Assembly: GCA_018287875.1 (NCBI GenBank)
Contig: JAGVVL010000009.1
Span: 4,216,001 to 4,280,000 of the forward strand
Origin: Nigrospora sphaerica
Lineage: Eukaryota; Ascomycota; Sordariomycetes; Amphisphaeriales; Apiosporaceae
DNA length: 64,000 nt
Direction of reading: 5' to 3'
Part shown: positions 1-64,000 of the stretch, one piece after another
Layout: each line of letters opens with the position of its first letter
How positions within the stretch are numbered: the first letter of the stretch is position 1
The notes under the pieces: generated by a model
What the model was told of the DNA's origin: nothing
Seen by the model: the letters and a program-made list of their open reading frames with translations, nothing else
Database searches by the model: none
Made by a program: the position numbers and the translations under genes

Positions 1-1644
1 CCCGAGACGGAGCCGCCGTCTCCACAGGCGCCCAGCCCGTCGTCCGGGACCGCTGACGCCCCGCTCCTGCAGGCGTCCTTCGACGGCAGCGCGTCGTGGT
101 GGACGCAGGGACTGGGGCACGGGGATCCCGGGCTGGCGCTGACGGCGGCGTATGCGGCGGGACGGTACGGGCACGTCATGTTCGCCGAGGCGGCGCATGC
201 GCCGGCGCTGGCGCTGGCCGAGGCGCTGCTGGCCGGCCTCGCCAACCCGCGCCTCGCCCGCGTCTTCTACTCGGACGACGGTAGCACCGGCGTCGAGGTG
301 GCTATCAAGATGGCGCTGCGCGCCACCCGCAACCGCTATGACGGCGGCGGAAGGGGAACCGCCGGCGCCCGTCCCCTCGACATCGTCGGCCTCCGTGGGG
401 CCTACCACGGTGACACCATCGGCGCCATGGACTGCGCCGAGCCCAGCGCCTTCAACCGTAAGGTCGAGTGGTACCAGGGTAAAGGCCTGTGGTTTGATCC
501 GCCCTCCGTCTTGTGTCGCGACGGTGCAGGTGGTTGGGAGGTTGCCGTCCCCGCCTCCTGGGACAACGACGGCGGCGAAATGACGACGACAACGGCCAAG
601 CCGGCCCACCGGCAAGAATTCGCATCCCTCGCAGCGGTTTTTGACCTCGACGCCCGCGAGGCGCGTGGCGAGCACCGGGCCTACAAGCAGTATATCGAAG
701 CGGTGCTGCGCGCCCAAATCAGCGCGGGCCGCCGCTTCGGCGCGCTGGTGATGGAGCCCGTGGTGCTCGGCGCCGGCGGCATGGTGCTCGTGGATCCCCT
801 GTTCCAGCGGGCGTTGGTGGCGACGGTGCGGCGGCTCGGCAACCTCTTCGGGGGCGGTGACGCCGGAATCGATAGCGCCGGCCCCAGCGACCACGGCGCC
901 CACGATTGGGCCGGACTCCCCGTCGTCTTCGACGAGGTCTTCACGGGCCTGTACCGGCTGGGCCGCTTCAGCGCCGCCTCGTTCCTAGGCGTCGACCCCG
1001 ACATCTCGGTGCACGCCAAGCTGCTGACGGGCGGGCTCGTGCCCCTGTGCGCCACGCTCGCCTCGGACGCCGTGTTTGGCGCCTTCGCCTCGGACGACAA
1101 GGCCGACGCCCTGCTCCACGGCCACAGCTACACGGCCCACCCCGTCGGCTGCGAGGTCGCCGGCACCGCCCTGCGCCGGCTGCGGGCCCTCGAGGCGCGC
1201 GGCGCCTGGGACTGGGCCAAGCATGGCGGCCGCTGGCTCGCCGCTCCGGCCCCGGCCGCGGCGGACGGCGAAAACACCGCGGCGAACCGCGGCCGGGCCC
1301 CCCCGGACGGCCCCTGGTCCATCTGGCCGCGTGCCCTGGTCCACGACCTCGCCCGCCGCTCCGCCGTCGACGGCGTCTGGGCCCTCGGCAGCGTCCTGGC
1401 CGTCCACCTGCGCGCCCCCGCCGGCGCCGGATACACCAGCACGGCGGCCGTGGCCCTGCGGGACGCGCTGCGCGCCACCTCGCTGGGCTCTGGCGACGCC
1501 GCCGCTGTCACCCCCTGGAACGTGCACAGCCGCGTGCTCGGCAACGTGCTCTACATCATGGGCAGCCAGCGGACGGGCCCCGAGGAGGTGCGAGAGATTG
1601 GCGCGTTGCTCCGGAAGGCTATGGATGACCTTGGGGGCTCCTAG
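1..1644 (+). CDS. Bifunctional dethiobiotin synthetase/DAPA aminotransferase, 3' part
   Basis: The reading frame is open from base 1 and stops at 1642-1644, so only the C-terminal aminotransferase part is present. BioA-type aminotransferases make 7,8-diaminopelargonate from 7-keto-8-aminopelargonate with S-adenosylmethionine and PLP. In fungi and plants this domain is fused behind dethiobiotin synthetase. Seen here: the SASWWTQGLGHGDP substrate-pocket stretch near base 85, FYSDDGSTGVEVAIKMAL at 265-318, the PLP-binding FDEVFTGLYRLG at about 928-963, and the HAKLLTGGLVPL segment at about 1012-1047 whose Lys should carry PLP. Codon use is very GC-rich and no intron is visible. The first ATG in frame (178) is internal, because homology to the fold begins upstream of it. 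That the missing 5' part is the synthetase half is inference from the fungal family architecture; the gene would be called BIO3-BIO1 or bioDA by analogy. Confidence 0.9.
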   Translation, partial: PETEPPSPQAPSPSSGTADAPLLQASFDGSASWWTQGLGHGDPGLALTAAYAAGRYGHVMFAEAAHAPALALAEALLAGLANPRLARVFYSDDGSTGVEVAIKMALRATRNRYDGGGRGTAGARPLDIVGLRGAYHGDTIGAMDCAEPSAFNRKVEWYQGKGLWFDPPSVLCRDGAGGWEVAVPASWDNDGGEMTTTTAKPAHRQEFASLAAVFDLDAREARGEHRAYKQYIEAVLRAQISAGRRFGALVMEPVVLGAGGMVLVDPLFQRALVATVRRLGNLFGGGDAGIDSAGPSDHGAHDWAGLPVVFDEVFTGLYRLGRFSAASFLGVDPDISVHAKLLTGGLVPLCATLASDAVFGAFASDDKADALLHGHSYTAHPVGCEVAGTALRRLRALEARGAWDWAKHGGRWLAAPAPAAADGENTAANRGRAPPDGPWSIWPRALVHDLARRSAVDGVWALGSVLAVHLRAPAGAGYTSTAAVALRDALRATSLGSGDAAAVTPWNVHSRVLGNVLYIMGSQRTGPEEVREIGALLRKAMDDLGGS

Positions 1645-2249
1645 TTGGTCGGAAAGATACGCCTTGCTTCATAAGGGCAGAAGTGGCATATAATGATATA
1701 TGTAACCTAAGCTACTAATGATAGAATGTTTATGTTTGCGGGCTTCGATTCACCTTATTTTACGCTGACAGGAAGACTGCGATAGAACAAGGGTTCTCAC
1801 GGTTTCAGGGGTCACATGCAGAAGGACGGCTCTGGCTGGTCTGTTAAGAAACGTGCATCGTAATAGGTGTATGAAGAGGAATCAAGACCACTTCGTTCAG
1901 CTCGAATAACCTACTCTGTCCTATCGGAAACCTTGTACAACCAAAATTATTGTTGGTCGAGCTTTGTTATCTGAGCAGTTTCTCGCAGTCATCGGATGTG
2001 ACGGGAACGATAAAATCTGACCAGTACACTTGTGCAAAAAGGCACAGGCAACTAATATACATGTTACAAAAACCAGGGCCTTGTGCGCTGGTATATTTCG
2101 GGTCCGGGCTCGCACAGGTAACCACCATCAAGCGTTCTTCCCAGGCTTCTCTGTCGTCCTCCACGGCCATTTGCAAGATCAACCCCCTCAGAGCTAGACA
2201 TGTATCCGTGCAATTTCCGTCCGCCTTTGGGATAAGACAGCCCTGGACT
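1645..2249. other. Intergenic, with a possible 3' exon of the next gene
   Basis: No independent gene. On the minus strand 1967-2245 holds a cysteine-containing open frame overlapping the tail of the secreted-protein gene; see the findings. Confidence 0.4.
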
Positions 2250-3134
2250 TTACATAAAGATGGAGCCAACCGCCCGACTCTTGAACCCAACCGTCTCGGC
2301 ATACAGGACGCCGGCCGGGCAGCCGATACATGAAAACGAGTGAGCCATGCCCAGGCTCCGGCTGCCGAAGCCGTTTCCATTCGAATAGTGGCCGTGGTAT
2401 TCCCACTGAGCAGTGAGTCCAGTCGTGGGGCTATCCTCGATTGTCCAGATTTGGTCGATACTATCGTAAGGATCCGTAACTTGTGCAGATGATCCTGGCG
2501 GCAGTTTTGGTCTTTTTGGTGGTCGTTCGAGTTTCCGGGGGGGGCTTGATGACGAGCCCGGTACGGCGTGACGGCCCTCGTAGGAGGGAACGAGATCGCT
2601 CTCTTTCGCTCTTTCATTGATCTCCATGATGGGAGCACAGTACGTCATATGTACTTGGTTGGACAGGAAGTTATAAACCTCTGCGGTTTGGCACATGGAC
2701 CCGTGTTCGCACATCTGGGTAGTTTCCCTTTGCGGCCTGGCTCCCGAAACTTTTTTGCAAACGATTACCATGCGGCGTTCGTTCCTGGTTCGTCCACAGG
2801 AGGAATGAGCGACGCGGTAGTCCCCGCCGAATCTGTGGAGGCATCTTACGGCCAATGGATAGACAACGCTCTGTTGGAATACATTATTTCGCTGCTCGCC
2901 CCCGACGCGGACTTCCCAAGGCGCAGGGTCGTCGGGAACGCGCTTATTGTTCCGGGCACCGCGGTGTTCCAGGACCTTGACGAAGAACTCGTCCCTGGTT
3001 AAGTTGTGAAAGATGAGAGGCTCCTGGGGGGGTTGATTGCCGTCGTGTCGAGCGGGAACTTGGCCGAAAGCCGCCGCCGAGCCGGATCGACCGAGAGCTA
3101 GGAAGGCGGCGGCGAGAATGCAGAAGAGAAACAT
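2250..3134 (-). CDS. Secreted cysteine-containing protein, function unknown
   Basis: A 294-codon frame beginning with a clear signal peptide: MFLFCILAAAFLALG followed by a small-residue cleavage region around residue 20. The mature N-terminal half has about six cysteines (one before HRFGG, SSC, VIVC, MCEHGSMC, TYC), suggesting disulfides. The middle is a Pro/Lys-rich low-complexity linker around residues 185-215, followed by a C-terminal domain with CIGC. I do not recognise the family. The upstream ATG at 3186 belongs to a different frame and was not used. A second minus-strand frame overlapping the 3' end (1967-2638) has protein-like composition with its own cysteine pattern, so the true C-terminus may come from another exon; I could not find a canonical splice pair joining them in phase. 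Confidence 0.6.
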   Translation of the reverse strand: MFLFCILAAAFLALGRSGSAAAFGQVPARHDGNQPPQEPLIFHNLTRDEFFVKVLEHRGARNNKRVPDDPAPWEVRVGGEQRNNVFQQSVVYPLAVRCLHRFGGDYRVAHSSCGRTRNERRMVIVCKKVSGARPQRETTQMCEHGSMCQTAEVYNFLSNQVHMTYCAPIMEINERAKESDLVPSYEGRHAVPGSSSSPPRKLERPPKRPKLPPGSSAQVTDPYDSIDQIWTIEDSPTTGLTAQWEYHGHYSNGNGFGSRSLGMAHSFSCIGCPAGVLYAETVGFKSRAVGSIFM

Positions 3135-4552
3135 GGTGAGGAGGAATGTCGGTGTCTGGGTAGCAATACGCGACTTCGATTAGCAAAATGTGTCCTTTTA
3201 TTTTTACTCAGCAGCGCCCCCAAAAACAGAAAACCGGCTTCTTCCTGCCTGGAGACGAGCACTAGGGATCAAGCTGCCAGTTATTGTTTTGTGCGGGAGT
3301 GTCGGTTTCATTCTTGGAGACTGCAAGGAACGGCGAACATAGGGGTGGCCGGCCATAATTCGTTGGTGGCAGTCGAATTGGAAGATGAATGATGCCTGGA
3401 ATGCCCGGCGTACCTGAGTTGAAGTAGCCATCTCGTTTAATCCCCACTCCAATCCGGCTGCAGTTGTATTGTAGCCTGGGGTGTCCTGGAAATATATACT
3501 TTTAAAGAGAAAGTTTCGTGGCTGAAGGTCATTGATCAGTCCCCCCCCCAGCGTCGGTCAATCTCTCCGCCTTTCCTCTCTTTGTAATCTCCAAGACACG
3601 TGCTTGCGCTTGTTTTCTTTTAGGTTGCTGCCGGATCTCGTCGTCAGGGCTTTGATCCCTTTAGATTCGGGTCGTCGGGTCAATTTCATGATGAACCATC
3701 ACGTCGGTCAGCTCTCACATTTTGAGCAGCCGGGAACTACATTCTAATTTCTTGGGCATGCCATTATTTGAGGCATTCTGAGTAAATCTTCAAAAGAGCA
3801 AAGAATTTTATGCCTGAATTGTTTGGGTTTCGATGATGGTTAGCCGAATGGGTGATAGGAGATGTTGTTGACCATCGGATTTATTGGGCACTGTACCCTC
3901 GTACAGACTCGACCCCTCCGACCGAAGGCGCTCCTGACTAGGGTTGCATAAAGCTTGGAAATTAACAACGGAGGAAACTAGGGCCTGATCGGGAATATGA
4001 TTCTAAGTGATCTTCCTTATGCTTCAACTAGGAAGACTGCAATATGGGAACACATAGACGGTGAGTTCCAACGCTCCTGGTCATCTTCAAGGCACGCGCG
4101 CCCTTCAGGCCTCCCCCAAAAGCCCATTCCTTGTCAGCGCATGAAAGAAAAAATGGCGTACAATGGTCGAAAATTGCTCATCTCTTGTGTTCTATGAAGA
4201 CCATCATCAATAGTCACGTGGGGACAAGGCCATTTATTTCATGCCGCTTTTATGGTCAGTTTCAATTCAGATATGAGCGTAATTTCTGGAACCAACAATT
4301 GACTAATAGGATATCCGAAATACTATCGGTGTGTTATGTTAACGTGGCTTCTAAGCCCCTATGAAGTAAAACTTAAATGAACAATCATTTTTCTCGGCAG
4401 AGAGGCTGGTTTGCCAATGTCAACACAGAGTCCGCTAGTCACTCCACGTGGTACGAGAAACCAGCAACCGGTGATGAGCGGCATCAAGCCAGTTGGAAGC
4501 AGTGCTCTTTTTAGTTTTTAAACCCCCAGTTCTCTCTTTGTTATGATGAATA
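3135..4552. other. Gene-free stretch
   Basis: Only short overlapping frames of under 90 codons without recognisable motifs. The last bases, 4551-4552, are the TA target site of the first transposon. Confidence 0.5.
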
Positions 4553-6412
4553 ACGTACATGTCAGGTCAGCGGAACATGTGGGTCAACGGAACACTTTCT
4601 AGCACAATCCCATTAGAATCAGACAATTATATCGCCATAACACCTTAAATCAATTCAAACTAATCGTTTCCGACTCTTTAAAGACACCTTTTTCCATTTG
4701 ACAAGTGCGAGCATTATGACCGGTCTCTCCGCAGGTGCCGCAGCGTTGTCCGCGAGGTTGAGTCCTCCTTACGCGACTGCTACTTGCACGTGTTTCCTCC
4801 TTCAACTGCGTATCGGCGTCCTTTTGATCTAAAATATCTTGTGCCTCTCCAATAGCTAGTGCTCCTCCATTTCGTATACGCTTTTTCTTTATTTTGCGAC
4901 GTTTTGCGAGGCTGCTATTCGCCTCTCGGAGGCTGCGGACCTCAGCCTCTAAAAGGGTAACACGATGCATTGTTGCTACCGCACCCTTCGAAAGCTGGTC
5001 AATTGCTAGTAAAATTGGTGTCGGGGAGCTCCCTTGGTGACGGCGGACTCGATTCGTAATATAATCTGTTTGCGAAGTCGCCTCGGTTGGGTTGTGCGGC
5101 GTTTGAGAGGCCCATGGGATGCTTGCTGTTGGGAGGCTGCTAGACGGCGAAGGCGTCGATAACTTCACGTCGAGCTTCGAGATAACCTTTTCCGGGTTAT
5201 GAGGGACTAAACCAGCTCCGCGGAACCCAGCTTTGACGTTTTCGGGTATAAAAACCTTTAAAAACGCGGCCTGGAAAGCGATAAGGAACTCGGCCTTAGT
5301 GATATGGTTAACGAGTGACTTCATAAAGGTTTCGATTTCGCGACCGTACGCCCGCTTCAGTGGCCCAAAACACCCCACGTCAAGTGGCTGGAGTAGATGC
5401 GACGAGTGCGGAGGCATAGAGACTGTGATGATGTTCTTCTCTTTACAGAAAGCCTGGAATTCGGCCGAAACGTGGCTCTCGTGCCCGTCGATCACTAATA
5501 GACGATATCGGCCTTTCGCGTGCGACGAGGTATGTTTATCGAAATGCCGAATCCAGTCCAGGCCTGTCTTATTATCGGTCCATCTATTCTCGGTTGGTTT
5601 AATTACCTAATCGCGTGGGAGGGTGCTATCGGAGTACCAATTGGCGAGGTGGTAAGCACCCTTCACGACGATAAACGGCGGGACACACCAGCCGTCGGAA
5701 CAGACGCCTTGGATTACGGTAACCTATTCGCGATTGCCAGGCTGGACCTTCTTTCGTTTGCCGTTACAGTCGGCGCCTGTGACGACTATAGTGGACGCGA
5801 TCTGGCCCATTATAAAGCCGGTCTCGTCGAAGTTGTAGATATCCTCGTCTTGGATGCCGTACTTGGCCTTAATATTCTGCAAAAGACCGAACCAGCCGGC
5901 GATCTTCTCAGGGTCTTCGCAAAGGGCCCTCTGGTAGTTGTATACACGCGAAAGACGCGTCCGAAGGTCTGGTTGGCGCTTCACGAAGGTCGAGGCCCAA
6001 CGCGTCCCGACGCGTGACGCGTCACGCGCCTCGGCGATAACATTCGCCATATCTTCCACGTCAGAGATTCGGGGGGAAAACCCTCGCGCATCTAAGTCGA
6101 GAATGTATTGAATAATAGCTTTCTCTTCTAGTTCGGACAGTCGACAACTGCCTGGGCGGGTATCTTGTCGGGCGCGTCTGCCGTTCATCCGGCTATAGAG
6201 AGTGGTTAGAGAAACCTGGAAGATCTTAGCGGCTTTGCGAAGACTTAAACTAGGAATCTTCTAAATCGCTTGAACCGCTAGAATAATCTGCGACTCGCTC
6301 GAAGTGTTTCTCATGATTTGTTATAAAGTAAAGCGCGGTTAAAGTTGGGGAGGTGGGAATTTGCAGGAAGTGTTCCGTTGACCCACATGTTCCGCTGACC
6401 TGACATGTACGT
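4553..6412 (-). mobile_element. Pogo/Fot1-type DNA transposon, copy 1
   Basis: A 1860 bp element flanked by TA duplications (4551-4552 and 6413-6414). The terminal inverted repeats are perfect for 45 bp, beginning ACGTACATGTCAGG at both ends. Size, TA target and the encoded DDD transposase fit the fungal Fot1/pogo branch of Tc1-mariner. It lies in inverted orientation to a second copy at 6964-8822, 551 bp away. The 3' half (4553 to about 5520) matches copy 2 wherever I compared it; differences are confined to the 5' half. Confidence 0.95.
4650..6314 (-). pseudogene. Pogo-like transposase, copy 1, inactivated
   Basis: The frame starts with ATG at 6314 and ends at 4650. Domains in order: N-terminal Psq-type helix-turn-helix (SLSLRKAAKIFQVS), CENP-B-type DNA-binding region, DDE_1 catalytic core with three Asp in NFDETGF, VIDGHESH and LQPLDVG, and a C-terminal zinc knuckle of CX2CX4HX4C form. 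It is broken by at least three in-frame stops: a TAG in the N-terminal helix-turn-helix region (AVQAI-stop), a Trp-to-stop change near 5724, and another Trp-to-stop near 5610. All three fit C-to-T/G-to-A changes. The last 281 residues remain open and are identical to copy 2. Confidence 0.9.
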
Positions 6413-6963
6413 TACTGATAGAACTAAGAACTAGTAACCCTGAGGTCTGGGAAATAAGGGAAACAGAAACCAGTGCCGGTGATGTTAAGTTGCCCGCCGA
6501 GTTCGACTCAATGATAGTACTCGGGCCAGATTTTCGTTCAGCAGTTTTCGCCTTGCGACCCGATGACGACTGGTGATTTAAGTACTTACGGCGCACCACA
6601 ACTACCTAATAATACTGTAGTAATATGCGGCCCTACAGAGGTAGGGGTCCGCCTCCAGTTAGGGAAAGTCAAGTACTACACGTAACTGGAGCGCATACGA
6701 GGAGGTTTCGTCCATGCTATGCTATACATCTGCGGCTTCGATGAGACGTCAGGAACTTAATCATGGACACGAGATAAGCGGTGTGTGGCACCAGTAATGA
6801 AGACATTACTTAAAGGATGCAGGAAATAGGGTGGTATTAGAACTCGAACGAGGACCCAGTTCGTACTTGTCCCCGGATAGTGAAGTGGCAGAAGAGGGCG
6901 CGCTGATGGCAGTCATGTGAGTCGTAGCTTTGGGATTGCGTTCTGTGTTTTCGCGACCTAGTA
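6413..6963. other. Spacer between the inverted transposons
   Basis: 551 bp of unique-looking sequence without a gene. It begins and ends with the TA target sites of the two copies. A short minus frame running from here into the repeat is not credible. Confidence 0.6.
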
Positions 6964-8822
6964 ACGTACATGTCAGGTCAGCGGAACATGTGGGTCAACG
7001 GAACACTTCCTGCAAATTCCCACCTCCCCAACTTTAACCGCGCTTTACTTTATAACAAATCATGAGAAACACTTCGAGCGAGTCGCAGATTATTCTAGCG
7101 GTTCAAGCGATTTAGAAGACTCCTAGTTTAAGTCTTCGCAAAGCCGTTAAGATCTTCTAGGTTTCTCTAACCACTCTCCATAGCCGGATGAACGGTAGAC
7201 GCGCCCGACAAGATACCCGCCCAGGCAGTTGTCGACTGTCCGAACTAGAAGAGAAAGCTATTGTTTAATACATTCTCGACTTAGATACGCGAGGGTTTTC
7301 CCCCGAATCTCTAACGTGGAAGATATGGCGAATGTTATCGCCGAGGCGCGTGACGCGTCACGCGTCGGGACGCGTTGGGCCTCGACCTTCGTGAAGCGCC
7401 AACCAGACCTTCGGACGCGTCTTTCGTGTGTATACGACTACTAGAGGGCCCTTTGCGAAGACCCTGAGAAGATCGCCGGCTGGTTCGGTCTTTTGCAGAA
7501 TATTAAGGCCAAGTACGGCATCCAGGACGAGGATATCTACAACTTCGACGAGACCGGCTTTATAATGGGCCAGATCGCGTCCACTATAGTCGTCACGGGC
7601 GCCGACTGTAACGGCAAACGAAAGAAGGTCCAGCCTGGCAATCGCGAATGGGTTACCGTAATCCAAGGCGTCTGTTCCGACGGCTGGTGTGTCCCGCCGT
7701 TCATCGTCGTGAAGGGTGCTTACCACCTCGCCAATTGGTACTCCGATAGCACCCTCCCACGCGATTGGGTAATTAAACCAACCGAGAATGGATGGACCGA
7801 TAATGAGACAGGCCTGGACTGGATTCGGCATTTCGATAAACATACCTCGTCGCGCGCGAAAGGCCGATATCGTCTATTAGTGATCGACGGGCACGAGAGC
7901 CACGTTTCGGCCGAATTCCAGGCTTTCTGTAAAGAGAAGAACATCATCACAGTCTCTATGCCTCCGCACTCGTCGCATCTACTCCAGCCACTTGACGTGG
8001 GGTGTTTTGGGCCACTAAAGCGGGCGTACGGTCGCGAAATCGAAACCTTTATGAAGTCACTCGTTAACCATATCACTAAGGCCGAGTTCCTTATCGCTTT
8101 CCAGGCCGCGTTTTTGAAGGTTTTTATACCCGAAAACGTCAAGGCTGGGTTCCGCGGAGCTGGTTTAGTCCCTCATAACCCGGAAAAGGTTATCTCGAAG
8201 CTCGACGTGAAGTTATCGACGCCTTCGCCGTCTAGCAGCCTCCCAACAGCAAGCATCCCATGGGCCTCTCAAACGCCGCACAACCCAACCGAGGCGACTT
8301 CGCAAACAGATTATATTACGAATCGAGTCCGCCGTCACCAAGGGAGCTCCCCGACACCAATTTTACTAGCAATTGACCAGCTTTCGAAGGGTGCGGTAGC
8401 AACAATGCATCGTGTTACCCTTTTAGAGGCTGAGGTCCGCAGCCTCCGAGAGGCGAATAGCAGCCTCGCAAAACGTCGCAAAATAAAGAAAAAGCGTATA
8501 CGAAATGGAGGAGCACTAGCTATTGGAGAGGCACAAGATATTTTAGATCAAAAGGACGCCGATACGCAGTTGAAGGAGGAAACACGTGCAAGTAGCAGTC
8601 GCGTAAGGAGGACTCAACCTCGCGGACAACGCTGCGGCACCTGCGGAGAGACCGGTCATAATGCTCGCACTTGTCAAATGGAAAAAGGTGTCTTTAAAGA
8701 GTCGGAAACGATTAGTTTGAATTGATTTAAGGTGTTATGGCGATATAATTGTCTGATTCTAATGGGATTGTGCTAGAAAGTGTTCCGTTGACCCACATGT
8801 TCCGCTGACCTGACATGTACGT
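6964..8822 (+). mobile_element. Pogo/Fot1-type DNA transposon, copy 2
   Basis: A 1859 bp element with the same 45 bp terminal inverted repeats and TA flanks (6962-6963 and 8823-8824), inverted relative to copy 1. Compared by eye, the two copies differ only in the transposase 5' half, by about 20 substitutions that are all transitions plus one single-base length difference in a C run (6 versus 5). Confidence 0.95.
7062..8725 (+). pseudogene. Pogo-like transposase, copy 2, inactivated
   Basis: Start ATG at 7062, stop at 8723-8725. The N-terminal third is destroyed: it shares the AVQAI-stop TAG with copy 1 and has further Gln-to-stop changes (IF-stop-V; a TAA where copy 1 reads IIQY; a TAG near 7441), plus a one-base deletion in a C run near 7303. 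From about 7455 the frame is intact for 410 codons and carries all three catalytic Asp residues (NFDETGF, VIDGHESH, LQPLDVG), a basic nuclear-localisation-like stretch (KRRKIKKKRIR) and the CGTCGETGH zinc knuckle. Confidence 0.9.
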
Positions 8823-9224
8823 TATTGAGTAATTGAAGCCATGCCGGCGTAGTGGCCTATGCTCAGGTTACGTCTAGGTTCCCACTGTTCTCTCGAGGCT
8901 GCCATTAATTTAGTGCCCACGCATCTTGCCTTATCCTGTCCATGGGCTTGGATGCTTTCCACATTTGCTTTTCGTCCAATGTGCCTTACGAGGGTGATTC
9001 TGGGAGACAATGAGGAAGAGAGTAATTCCGGCTCCTATGTACCTAAGCTTACACCGACCAAGCATGTGAACCACGACCATCCCAACCCCGCGACCATTCC
9101 AACACCGAGACCATGCAACAAAACGAATGAAAGTCGAAAATGATAAGAACGCCCAAAAAGGAATCGATGGCGCAAAGGCTTGCTTCCGGGGCCAAGCCGG
9201 CACCCATGACTTTGCCCTTAGAAC
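8823..9224. other. Gene-free stretch
   Basis: No supported gene. It contains the 3' flank of the small secreted-protein gene on the minus strand. Confidence 0.5.
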
Positions 9225-9728
9225 CTAGCAGCCGCAGCCCTCGGCGCTGACTTGGAACGACTTTCCGACGCACTCCGAGTCGGCACTGCATTGGACCCAG
9301 TCCTCGCCCCCCTTCGTCCGGGCCATCCAGGCCCACCACGTTGGGTCCTGCTCGTTGCAAGCGGACCAACAGTAGCCCTTCCAGCATCCGGCCCCCTTCT
9401 TCAGAGGTTCACAGTTGTCTGTTTCGGAGCGTTAGTGCTTGAATTGCCAAGGAGAGAGAGAAAGGCACAGGGGTGTAATGTGCCACATACCCTTGTTTCC
9501 CGCGAACGTCGTGGATATCGAGATGCTCGTGTCGGCGACGCTCATGCCGAGACCGGCAGCTTCCCATTTCCAGTCTGAGCTGCCGCCGTTGCCATTGTTG
9601 GGCTTGCTCGGCTTGTTGGGCTTGCCGGGCCTGTTGGGCTTGCCGAGCCGCTGCTTCCAACCGGGCTCGGGCAGGGCGTTGGCAACCGTGGCGGCGAGGA
9701 GAAACATGGCGATAGCGTTGAACTGCAT
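9225..9728 (-). CDS. Small secreted cysteine-rich protein
   Basis: Two exons: 9728-9491 and 9418-9225, with a 72 bp intron (GTATGT donor, CACTAAC branch site, ACAG acceptor) giving 143 residues. Residues 1-19 are a signal peptide (MQFNAIAMFLLAATVANA). Then comes a Lys/Pro/Asn/Gly linker built from GKPNRP/GKPNKP/SKPN repeats, then a compact domain with eight cysteines, including GCWKGYCWSAC and a GCGC ending. The splice joins the frames exactly (GNK to DNCEP). Small size, signal peptide and cysteine density are typical of fungal effector-like or antimicrobial secreted proteins; I do not recognise a named family. Confidence 0.82.
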
Positions 9729-9947
9729 GTTGATGACGAGGAGAAGTGCTTTTTAGGTTGTGAGGTGTCAAGGTGTGTATGAGAGGTAAACAGCTTAGAA
9801 AGCAGAAGTCCTGAAGTGAGCTAGAAGTGGATAGGACAGTAGGAAAGTGATTGAACGGTTGAATAGTTGAGTTGTTCGGATGGTTGGATGGCTGGATGAT
9901 TGATGCAGTGTCGGAATGAACAGGAACCGAAGAGATACAAAGTTGGA

Positions 9948-9954
9948 TTATATA
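9948..9954 (-). promoter_or_regulatory. Possible TATA box of the secreted cysteine-rich gene
   Basis: TATATAA on the minus strand, about 220 bp upstream of the ATG at 9728. It leaves room for a roughly 190 nt leader rich in CAA/TCA. Confidence 0.4.
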
Positions 9955-11040
9955 GAAGAGCTCGCGACACAACTGGACCTACATCTTCATTAGATATAGC
10001 ACTATTCCTGGAGTTGCACATATCAGTACGTAGTAAGCTCTGAATGCCTTTCAAGGCAGGTCTCCTTCATCCGCTAACCGTACACGGCAACCAAGTGGGT
10101 CGTCAGTGGAGCTGTAAAGGGTAAAGCATATATACATGGCTTGTCGGCTCAGCTCCTCCCAGTAAGCTAGAGATTACAGTAAGGGACCAGGCGCGGCTCC
10201 CCATAATAAGCCGCTCCTCACACCCCTGGATTGATCCCCCCGGCACGAACCCTTTAGGGCGTGGAGTGGTGGAGCAATTAGGGGCAGGGCAAGAAAGTAT
10301 AGCTTTGAAGGCCTATTCGCATGCTCCTACCGCGGCAGAAACGACGATATTTCCACTACTGCGCGTTTTCGATTAGCTTTAACGTTGCAAAGCAGGTGTT
10401 CGGCCACATGAGTAGTGTTTCAGCTTTAGTAGGGCAGAAATGCTAGTTTTCAGTAACCAGATCCGCCCTTTCCTAATAGAACTTTTCGAAAGCTCCTCTT
10501 CTCACTATCCCCCTGTATCTAGCCCTTTGGTCCTAAGGATCAGCCATTTGGACGACACAGGCTGCGTCAGTCAGCCAGTAAGACCAGAAGATGCGCCATC
10601 AAGAATTTTACTACCGAGGAACAAAGTGGCACGATTCCCGATCGGGCAGTAAGCTAGGGGTGGCTGTGTTCGGAGCCTTTACCGAGCAGACCTGACAGGA
10701 ATAGAACAGAGCAGCAGGGATACATATGCCCTCACACGAGTCTATTGGCGCTCGGGCGGTAGGTTTAAACGGCCAACCAATGCGAAAGGGCTTACGCTGC
10801 GAATGTCGATCTTGTCATCCAGAGTCCTTCCAAAATCCTCCTTCGGCCCGCCTTCCCCTTATGGTACCGAAGATGGTGGGGAACCCGTACTTTTTAGCTT
10901 GTGAAACCCCCTGACAAGATTAAATTGAATGGTATCCATGACGCAATTTTGCAACTAAGAATGTTGCGCCGAGGCTTGTAACCGACTGGTAGGCATCCGA
11001 TATGCTGGTTCAAAGCCAACTCCTCTCTACTAAAATCGCT

Positions 11041-11166
11041 GTCTCCCTCTGTCTCCCTCTGTCTCCCTCTGTCTCCCTCTGTCTCCCTCTGTCTCCCTCT
11101 GTCTCCTTCTGTCTCCCTCTGTCTCCCTCTGTCTCTCTCTGCCTCACTCTGTTGCTCTCTGTCTCC
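11041..11166. repeat. 10 bp pyrimidine minisatellite
   Basis: Tandem GTCTCCCTCT units: about nine near-perfect copies followed by three degenerate ones. Strong purine/pyrimidine strand bias. Confidence 0.95.
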
Positions 11167-12051
11167 AGGGATTCAAGGCCCTCGACGATGCCATAACTTG
11201 CCCATAGCTGGCCGTAGGGAGATAACAGCGGGAACAATGTGAGGCAGCGCCTTCTACCGGAGTGGCTACATGCACTTAGAAACGGCGATAGCTCGCCCGC
11301 ATGGCCGAAAAGGGCTCTGGGCCCGCATGGCGTTTAAAAACAAGAACAATAACAACAATCTGCGACGTGTTCGGACGGCGTGGTGATCACGTCCCGAATA
11401 CCTAAATCGCCCAAAATATGGGACTGCAAGGCTATCCAAGTAGCCGTCAATGCCGGCCTAACCGTTAGCTTGATTGCGCCTCTTTTCGGGGCCGTCACGG
11501 TGTGGAAACTGTCTAGCGTTACCGGCGCTACCGAGATCGTCATTGGTTTGGTTAGGACCCGAGTCCAGGGCAACTACGCTCCAATTTCCGGGTGGTATCT
11601 TAGGCTACCTTTCTCTTAGCGTTGTCTTAGTTATATCTGTCATTTATTTGCAAATATGGACAAGTATTTGGGTGGAAGTTGGGGAAAACGGCTCCAAAGC
11701 ACTAGAAGCTCGTATTAATAGTCTCACAAGATCTTCAACCTGAATTATGTTTCCATCTTGTTTTCGAAATAATATTTGTCCATATTCCTCCTGAGAAACT
11801 ATTTAAGCGGTTTGATATCACTCTGCTTGTTTCGTTTTCTCGAAATAGTATGGAGACTGATGGACGAAAGAAGTGCGGTACTGGTAGGTACAGCTGGGGA
11901 TAGCCCATCTGCTACGGGGCGTGGGAATCGGTGGGTCCTGATATCCACCGAAGACCCGAAGCGGCTACATTGCTCTAATAGTTATCATTTCTAACATGCA
12001 CTCTTGGAGACCCGGAAGACAATTGTTTCTACTGTGCGTGCGAAGTGGTTA

Positions 12052-14175
12052 CTAATGTAAAACAATGGTTTGGGTGGTTAGCATCCCTTTTTCGACTGCC
12101 GCGAGAGCCTCGCCGTCCATTATACCGTGGACGTAAGCCTCCCCTACCAGCGTGAAGTTTTGCTCTTCCTCTCTGGGTGCTCCTGGCCGTGCTTGCCGTA
12201 CCTTGCGCAGAAGAAACGGGACTTCAGCCCCTATTAGCACTCCGACATGGTCGCCTACCTCGCATGATTTTGGACCCCAGCCGACGTAGCCCTTTTCCGT
12301 GACGAAGAAGCGCTTTCCGTCGACCGCGGTGGATACCAGGGTACTGATATGAGTGAGAACCGTTTGCGTCACCCGCGCGTAGATGCTCCTGAGTTCGTCG
12401 AAGGTGAGGCCTCTCTCGGGATTAAAGGAGATGAGGTTGTGACCCTCAATGTACGTGTTCCAGAACTTGGTGAAGGCGGCGGCCTCAGTGGCAGTCGGGT
12501 GCTTCTCGGCGTCGAGGACTTTGATGACGTGCTTGTTGGCCGTCAGGGTCCTGCGGAAGGCCGTCTGCAGACTCTCCCCCGGCGTGTGGGGGTACGGAAT
12601 CACGTCGAGCATGTCCCAGAAGGAGCCGGCGGCGTAGTACGCGTCGCCGTGCCTCGCGACGCGGATCTCGGGCGGTTCAGCCAGGTCGATGGTGACGAAC
12701 TCGTGCGGCGGGTGCCGCTGCCCCACGTCGGCGAGGCACTGGCCACAGACGTCGTAATCGCTGCACACGGTGCATTTGTGCCGCGCGCCCGTGATCTCGC
12801 CCCCGCAGCCGCCGTCGCAATAGGCCCGGTACACGGCGTGACTGTTCGCGAGCATGTAGCACCACTGCCGGTAGCACTCCCTGTCGCCTTTCCAGCCCAC
12901 CGTGCTGCCGCTCAACTTGCCCACGTGCGTAATGCTGTCGTACAGGACGCCCGCCGTCTTCAGGAGTCTTTGGCTCGGGAACGACACCTCCACCAGGCCC
13001 TTGCCGCCTGCCGAGAAGCGCCCGCGCATAAAAGAACGAGTGATGTTCTTCGCTGCCAAGATGTCAATGTCGGTTGTCTGCGTCCAGTCGGGGGACCAGG
13101 AAGGGAGGCCGTTCATCCGTTTGTAATCGTCCTCAACGCCGCGTTGGGCTGCATGGTGTTTTACGAGGCCCTGGGAGTCCTCGTCGTCGGCAATGTACTG
13201 TAGGGCCTCGAGAGACCCGCTGTGCTCGATGATCCTGGACGTAATGTGGGCGATGCACTCCCTCAAAGGGATGTCGTAGCGAACGAGCCCGGGCGGCGTG
13301 TCGTTCGCAAGCCCAGCAAAGGCGTACACGAGGTCGCGAGGGTCCGTCGCCTTACGGCTAACGATATTCTGGAGAATTTCGAGAAGGCGCCGTTTCCCCT
13401 TGGTCATGAACTTGCTTCTGCCGTCCATCAGACCCATGAGTACACCCATGGTAGAGCCGAAAGCATTGGGCTCGTCAGGGTTCATATGGCCTGCTTTCTG
13501 CACCGAGGCACAGCATGCTGTGGCGTTAGAGAAATGCCCTTGGAGCGAACTCATATAGTCTTCCAGCTCCTGGTAGGTCAAAAAGTCTTCGCCTGCGTAG
13601 AAGACGATATCCCTGGCCAGAATAGCCTCTTGGAAGGTCCAAGCCCGGAAGAACCAAGCGTCCCAGTGCAGATGAAAATCCAAAAGTTCTTGAGGCGCAT
13701 TGGTAAAATGCAGTGAGGGATCTTTGCCATATGCCTTGACTGCATGTATGGTCTTCGTCATGTTGGTCTTTTGCCAGAAGACCACGACCTTCGAAGCCTG
13801 GAGATACACTTTACCCATCATGGATACCTGAGCATTACGCTCTTCGAAATCGGCCTGGTTGATGCACACAGCGTCGACCCATAAAGTGCGTGTCTCCGTG
13901 GGGGATCTGAGTGCCTTCAAGGCGTTGTGCAGGTTCTTCGTAACGGGGTGTGTGGATCCATTCAGGAGAATCTCTTGAGGGTCATCGGCGCTCCCCCACA
14001 CATATGATAGTGCGTCATATGTGGGATGGTCCTGTAAGCTGATGGTTCTCAGGTCGCAGCAAACCGTCTCGAGGCCGTTTTGGCTAGGCTGAATGTCTAG
14101 CACCCGAATCTCCTCCCGGGACGGCGCCAACGGTTGCCACCGGTCCATGCCGCTCCTCGGGGGTTGTGTGACCAC
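12052..14175 (-). CDS. HET-domain protein with internal ZZ-type zinc finger
   Basis: An intronless 707-residue frame. Residues about 50-200 form a heterokaryon-incompatibility (HET, PF06985-type) domain, shown by YDALSYVWG, LWVDAVCINQAD and the ERNAQVSMMGKVY block. Residues about 450-495 form a ZZ-type zinc finger with CDGGC, CTVC and CGQC cysteine pairs and a terminal HPPHEF histidine pair. HET proteins trigger cell death after fusion of genetically unlike hyphae, or act more broadly as NLR-like immune effectors; ZZ fingers bind peptides or modified N-termini. The ATG at 14175 gives a short lead before IRVLDIQP, normal for the family. Function in this strain is inferred from domains only. 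Confidence 0.92.
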   Translation of the reverse strand: MVTQPPRSGMDRWQPLAPSREEIRVLDIQPSQNGLETVCCDLRTISLQDHPTYDALSYVWGSADDPQEILLNGSTHPVTKNLHNALKALRSPTETRTLWVDAVCINQADFEERNAQVSMMGKVYLQASKVVVFWQKTNMTKTIHAVKAYGKDPSLHFTNAPQELLDFHLHWDAWFFRAWTFQEAILARDIVFYAGEDFLTYQELEDYMSSLQGHFSNATACCASVQKAGHMNPDEPNAFGSTMGVLMGLMDGRSKFMTKGKRRLLEILQNIVSRKATDPRDLVYAFAGLANDTPPGLVRYDIPLRECIAHITSRIIEHSGSLEALQYIADDEDSQGLVKHHAAQRGVEDDYKRMNGLPSWSPDWTQTTDIDILAAKNITRSFMRGRFSAGGKGLVEVSFPSQRLLKTAGVLYDSITHVGKLSGSTVGWKGDRECYRQWCYMLANSHAVYRAYCDGGCGGEITGARHKCTVCSDYDVCGQCLADVGQRHPPHEFVTIDLAEPPEIRVARHGDAYYAAGSFWDMLDVIPYPHTPGESLQTAFRRTLTANKHVIKVLDAEKHPTATEAAAFTKFWNTYIEGHNLISFNPERGLTFDELRSIYARVTQTVLTHISTLVSTAVDGKRFFVTEKGYVGWGPKSCEVGDHVGVLIGAEVPFLLRKVRQARPGAPREEEQNFTLVGEAYVHGIMDGEALAAVEKGMLTTQTIVLH

Positions 14176-15767
14176 GTCGCTTTCTTGAGAAGTAAGGATG
14201 TTGCTTATAGGCAGGGGCCGGACAGAAAGGAAGCTCGAGCTTTTTGTGGGAGAAACTGTTAGTAGGAGGCAGGTTCAAGAGGTTCGAGCTGACGTAGTCT
14301 TTATCATTTGGTAAATACAACAGGAGTCTCTTGATAACGACTGGTGCGACAGAATTAGCCTTCGTACCCTTACGTAACTACTTTTAGCACGTACCTGAAT
14401 GAGCAGGAACAAGGATGAATGCAGAGAGAGGCAGGTAAATATAGATACAAACATAAGCCGAATGTGGGACGTTCGTAGTTTTTGCGGGGGCGCTGAGCGG
14501 TAATGTGAGAATTTTGTCGCTCGCGGGGTTGAACATCCTTACAATCGCACGAGATTGCACGAACACCAGAATCTCTCTTTTAACAGGGGCAAGATGTGAG
14601 GCGCTATGCACATTCAGCGTGTCTGCCTCGGCCGGAACGAATAGTCGCACGCTTGCGAATAGCCAACTGTCAAAAGAAACACCTTGCTCCTGCGTGCACT
14701 CGTTTTAGCGACCGACTTATCCAGGTATGAGGGAAATGTCGCCTGGGTTTCCGCGCTCTTGCAGAGCACTACGCATATCCCTCAGGAGCCACCCATGTCG
14801 TCGTCCCGGACGATGCCCTCCATGCCACTCAAGTCCAAAGGGGCTCACGACTACAAAGCTGACGAAGAAACCATGTCACAGCTACACTATGTAAGGGAAG
14901 CCTCATGGCACCGTCTGATCACGAGAGCGAAGATGTCGCGTATGGGCTGGCCCGCTTCTCTGCCCCCCGGGCAAGCGTTGCCGATACGGACCCCAGTCGC
15001 AGTTCAACCAGCTCGGCCGGTGCGGCGAGACACGGTGGGCGAAGTGTCTCGGTGGAGGGCAAACACAGCCCCAGAGACCACACGGGAGGTTACCCGTCTT
15101 GCGCGCGCCCTGGCGGAAGTGGGCATCGCGTTCCCGTGCCGGGGCTGGATGTGCACAGGCTCCCCACGGGCCTCGGCTGCCGATGAACTCGGGCTGCTGG
15201 AGTCGAGTGGTAGCAAGAAGTTACCTGCGACATTTGTTTGACGGCTTGCTTGAGGGGGTCGGGCGAGGGACTGGGTGACGATATAGAGGGCAACACAAGC
15301 CCATTTCAAGACAGGCCTCAATGTCAGTGGCAACTGCAGGCGGAAAGAACGGATAGACAACTCCGTATATGCTGAGATTAGCGCAATTACCGCGCTAAAC
15401 TGGTGCCTGATCATGGGCTCCCACTTATGGCGGCTCAGAGGGGGATTGGTCAGCAGGAGCATAACTGCTGCCTGTTGCCGCCCAGCCGGCCCGGTTTCTT
15501 GCTAATTAGGGCGACCGCTGGGCCGCCAGGGCTAGGAGCTAAGCCCAGACCAAGGAGGGTTTAGCTGCAAAGGGACGAGCAACCAACCGAAACCACCTTG
15601 ATGACTCGCCTCCCCACCTTCCATTCGCCGTCACTGGGTCGCCCTCTTCAGCGCCCCTACGTCCGCCTTCATTTCACCTTCGCTTCTCCCCCATCAACGC
15701 GCCCTTGAGCGTCCCTATCGTTTACCCGTATATTCAATCTTTAAGCTTATTTTGTTTTTGACTTGCA
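14176..15767. other. Gene-poor stretch with an unassigned minus frame
   Basis: No recognised gene. The minus frame 15004-15462 (152 codons) has hydrophobic segments (FSAVIALISAYTEL, WACVALYIVTQSLA) followed by a Ser/Ala/Arg-rich tail and might be part of an unknown membrane protein. A competing plus frame at 14684-15241 overlaps it. Neither can be decided from composition alone. Confidence 0.35.
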
Positions 15768-16953
15768 ATGCTGTCGCTCTTGACCCGGGCCGTCGTGGTC
15801 TCGATCCACGGGCACAAGCAGCTGTCGACTGCGCCCATTGGCATTCATCTCCGCTCGGTGCAGACCCAGAAGGACGGCAAGCCCGAGGAACTGTACTTCA
15901 CCATCCTTTATGTCGTCAACCTCGTCCTCTTCATCCCCGCCCTAATCTACGTGAGTCAATCCCCGCCGTGCTCGTGACAGACCCGGGCCCGACTGAACAA
16001 AAGAAACAACAAAGGTCGGCTACACACTGGGTACCGTCATCCCCACCCTCGTCTCGGTCGAGTCCTCCCAGGAGACCTACGCGCCCCTTCCCGTCGACGA
16101 CGACGACGACGAACTCGAAGGCAAAAGCGGCAATGTTCCCAGCAAATCCGTCGTGCCCGAAGCCGAGGAAGCCGGCGCTATCAAGCGGCGACCCGTCACC
16201 TCCAGTATCCGGGCCACCCACAAGCACCTCTTCTCCGCTTCCTCACCCGGCTGGCGCTCCCTCTTCCGCGGCCTGAGCCTCGCCTTGATCACTCACTCTC
16301 TTACTGTCTCGGTTGCCGCTTTCTTCTTTGTGTATGTGCCAAGCGTCCCTCACGCCGTATCGATGTTCTTGGCGGATGTCGTCTTGGTCCAGCTGAACAC
16401 GGCCTGGGTCCACTCCGTCATCTCTACCTCGCCTCGGCCGTGGTGGCGCCGCCTCCCGCCGTTCGTCGAGACCCTGAAGGCCACCATTCTGCCCCTTGGC
16501 GCCAAGGCCCTCGCGACCGCCGCCGCCGTAGGCTTGCCGACCTTGACCCTGCTCGCCATGGGCCGACCCATGGAGGATCGCGAGATCCTCCCCGCCGTCA
16601 GCTATCACGACGTCAAGAGGGAGGGCACCGACAATATTCTGTACTTCGAACTGTGGCTCGTCTTGATGGTTTTCGCCGCCGTCCCGGCCCAGGTCGTTCT
16701 CCTCCGTGTTCAAGCTTCGCTGCTGCCCGACACCGAAGAGACCATTGTGTCCATCGACCGCTCCCTGGGCCGCACCACGCCCCAACCCAGCGCCCGCCAG
16801 CGCATGGTGGACGCCTTGACCTCCTTCTCGGGTTGCTGGGGACGCTTTTACAAGATGATGTTCAAGACCACAGCCCTCTCCGTTGTCGTTGTTGTCGCGT
16901 TCTGCGCCCTCTTGGGGGCGGAGTTTCTCGTGATGAGCTACTTCTTTAAATAG
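15768..16953 (+). CDS. Multipass membrane protein, conserved fungal type
   Basis: Two exons, 15768-15950 and 16015-16953, joined by a 64 bp intron (GTGAGT donor, CTGAA-like branch, AAAG acceptor) give 373 residues. About six hydrophobic segments are visible: one or two around the splice junction (TILYVVNLVLFIPALIY then VGYTLGTVIPTLVSV), two after an acidic DDDDDE loop and a basic/Ser segment (LALITHSLTVSVAAFFFVYV and the VSMFLADVVLVQL region), then ALATAAAVGLPTLTLLAM, LVLMVFAAVPAQVVLLRV and a C-terminal SVVVVVAFCALLGAEFLV. I do not recognise a functional family. The intron call is strong because the frames join exactly and remove the stop of the unspliced frame. Confidence 0.82.
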
Positions 16954-17440
16954 GTGCCCTGCGTGCTTCGGCGCCATGGCCATTTGTTCCCTTGTCCTTA
17001 CTCATCTATGTCAATGAGCCAGCCCCCTTTCCGTGTCGTAAGCAACTGAAATGGCGCTTGAGTGAAATCTTTTACAAATCCAAGGAATGGGAGTGTGATG
17101 GGGGCCGATAAACCACACTTATGGTTACGTCGAACGTTAAAAACAAAAAATAATTTCAAGCTGAACTACATCTTGACCGACGAGGCTTCTCATCTCCATC
17201 CTTCTGCATATTGTAGCTGGTTATCAATATGCCGCCAGCGGTGTATTCGCTTTGGGTCCGAAACATGGGTTTCCGCGATATCAGGGTGCTTATGTACGTT
17301 GCCAAGAAGCTGTCCTGCACCCCCCAGAGGAGACCTTGGGGTTCTCTAAGCATGTCCTTTTCATTACAAGTTGGGTGTTCTCTTTCGGAAAGTCACCTGG
17401 TTTTTCGACCTGTGTCTCTAAATATGTGCTTATAGGTCCG
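16954..17440. other. Intergenic between convergent genes
   Basis: 3' flanks of the membrane protein and the GT32 gene. Nothing further seen. Confidence 0.5.
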
Positions 17441-18436
17441 CTATGGACTTATTTGCTCGCCACCATCGGGATTTTTCCACGACCCGGCGTAGTGGTGCAC
17501 TGTGAGCTTCTTTCCCGGTTTCTTATCCCCATGTTGTTGATTCATGGAGTCCGCAAAAGCGTAATCTGGTAGGACCAAGACGTCACCTATGAGCCTCGGC
17601 TCTGAGACGTGGGATATTGCCGTATTATCGACCGTTTCGTTGAGTACGGCGGCTAGGCTCTTCAGGATCCCGCGCGTCAGCATCCGCGGACCGGAGACGT
17701 CGACAATATCGTCGAGCATATCGAGCTTCAAGTCCTGGATCCGCACCCCGCGTTCCCACGCCCTCGCTTTCAGCCCAGCCAGGCAGTCCTCGACGGCCGC
17801 CAGCAGGTGCGGCGACTTGGGCTTGGCCATGATGGTCCAGCTGGCGAACTGACGCACCCAGATGTCCACGTCGAACTCTAGTCCCACCACCACATTGGCC
17901 TGGGCTTCGTGCTGCTCGGGGACCCACTCGCTGATGGGGACTTCGCAGGAGACGTCCAGGTCGTTCCAGACGCCGCCGCGCTGGTAGAGGATCATGTATC
18001 GGAGAAGGTCGGCCTTGACGATGGGTACGGTGATGGCGAGGTACGTGTCGACTATATCGGGGCGCAACGAAAAGTGCTCGGCCACGAACTCGTCGCCCGA
18101 GCTATCCGTAACGAACTCGAATTCGAAGCCGGGGTTTTTGAAGATGCAGGAGTCGACATAGGGGCGAAGGTCCTCCTTCAGGCCAGCCGGGCCTAGTTTG
18201 TACCACAGCTTCTTCGGAAATTTGGAAGGGAGGGTGGCCTTTGGCGGCGCTGCTATTACGACGGCGGCGGTCGCTTGCTCCGCCGATGCCGGCGGCGGCT
18301 TCGGGAGAGACGCGGAGAAGACACCGTCGGTTGTCCATCCCGACGGGTTATGAAGACGAAGGACAAAATAGCAGACCATAAGAAAACTGGAAGTAGTAAG
18401 CAGTTTCACTACTGCGCGGTACCCCAGCAACGACAT
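17441..18436 (-). CDS. GT32-family glycosyltransferase (Och1/mannosyltransferase-like)
   Basis: From the ATG at 18436 the protein has 331 residues. Residues about 8-28 are a single hydrophobic anchor (LLTTSSFLMVCYFVLRL), giving type II Golgi topology. The catalytic core has the family pattern IVKADLLRYMILYQRGGVWN followed by DLD, the DXD metal/nucleotide-sugar motif, near residue 157, and a C-terminal VHHYAGSW segment typical of Och1-like proteins. An in-frame ATG 70 codons upstream (18646) would put a Pro/His-rich leader before the anchor; I prefer the downstream start because anchors of this class sit at the N-terminus. It probably transfers a hexose, most likely mannose, to glycans in the secretory pathway. 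Confidence 0.85.
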   Translation of the reverse strand: MSLLGYRAVVKLLTTSSFLMVCYFVLRLHNPSGWTTDGVFSASLPKPPPASAEQATAAVVIAAPPKATLPSKFPKKLWYKLGPAGLKEDLRPYVDSCIFKNPGFEFEFVTDSSGDEFVAEHFSLRPDIVDTYLAITVPIVKADLLRYMILYQRGGVWNDLDVSCEVPISEWVPEQHEAQANVVVGLEFDVDIWVRQFASWTIMAKPKSPHLLAAVEDCLAGLKARAWERGVRIQDLKLDMLDDIVDVSGPRMLTRGILKSLAAVLNETVDNTAISHVSEPRLIGDVLVLPDYAFADSMNQQHGDKKPGKKLTVHHYAGSWKNPDGGEQISP

Positions 18437-19091
18437 TTCGCCGTGATCATGGGACCGAATGAAAGGGTAATGGTGATGCGGGCATGTCCGGGGTGAGGGA
18501 ATGGAAGATGCCACAGCCGGACTTAACAAGTCAGACAAACTTCCGCTACCGCGGACTGGGCCGGGCCGATATCGGATTCTGTTTTCCAAGAAACCATGCG
18601 GTGACACCAGTTCCCCGTAAGATAAGAGATTGCATATCCCTTGCATGGGGTTCAGCTAACAAACACGAACCGTGACTGGTCTGCGGGTTTCATCCCGTTC
18701 CCGATCGGCCAATTTGCGCTGCTTTCTCAATCTAGGAACCAACGCATTATGTGACGGGGCTCTTGCTGCGCATAATGTGACGGCTCTCTCCAATTAGGTT
18801 TCAAATGTCCTGTGGATCGCCGGTTCCCTGCAGTCTCGCAGGTCTCGCTTAAAAAAGGTCGCATGCAATATCTGGTCCTAGTTACATCTTCCCTTTTGGT
18901 AACCGGTAAGATGGCCAAGGTATAAATACGGTTTCGGCCTCAGCTTGTCTCGAATAAGAAAGTGAAGGGAGTGGCCTTCAATACCTCGGATCGCCAAAGT
19001 TCAAATCACCCGTGGGTCCTGTACGGATTTATTCCTTCAATTTACAGGCATACCCCGACTTAGCGTTGCTTCGGTTCTCTATATCTGACTG
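18437..19091. other. Divergent intergenic region
   Basis: Upstream regions of the GT32 gene (minus) and the surface protein (plus). It contains the TATAAATA box at 18921. No gene seen. Confidence 0.5.
18921..18928 (+). promoter_or_regulatory. Probable TATA box
   Basis: TATAAATA about 170 bp upstream of the ATG at 19092, on the same strand. Confidence 0.5.
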
Positions 19092-19920
19092 TTGAACCTA
19101 TCTACTCGGCCCGGATATTCAATACGTCGCATTTTATATAGTACTTTAATTCTTTTTGGCTTTCGCCTAGCCGAAAGATTCGTCAGCCCCGGGCCCAGCG
19201 TCATCGAAAAAGTCGCCAATGTTGCCTATCCCGTCGGGTCGAAACTCTACGTTACATGGCAAGATACTAATACGACCCGACCGGTGTCTGTCGTCTTGTT
19301 CCAGATCCGTGGAGGGGAATTGGTTTATCCTTTCGAGTATATCGAACGTGAGTCATGTGTTCACTTGCACACTTGTTCGCCTTGGCATTTTGGCCGCAGT
19401 GTACGGCATACTAAACTAGCCCATAGAACGTCTAACCGGCAGGGAGTCAACGGAATAGACGGTTGCGACTACAAAGGACCTTAAGCTTTCGAACATATTT
19501 CTCTTCAACCTGTTTTATGACGGCGACAGAGGCCCTGCCGCCGTCAGCCAGCTTTTCAACATCACAAACACTCGAAAAGCCCCGAAAACGACGCCCAACC
19601 TGAGCTCCATGTATCAGGTTACTGCCACTGTTACTTTGGAGACTTTGGCTAGTCCGACGAGTAGTACAACAGAAACGCCATTTAAGGATAGTAACGGTAG
19701 TGGGCTGGGCACTGGAGTTAATGTCGGTGTCGGTGTCGCCATACCGATAGTAGTTGCGTTAGGTGTAGCGATTGTGTATTTCCTAAACACCTGCCTCACG
19801 AAAAGACGTCGGGCTCCATTGGCGTCGAATCCCCGATCAGCCCAGATCCTAATGGAGCAGAAGTATCCGCTGGGCCCCATAAAAGGACACCACCATGAGC
19901 CGCTCACACAGACCAAGTAA
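19092..19920 (+). CDS. Single-pass surface protein with extracellular domain
   Basis: Exon 1 starts at 19092 with a short N-terminal hydrophobic stretch and then FVSPGPSVIEKVANVAYPVGS, KLYVTWQDT, VSVVLFQ and GGELVYPF, a pattern of fungal extracellular domains with W...SVVL strands. The last exon, in another frame, ends at 19920 with TKDLKLSNIFLFNLFYDGD and QLFNIT, then a Ser/Thr stalk, one transmembrane helix (VAIPIVVALGVAIVYFL) and a basic cytoplasmic tail (KRRRAP). The exact intron is uncertain: the clear GTGAGT donor at 19348 does not match any acceptor in phase, while GTTTAT at 19323 joined to the AG at 19457-19458 does. Either a weak donor is used or the gene carries a frame lesion. Role unknown; topology suggests cell-wall or surface sensing. 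Confidence 0.6.
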
Positions 19921-20830
19921 AGCATATCCAAATAGTTTTCCATATCTGAAATTTTCCTCTATGGTCATCGAAGGGGTCACGCATCTCCCACTTTGGTGTT
20001 GAATCGCCTATGCATGACATGGTGTTTTCTCTGTTGCGATGAGTTTTACCCAGGGGCAGCTTAAAAATGTCGATATAGGTCCCGCAACTTGATGGTGCGA
20101 GCGCTGGTGGAGAAGCTGGCAATATCACGGGTCTCGGAATCCGAGCTGAACGTCGTTTCAATGCTTACAGTCGATCTCTAAAGTAAATGTAACGAAATGA
20201 CTCGGTTTGATTTCAGGAAATTCTGCTGAAACAAAAGCACGTGGAGCACCTCGGTATTAGTCACTAATGACTCTTAATGTCCTTAGTTCAAGACGCCGTC
20301 ATTCCTAGCGTTTTGTCTCTGGGAGCCAAATCCAACCACGTAGCACTAGCAAGGCAGCGCCACAGCCGCCGACGTTCGTTGACAGATGGAGAAAATGAAA
20401 TAAGCGACTCACTTGGTTAGCTATTTATGTCGACTACGGGTCCTTCGGTCTGGTATCCTCGGAGGCTCGTGGTCTTATGTCGTTAGCGCATTCAAGCCCA
20501 TCTTCCTCCACTCACGCCCACTTCAAACAGCCATAAACCCAGCCACCGTACAGTTCCTAATGCGGCCCAGATTCAAGCGAATCGCAAGCCAACGAGGTTG
20601 CTACGAGAATACATCTTTCAGACCGATACATGGCAATACATCGTCCAGACCAATAAATAGACGTATTATGCAACAGGTAGTCAACCTGACGTAGCTTTTC
20701 AGTCACGGTGGCATATTAAGGGGACCTGTTAAGGGGCTGATATGTTCAAAAACCTGTACTACTGACTTGGGTACAGAGTTATAGCAGTACAAAGGAAAGG
20801 CGGGACGATAGTGCTTAAAATCCGCCTTAT
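19921..20830. other. Gene-free stretch
   Basis: Convergent 3' flanks. Short frames only. Confidence 0.5.
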
Positions 20831-21352
20831 TCAGTTCTGACCAAGCCGCTTCGCAATGTTATCGACCAATACTCCACAGCTCTTCTCGAGTTCCTTCTTG
20901 GTCATGCTTGCGAGCGCCCTGTTGCACCGGCATTCGACCTCGTAGACGAGCTCCAACCCGCCCTCGCGCCTCTCCCTCACCGCGAAGGTGGCGTCCAAAA
21001 CGGTGCCCATTGGGCTGCGCGTGCGCAACCAAATGCCGTCGGCGACGTCGATGAACTCGTACGCGCTGTTGATTTCGGACCCCATGATCGGATTCTCGTA
21101 CTTGTTCTTCACGTTGAACACGTCGACCCGCCGCGTCAGCGGCTTCAGCCCCCTGGGCACTTCATAAGCCTCCCAGGCCGGCGCCGGGGCCGGGCTGGAG
21201 GACACCAAGTAGGGACAGCATTCGAGGAAAAGGGTGCGGCTGTGCAGCTTGTCGATGGCCTTTGCCACCCCCGAACCTGCAGGAATGGTGCCAGACACAA
21301 CCTGGTGGTTGAAAGATCCGTCAAAGACTATGTTCAAACTGTGAGTGATCAC
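20831..21352 (-). CDS. START-like small protein (DUF7053-type)
   Basis: A 173-residue frame. The pattern of an N-terminal beta segment, then PAGSGVAKAIDKLHS, a central AYEFIDVADGIWLRTRSPMG hairpin region and a C-terminal VECRCNRALASMTKKELEKSCGVLVDNIA helix resembles fungal DUF7053 proteins, which are predicted START/polyketide-cyclase-like folds. Assignment is by remembered pattern, not alignment. The start is uncertain; an upstream mini-exon could exist (ATG near 21411), but I found no in-phase splice to it. Confidence 0.6.
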   Translation of the reverse strand: MITHSLNIVFDGSFNHQVVSGTIPAGSGVAKAIDKLHSRTLFLECCPYLVSSSPAPAPAWEAYEVPRGLKPLTRRVDVFNVKNKYENPIMGSEINSAYEFIDVADGIWLRTRSPMGTVLDATFAVRERREGGLELVYEVECRCNRALASMTKKELEKSCGVLVDNIAKRLGQN

Positions 21353-22714
21353 CGAATGGCACAGATGGCCGCTGCGTCTCAGGCCTGAGCGAAGGAAGAC
21401 TCACTGCCCATTTTGAGATTGAAAGAAGAGAGATATGGTTTTCAGGATTTGTTTTTGGGTGGCTGACTTGGCCAAGTACGTAGTGATATCCGTCAAACTT
21501 CAATGTTATGTTTACCGGGGACCACAGTCCTACTTATAGGCTTCAATGCAACCAGGACAAGATGGCCGAGTGCAAACCCCTTTCCTTCTAGATGTTTCAC
21601 ATATCATGCAACCTGAGCCTCCTGTCGACCAAATGCAAACCTAGGAAGTAGAGGACAACACACGGACAATGGTAAATTATCAAAGCGCACCGCAGGCTGT
21701 CAGCAAGCCCTGGTGCGCCTAAGTTCGCATTGCCTCGTACTCGGACAATTTTCCAACAACAGAGATGACTGCTCGGACTCTAACTCTGTTTGGAACTTCG
21801 GACGCTATCCAGTTCTGGGGAACTCATGAATGAGGGGCTATCCTGGATGTTGGTGCCGTATGCATCCCTCGCCGTATGAAACCTCGTTTTGTTTCAACCT
21901 GTTGGGTGCTGCTCTGCCACACATCCTATCACCCCTTAAGAAAGGCGCTTCTATCAGCCGAAGGTAGCGAGGGAGAAACGTTGCCAGAGGAGACTGTAAA
22001 CCTGAAATTAATCCGTACCATTGTGCACAACAGATTCTGTCCTAGGCAGTACTGGTTGCTAGACCAACTGTTGTGAAGGAAGGCTAGCATTCTGTTGCTT
22101 TGGCGCGCAGAATTCTGTGCTTCCGGCAGGTTGTATTCTCGCGTTATCCGATATTCATCTTGAGGTCATATCTACACGAGCCACAACCTTTTCCCCTGGT
22201 TTGGCACGAAACTTGTACTCTTGAGCCAGTATTAGACACACTGGAAGAGCCTCACGCTCGTGCTCGTATTCAGTCTCCATACCCTTCCACGAAATTCTGA
22301 GAGGTTAGAATCCCTTAGGATGTAGAATTTAATCGGTATCATAAAGGAGGGTGGTGATGAATTTCGATAGTCAACAGTTTGCAACAGACTGAGCTCTCAA
22401 ACCTATATCAACTCATTCAGTAAAGTACAATAATGCAGAATGACAATCTATATCACCGCGGTTCACGCAAACTTAGCACCAGTGGTGACTAATTGATTAT
22501 GGCGATGCACTGTCCTCTGCTTACATTGTCGTAAGGCCAAGAGGAATTCCGTATGCCTTTCTACCTCTCGAATACCTGATTTAGACTCCAATTTTGGTCT
22601 GGGGATCACCTACACCTTTGTTAACACGGATGTACTACACTATTAGTTGATAGACAACACTTCTCCACGCTTCGACCAGTGCGGCATAAAATTTTCTACC
22701 ATCCTGGTGGGTGT
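21353..22714. other. Gene-free stretch
   Basis: Moderately AT-rich, no supported gene. It leads into the P450 relic. Confidence 0.5.
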
Positions 22715-23360
22715 TTAGCTTCTGGCTACATGCGATCCCGAGAACATCGGTGCCGTCTTGACGACGCCCTTATAAGACTTCGGTAACTGGATCTGCCTAA
22801 GCCCACACAGAATCGCATGGGCCAGGGCATTGCTTTGCTGTCCGACAGCGACGACTGGGGACGGTGGTGTGCTTTGGGACGGCTCAACTTTGCGCGAGAC
22901 CAGATCGCCGACTTCGAGGCGCTCGAGTGTCAGCTTCAGGATATTTTTGCCCTTGTTCCTCAAGAAGGGCCGGTTATCGACCTCAAGCCGCTTTTATTAT
23001 CTTTCACAATGCATAAATCTACTGAGGTCCCTTTTGGCGCATCAGTCGAACCCCTGGAAGCACATGGACGGCCGGAAGGGCGTTCCACCCCCGCGGGCAA
23101 GAGCGAGGGCGGCGGGAGTCGAGACGGCGCTGGGGATTCCGCCATGCACTGGGATTACAACGAGTAGAAAATGGTCTTTTCGTTTCACAAGGAAGCCAAG
23201 GCTGACACGACTGCTCTCGTTCGGCAGCGGGCCCGAAGTCGATCGCCCATCTTGGTCGCCAGGGGGACGCTCGCCCTCTACAGCATGCTGGCCATGGACC
23301 GCTGGTGGGCCCTGCTCGGCGCCGACCCTCACGGGTTCCGGCTAGAGCGTTGGAGAGTCT
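22715..23360 (+). pseudogene. Cytochrome P450 relic (CYP52-like)
   Basis: Remnants of one P450 lie in order but broken. ENIGAVLTT-stop-DFG at about 22740-22780 matches the C-helix lead-in of alkane-hydroxylase-type P450s. MGQGIALLSDSDDWGRW and LNFARDQIADFEALE at 22817-22930 match the GDGIF...W...R...FARDQ region. IDLKPLLLSFTMHKSTEVPFG follows. After a stop at 23165-23167, ILVARGTLALYSMLAMDR and GFRLERW match the segment between the K helix and the PERF motif. About 200 residues including the I helix (oxygen-binding AGxxT) and the ExxR motif are missing, as is the heme-cysteine loop, so it cannot be functional. Confidence 0.8.
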
Positions 23361-23807
23361 TTGTGGTTAAGGCTGAATGTATGTGCCTATCAGAACCAAT
23401 GTATGGGTCAGAAAGAGGGTGTAAAACCCAGTACAGCCCGACTTAAGTGGTACCCACGACGCCGTGCCTGAACTATTAAAGCTTTACTAAGGCTCGTTCC
23501 TAGCCAATATATTGTCGCATATGACGCTATTTTCAGGCCATGTCATAAGGGAATGTTATCTCCTGTCGTCCATCAGGTCACATGACAACCTACCGGAGTC
23601 CCGAAGAGGCCCCACAAGCTACTGTGTATATTTGCCACACTAGATACTTCCTTTTGTTAATTCCCTTCAATGCACAACCTGAACCGTTCGTTCCTTACGC
23701 CCTCTGCAGCGCGAAATTTATACAAATTCGAAGGCTTCGCCTTCGAACTAAACAGAGGCGCACACGCGAGAAAGAGAAATAGAGACAGAGAAAGAGGGAG
23801 ACACACA

Positions 23808-23839
<32 letters not shown>

Positions 23840-24814
23840 ACACGAGAGAGTAAGCACACGAGATAAAACATGTTTCTATTGCGTAGTCTAGTTTTAATCC
23901 GTTTCTTAAAGCTCGTTTGATTTTATATATTTTAACACCCACTACACCCCTTCTCATAGGATAGTAGAGAGTGCATGAGAGAGCGTATGAGATAAAGGAA
24001 GTATACGAGATAGACAGCTTCTGATTTAATTCTAAATTTAAACGTGGATATCTACTTTCCTCCCCGTACGTAAGGGGCACCCTCCGGGGTTACCCCAGTG
24101 GACTTTGACCTGCGGTCGGCATTAACCTACGGTCGGCATCCCTTTATTACGACAACCATCACCACTATGACGACATACCGCACACCCCATTATCCCCGTG
24201 ACTTAGCCGGTCATGATAAACAAGACTTAGACCTTACACCGCTTTTAACTAATGGGCTTTCTAGCCTTCGGTCTGTAACTGATAGGACTTTTAGCCTTGA
24301 CAATGAGTTCTCCTTAGCGTGCTGGAAAATCCCATATTCAATGTTATTTTAGGAAAGCTTCGCATAGAAAATGTAGTGTACTTCACTTCCCTATCGAGGG
24401 AAGGTTTCCCATTCCAGCGTGCTTCTATTCGCAACAGCTAGATGTAGGGGTCTAGATAACCTAGACCCCCCTCGCACGAGCCCTCCCGGGCAGCTGTCTA
24501 ATAGCTGTGGGGCTATCCCTGTCGTACACAGGCCCCTTTTGCCATTCCGTATCAGTGCTCTTCAGCGGGAGCCCGCGCATCGGCTTGGGAACATCAGTAT
24601 GCGCTGGTCGAGGTATTGTACGTTGTCGTGCACTTTCGTGCAAGGATATATTCCCGACTCCCTATCAATCAGCATGGCTAGATGGTTTTTATTGGCAGTG
24701 AAGAACCCTTCGAGAGACCGGCCTAAACATTGCTGGGGCAGAGAGGGTAGGCGGTCCCTTTTGACTGTACATAGAAACGGAATATAAAGAAAACAAGGCC
24801 AGTCATACGGTTTC
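23361..24814. other. Gene-free, repeat-bearing stretch
   Basis: Contains a compound AC/AG microsatellite and AT-rich sequence. No supported gene. Confidence 0.5.
23801..23839. repeat. Compound (AC)n(AG)n microsatellite
   Basis: Twelve AC units (23801-23824) run directly into about seven AG units. Confidence 0.95.
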
Positions 24815-26412
24815 TCATGCCCGCGCCGTCACTTCGAGGTACATCTCGTCTTGTATGAAGATGCCCAAGTAGTTTTTCGACCTCCATGGCCGCTCTGGGT
24901 TGACCAATGCCCAGTCAAAGTGCCGCATAAACTCAAACAAGACTTTGGTAATCTCGAGGGAGGCGATGGTCTTGCCCAAGCACTGGTACTTTCCATAGCC
25001 AAATATCAGCTCCGTGGTACGACGCATCTCATCGATTCGGCCCTTGTTGGCCGGGTCCTTCTCGTCCAGTAGCCATCGCTCGGGTCGAAAGTGCTCTGCG
25101 TCGGCGCCGAACAAGGCCTTGCTGTGGTGCAGACCAAAGACGCTGTAGCCGACATTGGTGCCTCCGGGGAGAAACACGGTGCGGCCGTCCACGGCGACGG
25201 TATCCCCGCCATCGGGAACCCTCTTGGGCGCAACGTCGCTGATGGGCGGGTGGATCCGGAGACCCTCACGGAAGACGGCCTGGAGGTACGGGAGGTTGCG
25301 CAGGGCCTTGTCCTGCACGATGCCGTCGGCGCCCACATCGCCGCGGTCGACGGCTTGATCCACCTCGGCTTGCAGCTTCCGGTACACGCGGGGGTGGGAG
25401 ATGACATGCAGCATGGTGGCGCGGATGGCCGTGGCCGTCGTGTCAGACCCGGCCAGTATCTGCAGGAAGGCCTCGGACAAGAGGTCGTCCCGGTTCAGGC
25501 CGTGCCGGGCGAAGGAAGCGAGCATGTCGGACCGGCCCTCCATGGACCGCTGGTAGCGCTGGTCGATCATGGCGCGGGCCACGCTCATCATTTTGCCGAA
25601 GCCCGCCCGGTCCGTCTCGGCCGGGCCCAGGAAGCGCGCGACGGGCGGCCAGTGGAAGAGGCGCGTCAGGCCCAGCGCGGCGACGGTCGTGATCACCCAC
25701 ATCCCTTCCTCGCTCGACTGCACGTAGGCTCCCACGTCGGCGTCGGCGTCCAGGTCCCCGAAGGCCTCGCCAAAGCCGATGGTGCTGATAACGTCGAGCG
25801 TGAAGTACTGGATCTTGCGCGCCAAGTCCACAGGCACCGACCGGCCCGGCGTCGTCAGGAACTTGCGCCGGAGCAGGTCGAGCAACTTGACGACCTGGGC
25901 GTCGATGTCGCCCTCGAGAGTCAGGTTCTCCTTGCCCGAGTACTAGGCCCCATGGTCAGCGTGAGCAGTCCCCAAGCGGGTTTTGGGCAAAGCCTCACTC
26001 CGGCCGCCATCTGCTGGCGTCTTTTGGTGTGCTTCTCTTCGTCAACCTGGCTGAATACGTGGTCTTTGCCCGGTTGCTGCCGTGACGCCGCATAGTACCA
26101 CCACGTACGCGTGTATGGCGATCGTACCGCGTTCATGTGCGTCAATAGCTCGGGCGAAGACGTGACCAGATCGTTCGGGCCCACCCGGGCAATGGCGCCA
26201 TACTTTTCCGTGACATGCTTGTAGGCCAGATGAGAGTTCAAGCCCAGGATTTTGTGCGTATGCCACAATTCGGACCATCCGGTGCCGAAAGGACCGCTGA
26301 AGGCGGCCAGCCTGCGGTATCGCCGATAAACGCCCACGAGGTGGATAACCACCGCCAGCGCGAGTAGGGATGACGCCCAGTGGTCTGTGATAACGTGAAA
26401 ATATGCCAGCAT
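24815..26412 (-). CDS. Cytochrome P450 (pisatin-demethylase/ABA-type)
   Basis: Two exons, 26412-25999 and 25942-24815, with a 56 bp intron (GTGAGG donor, CTGAC branch, CTAG acceptor) give 513 residues; the join reads QMAAG-YSGKENLTLEGD. There is an N-terminal membrane anchor (SLLALAVVIHLVGVY). P450 signatures: AGSDTTATAI oxygen-binding I helix near residue 300, EGLR (ExxR) near 363, FRPERW, and FGYGKYQCLGK with the heme-ligating Cys near 458. It resembles the pisatin demethylase-like P450s to which the abscisic acid enzymes BcABA1/BcABA2 belong. It lies 1.2 kb downstream of the ABA3-like synthase on the same strand, so it probably oxidises that enzyme's sesquiterpene. The precise ABA1 versus ABA2 identity cannot be told from sequence memory. 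Confidence 0.92.
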
Positions 26413-27645
26413 CTCTGCGAACAGGGGATTCCAAGTGAAGGGAGGGTCTTTGGGGATGCTGGAAGCAGATCGTGAAAGAAGTCGGGGATGGAGAACAGGC
26501 GACCCGAGCAGCGCGGGGTTCCCCCTCCTTCAAGAGGCATTTTTGATCGGCGAGGCCAAGTGATGCACGACATCGGCTCATAATTCCGGTTCTGGACTCT
26601 ACGGTGCGATTCTCCCGAGCCGGGCTTTTCATTGGACCGCATCATGTTTCGTGTGACGTGCGACATGCGAGATTCTTGGCGCTTGTTGCAGGGCCGGCAT
26701 ATCAGGGCGGAAAATAGACTGGGCCTGCAACCGGTCGGTGTCACCATTCGAGCTTCTACTAGTGTTGCCGGTGCCTCAGATTAGATCAGGTTAGAGGGCG
26801 GTGGCGGCGACGACATTGTTTTAAACCTTGATAAGTACCCTCGCGGCCGCCATAACCTCGGCAGTAGCAAATGGGTGCATTGAACGGCACTGCTTCCCCC
26901 CAGTGGCAATCGTAGGACCGGCTGATCAACTACCGGGTCCAAATAAATCGCGATTGTGGTGATAATCCGGTGGAAAACACAGCCTGACAGGTCTGCAGGT
27001 GGTAGTACCGGGAGTGCTGAGCCTTCTTTTCGTTTGCACGGTATGGGATCCTCGCTTCAACTAGCGGGCAGGCGATGTATAATGGCACAAGCATGTTGAC
27101 GTCACAGAAACCAGCGTCCTGGTTGATCATCACTAGTGGTGCGGTGCATGCATAGGGCCGAGGATGTCTGCCGAAGTCGTAGGGCTTAGGCACGCTACCG
27201 CTCTTGTCAGATCCAACAGGGATATATACATGTGCCTAGGGTGCTTATGCGCCGCCACTAGAGCAAGGAACCAGCAAATTGTGCAGGCGACGCAAGCTGG
27301 ACATAGCCACGCTCGTGCAGCAGGTACAAGGGCCGTGTGGCAAAAGCGCAGGCGGCTGAAGAGGCTCACGGGCATGGGCTCAAGCAATGAGGACTTCAAT
27401 CGCTTGGCGTATCACATATCGGTGTCGTTACTTCAGGTAAACAATCAGTGAAGCTCATCACTATCGTCTATATCGGACATTTCACACCACGTAGAGGAGA
27501 CAGGATCGTGTAGTTTGATACCCGGTTGTGTTACTATAGGAAATTTTACCAATCTCATGGTCGGAGCCATCCGTACAGATGATGAAAAGAAAACATGTTC
27601 AAACAAAACAGTCATATACATTGCGCCGTCGCCGTTGGGTGCATT
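26413..27645. other. Intergenic within the metabolic cluster
   Basis: Between the first P450 and the ABA3-like gene, both on the minus strand. It should hold the P450 promoter. No gene seen. Confidence 0.5.
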
Positions 27646-29085
27646 TCATTGAACTTGAACCGGGCGCACGGCTCTTTCCATGTCCTGCATAAGGCGGAGC
27701 ATGCCATTGCCGTCGGGCGGTGCCGCCGCCTCCATCTCCTCGCGCGGCCGCTTCTTCTCCTTGAACTCGACGGGGGGAGGGGTCCGGAGCACGACATCGG
27801 GAAAGGCCTCCTGCACACGCTCGGGCAGGGACTTGATGTAGCCCCGCCACATGGCGCGACAGCCGCGGCACAGCTCGACACCGCCGAAGCGGTGTATCTG
27901 CTGCGCGCCGTACGACGCCCGGTAGTGACACCGGTTGCAGTGCGGCGTCCCGGCCCGCTTGAGGTAGCCCGGCAGCTCCGGGAACATGAGCTCCTCGCTC
28001 CGCTCCATCAGGCTCCAGAACCGGTCTGCCCCGGGCGCCTCTGTCTCGAGCTCGACGCTGATTTCACTACCGTCGGTGCTCCTGGCGCAGTCGCTCTCGC
28101 TGCCGCTCTTGGCGCTGTCGCTAGTGCTGCCGTCGCTCATGGTGCTGTTTATGCTGGGATTCGCCCGGTGGCCCGGCGCCTTGGCCGGCGCCGGCGCGTG
28201 CATCTTGGCGCCGGTCGCGTCGACGCGGTTCCAGAGCTTCACGTTGTGGCGCGTCTCGTCGACGACGGCGGCCGTCTCGGCCTTGCCGATTGTCAGGTCC
28301 TCCTCGACGAAGCGGTAGCGGCGCATCATCATGTGGATCGGCCCGCCGAAGAAGCGCGTGAAGTTCATGAGGGCCACGCCGCCGGGCTTCCGGGCGTAGG
28401 CGACATCGAGGGCCCAGAGCATCTCGCGCGCGACGTGGAAGGTCTCGATGCGCAGGTCGGGCGGCACGTAGGCGAAGGTGCTGTTGGTCTCGCCCTCGCT
28501 GCGGTGCTTGTAGAAAGCGACGGCGTCGTAGAGAGTGTCGCCGATCTCGGTGAGCACCTCCCACTGCTCCTCGGTCGGGTATACGTCGTAGATGTCGTTG
28601 CAGGCCAGCGCCGCCGCCAGCGAGAAGCGCGCCAGCGCGTCGCAATCGCGCATGCGGAACCAGGTGCGCGGCGACTGCGCCAGCCCGTTAACGTAGCGGC
28701 GGAAGAGCTCGCTGTCGCGCCGTTTGCTTGTCTTCTCCGCCGTCACGAGCAGGAACGTCTTGTACTCGCGCTTCATGAGGGAGTGGCCCGGCGTGCCCTC
28801 GAAGAGCGCATCGAGCACGCCGTTGAGCGAGTAGCCCATGATTTGGTCGCTTCCCGCCACGTCAACGAGCTCGCCGCGGAACTCGGCGATGATGCCAATG
28901 ATGATGGTGCGCATGAAGGCGACATAACGATCCCAGTTGGTGTATTGGGGGATGACACAGCGTGTGTACTCCCAGGCGCAAGCGTACGCCTCCTGCTTCA
29001 GGGCTTCCGAAAGGCCGGTAACGCCATCCAGATCATGTGCTATATCCTCGGGATAGTACCACGCGTCTCTGAACTTGCCAGGCAT
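27646..29085 (-). CDS. ABA3-type sesquiterpene synthase
   Basis: An intronless 479-residue frame. It resembles Botrytis cinerea BcABA3, the non-canonical enzyme that cyclises farnesyl diphosphate at the start of abscisic acid synthesis and lacks classical DDxxD terpene-synthase motifs. Matching blocks include AWYYPEDIAHDL (residue 8), ACAWEYTRCVIPQYTNWDRY, FRGELVDV, MKREYKTFLLVTAEK, FRRYVNGLAQSPRTWF, MRDCDALARF, LTEIGDTLYDAVAFYKHRSE, FFGGPIHMMMRRYRF and RSEELMFPEL. Two features are noteworthy: a Ser/Asp-rich low-complexity insertion at about residues 298-362, and a putative four-cysteine zinc site (CNRC near 382, CRGC near 409). The ATG at 29085 sits just before the first conserved block. Neighbouring P450s on both sides support a biosynthetic cluster. 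No SDR resembling ABA4 is present in the window. Confidence 0.9.
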   Translation of the reverse strand: MPGKFRDAWYYPEDIAHDLDGVTGLSEALKQEAYACAWEYTRCVIPQYTNWDRYVAFMRTIIIGIIAEFRGELVDVAGSDQIMGYSLNGVLDALFEGTPGHSLMKREYKTFLLVTAEKTSKRRDSELFRRYVNGLAQSPRTWFRMRDCDALARFSLAAALACNDIYDVYPTEEQWEVLTEIGDTLYDAVAFYKHRSEGETNSTFAYVPPDLRIETFHVAREMLWALDVAYARKPGGVALMNFTRFFGGPIHMMMRRYRFVEEDLTIGKAETAAVVDETRHNVKLWNRVDATGAKMHAPAPAKAPGHRANPSINSTMSDGSTSDSAKSGSESDCARSTDGSEISVELETEAPGADRFWSLMERSEELMFPELPGYLKRAGTPHCNRCHYRASYGAQQIHRFGGVELCRGCRAMWRGYIKSLPERVQEAFPDVVLRTPPPVEFKEKKRPREEMEAAAPPDGNGMLRLMQDMERAVRPVQVQ

Positions 29086-31409
29086 TGTGGAAATTCGTTG
29101 TTTCTTTGGGTTGCCAGAGGTCGTGAGTGGTGAAGATGAGGCGAGTGGTGTTGCCTTTCCGAGCCAAAAGACCGTAACTATAGAGCTTAGAGTTTCAGAG
29201 GGAAAAGCTTAAGAGAGAAAATTTGGAGGGAGGGTGTCAATGATGGAACAATGTGATATTTTTCGCTTTCAAAAGACCTGGAGGGTAGTGTTCAGCTTAA
29301 GTAGAAAACTTTCAAGCAAGTAGCGGCTCTTTCCGGGAGGAATAAATGCAATCGCAAGCTGAAGTGAGTTGTTTGGGTTCATGCTTCCAAGATTTCAAAC
29401 GGAAACATGCCGACTTTTATGTTCCCCGAAAGGAATCTTCAAGCCTCCTCCGTACCCCTTCTGGTCTACACCCTTCGGCTTCTTTCCGTCGGTGAGTGCA
29501 CAACCAAAAACGGTCTCGCAAACGAATGGCTGCATATCCGCCAGGTCCCACTGACGAAGAAGTGCTCTTTGGGGCCGGGACTACCAGTTACTTGCGGATC
29601 GACCTCATCCACCCTACCTCATCCACTTTCAACCGCGTCAGCTCCCCCTCCCCACAATACCCCTCCTCGAGGGACAGGTTCTTTGGCCAGTCACACCATA
29701 CTTGGATAACTGGTTTTCTCTTCCTGTAAAGAGAGGCATGGGGAGGGTTGTTGACGTAGTGGCGTAAAGTCACCTTCCTAAAGCTATGAGCCGGTCCCAT
29801 GACTTGAGATCGGCCTATAATTGCTACATGGCTCCATTTATTGTGGCATGCGGGCGCTGTGGACCACCCCATTCATGTCGGATTAATGCGCCATTATAGC
29901 TATGGATGTCGGGTACTTTACTGTACATAAAGTGCAGGATTATAATCTGGAATAGTTCTGCAGGGGCACCAGGCCCGGCTCCGCGGGGGGCCCTAATTAA
30001 CATGCATCGCAGCCGGCCATGCCCTACTCTACGTGTATAACTTATCCCATGCTTTTCGTGTCACAGCTCTAATAAAAAGAACAGACAAGACTTTTAATGT
30101 GGCTCAGTGAAAGCCAAAGGCCACCTTTGATCCGTTGCCGACAGATGCCAAATATTGAAGTTGTCAAATATCGAAAGTTTAAAATAGTGAAGGTGTTAAA
30201 TACTGAAGGTATTCTCCGAGAATCCCTTGATATCCACGGGGTTTGGGGCGAGGTCCGTTCCCTGCCAATATCTAGCTTAGCAGGCTCGAGATAACCCAGG
30301 CTTCAAGACCAACCCCGCGCTTATTACCCAGTTGATATGACCCTCGCCAAGAAAAACTCTTTTATGAAGCCAGCTGAAATAATGTAGAGCTATGCGTAGT
30401 CGTATGTGAAAGTTTTTAATTCTTTGCTTTGATACTACCACCTAAAGTACTAATGATGGGAATTTCCTCTAGTACGTGGCAATAACAGCCGACTTTGATA
30501 CCTAATAGGAGACGTTTTACATACTTCTTACATGAAGCTAAGCAGGTAGTCGCAGAACATAGACGTCCGTTGCTGACGGGCTGCTCATATCGAGTCGATC
30601 CCCCCTCCCAATCCTCCTCCCCCGCGGAACAGCTTTCCAAATAATGCCGGGAAGGTTTAATGCCGATGACCTCACTGGAAATTCAGCATGGAGCTGCAGA
30701 AGAACGGGTTTCAATGCACTCGTGGCCCCGCTGATAGTGAAAGAGTTGTAGAGATATCGCGCAAACCTGAGTCAGGTTGTGGCGAGGAGCGTCCGGCAAG
30801 TGTTACCAGCGAATACGGCGCTTAAAAGAGTCATGCATGTTTGCCACCATTGCGTTTGGGCTTCGTATGGACGCGATCGTGTTGTTTCCTCCAATGGCGC
30901 CCAGCCGCGGTGTCATGGTAACAAGTGATTCCTGCATCAGCCTCGAAGCTTAAAGAGTGGTTCGCACGGGGTGAGTTGCGATGAAAGTACAGGTACATAT
31001 CAGTGTGAGCACATGTTCATGGACCCTGCAGGGGATCGATAAACAAGGCCAAGTGATCAGCGAAAAAGAGGAGTTAGCGAGAGGCGGTGGACGTCTCAAA
31101 GAACACCACGGAATTCCGTGGTTTTGGGAGACCTGGGAACCCTATGTCTGCTTGATTAAAACGCCTATCTCGCACCCCGAAAGTTGCTTCGATCCGGCGT
31201 ATCCGCGATCGCGTGGTCTGTGGCCTGAAAATCGAAATTGTATTTCAGAACCTTTTCATCTTGCACAACCCTTGGGAATGTTTCCCACGCACAACCATAT
31301 TCATTCTACCGTTGAAGAGTGCTCAGCCTTACTAAGGCTTGCCTACATTTACATTGTTGCCACCATCTTGTCTGTCAGAATCGTCTCCTCTGTGCTTTAA
31401 GGTCTTGTC
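29086..31409. other. Divergent promoter region of ABA3-like and P450 genes
   Basis: 2.3 kb between divergent genes, moderately AT-rich, with no supported gene. It probably contains both promoters. Confidence 0.45.
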
Positions 31410-33591
31410 ATGGAGTCTCTCAACGTCACCACGAACAGTCTCCCCTGCGTCCTCCTCGGCAAGTTTGCGCCCAGCATTCAGGATGCCTGTCAGAATGAAT
31501 GGCTTCCGGGGCTGCAGCTCTTGCCGTACGTCGAGCATATTTCGCCGTACGTCCAGCAGATGAGGCTGCCTCCGGCCCTGTCTCCGCATGTGGGGCGGTA
31601 CATCGGCCTTATGGCCGTGTCCGTCTTGGTCTGGTACGTGGGGACCAGCGTGGCGACGTGGTATCGGCTGCGCCAGTTCCCGGCGGCGTCGTGGCTCGCC
31701 AACTTCTCGTACCTCTGGCTGGCCAAGACGACGTACAGCGGGCGGCAGTACTGGGTGCACCGGGAGCTGCACCGCAAGCACAAGAGCCCGCTGGTGCGCA
31801 TCGGGCCCAACGAGCTCATGACGGACGACCCTGAGATCATCAAGCGCATCAGTGCGGCGCGGAGCGGCTATGAGCGCGACACCTGGTACATCACGGGCCG
31901 CTTCAACCCTTACCACGACAACATGTTCACGGTGCTGCAGCCCAAAGAGCACACGCAGTTCAAGTCGCGCACCCTGCACGCCTACAGCGGGCGGGAGATG
32001 CCCGAGTTCGAGGCTGGCATTGACGCCCAGGTCCACACCTTACTCGACACGGTGCAGCGCAAGTACGCCGCCTCTGCGAAGGGGCGCCCGGGCGAGGGCA
32101 AACTCCTCGACCTGGGGCCCCTTTCGTGCTACTTTACCATGGACGTCATCACTCGCCTCGGCTTCGGCCACGAGTTTGGTTATCTTAAGTCCGAAACAGA
32201 CCTGTACAATTTCCTGAAGGGTGTTCACGACCTCTGGCCCCGCATGTCCACGTCAGCCGATATCCCCTGGATCCGCAACATGATTTTCTCTAAGCCCTTC
32301 CTAAAGGTTCTGGGCCCGAAGCCGCAGGATAAGGAGGGTTTTGGGGCTCTGATGGCGTACGTACCTGTTACTTAGTTCCCTTGCGGGTATTTCCCCTCTG
32401 CCTCCACACCCTCTCATTTACCTGCCCTGTCCCTGTCGCAGTCTCTGCCGGATTCACGGCCGAGTGGAACGCGGGCTGGGTGGGACAAAGTACGGGCGCG
32501 AACGGACAATGCGGCTGACATGCGGGATGCAGGGTGGCCGAGCGCCATGTCAGCAAGCGCTTCGAAGAAGGCATCGATGCGAAGCAGGACATGCTGGTAA
32601 GTCGGCCCCTTCCCGATTCTACCCCGAGGACAGGGATCCCCCCTGCCCCCTGTCCGCCACTTCCCGGTCCCCTTCTTGACTCCACCCCAAGGACGGGGGA
32701 CCACCGGCCTACCGACCCCGCAGTGAGCTGACCCATACGCAGGCGTCCTTCATGAAGCACGGTCTGACCCAGACGGAATGCGAAGTCGAGGGCCTCTTCA
32801 TGGTGGTGGCGGGCACTGAGAGCACCGCCTCGGCGATTCGGTCGGTTCTGGTGCACACCATGTCGACGCCGGCAGTCTATGCGCAGCTCAAGGCCGAGGT
32901 GGCCGAGGCGGTGCGCTCGGGGGCCGCGTCGTCGCCCATTATCCGCAACGAGGAGGCGGTCCAGCTGCCGGTGCTGCAGGCCGTCATCTACGAGGGCATC
33001 CGCATGCGGCCGCCGCTGCTGGGACTGCTGCCCAAGGTGGTGCCCAAGGGCGGCGACACGCTCGCGGGCCACCGCGTGCCCGCCGGCACCTCAATCTGCA
33101 CCAACGCCTCGTCGCTGCTGCGCTCCGAGGCCCTCTTCGGCCCTGAGCCCGAAGTCTTTCGCCCCGCGCGTTTCCTCGAACTCAAGGACCCCGCCGCCCG
33201 CGCCGCCATGCAGCGCAACGTGGAGCTTGCCTTCGGCTCGGGCCAGTGGCAGTGCGTTGGCAGAACCATCGCTTTCATGGAGCTGCACAAAATTGTGTTT
33301 GAAGTGAGTAAAAAATAAAACCCCACTTCCCCCCTTCCAAACGCTCTTGCCTCTGTGGCCCCGGACATCCCTCTTCCGCAACAACTCGTCCTCGACCTGC
33401 CCGTTTTGCCCTTCCTACTCCCCATCTTATCTGGATCCCTCTTCGGTACTCTAGGTTGTGCTAACCAGGTCCAGATGTTTCGCCACTTTGATCTCCAGCT
33501 TGTTAGTCCTTTGGACCCTTGCGATGTCCTCAGCTACGGCGTTTTCCTTGAGTCCAACCTGATGGTCAAAGTTACGGAGGCCAAGGCTTGA
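31410..33591 (+). CDS. Cytochrome P450 of the ABA-like cluster
   Basis: Four exons, 31410-32356, 32533-32596, 32743-33303 and 33475-33591, give 562 residues; all joins keep frame (ALMA-VAERHVSKRF, KQDML-ASFMKHG, KIVFE-MFRHFDLQL). The anchor is unusually far in (LMAVSVLVWYVGTSVATWY near residue 70), after a 65-residue leader. Signatures: AGTESTASAI near residue 360, EGIR (ExxR) near 420, FRPARF, and FGSGQWQCVGR with the heme Cys near 508. It is divergent from the ABA3-like gene and similar in style to the P450 at 24.8-26.4 kb, so the pair plausibly corresponds to the two P450s of the abscisic acid pathway. Intron 2 contains an imperfect ~60 bp duplication. Confidence 0.9.
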
Positions 33592-36500
33592 AACCGTACT
33601 ACCGCGGATCACGGTTGAAGTTCTGCCTGCAGCGGTGAGGGTGTATATCGTCACTCGTTTGGTGTCCTATTTTCATAGCCAGTTCTGGTCTTTAGTACTC
33701 CAATGTTATTTCTTCCTATCCAACATACCATAGCCAATTCGATGTCGCATTTAGAAGCATTACGTTTACGTGTTCTACATTTAGTGCGCCGTTATGCCAT
33801 CTAAAAAAGTCTTATATGTCTCAGTACAACGTTTAAAACGTCCCATTCCCAGACTTGTTAGGACACGGCAAAGCACTGGCGGCACTTAGCAATAAGACCG
33901 TCTTTACAGCCCTCGCCAAACTTACTACGTTTCTACATGGCCTATATAGGTAGCTAGGCGTAAGAATAATAATAATAATAATAATACGTTTCTTTATGCG
34001 AGCTAGATATCAAGATGCTCAACATTATAGCCCCACTTGCCGTCCTTTCCTACCTCCCCCATCGTTGATAATGTGCTGTAGTCTCCAAGGTAAGTGAGGG
34101 CACGTGCGCTTATATAAGTGGAATAACAGACATGGCTAACTTAGTATACAAAAGACGTGTCTTTACAGGGGAAGTTGAGTTTTATATAAGATATTTAGAA
34201 GCGCTAACCATATTCAAGGTAGCATTCTAAAGACATGTAAATATGAAGAACTAGACCGCTCATAACTAGGTATACTTGAGGGTGCGGAACTTGTGGGTCA
34301 ATATGGGTTATAGACACCCTCACTTTCGTAGTGAACCTCGGTATGTAGCCCAAGGCTGTGCTCGGTTTATTTGCAAATCCATAAAGAACTCCAAGCCCTT
34401 TACAGACCATGTCACTGTCTGCCCAGCGTCGGTCTTGTCAACCGTGATCAGCTAGCCTTGACCTGATTATGTGCACTCAGGCTGCCAAAGAACCTTGTGC
34501 CCCTGCACTCGCAGTTCCTGTCTCCAGTTGCCGCCGGGGGATCTGCCCTCCAATACCCCGAGCTCCAGGGGCCCAAGGGGCAGGATTCTACGTGCAGACT
34601 GGAGACGGGACTTCCAGGCGCTATCCAGGGTCACAAAAGTCTGACTAGCAGCGTCGTGGAACGGTCTGCGGAGAACTCCACGAGCCAAACTTCGTAAACC
34701 ACGGGGCGGTGGACGAACTGCGGGGTAGTGGATGAACCCACTGTGAAAAGATACCAGGCGTCTTGCTTTGTTTAAGCGGCAAACATCTATCGCACCGAGA
34801 CATGAATCGTGAGATACATTAGTGTAGTGCGGTCTATACACGAGCGTCCGAGCACATTGTACCGCTACATCCACCATGAAGCTAACTCGAACGGGGAAGC
34901 CGAGATAGGTTTTGCGTCAGCGGGACACGTGGAACAAGAAAAAACGTGGAAGTATCTCGCGGATCCGCCATTAGCCCGACGTCGCGCCGCCGTATCTCGG
35001 CCTACCTCGCCTAAGTGCTAGGGCGTCGACGTAACTTTACAGCTATGTCCCTCGGAGGCTTCATCCGAACTAGGCCTAGTGCCTGTGGTTTCAGCTGAGG
35101 CTCTAGAGAAGTCCGTTCGGGAGCTTCAGTGCCAAGAGGTTCGATTTCTTGGCGATCCGGAGCGGGGTTAAAAATGACAACTCAGTATATCAGGAACCCG
35201 ACACTAGCAACTGTGGTGGGTCGCCTCTTCTCCGGTGTAGAGTATAGCATCCCCTCCACCTCTCGGCCCCACCCCCGCTCCCCTCGCGATACGGCTGGGC
35301 CCAAGCTTGGTTCCATAAGGTGCCCGTCGGGTGGATAAAGCACCCTCCCGGGCGCGTTCCATAAATTAGAATTGAGGGGCGGCAAAGCTAGCCCTTGAAA
35401 TCAGGATTCATATGGGAGATCAGATTTAGTGCAGTAGAGTAGTTACCTGATAACTGCATACGACTCAGGTGGTGATTTCTCCCCGGTTACTAACAAGCAT
35501 GCACTTATAAGCTGAATTATGCATGCAGCCCACATGCCCGTCTGTGTGCCACAATTGCCGTAATTAATTCACTACGAATGAGGCCATCATGAGACGCGTG
35601 CGCGTCCGACGCTAGCGATGCTGCACTAGTTCGTTGTAAGACGCGCCCAACTAGGTAGCAGAATGCCGAGAATACTAACCAAGCGCATCGTGAGACCCCT
35701 ACACCACCCTCGCAACCTTCCATGGCAACTAGATGATTAAGTGGGTTCATCATCCACTATGCGGTTATCCGGTTGGCCACTAAAAATATCGGCGGGACGA
35801 GATTTCTACCCACTTCACAGCAAATATCTAGTATAAGCATATCCGCTTGCCATGGGAACTACTGTACTCAGTAGACGCGCAGGGTACCTTGTCTCGTCTT
35901 CTCCCAAACCCGCCTGTACTAGATAGTGGCGGGACCAGCGCCAAGCATCGAAAAACAAAGTGGCTCTGTTCCTGCTTTCCGATTGCTAGGTCCGGAATGT
36001 TGACAAGATTCATGTTCCTTGTCCCACGTAAGGCTAGCAAGGTTGCCTCCGGCACGCGCACCCTCCCGCTGCTCGATAACAGGTTCCGTTGTGAAATGGA
36101 ACCTTGTTGAGGGTTGACCCGCTGCCCCTGGGGATTTGCCGCCCGAGACTCCGTCAGGGTTCATGACTTGGTGGCACCCCGGTAGCTGTTTGACTGTGCG
36201 GGTAAAACTCCACACCCTTCTAAACTTAGGCTGTGTATTGCCTCCCGCAACCGAGGAGATGGCTCCACCTATGTGTTGTTCTTTTGTAACCCGAGATCGG
36301 GCAGAAGCATGCTCATCTGCCTGTCAACCATTCATTACCTGTCCACGTCGTGAAGTGCCAAACCGGGGTAATTGGTTCGAGACCCTTCCGATTGATTACG
36401 CCACTCTTCGCCATATGTCTGATCCACTCCCCTGTTCCTGGTACATGATACTTATGTTTAATCGAAATTTATCAATTCATTGCTTTTCGTTCTTATGCGC

Positions 36501-36968
36501 TTATCTAGCCGCATGCAATTATTACAATAAGCACCTATAGGAAGGAGCCGTTGAAGACTTGGAAGAGCGGGATGGTAAAGACCCACCCGAGGAGCAATTT
36601 CAAGGAGCCCTATCTAGGTTGCCAGCCCCTCTCCGGCTTGGCCAGTCCCACTTTGCAAAGATTAACGTTTCCGGGGTTCTTTCCTGTCGAACCTATTGGG
36701 CTGTCAAGCCGCTGCGGTGCGGAAAATACCGGCTCTGGGCCACCCGTTTGGCGTGTAGGTCACTCCTTTACAGCTGGAGCTTGGTTCTCTTGTACTAGAG
36801 AAGGACGGGGCCTCTCGTCGGTTCCGACACGATTCATTGCCCAACATAGTTCAGCAATCCATTTCATCAACTCACAGTTGTCGGCCTCTCGCAAACGGTG
36901 GAGAGGTTTTGCCGTTGTTCCATTGAAAATCGTTCCTATTCAGTTGCTCCATTCAGCAGTCAACAGCG
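33592..36968. other. Long gene-free stretch
   Basis: About 3.4 kb, AT-rich in its first kilobase, including an AAT microsatellite. Several frames of 60-140 codons exist but none has recognisable motifs, a signal peptide or a plausible splice structure. Confidence 0.5.
33964..33986. repeat. (AAT)n microsatellite
   Basis: About seven to eight tandem AAT units. Confidence 0.9.
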
Positions 36969-39028
36969 ATGCTTCATCTTGTACTGACGGTTCTGGGCCT
37001 CCCAGTTCTGCTGCTTCTCGCGCGCGGCTTCTATAATGTCTTCCTCCATCCGCTTCGACGCTACCCGGGCCCGCTGCTATACCGGGCAAGCTTCTTGCCG
37101 CTTATCCTGAAGCACTGCCAGGGAGACTCAACGCGCTTTATTGAGGAACTGCACCAGCAGTACGGGCCCGTTGTTCGCATCGAGCCCAACTTGCTGAGCT
37201 ACGCCGATAGCCAGGCGTGGTTCGACATCTACGGGCACCGTAAGACGGGTCCCGAGGCAAAAACGAAGCCTAGAGGCAACTTGCCCAAGACGTCTTATGG
37301 CGTGCGGACTAATCTGAACGGTGTTTCCGATATCGTAAGCCGAGCCATATGCACTCCCTCTTGGCTTGAAGTTCGTTTCGTGGTTCTAATAAAACATGAC
37401 AACAGCTTAATGCACCATCCGAAGATGACCACAGGCGCATGAGGAAGGTGATGAGCCACATGTTTGCCCCAGGTGCCGTGGCCGCTGAAGAACCTCTGGT
37501 ACAGCGATATGTAGACAAGATGATAGAGCGCCTTCGAGAAAGGGCTGTCCGAAACGAGGAAATCGACATGGTCATGTGGTACAAGTATGTGCTTCCAGTT
37601 GCTTCGCTTTTTACCCGGGGGCAACGAGCTAACACTGTTCCAGTTACACCACTTTTGATCTACTGGGCGCGTTGGCCTTTGACCAAGACTTTAGCTGTCT
37701 CGAAAGCTCAGAGCTTCACGTAAGTGGCAAGACAGTCGCGACCTCGATGGGCCGTGGATTTTTTGACGCTGACGGCGTGTCGCAGCCGTGGGTGACCAAT
37801 GTATTCAAGTCGCTGAAGAGTGGCTATCTGCAGCGAACGTTGAATCGGTTCCCAGCCCCTTTTAGCAAGTGGGCCCTAAAGTATTGGAGCAACAACAGCC
37901 TGGCGCAGGCTCGGAAGGCCGAGTTCAACTTCGCAGTAACCAGCGCCAAGACCAGAATGGCCCGTGGCGTCGATGAAGGCAAGCACGACTTCATGAGCTA
38001 CATGCTGAAGAACAACGACGAGAAAGGGCAAGTTCGCTACCACGCCCATCCCAGGTCACGTCTCGGCCAAGAGGTTGAACTAACTTCATCTGCACAGCAT
38101 GTCCGAGGGGGAGATCATTAGCAACTCGGCTATCTTGATCATCGCCGGCAGCGAGACATGTAAGTAGCTGGCTCGCCGTGCCCTGCCGCTGATAGCCACT
38201 ACTTTGACGTATACTAACCATGGGTAGCTGCTTCCTACCTCTCGGGCGTCACGTACATGCTGCTGATGAACCCTGCCATTATGGAGAAGCTGCAGACCCT
38301 GATCCGCTCGACTTTCGCCACGGATGCCGAAATCACGGCGTCCTCCCTTGCCGAACTGGAGTATCTGACTGCGGTGCTGAAAGAAGCCGGGCGCCTATAC
38401 CCCGCCTTGCCCTCCGGTATGTCCGCTGTTCCCTCTGCCGTCCCCTCCCCGCCCGTCCAATGCTCCTACCTCGTATGGTACACGCGTGGCCGCTGACAGC
38501 TGTGCTCTGTTCTTCAAGGCCAACCCCGCGTGGTCACTGAAAGCGGAGCCTTCATCGCTGGCGAGATGGTGCCTCCAGGCAGCATCGTCTTCACGCACCC
38601 GATGGGTGCCAGCAAGGCGCCCTTCAACTTCACTGACCCGCAGCGGTTCGTGCCGGAGCGTTGGCTTAAGGAGCCTCCGGCCCAGTACGCCAATGATAAC
38701 CTCGAAGCTTCCATGCCATTCGGGCTGGGTCCGCGGTCCTGCATAGGCCAAAGGTACGTAGACGCTTGCCTTGCATTTGGTCCCAACCCCCTCGCCGTCC
38801 CTTTGGCTTTTCATTTCCCGTCTCTGTAAACGCTAATGCGCGTTCAGCCTTGCATGGGTCGAGATGCGCCTCATTCTAGGGCGTCTGCTATGGAACTTTG
38901 ACCTGTCAATAAGCCCTGAGTGTAGCCGCTGGATTGATCGTCAGAAGGTCTTCCAGGTTTGGGAGAAGACACCGCTCAAGGTATGGGTCACGATGCGAGG
39001 GGATCTTTCTGAAAAGACGAGGGTGTAG
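36969..39028 (+). CDS. Cytochrome P450 with eight exons (CYP65-like)
   Basis: Eight exons: 36969-37334, 37406-37584, 37644-37719, 37786-38027, 38098-38159, 38228-38416, 38519-38753 and 38848-39028, giving 509 residues with all phases consistent. N-terminal anchor LVLTVLGLPVLLLLARGFY, then the proline hinge LHPLRRYPGPLL. Signatures: IIAGSETSASYL I helix near residue 305, KEAGR (ExxR) near 360, FVPERW, and FGLGPRSCIGQR with the heme Cys near 445. The intron at 38028-38097 uses a GC-AG donor (GCAAGT). Motifs such as NYTTFDLLGALAF and MSEGEIISNSAILI resemble the CYP65/isotrichodermin-hydroxylase-like group. The substrate is unknown; its place in a cluster with the ABA3-like synthase suggests sesquiterpenoid tailoring. 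Confidence 0.9.
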
Positions 39029-40311
39029 TAGTAACCTCGAACTATATGTGGGTTCCAAGACGACGCAACGCCACTTACGGTGATTGTACGCCAGAGTTGA
39101 TTGTGATGGACCATGGTTTTCAGATTTCTTAAGATATGTTTCCTAGGACAATATAGTTTCTTGTCTCCCGTATCAGCTATTCACCACGGCGCCAAACCAC
39201 AGCGCTCATGTTACCATACCTCCGGAAACAACACTCGCGATGTATTCAGAGTACCAAGAGGCACAGTGGTAAGCCTCCCAGGACCAGGCCCACAGACCTC
39301 GCCTCCAAACCTCAGCTCCAGCCCTTTAGGCTATGCAACCCAAGTCACAAAGAACCTCATGGAGCTTAGGGAAGCCGCGGGAAGCCTCGCAACCTGGTGC
39401 GGAATACACAAAATTGTGGAGGCACAACATGGTTATCTTTCCAGATATGGAAGGGATCTTCCACGCTCCATTATGGACCGCGGGGTACAATAGCGTAATA
39501 TGCGATAGGCAGGGCACTATCAGCTCCGTATAGCACTGTATCATAGTTCTGACGGGAAAAGGGGCAAACAGTATAGGCGCCAAGCAAATAAGAGTGGAAC
39601 AACATCTAGGGAAGCTGAAAGCATTCGTGGATTAACAAAGCTGCTGATGGCAACCTAAGGGACTAGGGGTCTCGTTGGTAGAGGATGATCCGGTTCATTA
39701 GCGCGACGCCAATGCAGTGATTGTAGTTTAAGGTTTTCGAACAGGGGACGGGGCTGGGTCACTAAAAGTTTAAATTCAGGCCATTCCAGGGAACGCCATG
39801 GTGGAGCAAAGATCCGGGAGTGCGGAGCCGACTTTTGACCCCACGCGGAATCAAGCCCAGCTCGCTGAGTGACGCAGCATCAAGAGAACCCCGTCGACCA
39901 AAATCGGCGTGGGGCCGATTGCTCCCTCTTTATCGCGCAAAGCGTCCCAAATGCACACGTGCCTCGCGGTGGGGTGATGCAGGCAATCGTATGCTTAGAT
40001 ATCCATTACTGATCACTGCACCTTGGTGGAGGTTAGAGAATGTCCCGTGCTGAAGAGGGGCACGAAAGGTTATTGATCAAGTAACGGGTACAACAAGGCA
40101 AGTCTAGGCCGCCCTCGGCTTGTACCTGTAAAGTACTCGGTCTGGAGAAGGCGGCGGGGAAGGCGGTTGGGCCGGCGACTCTCGCGGCTCCTTGAGGAAA
40201 AGGCATATCAGCATGTGTCGTGCTTCACAATCCTCCACCATTTGCATCCATCCACGCTCCCGTCTTTGTCGAAGAACATTCCTCTCATCTAGTCAATCAG
40301 CAGCTGAAAAA
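39029..40311. other. Intergenic between two P450 genes
   Basis: No supported gene in 1.3 kb. Both neighbours run on the plus strand. Confidence 0.5.
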
Positions 40312-42139
40312 ATGGCCCACCGGTATCTCGAAACTGCGTCGGTGCCCACGACGGCGCGGTTGGTCCAGGCAGGAACTTTCGTGGTAAGCACCGAGTTCCG
40401 AGAGTCTTTACCATGAGATCCTGCTGAGAAATTCCCTCTTCTTCAGCTGCTAGTGGTATTTGCCATCCATGTGCTTCGCATGCGCGTATTACATCCTCTG
40501 CGGCGGTACCCAGGGCCCTGGTTCAACAGCATTTCCGAGATCCCAGCCGCGTGGGTGCTTCTCAGAGCTCGCCAGCCCAAAGCGTACAAGGCGCTCCACG
40601 AGAAATACGGTTAGTCCATAAGCATTACACGAAGCCTGGGAGGTGAAACATGTGCTGACTCCATCCTCCGCTCCAGGCCCCGTGGTGAGAGTCGCACCCA
40701 ACGAACTCAGCTTTATTGACGTTGAGGCTTGGGATGACATTTATGGCTTCCTGGTAGGGACACCGTGTAGGCCGCAGGGCTTTTGGCGGCGTGGCTCGGA
40801 GCGCTGACATAAAGCAGAAATCGACGCCCAATTTCGAGAAGAGTCCAATCTTCATTGGTGCCGTCTCGCCCCTCGACGGGCAGACGGGCATCAGCCTGGC
40901 CAACAATGAGGCGCACACACGCCAGCGGCGGGCTCTGGCAGCGCCTTTCACCAACCGGGCGCTGCTACAACAACAGGACATTCTCCGGGCTCACGTCGAC
41001 AAGCTCATTGCGACGCTGAAGGCCAAAGCAGAAAACAGGGAGGCGGTCAACGTGGCCAATTGGTGTAAGTAACCCGCCAGGGCACAACCACGGCTTTCCG
41101 CGGGTTTCCACATGACACTAACAGAAGCCATGCAGACACGTATACAACCTTCGACATCATTGGCGACGTCTGCTTCGCGGAGCCCTTCGGGTGCCTGGAC
41201 GGCGGGCAATCCAACGAGTGGGCGCGGGCCATCATCAACATCTTCAGGGCCGCCGTCTGGGACCAGGCGATCCGGCGCGTGGCCGGCGTAGGCACGCTGC
41301 TGCACCGCGTGCTCGTCCGGCTGCTGGTGCCGGCCGAAGCGGCGCAGTGGCGGGCGCTGCACTTTGCCAACTCCAAGGCCAAGACGCTGGAGCGGCTCGC
41401 CGACCCGGGGCGGGATCACCCGGACCTCATCAAGCACATCCTCGACAGCGCCGACTCGCGCAACTCGCTCAGCCCGACCGAGATCATCCTCAACATGGTT
41501 CTCTTTATCAGCGCCGGCAGCGAGACCACAGCCAACACCATGACGGGCTGGACCTACTTCATGCTGCGCAACGACGCGGCCCGCGCGCGTGCGACGGCCG
41601 AGGTGCGCGCCGCCTTCGCGTCGCCACACGACATCAGCTGGGAGACGGTAAAGGCGCTGCCGTACCTCAACGCGACGCTCGAGGAGGCGCTGCGCCTCTT
41701 CTCGCCGGCGCCGTCGAACCAGCCGCGCGTGGTGCCGCCGGGCGGCGCCGTCGTGGCCGGGCGCCCGCTGCCGGCCGGCACCACCGTGTCCGTGGCCCCG
41801 TGGGCCGCCGTATTCTCGCCCCAGCACTTCGCTGAGCCCGAGCGCTTCCTCCCCGAGCGCTGGCTCGACGGCCCCGACGCCGACCCGCGCTTCACCAATG
41901 ACCGCCGCGCCGCCTCGCAGCCCTTCGGCACCGGCCCCCGCGGCTGCATGGGCAAGAACCTCGCCTACTTCGAGCTGCGCCTCGCCCTCGCCTCCCTACT
42001 CTGGCACTTTGACCTCGCCCCCAGCGACAGTCCCACCGGCCGCGCCGCCCTGCGCCGCTGGGACGAGGGCGACATGGAGACCTACCAGACCTGGATGAAG
42101 CCCGACTTGTGGGTCGATATCAAGGTGGCGCAGCGGTAG
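40312..42139 (+). CDS. Cytochrome P450 with five exons
   Basis: Exons 40312-40383, 40447-40609, 40677-40753, 40815-41064 and 41136-42139 give 521 residues. Joins read GTFV-LLVVFAIHVL, EKYG-PVVRVAPNEL, IYGFL-QKSTPNFEKSP and ANWY-TYTTFDIIGD. The third acceptor could also be 3 bp later. N-terminal anchor region, then LHPLRRYPGPW. Signatures: SAGSETTANT I helix near residue 312, EEALR (ExxR) near 370, FLPERW, and FGTGPRGCMGK with the heme Cys near 457. The last exon is much more GC-rich than the 5' exons. It is on the same strand as the preceding P450 and the AsaB-like oxidase; substrate unknown. Confidence 0.9.
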
Positions 42140-43998
42140 GGGCCGCGGTGGCAAGTCCCACGGGACATGGACAATGCTTCGTTGGTCACTGTTGAACTCC
42201 CACTGCTGGAAAATCACGTGTTTTCAGATCTCACATCTACTTCCTTAGAAAGCTAAAGTAGCCCTGTGTAGCACTAGAACACCTCCAAACAGACGTAGAT
42301 GACAAGAATGCACGATGTTTACCTACGTAGTATCTAAAATAAGTCGAGTTGCATCCTTTCTTCACGTGCATTTAAACATATACGTAGTCCACCGGAACGA
42401 CGACAATGTTCGTGACAGACGGGGACGTGCGAGGCAGCGCTAGTGAGATGGCCGGCCGATACAAACTGTACTGAGGTCCAAGGCAAAAGTGAGGGTGTTC
42501 ATACCCCGTACCCCGTACCAACCCACAGGTCAGGCACTCTCTAGTTCAGCTTGACGCATTCTACTCAATAGCTCTTCATGGTTCTCTACGTAGCAGGGAT
42601 CACATATGGGGGCGTTACCCCAAGTATTTTGATTTAGACGAGAAGCAGCCTGAATGATGGAGGGGTACAGGGTAGGGGCGCTCTCATTTCGTCTTTAGAC
42701 TTCGTACCTATCACGACACGCCTATTCGCATTGTAGTTAGTGCATCCAAGTATTCATAAACCTTATTTCCCGTTGAAGATACGTACATTCCAACCACGTC
42801 ATGCACATCCACACGCGCCCTCATCCCCCCTGGAGACGATAGTAATTATCGTTGGCCGCCAAGCCTCCTCTATCTACCGAGTGCTACGTTAAGCTTTCGC
42901 GCTCAGGCCTCCCGAAGCACGCCCCGTGGAGTCGGGTAGACGCTCGGACTTTGCGCCTAATTCAGGGAAGTGCGGGGGGAGACCAGCAACGGACGCCGAA
43001 GTATTCGTGGTGCAAGATTCGGTCCTCCTCACGACGGCACTGTCAGCTTCACAGTGCGGCATACCAAGAATATATGGTGGGGTCGCGTCATGGTGCGAGA
43101 TGTTCATCATCTTGGCATACCAAAGCCTGTTTCCTGTGTCAATCAGCGGGTTTCTCCCTGCGGTGGCGAGTCATCATCACTGACGGCCTGCACCCACCCC
43201 CGGCCAGCGGCGGTTGCACCCATGAACGCGTCTAAGGTCGATTGCACACAAGGCATAAGGGTTCTCTGCCATCTTGATGCCGCGTCCTAACTCAGTCACA
43301 AAGCCACGGATCAGGAAGCCCATGCAGTGAAGCCAAAGATAGCCGTTCAAGGCTATGCAGGGGGCCAAGCGTACGCCAGTCGAGATCAATACCTCGACCC
43401 TGTTCTGCATACATGGATGCTCAGACTTGTGTAATTTCAAGTCAGCATCATAGGCTCGGATATCTATTAACTGAAGGGCCGCGGGGATGATACGAAACCC
43501 GGTCCGTGAATAATTTCGGCGGCTAACTACATAAGATCAACCAGATACTAACGGCCCCGCCTTCGCTACGATATCCAGTTATCAAGGTTGATAACGAGGC
43601 CTACGATCCGAATTTTACCTTTCAAGCATTGCGTTGGCCTCTAGGGTCGAGTTAGACCCCAGCTTTGATACGCCTTGCCACCTCTCCCCAATCTTGGCGC
43701 GCCTTTATAGGTCCTCTGCAAGCATGGGATGACTGACCAACATGTAGCGGTGGGTAATTAGGCCTTCGCTTTTACCAAACCGACATGACTTTGCTGCCTA
43801 TGTGAGAATTTTCCCTTTCCGAGACGGGGCGCTGAAGGTTGCCAGGGTGTGTGCTTGACTGTGATGTGATATTCCCCTATAACTACTATGCTACGTTCAA
43901 GTATAAAATGGGTAAGGTATGACACCTCATTCAATTTTCCTCCCAGTCTATCATGCACTTCACACAGACTCTATTCCCAATCTTGCCTACCCTACACA
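42140..43998. other. Gene-free stretch
   Basis: 1.9 kb with no supported gene. A minus frame at 43177-43440 looks mildly protein-like (FVTELGRGIKMAENPYALCAIDL) but has no identifiable relative or exon context. The TATA box of the next gene is at 43902. Confidence 0.45.
43902..43907 (+). promoter_or_regulatory. Probable TATA box of AsaB-like gene
   Basis: TATAAA about 97 bp upstream of the ATG at 43999. Confidence 0.5.
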
Positions 43999-44967
43999 AT
44001 GTCTCCATCTGTTGCACCGGCCGGAGTTTGGACAAAGCTTATGTACAGAAAGCCTCCCCCAACGTCCGAATTCCTGGAGACACCGCTCAACCTCTTCTCC
44101 GAGGATCCCCAATACAAGGACGAACGTGATGTCTTCGTCAGGGATGTTCGAGCCGAGTTGGAAAGATTCACTATGGAAGAAGAGGGGCTCGAGTTTCTAG
44201 ATGACACGGTGGATATCAAGGACTGGGATGATGAGGCCGAAGTGAGAAGGGTGCTAGCCAAGGAAGCGCCCGAGTTGATCAAGAAGCGGTACGCAACCCC
44301 CCCTCCTCCACAACTCCAACAGCCCCTTGTCCCCCACCGCGCCGACCCCAAGTACCGTCTCTACTAGTATTGACAGTTGGTCTACCCCAGTCTCGGTGCC
44401 AAGAGAGTCTTCCTCGTGACCGAGCGGATCCGGCGGTCCGACTCGAGCGGAGTCAAGTCGGACACGACGCCCGTCTATGCCATCCACGGCGACGCGACGC
44501 CGGAGAGCGGCCTGAAGCTGATGGAAGAGAACGTGGCCAAGATGGAGCCGCGGCCCGAGGCGTTGCCGCCCCGCGGGCGCGTCATGCTCGTCAACGTGTG
44601 GCGGCCCCTCAAGACCATCACGCGCGACCCGCTGGCGTTCCTCGTGCCCAGCAGCATGCGGCCGGGCGACCGCCACCAGCAGATCTTCTCGCGGCCGCCC
44701 GAGCGCTTCAAGGTCTTCGGTAAGCCCCTCGGCGACTACTGGCTCGACACCGTGTCGCACAACGACGAGCACGAGTGGGTCTTCCTCAAGCACCAGCAGC
44801 GCCACGAGCCCGTCATGTTCGTCCAGTGGGACAGCGAGGGGCTCAAGCCCGGCCGGCTCGAGGAGAAGATGAGCCTGCTCCACAGCTGCTTTGAGGATCC
44901 CGACTACGTGAATGACCCACCGCGGACAAGCATCGAGCTCAAGTGCCTCGTTTTCTTTGACGATTGA
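43999..44967 (+). CDS. AsaB/GA4-desaturase-like oxidase
   Basis: Exons 43999-44288 and 44391-44967 with a 102 bp intron give 288 residues; the join ELIKKR-LGAKRVFLVTERIRR restores the family pattern and removes two stops. The family (hydroxylase/desaturase AsaB, gibberellin GA4 desaturase) comprises presumed non-heme iron, 2-oxoglutarate-type oxidases common in fungal metabolite clusters. Matching segments are the N-terminal KDERDVFVRDVR, the IHGD (HxD) position before ATPESG, VMLVNVWRPLKTITRDPLAF and the HEPVMFVQWDSEG region. The HxD is the likely iron ligand pair. The ATG at 43999 was preferred to one at 43888 because it follows a TATA box at 43902 and starts at the conserved N-terminus. 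It probably performs a tailoring oxidation for the adjacent P450 genes. Confidence 0.82.
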
Positions 44968-47284
44968 GGGACAGGACCGGGTCGGTGAAGGTGATGCTTG
45001 TTCAATAAAGTAGATTGACATATGAAAGCCACGCGCCATAACAAAATATTTTGCTTGGGAATATCCGAGGCTTCGTTGGCATGTACGTAATCTGGAAGAT
45101 AGGGTATCCCTCGACTCGTTTCTTTCGTGTTCGCCCACCAGGCTAGATATGACACTTTTCTTTCCCGGTACCCCGGGCCATTCTGGTACACAAGTAGTAT
45201 ATAGTAAATCCATCGCGCCCGCACTGGCCCAATGGGCCATTGGCCGCCTTGGAAGACCTATGCTTAAGCGTTATTGTCGCACCACAGCGGCACTGGCAAG
45301 ATAGTGACGGACTTCAAGGTTTTTCATTAAAGTAAGCTAACGCAAGGAAAGATGCCACACATGGAAGACTATATACTGAAGCTTGCCAAGGCTCCTGTGG
45401 AGCTTCTCACGTGACCCTACGAACAGGTTGTCGACCTTGGGAATACCCTCACGGCGCGACAGTTATGATTGGAGCCCACAGGTGAGCTAGTAGCCTGCAT
45501 AAAGTCGGATGTAGAAGGGAAGGCTGTCCATTGCCATGGGGTATTGCGGTTCGAGGCTTCAATCCGTAATTCCAGGAGATATCAGTGCCGGCAACCGCCA
45601 TTCACTACAGTTCTATCATTCGGTGCTGCTTTCTCCAGCTTCCAATATCACCACCGAAGATGGGTGTTTAAAGGATCGGAGGATTCCAGCACTTGCGGAA
45701 CTCTTTCTATGGCCATGGAGAAGACAGCTGGGAGATACAATGTGCGAAGGAATCAAAACCGGTGGTAGGTTCGGAGAGGCTGTCAAAAACGACGATATAT
45801 CCTCCTTACCAAGCGTTTACGTAGGAGTGAATCACACACCCCGTCATTCCCATAACAACAAAATTTCCTTTATAAACCTACAAAAGTACTAGGCCGATGA
45901 ATTTATCTTCCATTGTTCGAGAAACGTTAGCGATACAGTGACCTCTAAGAAGGTTTATTTTCTCCCTGTTAAAAACTTGCCAGTATCGCATTCTAGGACA
46001 GCTTGTCTTTAGGCTGCCTGGCCCTCATCCCTCTTCAGATTTTCCATCACTAATGATATTTTATCTCCTAGTCCAGATCTGGCTATTCATTGTGTTTATC
46101 GAGCTGGGCTGGTTGCCTTGTCAGCTAAATACGACAAAGTTGAAATGCAACGCCACTCAGCGCCGCTCCCCGCCTAATCACCAAGGACAACGGCTCGACA
46201 GCAAAATTTGAAGCTTAGCTCAGGAGTCCCTTGCATTTGGTCTTAAGCTACACTTTGTGTGCTACCAACTCTGGCATGGCGCACTTCCTTTCCACATGAA
46301 AAGGAACAGTTGATCGCTTTAGGATACGCTGGCTTTGTGGCAAACTGAGCGTCAGCAGTGGCAAAGTCAGTGAGGCTTTCAAAAACCTAGGGGCAGAGCT
46401 CTTGGGGGTCGCTGATGTGGCAGGATTAGACGATGGCTTCATGCCAAATTGACTCTTCTGGAATGAGACCTATTCACACTGGGTACGTTTTCGAGTCGCC
46501 TTATGAGCGTGTCGCGACTGGTACACATCTAGTTGCGCCAGGGTTTCCAAAGAGGGACAAAGAGATGATATGGGTCCGACAAAATAGCAAGGTATACCCC
46601 ATGAACTTTTCACGTAACTGTAAGATCAAGCTCTTCAAACAACGGATTCACCGTCCCCATTAGATAAAGACCAACCATCAGCCTGTCTAAATTTACCCCC
46701 TATCATTTGCCTTCACTAAAATAACTGCCGATGCTAGATCTGTGATAAGCCCGGTGGCCGAGAGGATCGGGCTCATTAGACTGCGAAACACGGCGACTAA
46801 GAATAAGGTCACCGATATCGTCGTTTCCCTGTGGGAGTTTTAAGCTATCGTTCGCATAATGAAGTCTGCCGAGTCATTCAATTTCGGCTAATTGGGTGCT
46901 GTATCGGTCGTCGGGGGTGACGACCGTGCCAAGGTCTCCCCTGAGCACTTGATGCCAAGGGGGAAATATCGATGTAAGTGCTCAACATCAGGACAAATTG
47001 ATTTAAGAGGTATTCTAAGCTAAAATTACGATAAGCCATGGCAATACTATTCTTGAAGCATAAATGCCAATCAGCCACGGCTAAGTGGCTCATTGCCACA
47101 GGCTGGATGATTCGGCCTGGTCTCCTTGTAACCGCCGTTCACTCCGCTTTTGACTCAGGTCACAACCGTCGGTACTCGCACACCACCCCAGTGTGATGAA
47201 TTTAAACTGTGACCGCCGGCTAAGAACAACCGCAACTTTGATGTGACTATCATCGAGGTCGACAAGCTCTTCACCGGGGTGACC
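44968..47284. other. Gene-free stretch
   Basis: About 2.3 kb, AT-rich in the centre, with only short frames. A tRNA-like D-arm motif near 46752 lacks the rest of a tRNA. Confidence 0.5.
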
Positions 47285-47439
47285 CATTACGGTTCATCGA
47301 AACGCCCCTATTGAGCACCTCCACGATAAGCGTAGTGGGATACCCCGGTGATCCCGAGGACCAGAAGGCGAAGGAGCTGGGAGTCGAGGGCTCGGCCAGG
47401 GCGCTGGCGGCGAGAATAAGGGAGGAAAGCGAACTTCAT
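47285..47439 (-). pseudogene. Broken 5' end of a secreted-protein gene
   Basis: From the ATG at 47439 the minus strand reads MKFAFLP; after a one-base frame shift it continues LILAASALAEPSTPSS and FAFWSSGSPGYPTTLIVEV, together a convincing signal peptide and mature start. No matching downstream exon is recognised. The transposon end at 47506 lies 66 bp upstream of this ATG, so the gene may have been killed by insertion and mutation. Low confidence. Confidence 0.35.
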
Positions 47440-47505
47440 GGTGACGAGGGGGTCAAGTAGACAACTCAAGATCAGATACAAGGGGAACAGGTGCTGGGGA
47501 GAGTA

Positions 47506-49438
47506 AGCTCACCCCCCCACCAAAGAGCCAACCCCCCAAACGGCCAGAGGTCAAGATGGCCTCACGCGATGGCAACACTACGGATCAATTGAAATATCTC
47601 AACAACCACAATAGCTACGCACAAGCAGACTGATCTCAAGAGACTATGATGCAGTCTTCTACCTCAGAATCGACTTCTTCGTCCGATCCGTCTGTGCAAA
47701 CAGCTTCAGATTCCACAGTGACCGTACCCCCTATATCTTCAGGGGTCGACATCTCCTCCTTGACTTTGCGCACGTTTAGTATTGTCACGAAACAGTCCTA
47801 AGCGGTTAACTAAACCTTACGTCGTTTCTAGGGCTTCTGGCGATCCAGCGCTGCAGCCAATTGGTCTCGTTTGTGCTTCAGACTGGAGATCTCAGCGGTC
47901 GCTTAGTCTAAGGCCTTGCCAGCTTTCCGAAAAACCTAACGTAGCGTTGCGTTGTTATAGACTAGATCAACACCACTAAGGTCCCGGTGGATTACGCTGA
48001 TTTAACGTGACGTCCTCGGTGTCTTAACCTCTAGAGCAGACATCTGCGATAGCAGAGGGTCCTCCCTTAGCTACGGAACACACCAATTTGACCCCTCTAG
48101 CCTATCGCGGTCATGCTGCCTTACTAGTCGGCTATTAAGCGGCTTACTGGGGTCCCTTGGATAAATGCCGGTCGCTCTCCAGCCTGTGGCAATATGCTCT
48201 GGTGTTAGAGCCTCCTTACAAGCCTTATTCCAGACCTCCAGAAACTCTAGCTTCTTTAAAGTCAGTGTTAAGCTAGTAAAGTAGGTGTCATGTAGGTATT
48301 TCCAATAGGCTCGCTTTAACACTAAGAAAGGGCCGAGATTTAACGGCTGTAGTACTTAAGAAGTATAAGCTAGTAAAAAGTTAAGCTAAACGCGTGCCTC
48401 GAAACAGGTTATTATAAAGTCCTTAACGTAGTGGCTTACGTGGCTATCGAGGATAAGGTGCCGCCACTGTTTAGGGTCTTCTGGAGCCGTCAGAGGCACG
48501 AATATCTGTTTCAGCTAACGTAGTGTAATTGAATTGCTAGTCTAGCCAGCCTGTGAGGCTTTAAAAGACCAGCTTTCGAGGTCCTGCTCGTCGACTTGAG
48601 AGTTGAACCACTGCTGTTGAACTGACTTGCCCTTGAAAATCACTAGTGGAGGCAGCGCGCGGCCAGCGGCAGAGATTGCTTCTAGAGAGGTCGTCCACTC
48701 GCCTCGAAACGTATCCATAGCGAAGATCTGGCTTATAGCGGCAGGTCCGATAACGAAGGGGCAGTCTCCAAGGCCAATCTGAGCACCTATCTTATCGAAG
48801 TTCCAGGTGTGCTCTAGTGGGATGCTGGCGAGGTCTTCGTGGGCCAGCCTTTCGAAGAACTCCTCAATATTGGCGCGAGAGGCGCCATTGAGGCGCTGGA
48901 AATCCATGCCAGTGGAAACCAGTGTCTTCACTTGCGGCCAGCGCTTAAAGAGCCGGTAATGCCAGCGTTTTCTAAGGCGGCAGTGGCTTCCGGAGGTGTT
49001 AAGGGTGGACTGGGCGAATTGACGAAAGCGGCCGTGTGTTGGAGCCCAGCTAAGGCGGCCTTGAAGTAACACCCACGCCACAAGCTAGCGCTCTTGCTCC
49101 TCATTGAGGGCTTGGTGATGCTCCTAGGCATGCATTTTCAGAGGCTTGCAATTGAATCTGGCAGTCAACCAGTGCCTGGTGACGTTGTATTGCTTAGCGA
49201 CTGAGCGGATTGATTAACCTTGGGTCACTTGGAGGAGAGCGGCAGCTAGCTGCACTTCATCCATCGATATAGGTATCAAACGAAAGAGCGGAAAACGGTG
49301 ATTCTCGAGATGTCATTTTCTTGTCTGTAAAATGTCTGATTGTTTAAATCTTCGGTGTTGAAGGTTTGTGATTGCCTTATCTGTTATCCGAAACCAGTGG
49401 CTGTTTGGGGGGTTGGCTCTTTGGTAGGGGGGCGAGCT
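47506..49438 (-). mobile_element. Second type of pogo-like DNA transposon, degraded
   Basis: A 1933 bp element flanked by TA (47504-47505 and 49439-49440). Terminal inverted repeats of about 40 bp start AGCTC and contain ACCAAAGAGCC; the few mismatches between the ends are transitions. The repeats and transposase differ from the 1.86 kb pair at 4.5-8.8 kb, so this is a separate family. Confidence 0.9.
48071..49250 (-). pseudogene. Degraded pogo-like transposase
   Basis: Pieces in order on the minus strand: a helix-turn-helix region near 49200 (EVQLAAALLQVTQG-stop-SIRSVAKQYNV), a large fragment 49081-48542 with WNFDKIGAQIG at the first catalytic position, and PLVIFKGK, and a C-terminal fragment ending 48071 with LKRAYWKYL and ATGWRATGIYP. 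The third catalytic Asp is changed: LQPLNLGPF instead of the expected LQPLD. Where DE is expected in NFDE, DK is seen. Both are G-to-A type changes, as are the stops, consistent with RIP. Confidence 0.85.
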
Positions 49439-50299
49439 TATGAGGTTTCAAGAGCTTGAATCGCTCATGAATAATGCGGGTTGGCGTGTTATTCACACCT
49501 TTTCTGTTTACATAAACTTCACCTTACAATCAGTTGCTCTGTTTGTAACTCCCCTTCCCCACCTCTTTACGATTGAGCGCGACGAGTTGCTTGCGCGATC
49601 GTACTCTCACAGCTGCTCGTACAAATGACCATTGAGATCAACTCCATAAAATACAAATTGGGGAAACAGATAAAATCGGGCCTACGTTTGAGCTTACCTC
49701 AGCTAATCATAAAGTGGTACACACAGCCACAAATCTTTCTAGGGCCAGTAGAAACGTTATGAAAGTTTAGAGCATGTTAAACCGACAAATCAAAGATCTG
49801 AAGAGGCAAAAGCCATATCAACTGTGCAATTTCAACGTATGGAGAGACCAAGCGGCTCAGCTACGTTCCGCTCCGAGGGACCAAAGCTGACACGATAGGT
49901 GAATACTATACGGTTGATGCGTCTATTACAATGGCGGCGTCCGGCACGACCACCGGCAGCTTTGACCTCATAGTCATCTAGTAGTCCTCTTGTGCCAATC
50001 GCAGACACAGATGTTATGAATTGACCACCGCGAAACGTCAGTGGGAGGGTCAGCCTCGAGCGAGGACCAGGTCGTGTGGGCACAGCTATATCTACATGCC
50101 GGCCACTGCGGGATAGCCGCGGTGAAGAACTAGGCGGTGGACGTTTTATAGGATACACAGCAGCAGAAGGGTCCCCTGCTGCCCCCTCCAGCGTTCTCGG
50201 GCTTGTCTGTGCCGAGGGGTCGGCCTCTCCGCTGCAAGACTAAGTCGTGGCGATGGCGTTACGCGCCCTAATTGCATAGAGCGGCCGGCTCTGGTCCGG
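49439..50299. other. Gene-free stretch
   Basis: 3' flank of the mannosidase gene and transposon border. A minus frame at 49832-50158 has no support. Confidence 0.5.
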
Positions 50300-51970
50300 C
50301 TACACCGGGGTCTTGGCCGTCACGCGGAAGGGGTGAGCCTCGGTGTTGTAAACCCACAGGTTCTTGGGCTGGCCGGTGCCGGGCTTGCCGCCTCCGACGT
50401 CCCACTCTCCCTTCTTCTCGGTCTGGATCAGGTACTGGTACTTGAGGGTCTCGGCGAGCATGAAGCTCTGCATGATGCTGCCGCGCAGGCCGCCGCCGTC
50501 GGGGGCCGTGACGTCCTTGATGTAGCCGAAGCCGTTGGGGTGGCGCATCGTGCGGTTCTGCGCCAGCGTGTAGGCCCAGGCCACGTCGCGCCAGTAGGGG
50601 TCGGCCGTCCACTCGTGGGCATAGTACCAGCTCTCGACGGCCTCGGGCGCCTGGCCTGCGCCCGTGTACTGGTCCAGGAGGAAGAATCCGGCGCGCTCGT
50701 AGAGGGCCGTCTGGTTGGCCTCGTCGGGCGTCGCCAGCTCCTGCAGGTCCCAGCTGTATAGCGCCGGCCCGATGCCCGAGGCCATCTCCCGGTACCCGTT
50801 GGCGCACCACTCGCTGAAGTCGAGGCCGTGCGAGAGCCAGTCGGGCCGGTTCAGCGCCGTGCTCCCGAGGATGAAGGAGCCGCCGATGAAGCAGGCCAGG
50901 GACTCGCTGTAGTTCACCTGCTGCCGGCCCGTGAAGGCCGTCACCATGGTGAGGTCCGGTCGCGACGACGGGTGGGAAAGCAGATGCGCAATGGTCGAGT
51001 CGGCGGCCTCGGTGAACCGCTTCCCGTACTCGGCGTACTTCTCCGGGTCGTAGACGTACATCTTGACGAGGTACTCGTACGCCGAATCGTTGCCCGAGAC
51101 GAAACCGCCGTATTCGTCCAGGATTGTGCCATTCTCGACGCTGAAGAGGCCGCCCGTCAAGCCGGGCCAGACTTCGGACGAGGGCGTCAGCCAGTAACTC
51201 TCGGCCTTTTGCGCCAGCTTGCCGTACTGGGGGTCGCCCGTGAGGTCCGAAAGGTGCTGCCACTCGAGAATGAGAGTGCCCATCTCGGCAAGACCGGCAG
51301 CGCGTGTTCCATCATCCATCAGAGAATCGTCAGTGAAGGTGCGGTTCTCAATGAAGAGCTGGCCGACGGGAATGCCCGAGGGCGTGTTGAATGCGAATTT
51401 CAAAGTGTCGGCCAAGCGCTTCGCCTGGGCTAGCAGCGTGTCGACCTTGGTGGCGTTCACGGCCAGGTGCGAGAAGGGCCCCTTCAGGAGGTCGTACGCG
51501 GACATGAGGCCGCCGAGGTAACGAATGTTTGTCTCGAAAAGGCTGACGGCACTGGGCTCCTTCGTGTTCGTCTTGGTGAAGTCAATGGTCGGAACAAAGT
51601 CCAAGATTGTGTTGACGATGTCAGTCTGCTCCATGATGATGGCCGTGTCGAGTCCATCCACGGCCGTGGCCCCCCAGCCGTTGCGGTCATCCGAGTAGTT
51701 GCCGTACAGGGGGCGGAGAGAGTCGTGAGGGAAAGCGTGTTCGTAGTAGCCAGCCCAGGCATGGCGGAACATCTCAACGACGGCGGCGGCGCGAACGTTC
51801 TGGTCAGGCTCAAAGCCGGTGTAGTCGTAGTTTGACCCGCGCTGTTTGGGGTAGGCAATGACTTTCGGCACGGGGCCGTTGACCGCAGGAGCGCCATGAG
51901 CTCCGTAGGAGAGGCATGAAAGCACAGCAGTGCCGGCCACCAGAAAGCGTAGGGCCTTGACACACGGCAT
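50300..51970 (-). CDS. Secreted GH47 alpha-1,2-mannosidase
   Basis: From the ATG at 51970 the protein has 556 residues and no intron. A signal peptide (VLSCLSYGAHGAPA end) is followed by the GH47 catalytic barrel. Family hallmarks are GWGATAVDGLDTAIIM, LGGLMSAYDL, GLAEMGTLILEWQHLS, TGDPQYG, SFMLAETLKYQYL and a C-terminal VYNTEAHPF, whose Thr coordinates Ca2+ in the family. Class I mannosidases trim Man9 N-glycans to Man5; secreted fungal forms also act outside the cell. Several N-glycosylation sequons are visible. An upstream in-frame ATG (52030) would add 20 residues before the signal peptide and was rejected. A TATAT sequence lies about 85 bp upstream at 52053-52057. Confidence 0.93.
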   Translation of the reverse strand: MPCVKALRFLVAGTAVLSCLSYGAHGAPAVNGPVPKVIAYPKQRGSNYDYTGFEPDQNVRAAAVVEMFRHAWAGYYEHAFPHDSLRPLYGNYSDDRNGWGATAVDGLDTAIIMEQTDIVNTILDFVPTIDFTKTNTKEPSAVSLFETNIRYLGGLMSAYDLLKGPFSHLAVNATKVDTLLAQAKRLADTLKFAFNTPSGIPVGQLFIENRTFTDDSLMDDGTRAAGLAEMGTLILEWQHLSDLTGDPQYGKLAQKAESYWLTPSSEVWPGLTGGLFSVENGTILDEYGGFVSGNDSAYEYLVKMYVYDPEKYAEYGKRFTEAADSTIAHLLSHPSSRPDLTMVTAFTGRQQVNYSESLACFIGGSFILGSTALNRPDWLSHGLDFSEWCANGYREMASGIGPALYSWDLQELATPDEANQTALYERAGFFLLDQYTGAGQAPEAVESWYYAHEWTADPYWRDVAWAYTLAQNRTMRHPNGFGYIKDVTAPDGGGLRGSIMQSFMLAETLKYQYLIQTEKKGEWDVGGGKPGTGQPKNLWVYNTEAHPFRVTAKTPV

Positions 51971-53166
51971 GGTGACGGTCTCTGTAGCGACAGAACGTGT
52001 GTTGGAGCAGAGCAGACAAAGGCCTTCCACCGGACGGGCGTCGAGCCACCAGATATACCCATGTAGTATTCACGACTACGGCGATGGGGTAGAGTTTAAT
52101 TGCACGTACCATTCCGGGGACCCCGGATGCTATGGACTGGTTTGCGGGCGATGCAACGACGTCCGTCTTTTTGTGCGTGAGTGCCCGGATGTAGACTGGT
52201 CTGATTGAGGGAAACCATGGGCCGAATGCAGATCAATTGCAGGCACCAGGTGCCCTCGAAAAACCACCTCCCTACCTAGCCTGCCTTGGGCACTTCTGCC
52301 GCCCGTGCATCATGCACTGGTCTCGACCGGCGGTCAATCTTAGCTGAAGAAAACACCTGACGCTGAGGGGGTATTCGGTCCCATTCCTGCAGGGTCGCGT
52401 TCGAGAACATCGTGTAAAGCGTGTGGCTGGCAGACGTCGAACAGGTGGAGCCAAGCCCAGCTTGTCCGCCGAGGTGAGAGTTTAGGCACGCCCATCATCA
52501 TACGCGCACGGGCCGCCATGGCTTGTGCTGGGTACACAAAAGGGCCTGGGGAACCGGAACAGCGCCTGCACGATAACGCGACAGTCATCGCTGCCATCGC
52601 TGTCATGACGGACACCCCTTCTTCGTCCTAACGGACGGTTCGGTTCCCCTGAGCCGAGTCGCAAAACGGCAGCGTATGGCATGTATGGCATCGCACCGCG
52701 TCGGACACCGCAAGGGTTCCGAGTGGCAATTGGCCGATTGTCCGGTCCCGTTCCTTGCCCCCTCCCTATAACCCACCCCATACTGTTTAATTTCTATCCG
52801 AGCCTCTAAGAGCGGCTAAAGCCGTGCCTTCCGTCCAACGGTCCAAAGCAACGCGCCGTTCCACTCGAGCACCTCCTTTGCCCTGTCCAAGAAGCGCCTC
52901 GTACCAACTACCAATCACAGGGTGGCGGCGGCATTAGAACGCTACGCTGTGTATCGTCGAGCTGCGGGGATGGTCTCAGAACAGCATAGCTCTCATGCAG
53001 GTAGTCAATCCGTAGCTCCATGTCGCCCACGGGTTTTGCAGCGTGGAAAGGCTCGGTACCACGGTCAGTCATGTTGCTGCCGTCAACATGGATAAATACT
53101 TGTAGATGGGAGCGCTCGGGCACCAAAGGGACTCTTGCAAGGTTTGTGACCAGCACAGACCTCGCC
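51971..53166. other. Divergent intergenic region
   Basis: Between the mannosidase and the GMC oxidase, 1.2 kb. Short frames only; it probably holds both promoters. Confidence 0.5.
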
Positions 53167-55391
53167 ATGATGGCACTGCCCGTCCGCTACCTGGCCCTGG
53201 CGAGCCTCTGCCAAACTCTCGCGCATGGGATACCCGACGTCGCCGCAAAGCGTCATGAGTCGCAACTTCGGGACCAATACGACTTTGTTGTCGCCGGCGG
53301 TGGAACCTCCGGCCTCACCGTTGCGGACCGCCTCGCCGAAGCCTTCCCCCGCAGTAAGCCGACCAGAAACACGCCCCCTCTTCCTCGCAGCGCGCGGGCG
53401 CAATTGACCAAGCCACGGCAGAGACGGTTCTGGTCGTCGAGTACGGCGACATCGAGTACGCGCGTGGCTATTTTGATCCCCCGCAGGTCGACTTCGCCCC
53501 GAAATACCCGGGCGCCAGCTCTTGGGCATTCGAGTCGTTGCCGAGCCCCTACGTGGCCAACAAGACGGCAAACGTAGTGGTGGGGAAAGTCGTCGGCGGC
53601 AGCAGCTGCGTCAATTCGCAGTTCTTTGACCGTGGTTCGCGCCATGACTTTGACGTCTTGGCCACCAAGACGGGGGTTGCTCGTTTTGATGAGAGCGACC
53701 ACAGCTGGGACTGGGAGGGTCACTTTCCCTATTTCAAGAAGGTACGGTAACGCAGTTGTTGGCTGTCATGAAGCTTCTCCTTGACGAGAACATTCACCAA
53801 TAGCTGATGTTCCCTAGAGTGTGACTTTCACCGAGCCCCCAGAGACCAGTGTGCGCGAGTTCGGCTACACCTGGGATACGGCCGCCTACGGTGGTACCAC
53901 GCCCATATATTCCAGCTTTCCTCCGTTCCAATGGGCCGATCTGTCCATCGTACGCGAGGCGTGGAAGGAAATGGCCATCCCGGAACGAAGAGAGTGTGCC
54001 GGCGGTGACAAAGCCGGCCTCTGCTGGGTGCCCACCTCTGCCCATCCAGTGACGACTCGACGATCTCACGCAGGGCTCGGCCATTACTCGCTCGTTGATG
54101 CCAGCCGGGATAACTATGACCTTCTGGTGCGGCACCAGGTCGTCAGAGTCTGGTATCCCGAGGGGCGAACGACGAATGGACGCCCGCCCCTGGTCGAAGT
54201 CAGATCGCTGTCGGACGGTGTTCTGTTCAATGTCACCGCAACTTCAGAAGTTATCCTATCCGCAGGAGCACTTCATACGCCGATTATTCTGCATCGCAGT
54301 GGGTTCGGGCCCGTCAAGGTCCTGGAGGAGGCTGGCATATCTCCTGTGCTGGACCTTCCGGGCGTAGGTGCTAATCTCCAGGACCATTCGGCCGGAATCA
54401 TCACGTGGAACTGTGAGTACATGTTACCTGGCGGGAAAGTATTGGGGCTTTATTACTAACACGAGAAACCTCTTAAAGATACGAAGCCCCTAAATATCTC
54501 TCCTTCGCCCGTGGAAATGACAGATCCCAACTTCATTGCCGACGCCACAGCAGGCTTTAACGAAACACCGGCAAGGGGGCCTTACACCCTGGCCATGCGA
54601 AACAGCGCCATCTACATACCTTTGGCTAACATGTCAGCCGACTTCGAGCCTATTATTACTACCATCAAACAGCAACTGACGACGTCTCCATCGCATAATG
54701 GTGCGCTATACCTGCCTCCTGATATTAACACATCGCCCGCCATGATCGCCGGTTACCAGCACCAGCTCTCCCTTCTCCTCACTCTCCATTCCAACGCAAC
54801 GTCTCCAAGCCTCGAGGTACCGTACGGCAGCGGCACGTCGCTATCCACGATTAACCTACACCCCTTCTCTCGGGGCACGGTGCGCCCTAATACGACGCAC
54901 CCGCTCGAGCAGCCGGTCCTGGATTACCGCAGCGGGAGCAACCCGCTCGACATCGCCGTGAGCGCGGCTCATCTGCGCTACCTGCGCCAGATCTTCGACA
55001 CGGCCACGATGCGTGCCCGGGGGGCCGTGGAGGTCGCGCCCGGCGCCGCCGTGGAGACGACGGACGAGCTGGAGGAGTACGCGCGGCGTACCATACAGTT
55101 GTCGGTCCAACACCCCTGCTGCACGGCGGCCATGCTGCCGCGCAAGATGGGCGGCGTCGTCGGCAAGGACCTGAGAGTCCACGGCGCCGACGGCCTCCGC
55201 ATCGTCGACATGAGCACCCCGCTGCTGCTACCATCATCGCACCTGAGCTCCTTGGCGTACGCCATAGCGGAGAAGGTGGGAATACCCCCGACGTCTCTAT
55301 CTCTTCTTATGATGTCCCCTACTAACGAATGCTTACGCAGGCTGCTGATATAATTATTCGTGAACATATCGATCCAAGCAGCGAGATATAG
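53167..55391 (+). CDS. Secreted GMC oxidoreductase (AA3-like)
   Basis: Five exons, 53167-53353, 53422-53741, 53818-54412, 54479-55275 and 55341-55391, give 649 residues; the joins ([55 protein letters not shown]) restore the family pattern. A signal peptide ([14 protein letters not shown]) is followed by the FAD-binding [18 protein letters not shown] near residue 45, the [11 protein letters not shown] loop, [12 protein letters not shown], and the C-terminal active-site region [16 protein letters not shown] and [14 protein letters not shown] with the two family His positions. Members oxidise alcohols or sugars with FAD, yielding H2O2 or reducing quinones. Substrate cannot be inferred. It lies 1.1 kb from the isocyanide synthase in tail-to-tail orientation. 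Confidence 0.92.
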
Positions 55392-56495
55392 GCCCGACGA
55401 CCCGGGATCCTGATTTATCATGGGGAGAGGGCGTGTTAAAACGGGTTTGAGAGGCATAGGAGCCGCCCAGGGCACATGATCAAGGGTGAGATGCCTCCAA
55501 TACAATGAAGACAGGAGAACCAGAGCACAAAAACCACCAGGCTTGATAGGGTAACATCTTACCAAGTGTGGTACATCTGAATTCAGTTTCTGAATCAATC
55601 TCACCTCTTGGACTTGCGATGCACCAAGGCCTTTATGACACAACGTAGCGTGTACAACGATAACTCCATCTGATTATACAGCTCGGTCAAAGATGAATTC
55701 AATCAGTGCCATAGTAGGGCCACAGCCATGCGTAAAGGTTATTTCCTCCGAAACATCACGAACACAGCGAAGAAAAGAGCGACGAATATTTACGTAACAG
55801 GAAACCTGGGTGAACGGATCGTTGATGAGCGTGTTGAGGATGTTTTGAAAATGCTACTCTTCTTGGGGCTGGTCATCAAAGCACGTCGAGATGACGAATA
55901 TGGCGGTCAGTAGGCTTGAAGAGGCCATCGAGGAAATGATCTCCCAGATCCATGGCTCGAGCACGTTGCTGTAGACACTTCCGCGAGGGTTTTTGGTTGC
56001 TTTCCCCGTCGCGTATTCTCAGCAGTTAATGATTTGGGTTCGAATTTCTGTCAGCCAGTAGTGTGTGGACAGGAAAGGAACAAGACGGCCCATCGTCAAA
56101 GGGGGGGCTGAAATGGAAATATCGTCAAGAAAAGGTGCTGCCTTCTGTGGAGGCTCAACCCCTGCAAGAGGCGACAGAAGCAGAGGTGGGGTCCAATCAG
56201 GGTGAGGTTCCCCCATACTAGGTAACCTCTTTCCCGACAGGTTACAAGCACCTTGAGCGATATCTCTTCGTCCCCTCCTCAGTTCTAATAACCCGCTGAG
56301 TGAAGCTTACATCAAGCATGAAGGTGACTTGGCCGGTTTATTGTATAATGGTACTAAGCTAATGATAACCAGTAAAAAAAGGGAGGCTCTTGGCCCGAAG
56401 TATAGTAAAAAAAAGCAGTCTATGTTACGAGAACTTGTTCAACCATTTCCCTCATCCAAACTTCAGTTAACTGATGATATGCAACATGCTGGTGA
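55392..56495. other. Intergenic between convergent genes
   Basis: 3' flanks of the GMC oxidase and the isocyanide synthase. No supported gene. Confidence 0.5.
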
Positions 56496-57896
56496 TCAAT
56501 CCGAGGCAAAGCCCACCGTCTCCACGGGTCCAGCCGTATGTGCTGCCCTCAGCACCGCCAGTTTCTCGAGCTGCGTCTGCGAGAGCCTCTTGACACCGGC
56601 CACGGCAGCTGTGGCGGGGAATATGATGAGGCGGTTCGGGTAGCGCGGCTCGCACGCGATCTCGGCGTCCTCGGCGAGCCAGTCCCAAACGCTCGACTTC
56701 TCGCGGAAGTAATAGGGGCGGCGGCGGGCGTCGCAAACGAGGTCGTGCGACGCCAACACGTCGCGCTTGTGCACCGTGCTGTAGGACCCATCGGCGGCGA
56801 TGGCGATGCTGGAGTGCCAGGGCGAGCGCGGGAACTCGCCCGAGCCTTGTACAATCAACGGGATCGACAGCTTGACCTTGCCCGTGGAAGGGTGGATGGA
56901 CATGCGCACGTAGTCGGGGCAGCGCGCCTGCAGGAGGTTTGTAAAGGACTCGGCGCGCACCATCATACGGATGGCAACCTTCTTAACCGTCTTGCGGTAC
57001 TGCGAGCCGCTGACGGCTTTGGCCTTGGCCGTGACGGGGCTGAACTTGAGGTCGCTCTCGAGGAAACGGATGAAGCCGCAGTACGTGGACAACGTATCGG
57101 CATCGTCCTTCATCATCTGTCGCGTCTCCTCCTCGGTGCGCCCGTAGTCGGCGAGCAGCTCATCGCGGCACTTCTGCGCAAGCGACAGGTACAGCGCCTT
57201 CTCCAGCTTCCGGCCTTCCGTGTAGCCCAGGATGTCCATGACCCGTAGCAGCTTGATGTTCTCAAGTCCGTGCTCGCGTGCCATGTCCACGAGGCCCTCG
57301 CTGTACTCCCAAGTGTCCTCGTCCGAGATTCCAACGACGTCGTCGAAGACGAGGCCGTCTGTGGCAATGTGAACCTGGCCGCCGGGAGGGTACACCGCCT
57401 TGATGTCCTCGCAAATCTGGTTGAGGCGGTAAAGGGCAAGCTCCTCGCCGAAGTCAGGCAAGACACCAGTCACCTTTTCGAGCCTGTTGACACTCTTCCA
57501 AGGGAATGCCGGTAGAATCATGCGGATGGCTTGGCCCTTCATGATCTGCCTTTTGACGCCCTCGATGAACAACGATTTCCCGAGCCAACCGGCCGCATTT
57601 TTTCCGTAAGTTTTCTCTGAGAGGTGTTTCCCATAGCGGTGAATGATATCAAGGACAGAACCAGCAAGCTCATCCAGGTTGTAAGGTTCCAGAGGGATTG
57701 AAGTAGGAAGAGCAGAAGACGTGTGTTTGATGTTGTGGTCCGCCCCTCGGCTCTCGTAATCGTGAAATTTCTTCGAGCCGAAGAAAGCATTTGAAGAAAG
57801 GGCTGATGTCACTACTCCTTGCCAACCATCAAGGCTCTTTCTTAGTGGAAAGATGGTCTTGGAATACATGTCAGATCGAATAAGTTGGGAACCCAT
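56496..57896 (-). CDS. Isocyanide synthase (DIT1/PvcA family)
   Basis: An intronless 466-residue frame. The family (PF05141-type) includes yeast Dit1, bacterial PvcA/IsnA and fungal isocyanide synthases such as those for xanthocillin; they turn the amino group of an amino acid, usually Tyr or Trp, into an isonitrile using ribulose-5-phosphate. Seen: an IIHRYGKHL region, IRMILPAFPWKSVNRLEKV, a common family block, then LPDFGEELALYRLNQICEDI, VHIATDGLVFDDVVGI, WEYSEGLVDMA, and a C-terminal YPNRLIIFPA. There is no fused dioxygenase, transferase or NRPS domain, so it is the stand-alone type. It is divergently transcribed from an MFS transporter over a 776 bp interval, a typical layout for a small metabolite cluster. 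Confidence 0.9.
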   Translation of the reverse strand: MGSQLIRSDMYSKTIFPLRKSLDGWQGVVTSALSSNAFFGSKKFHDYESRGADHNIKHTSSALPTSIPLEPYNLDELAGSVLDIIHRYGKHLSEKTYGKNAAGWLGKSLFIEGVKRQIMKGQAIRMILPAFPWKSVNRLEKVTGVLPDFGEELALYRLNQICEDIKAVYPPGGQVHIATDGLVFDDVVGISDEDTWEYSEGLVDMAREHGLENIKLLRVMDILGYTEGRKLEKALYLSLAQKCRDELLADYGRTEEETRQMMKDDADTLSTYCGFIRFLESDLKFSPVTAKAKAVSGSQYRKTVKKVAIRMMVRAESFTNLLQARCPDYVRMSIHPSTGKVKLSIPLIVQGSGEFPRSPWHSSIAIAADGSYSTVHKRDVLASHDLVCDARRRPYYFREKSSVWDWLAEDAEIACEPRYPNRLIIFPATAAVAGVKRLSQTQLEKLAVLRAAHTAGPVETVGFASD

Positions 57897-58672
57897 TGCG
57901 GAAACGAATGTGGGTGTAAAAGATGAGAGTACAAGATAGCCGAATTCAAATGAAGGGCAGGCAGTACTAGAGAGTGAGGTGGACGAAATAAAGAAAGACG
58001 AAGCGTCTTCAAAAGACCTGTATGAGGGACAACCAACTTTTGAATAGTGGGATAGACCAGAAAATGAGTGAAGAGAGTCCGGTACTTAAAAGAGTTCCAA
58101 CCATCTAGAGCATGAGATAATTCTTCGCTCTCGTCACCGTCGTATATTGTTACAGTTGGCTTACCTCGTGAGTTTGCAGTATAGACTCTGCAAGGTTTCT
58201 CCCTCGTCGTCACTATTGATACAACCCCTTATGTGATCGTCGATATTATGCGATCCCCTCTGAGACGCCGATACAATATAAGCACTTCGGTGTCCGCCGC
58301 CGAATTGACGCTTGGTTTCGCCGAGAATACACATAGCTATTCTTACCCATATGCCTGTTTATATTTATGCAAGGCGCATCCAGGCAAAAGAGATACTTGT
58401 CGGCTTTTTGCTACTGCCTCGGTGTCCGAAGTCGGGAAGCAGAAGACTGCTCTATCGTGACGCGACAAAGCAATAACCCACCTTACTCTTCCCTCGGCTG
58501 CCGGCGAGATGACGGTTGTGAAATGCACATAACTGTCATACACCCCCCTGTACCTGGATTCCCCTCGGTTTTCAAGTCTTTTCGTTAGCTGATGCATTGC
58601 CTTCCCTTCCCCCTCTTTTTATTCTTTTTCTCCACGAACGTGTATTGGTACCAATTCACTCTCTCGCACCCA
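57897..58672. promoter_or_regulatory. Shared divergent promoter region
   Basis: 776 bp between the starts of the isocyanide synthase (minus) and the MFS transporter (plus). No gene; likely co-regulation is inferred from the geometry only. Confidence 0.5.
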
Positions 58673-60134
58673 ATGCTCAACGAGATGCCAGCATTGAGAA
58701 TGACGGTGGATCCGAAGTCCTCACACTCCTCGACCTCGGCGGGGCAAGACACGCTCGCGTCCTCAGGCTCCGCCTCTGACGTCGCAGTACAGTTGACGCA
58801 GAGCGACAAAGCAGCGGTGGCGACCGAAGAGAATAGCACGACACTGAACGGCGGCTTCGTTGCCTGGTCCCAAGTCCTTGTCAGTTTTCTGCTCGTCTTC
58901 AACAGCTTCGGCTACTTTTCCTCCTTTGGTCTCTTCCAGTCCCACTGGACCGAAGCCCTTCACGCCCAGGAGTCCGACGTCGCTTTGGTCGGCTCCGTCT
59001 CGCTCTTCCTCATCTTCTTCCTCGGCTCGCTCTCCGGTCCTCTCATGGACCGGGGCTACTTCCGCTCCCTCATCTCGGTCGGCTGCTTCTTACATGTCTT
59101 GGCCGTCTTCAGCACCTCGGCCGTGGGCAGTTACTGGCAGCTGTTCCTTGCTCAGGGTCTTGCGCAGGGCGTTGGGTCCGGCTTGCTGTTTACCCCATGC
59201 ATCACGCTTGTTGCCATTTATTTTACCGAGGGCGCAGTGTTGGCACTCAGCGTTGCTGCTTGTGGAGCGCCCGCTGGTGGTGTCGTTTTCACCTTGGTAG
59301 GTGACCGGTTAGGCCTTCCAAGTTTGAGCACCGTACTAAGCAACAACACGCAGATTTATCAGCAGCTCTCTGTCCGGCTTGGGGCACCCTGGACTATAAG
59401 AATCATGGGCTTCATTGTATTGCTCAACGCGACTTTCATCATGGTTCTGGGCCGGCCAAAAAGCTTCAAGAAAGACAGACGCAGCTTTATCGAACTTTCC
59501 GCGTTCAAGGAGCCCGTCTATGCACTGTTCGCTGTTGGCATTTTCTTCACTCTGCTAGGCCTCTACATTGGCTACTTCTATGTGCGTTGCCTTTCCGGTT
59601 ACCCCCAAAGTCACTCTCTGACGACTCAATGGGTAGACAAGTACTTACGGTCGCACTGTTATTGGAATATCGCAATCAGAGTCTCTGGTGCTTCTCATGG
59701 TTCTCAATGTCGCCGGTCTGCCTGGTCGTCTGGTCCCGGCATACCTTGCTAACCAGTTCTTCGGATCCTTCAACACGCTGCTTCCATTTACGCTGGGATG
59801 CAGTATCCTGTTCTTTGTGTGGATTCGCATCACGACCAACGGGGCGTACTACGCTTTCGTGGCGCTGTACGGCATTTGCACTAATGCAGTGCAGACACTG
59901 TTCCCATCGGCGCTTTCGAGCCTCATCAAGGACCCCAGTAAGATGGGCCAGCGCGTCGGTATGGTATTTAGCGTGGGCAGTCTGGCCTGTCTCATGGGCC
60001 CGCCGCTGGCAGGCGTTTTGATCAGGGTCGGCAAGGGCGATTACCTTTACATGCAACTTTATGGCGGTGTCTCCATCCTGCTAGGATTTGTATTTATGAG
60101 CCTTTCGCGGTTCATGTTGAGTCGGACCCGTTAA
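58673..60134 (+). CDS. MFS transporter, monocarboxylate-transporter-like
   Basis: Exons 58673-59581 and 59637-60134 with a 55 bp intron give 468 residues; the join IGYFY-TSTYGRTVIGISQSESLVLL keeps the family pattern. After an acidic, Ser-rich cytoplasmic N-terminus, 12 hydrophobic helices are visible, beginning GGFVAWSQVLVSFLLVFNSFG with the SLC16-like FGYFSSFGLFQSHW, then LSGPLMDRGYFRS, GVGSGLLFTP and, in the second half, GLPGRLVPAYLANQFFG. Fungal members of this group export metabolites or import organic acids. Divergence from the isocyanide synthase suggests export of its product. An upstream in-frame start at 58592 is possible but adds an unlikely hydrophobic leader. Confidence 0.9.
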
Positions 60135-60789
60135 CTTGAGCATTGCGTGGCATTTTCGCAGATTAACACGGCCATATATACATTTATGAACACCATCGAC
60201 GACAGTGGAATTAAGACTACCATTCGCTACCATATACTTAACGGTGCCACTGTGACTCCCCCAGACCCTTACAGTAAGTAAGCGGATAATAAAGTCGATT
60301 TAGGTTCTATACTATAGGTTTAGGTTCCTATTCTATCGGTATAGGTTAGGCTAGTAGATAGGACGTAGCTTAAAGAGCTATAATAGAAGTCTCCACGGTC
60401 GTAGACTCTTATCTAAATGCTCACCGGAGGTCCGTATATAGCGGGCTCAGTAGAACTCTATTATAGGATAACTAATCTATAGCTAGTTTGAGATGTCTTA
60501 GAGGTTGCTCTATAACAGTACAGCCTATTACGGTCTACTCCGTGATAGCCTAACCAATTCGGTATGTGAATTATCTCGCTTAATTGAGATTAACAGATGG
60601 CGGGTTCTCCTATAAAGACAAAACGACTTGTTTAAAGTGATAGGCCTCTTTCTAATTAGTAATATTTATGACTTTTATTTTAGACTTAACGCTGGCTAGC
60701 TAAGCCCGCACGGTAGTATTCGATAAGCGGCCCTGGGCCTCTTACGGTTTAGAACGCTCTTCCTAGAAGGAATAGAACTTATTATTTTA
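60135..60789. other. AT-rich decayed stretch
   Basis: Strongly AT-rich and rich in TA and stop codons, as expected for RIP-mutated DNA. No gene; probably part of the decayed polyketide synthase region. Confidence 0.45.
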
Positions 60790-61440
60790 TATGTATTAAC
60801 TGCGGCCGGCGAAGTCGAAAAAGAGGGACTAGACGCCCGAGATAACCTCAGGCTAGCCCCGGCGGCCGACGTAGCCGGCGGGGATAGACTCGGTGAATAT
60901 AACATGGACGTTCTACTCCGACACAGTGTGGTAGCTTATCTCGGTGACGGTACTCTCGGTTAGGTCGCCGGAGCACTCGACGAAGCAGAGGCCGCTAACG
61001 GAGCTGCTGTCGGCACCGGAACCGACGAGGCCGCTTCTTAGCTAGCGCGTTTATGAAGAGGTTGGCCGCCACGCAGTTGCATTGGCCACTGTTGCCGAAG
61101 ACAGCGGCCGTCGGCGAGAAGAAGACGAAGAAATTAAGTGGTGCCTCCTGGCGGCAGCCGCTCGTCACGAACATGACGTCCCCGCAGTACTGCCAATTAT
61201 CCGGAGCGCGTCGATGTTAGGCGGCGTGACGAATTTCATGGAGGCTTCCCCGAGCTCCATTTGACATATAATAGCGCTGTTAGTTAATGATGTGTCCTCC
61301 TTATTAAACACCTCGATAGTCCCGTGGCGTTCGACCTTTAGGAATCGAGCCGCAACTATGGCACTCATTTCGTCGCACATGCCGCTGGTATTGGCCGTCT
61401 TACCGCCGGGGGGTTTTATTCCGAAGATATCTTCCATCAT
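60790..61440 (-). pseudogene. Polyketide synthase ketoreductase-domain relic
   Basis: On the minus strand, in pieces across frames: RFLKVERHG and TNSAIICQM at about 61200-61345 (compare the GVANGAMVL.D stretch of ketoreductases), then NFFVFFSPTAAVFGNSGQ at 61082-61136, a strong match to the ketoreductase FF.LFSS...VFGN.GQ.NY motif, VAANLFINALAKKR at about 61025-61070, and SSVSGLCFVECSGDLTEST farther on. Stops and frame changes separate them. The order fits the ketoreductase domain of a fungal reducing PKS or PKS-NRPS. Other domains (KS, AT, ACP) are not recognisable nearby, so this is a decayed fragment. Confidence 0.75.
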
Positions 61441-62438
61441 CTCATATTACCAACTGCCACGACGGCATCTCTCTGCCAGTAGGGCCCGTCGATTATCGTG
61501 CCTCTACGCCCCTCACGCCCCCCGGACGCTTCCCATGCGGCGAGGTGGCAAGATTTTGCCAGTGAAGGGTTCCGGCCTGTTAGCCAAGGGTTTGACGCGA
61601 TGTTAGCCAGTTGTTGAGTCCCGTGAAACTTGACCTGGCGACGGGATCTCGCTGAGCTGCTACGGATCTCAACGTGCTACTGTATCGGCAACGTCGTACG
61701 GGCCTCGGCGAGTAGCTCAGGGCCGTTCGGAACGGAAGACGGATTCATCGAGTAACCAAGCTTATCTGTTTGCTGGACGGCTTCCCACACGGCTCCTGTG
61801 GAGACTCATCTCACACGACGTATGCAGCACGTTTCCTAGACCTGAACTGGCCGCCTATGTTCGGGGGCGAGCGGGTGGATAGAATGACGCAGTCACACAT
61901 CCCGTAGCATCTGTGGCCGGCTTATTTCAGTGGCGTCATGTTTCCCTGAGTCAAGCACCCTGCTGGCAACGGTTAAAATACCTTACGGGGCAGGCCGCTG
62001 CAGGTATGGCGTCCTATAGCTCTAAAGCTTAATTCATGGCATCCTGGCATGTTTTTCAGGTCATAAAGCACAATATAATTGCGGTAAATCCGGGGGCATT
62101 CTGGGAGCTGTGCACCGACACTCGTGCCTTGGAGTGAGGGATCGGTATTCGACATACCACGGAACTTCGAGCCCTGGCGCCTTTGTACACTCTCTGGATT
62201 TCCTCCCCGCTTGGCCATACTTTACCACCGCGGACGCCTGCGACCTTGGCCTGCTAGTGTAGCCTGAATTGCATGCCAAGCTTGATCCTGCCTCCCCGTC
62301 ATCCTCGCATGGCGTGGTTTGGATGAGTCCGCACCAGACGTGCCGGACGGTAGCCTATGCAGCGGACAACGGGGGACGCCAGTGTGGTTCCAGGTCAAAA
62401 GGAAGACCTCGGAGTATCGAAGGCGAGCAGGCCCTGCA
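61441..62438. other. Gene-free stretch
   Basis: No supported gene. Short frames only. Confidence 0.5.
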
Positions 62439-63827
62439 TCATCGCTCGAAGACCACCCAGGGCCCTCCTTTGCAGCGTCGCCATCCGCTCAAGTCCCACT
62501 TGATAGGAAGTTTCGATTTGTATCGTACCTGCACCCGCTTCAGTCGGACCAGCCGTCGGCTCGATAAGACCCTCCGAACGCCGGTATGGATGGCGGTCCT
62601 TCCGCAAGCGTAGCTGCAGAGGCTTAGAGACTCCAGACAACCAGGGAGAAGAGACTCCAGGCCGCCTTCTGCCACCGGATCGTCGTTTTCGGTACGGAGC
62701 AGGGCATCTTGCTGCACCGACAGGTGTCTCAGTCGCGGCAGCCCTCGGAGACTGCCAATCTCGCCCTCGGTTCTGCGTGTCTCATACTCGAAGTTCTCTA
62801 AGCAGTCCAGGTCGAGGACCTCGAGCGCGGCCCCATGGTCTCGGAGCGCTGCACCGATGCGGCCAAAGTCCAAGTGGCTGTCATCTAGGCCCACGGTTGC
62901 CCAGGCCACCTGCAGCGTCTTTAGCGAGGGGCACATCCGTAGGAGGTCCTCGAAGCCTTCGGCTTCGGCCAGAGACTGCTCGAGATAGACATGCTGTAGA
63001 GACGATTGCCGTGGAGGCGGGTCCGAGGTTGGCGCCCCCCGTGCCAACGTGGTGTCGAGTTTCACCCTACAGCCTTTAAAGACTCGTAAACGGGGCAATA
63101 GGAATAAATCTTGGCAATCTTTCAGGCCAAGCGGGAAGTCCTCATCCCAACAATCGATGTAGAGTTCTTCTAATTTCGAAAGGGGGGTATAAGAGACCAT
63201 GGTCGCGGGGGTGGCTAAACTCATACCCTGCTGCGGCTGGACTGCCTGAGAGGTTTGCTCCTCCAGTTCTGACCCGGCTGCGCTTCGGATCATGGCATCG
63301 AGTACCCGGTTAATATATGGGGCCGAATACTTGAGACGCTTTAGGTTGGGAAAAAGCGTGATCCAGTGGGCGAACCAGATGTCGGCGACATTTCGGTTCG
63401 TCTCGCCCCACTCGTTGGGTAGGAAAGGCGATCTGGGGACCCACCGTTCAAGGAAGTGGCATCTAGGCCGCGTCTGTGATCCAATCTCAGTGTAGTATGG
63501 AAGAATGAGATCGTCGAATTCCTCCCGGTCCACGAAATCTTCTTCAAGGGTAACCGTCTCGACATACTGTGTCAAGTACGGGTGCTCATGCAGCGTAGAT
63601 AACAGGGCGTCGCGGGCCTCCTTGATCGGGGACGGCAGATGGCGATAGAGAAGCGGCTGGGCAAGTCGTAAAAATAGCGACGAAGTACGGCAGAGTCTCG
63701 CTAGAGCCGTGAGGCTGTCGCGAACCGTCTTGCTCCATTTGCCTACCCCAGAAATGGAGACACCCTCGATGCGAATCTCCAGTTGGTCGACAACAACCGC
63801 CCACACCTTGTCAGGAATGTGCTTCAT
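62439..63827 (-). CDS. F-box/leucine-rich-like protein
   Basis: An intronless 462-residue frame. The N-terminus (IPDKVWAVVVDQLE, then LARLCRTSSLFLRLAQPLLYRHL) fits a fungal F-box-like motif, which would bind Skp1 in an SCF ubiquitin ligase. The remainder carries irregular leucine-rich segments (LFPNLKRLKYSAP, LSKLEELYIDCWDEDF, CPSLKTLQVAW, LEVLDLDCLENF, LPRLRHLSVQQD, LESLSLCSY), the usual layout of fungal F-box/LRR proteins that recruit substrates. No specific substrate can be suggested. The segment at about residues 190-215 is a Gln/Ala-rich linker. Confidence 0.85.
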   Translation of the reverse strand: MKHIPDKVWAVVVDQLEIRIEGVSISGVGKWSKTVRDSLTALARLCRTSSLFLRLAQPLLYRHLPSPIKEARDALLSTLHEHPYLTQYVETVTLEEDFVDREEFDDLILPYYTEIGSQTRPRCHFLERWVPRSPFLPNEWGETNRNVADIWFAHWITLFPNLKRLKYSAPYINRVLDAMIRSAAGSELEEQTSQAVQPQQGMSLATPATMVSYTPLSKLEELYIDCWDEDFPLGLKDCQDLFLLPRLRVFKGCRVKLDTTLARGAPTSDPPPRQSSLQHVYLEQSLAEAEGFEDLLRMCPSLKTLQVAWATVGLDDSHLDFGRIGAALRDHGAALEVLDLDCLENFEYETRRTEGEIGSLRGLPRLRHLSVQQDALLRTENDDPVAEGGLESLLPGCLESLSLCSYACGRTAIHTGVRRVLSSRRLVRLKRVQVRYKSKLPIKWDLSGWRRCKGGPWVVFER

Positions 63828-64000
63828 CTCGGATTTAAAGAAATGGTGTCGTGGCGAGAATTCGTAAACGTCGTAGGAGGTCCGACGTTACCAAGAGTTG
63901 AATATAGTTTAGCGTAGGTGGTATGTAGAGGAGGTTGTCTTTAGGTCGGGGGGGATTACGGGATCCGATCTTTTAATGAAGTACCTACCTTAACTACCTA
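63828..64000. other. Upstream region of the F-box-like gene
   Basis: Promoter side of the minus-strand gene. Nothing specific seen. Confidence 0.4.

What the first reader, a model, noticed from the sequence alone, without database searches (positions are those of the whole stretch)
24815..33591. ABA3-type sesquiterpene synthase flanked by two P450s: candidate abscisic-acid-like cluster
The 479-residue protein at 27646-29085 carries many conserved blocks of Botrytis BcABA3, and P450s lie on both sides, as in the BcABA cluster (two P450s plus the synthase plus an SDR, ABA4). No ABA4-like SDR is present here, so the organism may make abscisic acid with the SDR elsewhere, or a different product from the same cyclisation chemistry. 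Finding a plant-hormone-type pathway in this fungus would be notable.
Basis: partly seen in the sequence, partly recalled or inferred. Interest (0 to 1): 0.85.

Follow-up and report, generated by a model that had tools for sequence, protein, structure and literature searches.

The report
Fungal abscisic-acid core gene pair
A fungus related to the rice-blast and take-all fungi carries an intact pair of genes that, in grey mould, start the fungal route to the plant hormone abscisic acid; this is another example of a known pathway, with its later steps still unidentified here.

Summary
The central observation holds. An intact, intronless ABA3-type synthase (479 aa) lies at 29085-27646 on the MINUS strand. 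It is 56% identical to Botrytis BcABA3, keeps all 96 family-conserved columns, and its model matches the BcABA3 crystal structure 8zac. 'Two flanking P450s as in BcABA' is half right: the left-hand P450 (26412-24815, -) belongs to another clade, and 0 of 109 listed relatives share a contig length with ABA3 hits. No SDR (ABA4) was found in the window. ABA2 and ABA4 orthology could not be tested: no reference sequence was retrieved. ABA3 and P450 genes with neighbouring locus tags, induced in wheat roots, are already in print for Gaeumannomyces (PMC6629770), and ABA clusters without ABA4 for Colletotrichum (PMC10482981). New member of a known kind; whether the product is ABA itself is about even.

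The parts
27646..29085 (-). ABA3-type sesquiterpene (alpha-ionylideneethane) synthase, 479 aa, no intron, with a low-complexity Ser-rich insert at about residues 295-350 and a C-terminal pair of CxxC motifs
31410..33591 (+). P450-B, ABA1 orthologue, 562 aa, four exons (31410-32356, 32533-32596, 32743-33303, 33475-33591), divergently transcribed from ABA3
29086..31409 (.). intergenic region between the divergent ABA3 and ABA1 genes; probable two-way promoter (inferred from layout only)
   Evidence: gene models; sequence; regulation not tested
24815..26412 (-). P450-A, 513 aa, two exons (26412-25999, 25942-24815); not the ABA1 orthologue; clade of P450s named 'benzoate 4-monooxygenase-like' or 'pisatin demethylase', nearest named rows from Pleosporales
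36969..39010 (+). P450-C, multi-exon P450 (approximate hand-made model, 528 aa); candidate ABA2 by gene order only
40430..42136 (+). P450-D, multi-exon P450 (approximate model, start not fixed), 32-33% identical to P450-C

Best explanation
The locus holds the ABA3-ABA1 core of the fungal abscisic-acid pathway in a Magnaporthales fungus. By homology, ABA3 cyclises farnesyl diphosphate to alpha-ionylideneethane and ABA1 oxidises the side chain to alpha-ionylideneacetic acid. One or more of the other three local P450s (most likely P450-C or D, possibly A) and an SDR elsewhere in the genome would finish ABA or a close analogue. Shown by computation: the identity of ABA3, the orthology of ABA1, their recurrent linkage, and intact frames of both. 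Inferred: the reactions, the later steps, the end product, expression.
For: ABA3: 56% identity to BcABA3, 80-81% to the nearest (unnamed) relatives. 0 departures in 96 columns at least 95% conserved over 121 sequences, the window's own included. In an 89-of-121 set (support 99) with BcABA3 and all 17 rows marked ABA1-linked. The model matches 8zac BcABA3, E 2.6e-29, target TM 0.91. ABA1: best full-length hits are Pyricularia at 74-78% (two of three named 'aba1'), Gaeumannomyces at 70-73% and, lower, a Botrytis cinerea protein at 63%; it groups with the ABA3-linked P450s. Linkage: 16 of 120 ABA3 hits share a contig length with hits of the ABA1 search, 0 with 109 A-type hits; consecutive locus tags in five pairs (RB595_010203/4, RB598_006187/8, PG984_005041/2, G7Z17_g855/6, LEMA_P087750/60). 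Reactions of BcABA1 and BcABA3 as reported in passages of PMC6876084 and PMC13288456. In Gaeumannomyces GGTG_11845 (ABA3), _11844 and _11842 (P450s) are all induced in wheat roots (PMC6629770).
Against: ABA2 and ABA4, both part of the Botrytis pathway, were not identified. P450-A is not what the parallel with BcABA predicts. The Botrytis protein at 63% is a 'hypothetical protein' in its source, so the name ABA1 rests on names that other sources gave to relatives. Contig length is a proxy: each hit shows only the longest contig of its cluster. No expression or metabolite data for this fungus.
Confidence: 0.82

Rival explanations
1. The fungus makes abscisic acid itself: P450-C or P450-D is ABA2 and an SDR elsewhere in the genome serves as ABA4. 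(This is a finer version of the best explanation, naming the end product.)
For: In Gaeumannomyces the induced genes include GGTG_11845 (ABA3), _11844 (pisatin-demethylase-type P450) and _11842 (P450), an order like ABA3, ABA1, gap, P450-C here (order by tag number only). A separately placed ABA4 is known in Colletotrichum tofieldiae (PMC10482981 section 8). This genome has many SDR genes (20 matches listed in each, overlapping lists). bcaba4 is reported as involved but not essential in Botrytis (passage of PMC6876084).
Against: P450-C and D are only about 25% identical to ABA1, and no ABA2 sequence was available to test them. ABA4 orthology was not tested for any SDR.
Confidence: 0.5
2. The cluster makes a different ionylidene-type sesquiterpenoid: ABA3 and ABA1 feed a distinct tailoring set in which P450-A is a recruited enzyme.
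For: P450-A lies about 1.2 kb downstream of the ABA3 stop codon, on the same strand. It is nested (support 96) in a seven-row set otherwise of Pleosporales (order names recalled) or unnamed sequences, away from the Magnaporthiopsis and Gaeumannomyces members of its family. 0 of 109 listed relatives share a contig length with ABA3 hits.
Against: Proximity alone does not show co-regulation; P450-A may be an unrelated neighbour.
Confidence: 0.25
3. The synthase makes another sesquiterpene: an ABA3 relative with changed cyclisation.
For: Two residues after the conserved ND the window has Tyr where BcABA3 has Asp (ACNDIYD against ACNDLDD).
Against: That position varies across the family (Asp, Leu, Tyr, Cys, Thr); all 96 conserved columns are kept; ABA1 is its recurrent partner.
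Confidence: 0.1
4. The locus is silent or decaying.
For: Transposase-like pieces lie in the window, about 16 kb left of P450-A and 6 kb right of P450-D. None of the 120 listed ABA3 hits is named P. oryzae, and PMC4664623 reports no ABA3 orthologue in strain 70-15, so loss occurs in this group.
Against: ABA3, P450-A and P450-B have complete frames with GT-AG introns in the two P450s; C and D give full P450 domains on approximate models. End branches of ABA3, P450-A and P450-B are short (0.08-0.13).
Confidence: 0.08

Closest known systems
Botrytis cinerea BcABA1-4 abscisic acid cluster
   Same: ABA3 synthase (56% identity, same fold as 8zac) and the ABA1 P450 near it
   Different: no SDR found in the window; the second flanking P450 is from another clade than ABA1 and its kin; two extra P450s; ABA2 not identified
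Gaeumannomyces graminis var. tritici ABA3 locus (GGTG_11842, _11844, _11845)
   Same: ABA3 and a pisatin-demethylase-type P450 with consecutive locus tags, another P450 close by; same fungal order (recalled)
   Different: expression there is measured in wheat roots, here unknown; a P450-A-like neighbour is not mentioned in the passages read
Colletotrichum tofieldiae ABA(-BOT) cluster
   Same: ABA1 and ABA3 together, ABA4 not in the cluster
   Different: there joined to botrydial genes and ABA2; no terpene synthase of the usual Pfam families was seen in this window's scans (ORFs chosen by hand)
Bacterial ABA3 relatives (SkABA3 8zaf/8zag; actinobacterial loci L024-L027, L029, L030)
   Same: same family and fold
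   Different: the seven hits named as bacterial fall in the other 32-of-121 set; at E 1e-8, of these six loci only the Actinoplanes and Amorphoplanes ones have an ORF resembling the window P450s, at 25-32% identity

Membership tests
ABA3-type alpha-ionylideneethane synthase | full-length homology to BcABA3 with family-conserved residues | tested here: met
   56% identity to P0026 over 91% of the query; 0 departures in 96 columns
ABA3-type alpha-ionylideneethane synthase | ABA3 fold | tested here: met
   model pLDDT 76.4, pTM 0.77; 8zac E 2.6e-29, TMt 0.91
ABA3-type alpha-ionylideneethane synthase | makes alpha-ionylideneethane from farnesyl diphosphate | not testable with these tools
   needs enzyme assay
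BcABA-type cluster | ABA1 orthologue near ABA3 | tested here: met
BcABA-type cluster | P450-A is ABA2 | tested here: inconclusive
BcABA-type cluster | ABA2 orthologue in the cluster (P450-C or D) | not tested
BcABA-type cluster | ABA4-type SDR in the cluster | tested here: not met
   no SDR in the window: hand-chosen ORFs, listed genome matches, four-sequence profile over all six frames, best E 3.2, with 4 of 4 held-out SDRs recovered at E 4e-23 or better. A diverged many-exon SDR is not excluded. Clusters without ABA4 are known
BcABA-type cluster | ABA4 orthologue elsewhere in the genome | not tested
   SDRs exist but no ABA4 sequence was retrieved
ABA-producing fungus | abscisic acid made | not testable with these tools
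   needs LC-MS

The most novel reading that the evidence does not exclude
A conserved ABA3-ABA1 module has been rewired: P450-A, nested among Pleosporales P450s and so possibly acquired by transfer, together with P450-C and D, takes alpha-ionylideneacetic acid to a hormone analogue other than abscisic acid that may act on, or evade, plant ABA perception.
Probability: 0.17. Interest if true: 0.65.

Novelty: new member of a known kind. Interest (0 to 1): 0.36.

Why it matters
Abscisic acid was measured in the rice blast fungus, and removal of an ABA4 orthologue about halved it, yet no ABA3 orthologue was found in strain 70-15 (PMC4664623, passages). Here, and in P. grisea, P. pennisetigena and Gaeumannomyces, ABA3 is present, and the ABA1 of P. 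oryzae is 77% identical to this one. A likely history (inference) is an ancestral ABA3-ABA1 module in Magnaporthales with loss of ABA3 in P. oryzae. That makes testable how, or whether, the blast fungus makes ABA without ABA3, with this fungus as the ABA3-bearing comparison.

Tried and rejected
P450-A as ABA2: rejected as the lead reading by linkage and phylogeny, not by direct comparison. The uniref name 'Cytochrome P450 monooxygenase ABA1' on many P450-A relatives was not taken as orthology, since those proteins are far from the ABA3-linked clade. Search for ABA4: the genome-wide SDR lists scored only 19 and 18 candidates, so they cannot exclude an ABA4. My first SDR profile (control) was faulty: two of its four training rows (L016, L017) were the longest frame, not the SDR frame. 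I rebuilt it from the right frames: 4 of 4 held-out SDRs recovered, nothing in the window better than E 3.2. Bacterial ABA3 loci as a source of an ABA4-like SDR: no help; their ORFs were compared only with P450-A and P450-B, not scanned for SDRs. L028, a 'Deltaproteobacteria' MAG contig, looks like fungal contamination (split P450, ankyrin-like repeats) and gave no identifiable ABA2 or ABA4. P450-C against solved structures gave only distant P450s, best CYP3A4. The label test has no power (500 of 500 shuffles as low), because nearly all labelled rows are of one kind; I use only the groupings. Papers: the search for the 8zac-8zag structure paper found none held; Siewers 2006 is not held. Searches were seen as listings. 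Of PMC4664623, PMC13288456, PMC10482981, PMC6876084, PMC6629770 and PMC12836960 I saw passages, and of PMC10482981 also section 8 whole.

From, 10 of 120 rows were left out as ABA1-type and one for having no length (109 kept). From, 119 of 120 were typed: P0353's length was left out and the last three labels are shifted by one; the left-out length is in no ABA3 row, so the count of 16 is unchanged. RB595_010203/4 was added as a 17th pair by locus tag for the trees. Trees: one search used 121 rows; one search used 64 chosen hits (20 A-type, 44 of the 120) plus four window P450s. Both are quick searches with SH-aLRT support only and midpoint roots.
Full report
What is there. The window is part of a 51.6 Mb, 33-contig genome (G000:C33:4216001-4280000). 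The 479-codon frame at 27646-29085 is coding on the minus strand; the plus-strand frame of the same stretch is a shadow. The protein has no Pfam match at E 0.01 and no NCBIfam match at E 0.1, but matches PDB chains 8zad/8zae, 8zac ('Alpha-ionylideneethane synthase aba3') and, less strongly, 8zaf/8zag. It is the only match of this protein in its own genome at E 0.001.

ABA3. Of 378 database hits the best 120 are listed: 80-81% to unnamed contigs (source 'lgn'), 70-74% to Pyricularia pennisetigena and P. grisea, 69-73% to Gaeumannomyces, 56% to 'Bcaba3' of Botrytis cinerea. In an alignment of 121 sequences it departs from none of 96 columns that are at least 95% conserved. In the tree of those 121 it sits in a nine-row set (support 100) with the Pyricularia and Gaeumannomyces rows and unnamed ones, inside an 89-row set (support 99) that holds BcABA3 and all 17 ABA1-linked rows; the seven hits named as bacterial fall in the other 32 (midpoint root, quick search). 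An AlphaFold2 model (pLDDT 76.4, pTM 0.77, weak over about residues 290-339) matches BcABA3 8zac (E 2.6e-29, target TM 0.91), RuABA3 and SkABA3; the next match, the terpene synthase CotB2, is at E 0.27.

ABA1. P450-B (31410-33591, +, four exons, 562 aa) is transcribed away from ABA3 across a 2.3 kb gap. Its best full-length hits are Pyricularia proteins at 74-78%, two of the three named 'aba1', then Gaeumannomyces at 70-73%, Monosporascus, Colletotrichum cereale, and a Botrytis cinerea protein at 63%; three partial unnamed hits are at 79%. In the P450 tree it is next to Pyricularia (support 88) in a clade with the ABA3-linked P450s and the Botrytis protein. The ABA3-ABA1 pairing is therefore a recurrent unit. 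Each hit shows only the longest contig of its cluster, so some linked pairs will have been missed.

P450-A. The other flanking gene (26412-24815, -, 513 aa) is 36% identical to P450-B. Its nearest kin are an unnamed full-length hit at 83% and two partial ones at 85-86%, then Phaeosphaeriaceae and other Pleosporales (order names recalled) at 66-69%. The tree nests it (support 96) in a seven-row set of such rows, with Magnaporthiopsis and Gaeumannomyces members of the family elsewhere. 0 of 109 relatives with a listed contig share its length with an ABA3 hit. If it were ABA2, orthologues linked to ABA3 would be expected among these hits. I read it as a lineage-specific neighbour, possibly recruited.

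Further genes. Two tandem P450s follow ABA1: P450-C (about 36969-39010) and P450-D (about 40430-42136), 32-33% identical to each other and 23-28% to A and B. No SDR appears in hand-chosen ORFs, among the genome-wide SDR matches listed, or with a four-sequence profile over all six frames of the window (best E 3.2; control 4 of 4 at E 4e-23 or better, which replaces the faulty profile). A diverged multi-exon SDR cannot be excluded.

How it likely works. In Botrytis, ABA3 makes alpha-ionylideneethane (passages of PMC13288456); ABA1 oxidises it to alpha-ionylideneacetic acid, ABA2 converts that to the 1',4'-dihydroxy acid (passage of PMC6876084); ABA4 is involved but not essential (same). The first two steps follow for this fungus by orthology (inference). 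ABA2 might be P450-C or D: in Gaeumannomyces GGTG_11845 (ABA3), _11844 and _11842 (P450s) are all induced in wheat roots and lowered by a biocontrol bacterium (PMC6629770), an order that resembles ABA3, ABA1, gap, P450-C. This is a lead, not a test; that GGTG_11844 is ABA1 was not tested.

What is known. ABA clusters of ABA1-ABA3 with ABA4 elsewhere are described in Colletotrichum (PMC10482981 section 8). ABA3 in Gaeumannomyces is in print (PMC6629770). For P. oryzae, orthologues of ABA1, 2 and 4 but not ABA3 were reported (PMC4664623); none of the 120 listed ABA3 hits is named P. oryzae, while its ABA1 is at 77%. In the listings I saw no paper on this exact pair in Pyricularia relatives. The fungus itself was not identified; both trees place it, with unnamed rows in the first, beside Pyricularia (support 88 each).

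Verdict. A sound, intact ABA3-ABA1 core: a new member of a known kind. Useful as an ABA3-bearing relative of the blast fungus; the end product and the role of the three other P450s are open.

Noticed in passing
window 56496-58085 (-), with 58589-59752 (+) and 53818-55353 (+): A DIT1/PvcA isocyanide-synthase-type gene beside an MFS transporter and a GMC oxidoreductase: a possible second small metabolite cluster.
   Followed up: no
   Followed up: partly
window 4650-8725 and 48542-49084: DDE_1/Tc5-type transposase pieces on both sides of the locus.
   Followed up: no
window 12052-14274 (-): HET-domain protein with a ZZ zinc finger.
   Followed up: no
L028:7988-11134: A contig filed as a Deltaproteobacteria MAG carries an ABA3 relative beside a P450 split over several frames and, further along, ankyrin-like repeats; it looks like fungal contamination.
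   Followed up: partly
L024, L025: Actinoplanes and Amorphoplanes ABA3 relatives have a P450-like ORF directly upstream (25-32% identity to the window P450s), a possible bacterial ionylidene pathway.
   Followed up: no
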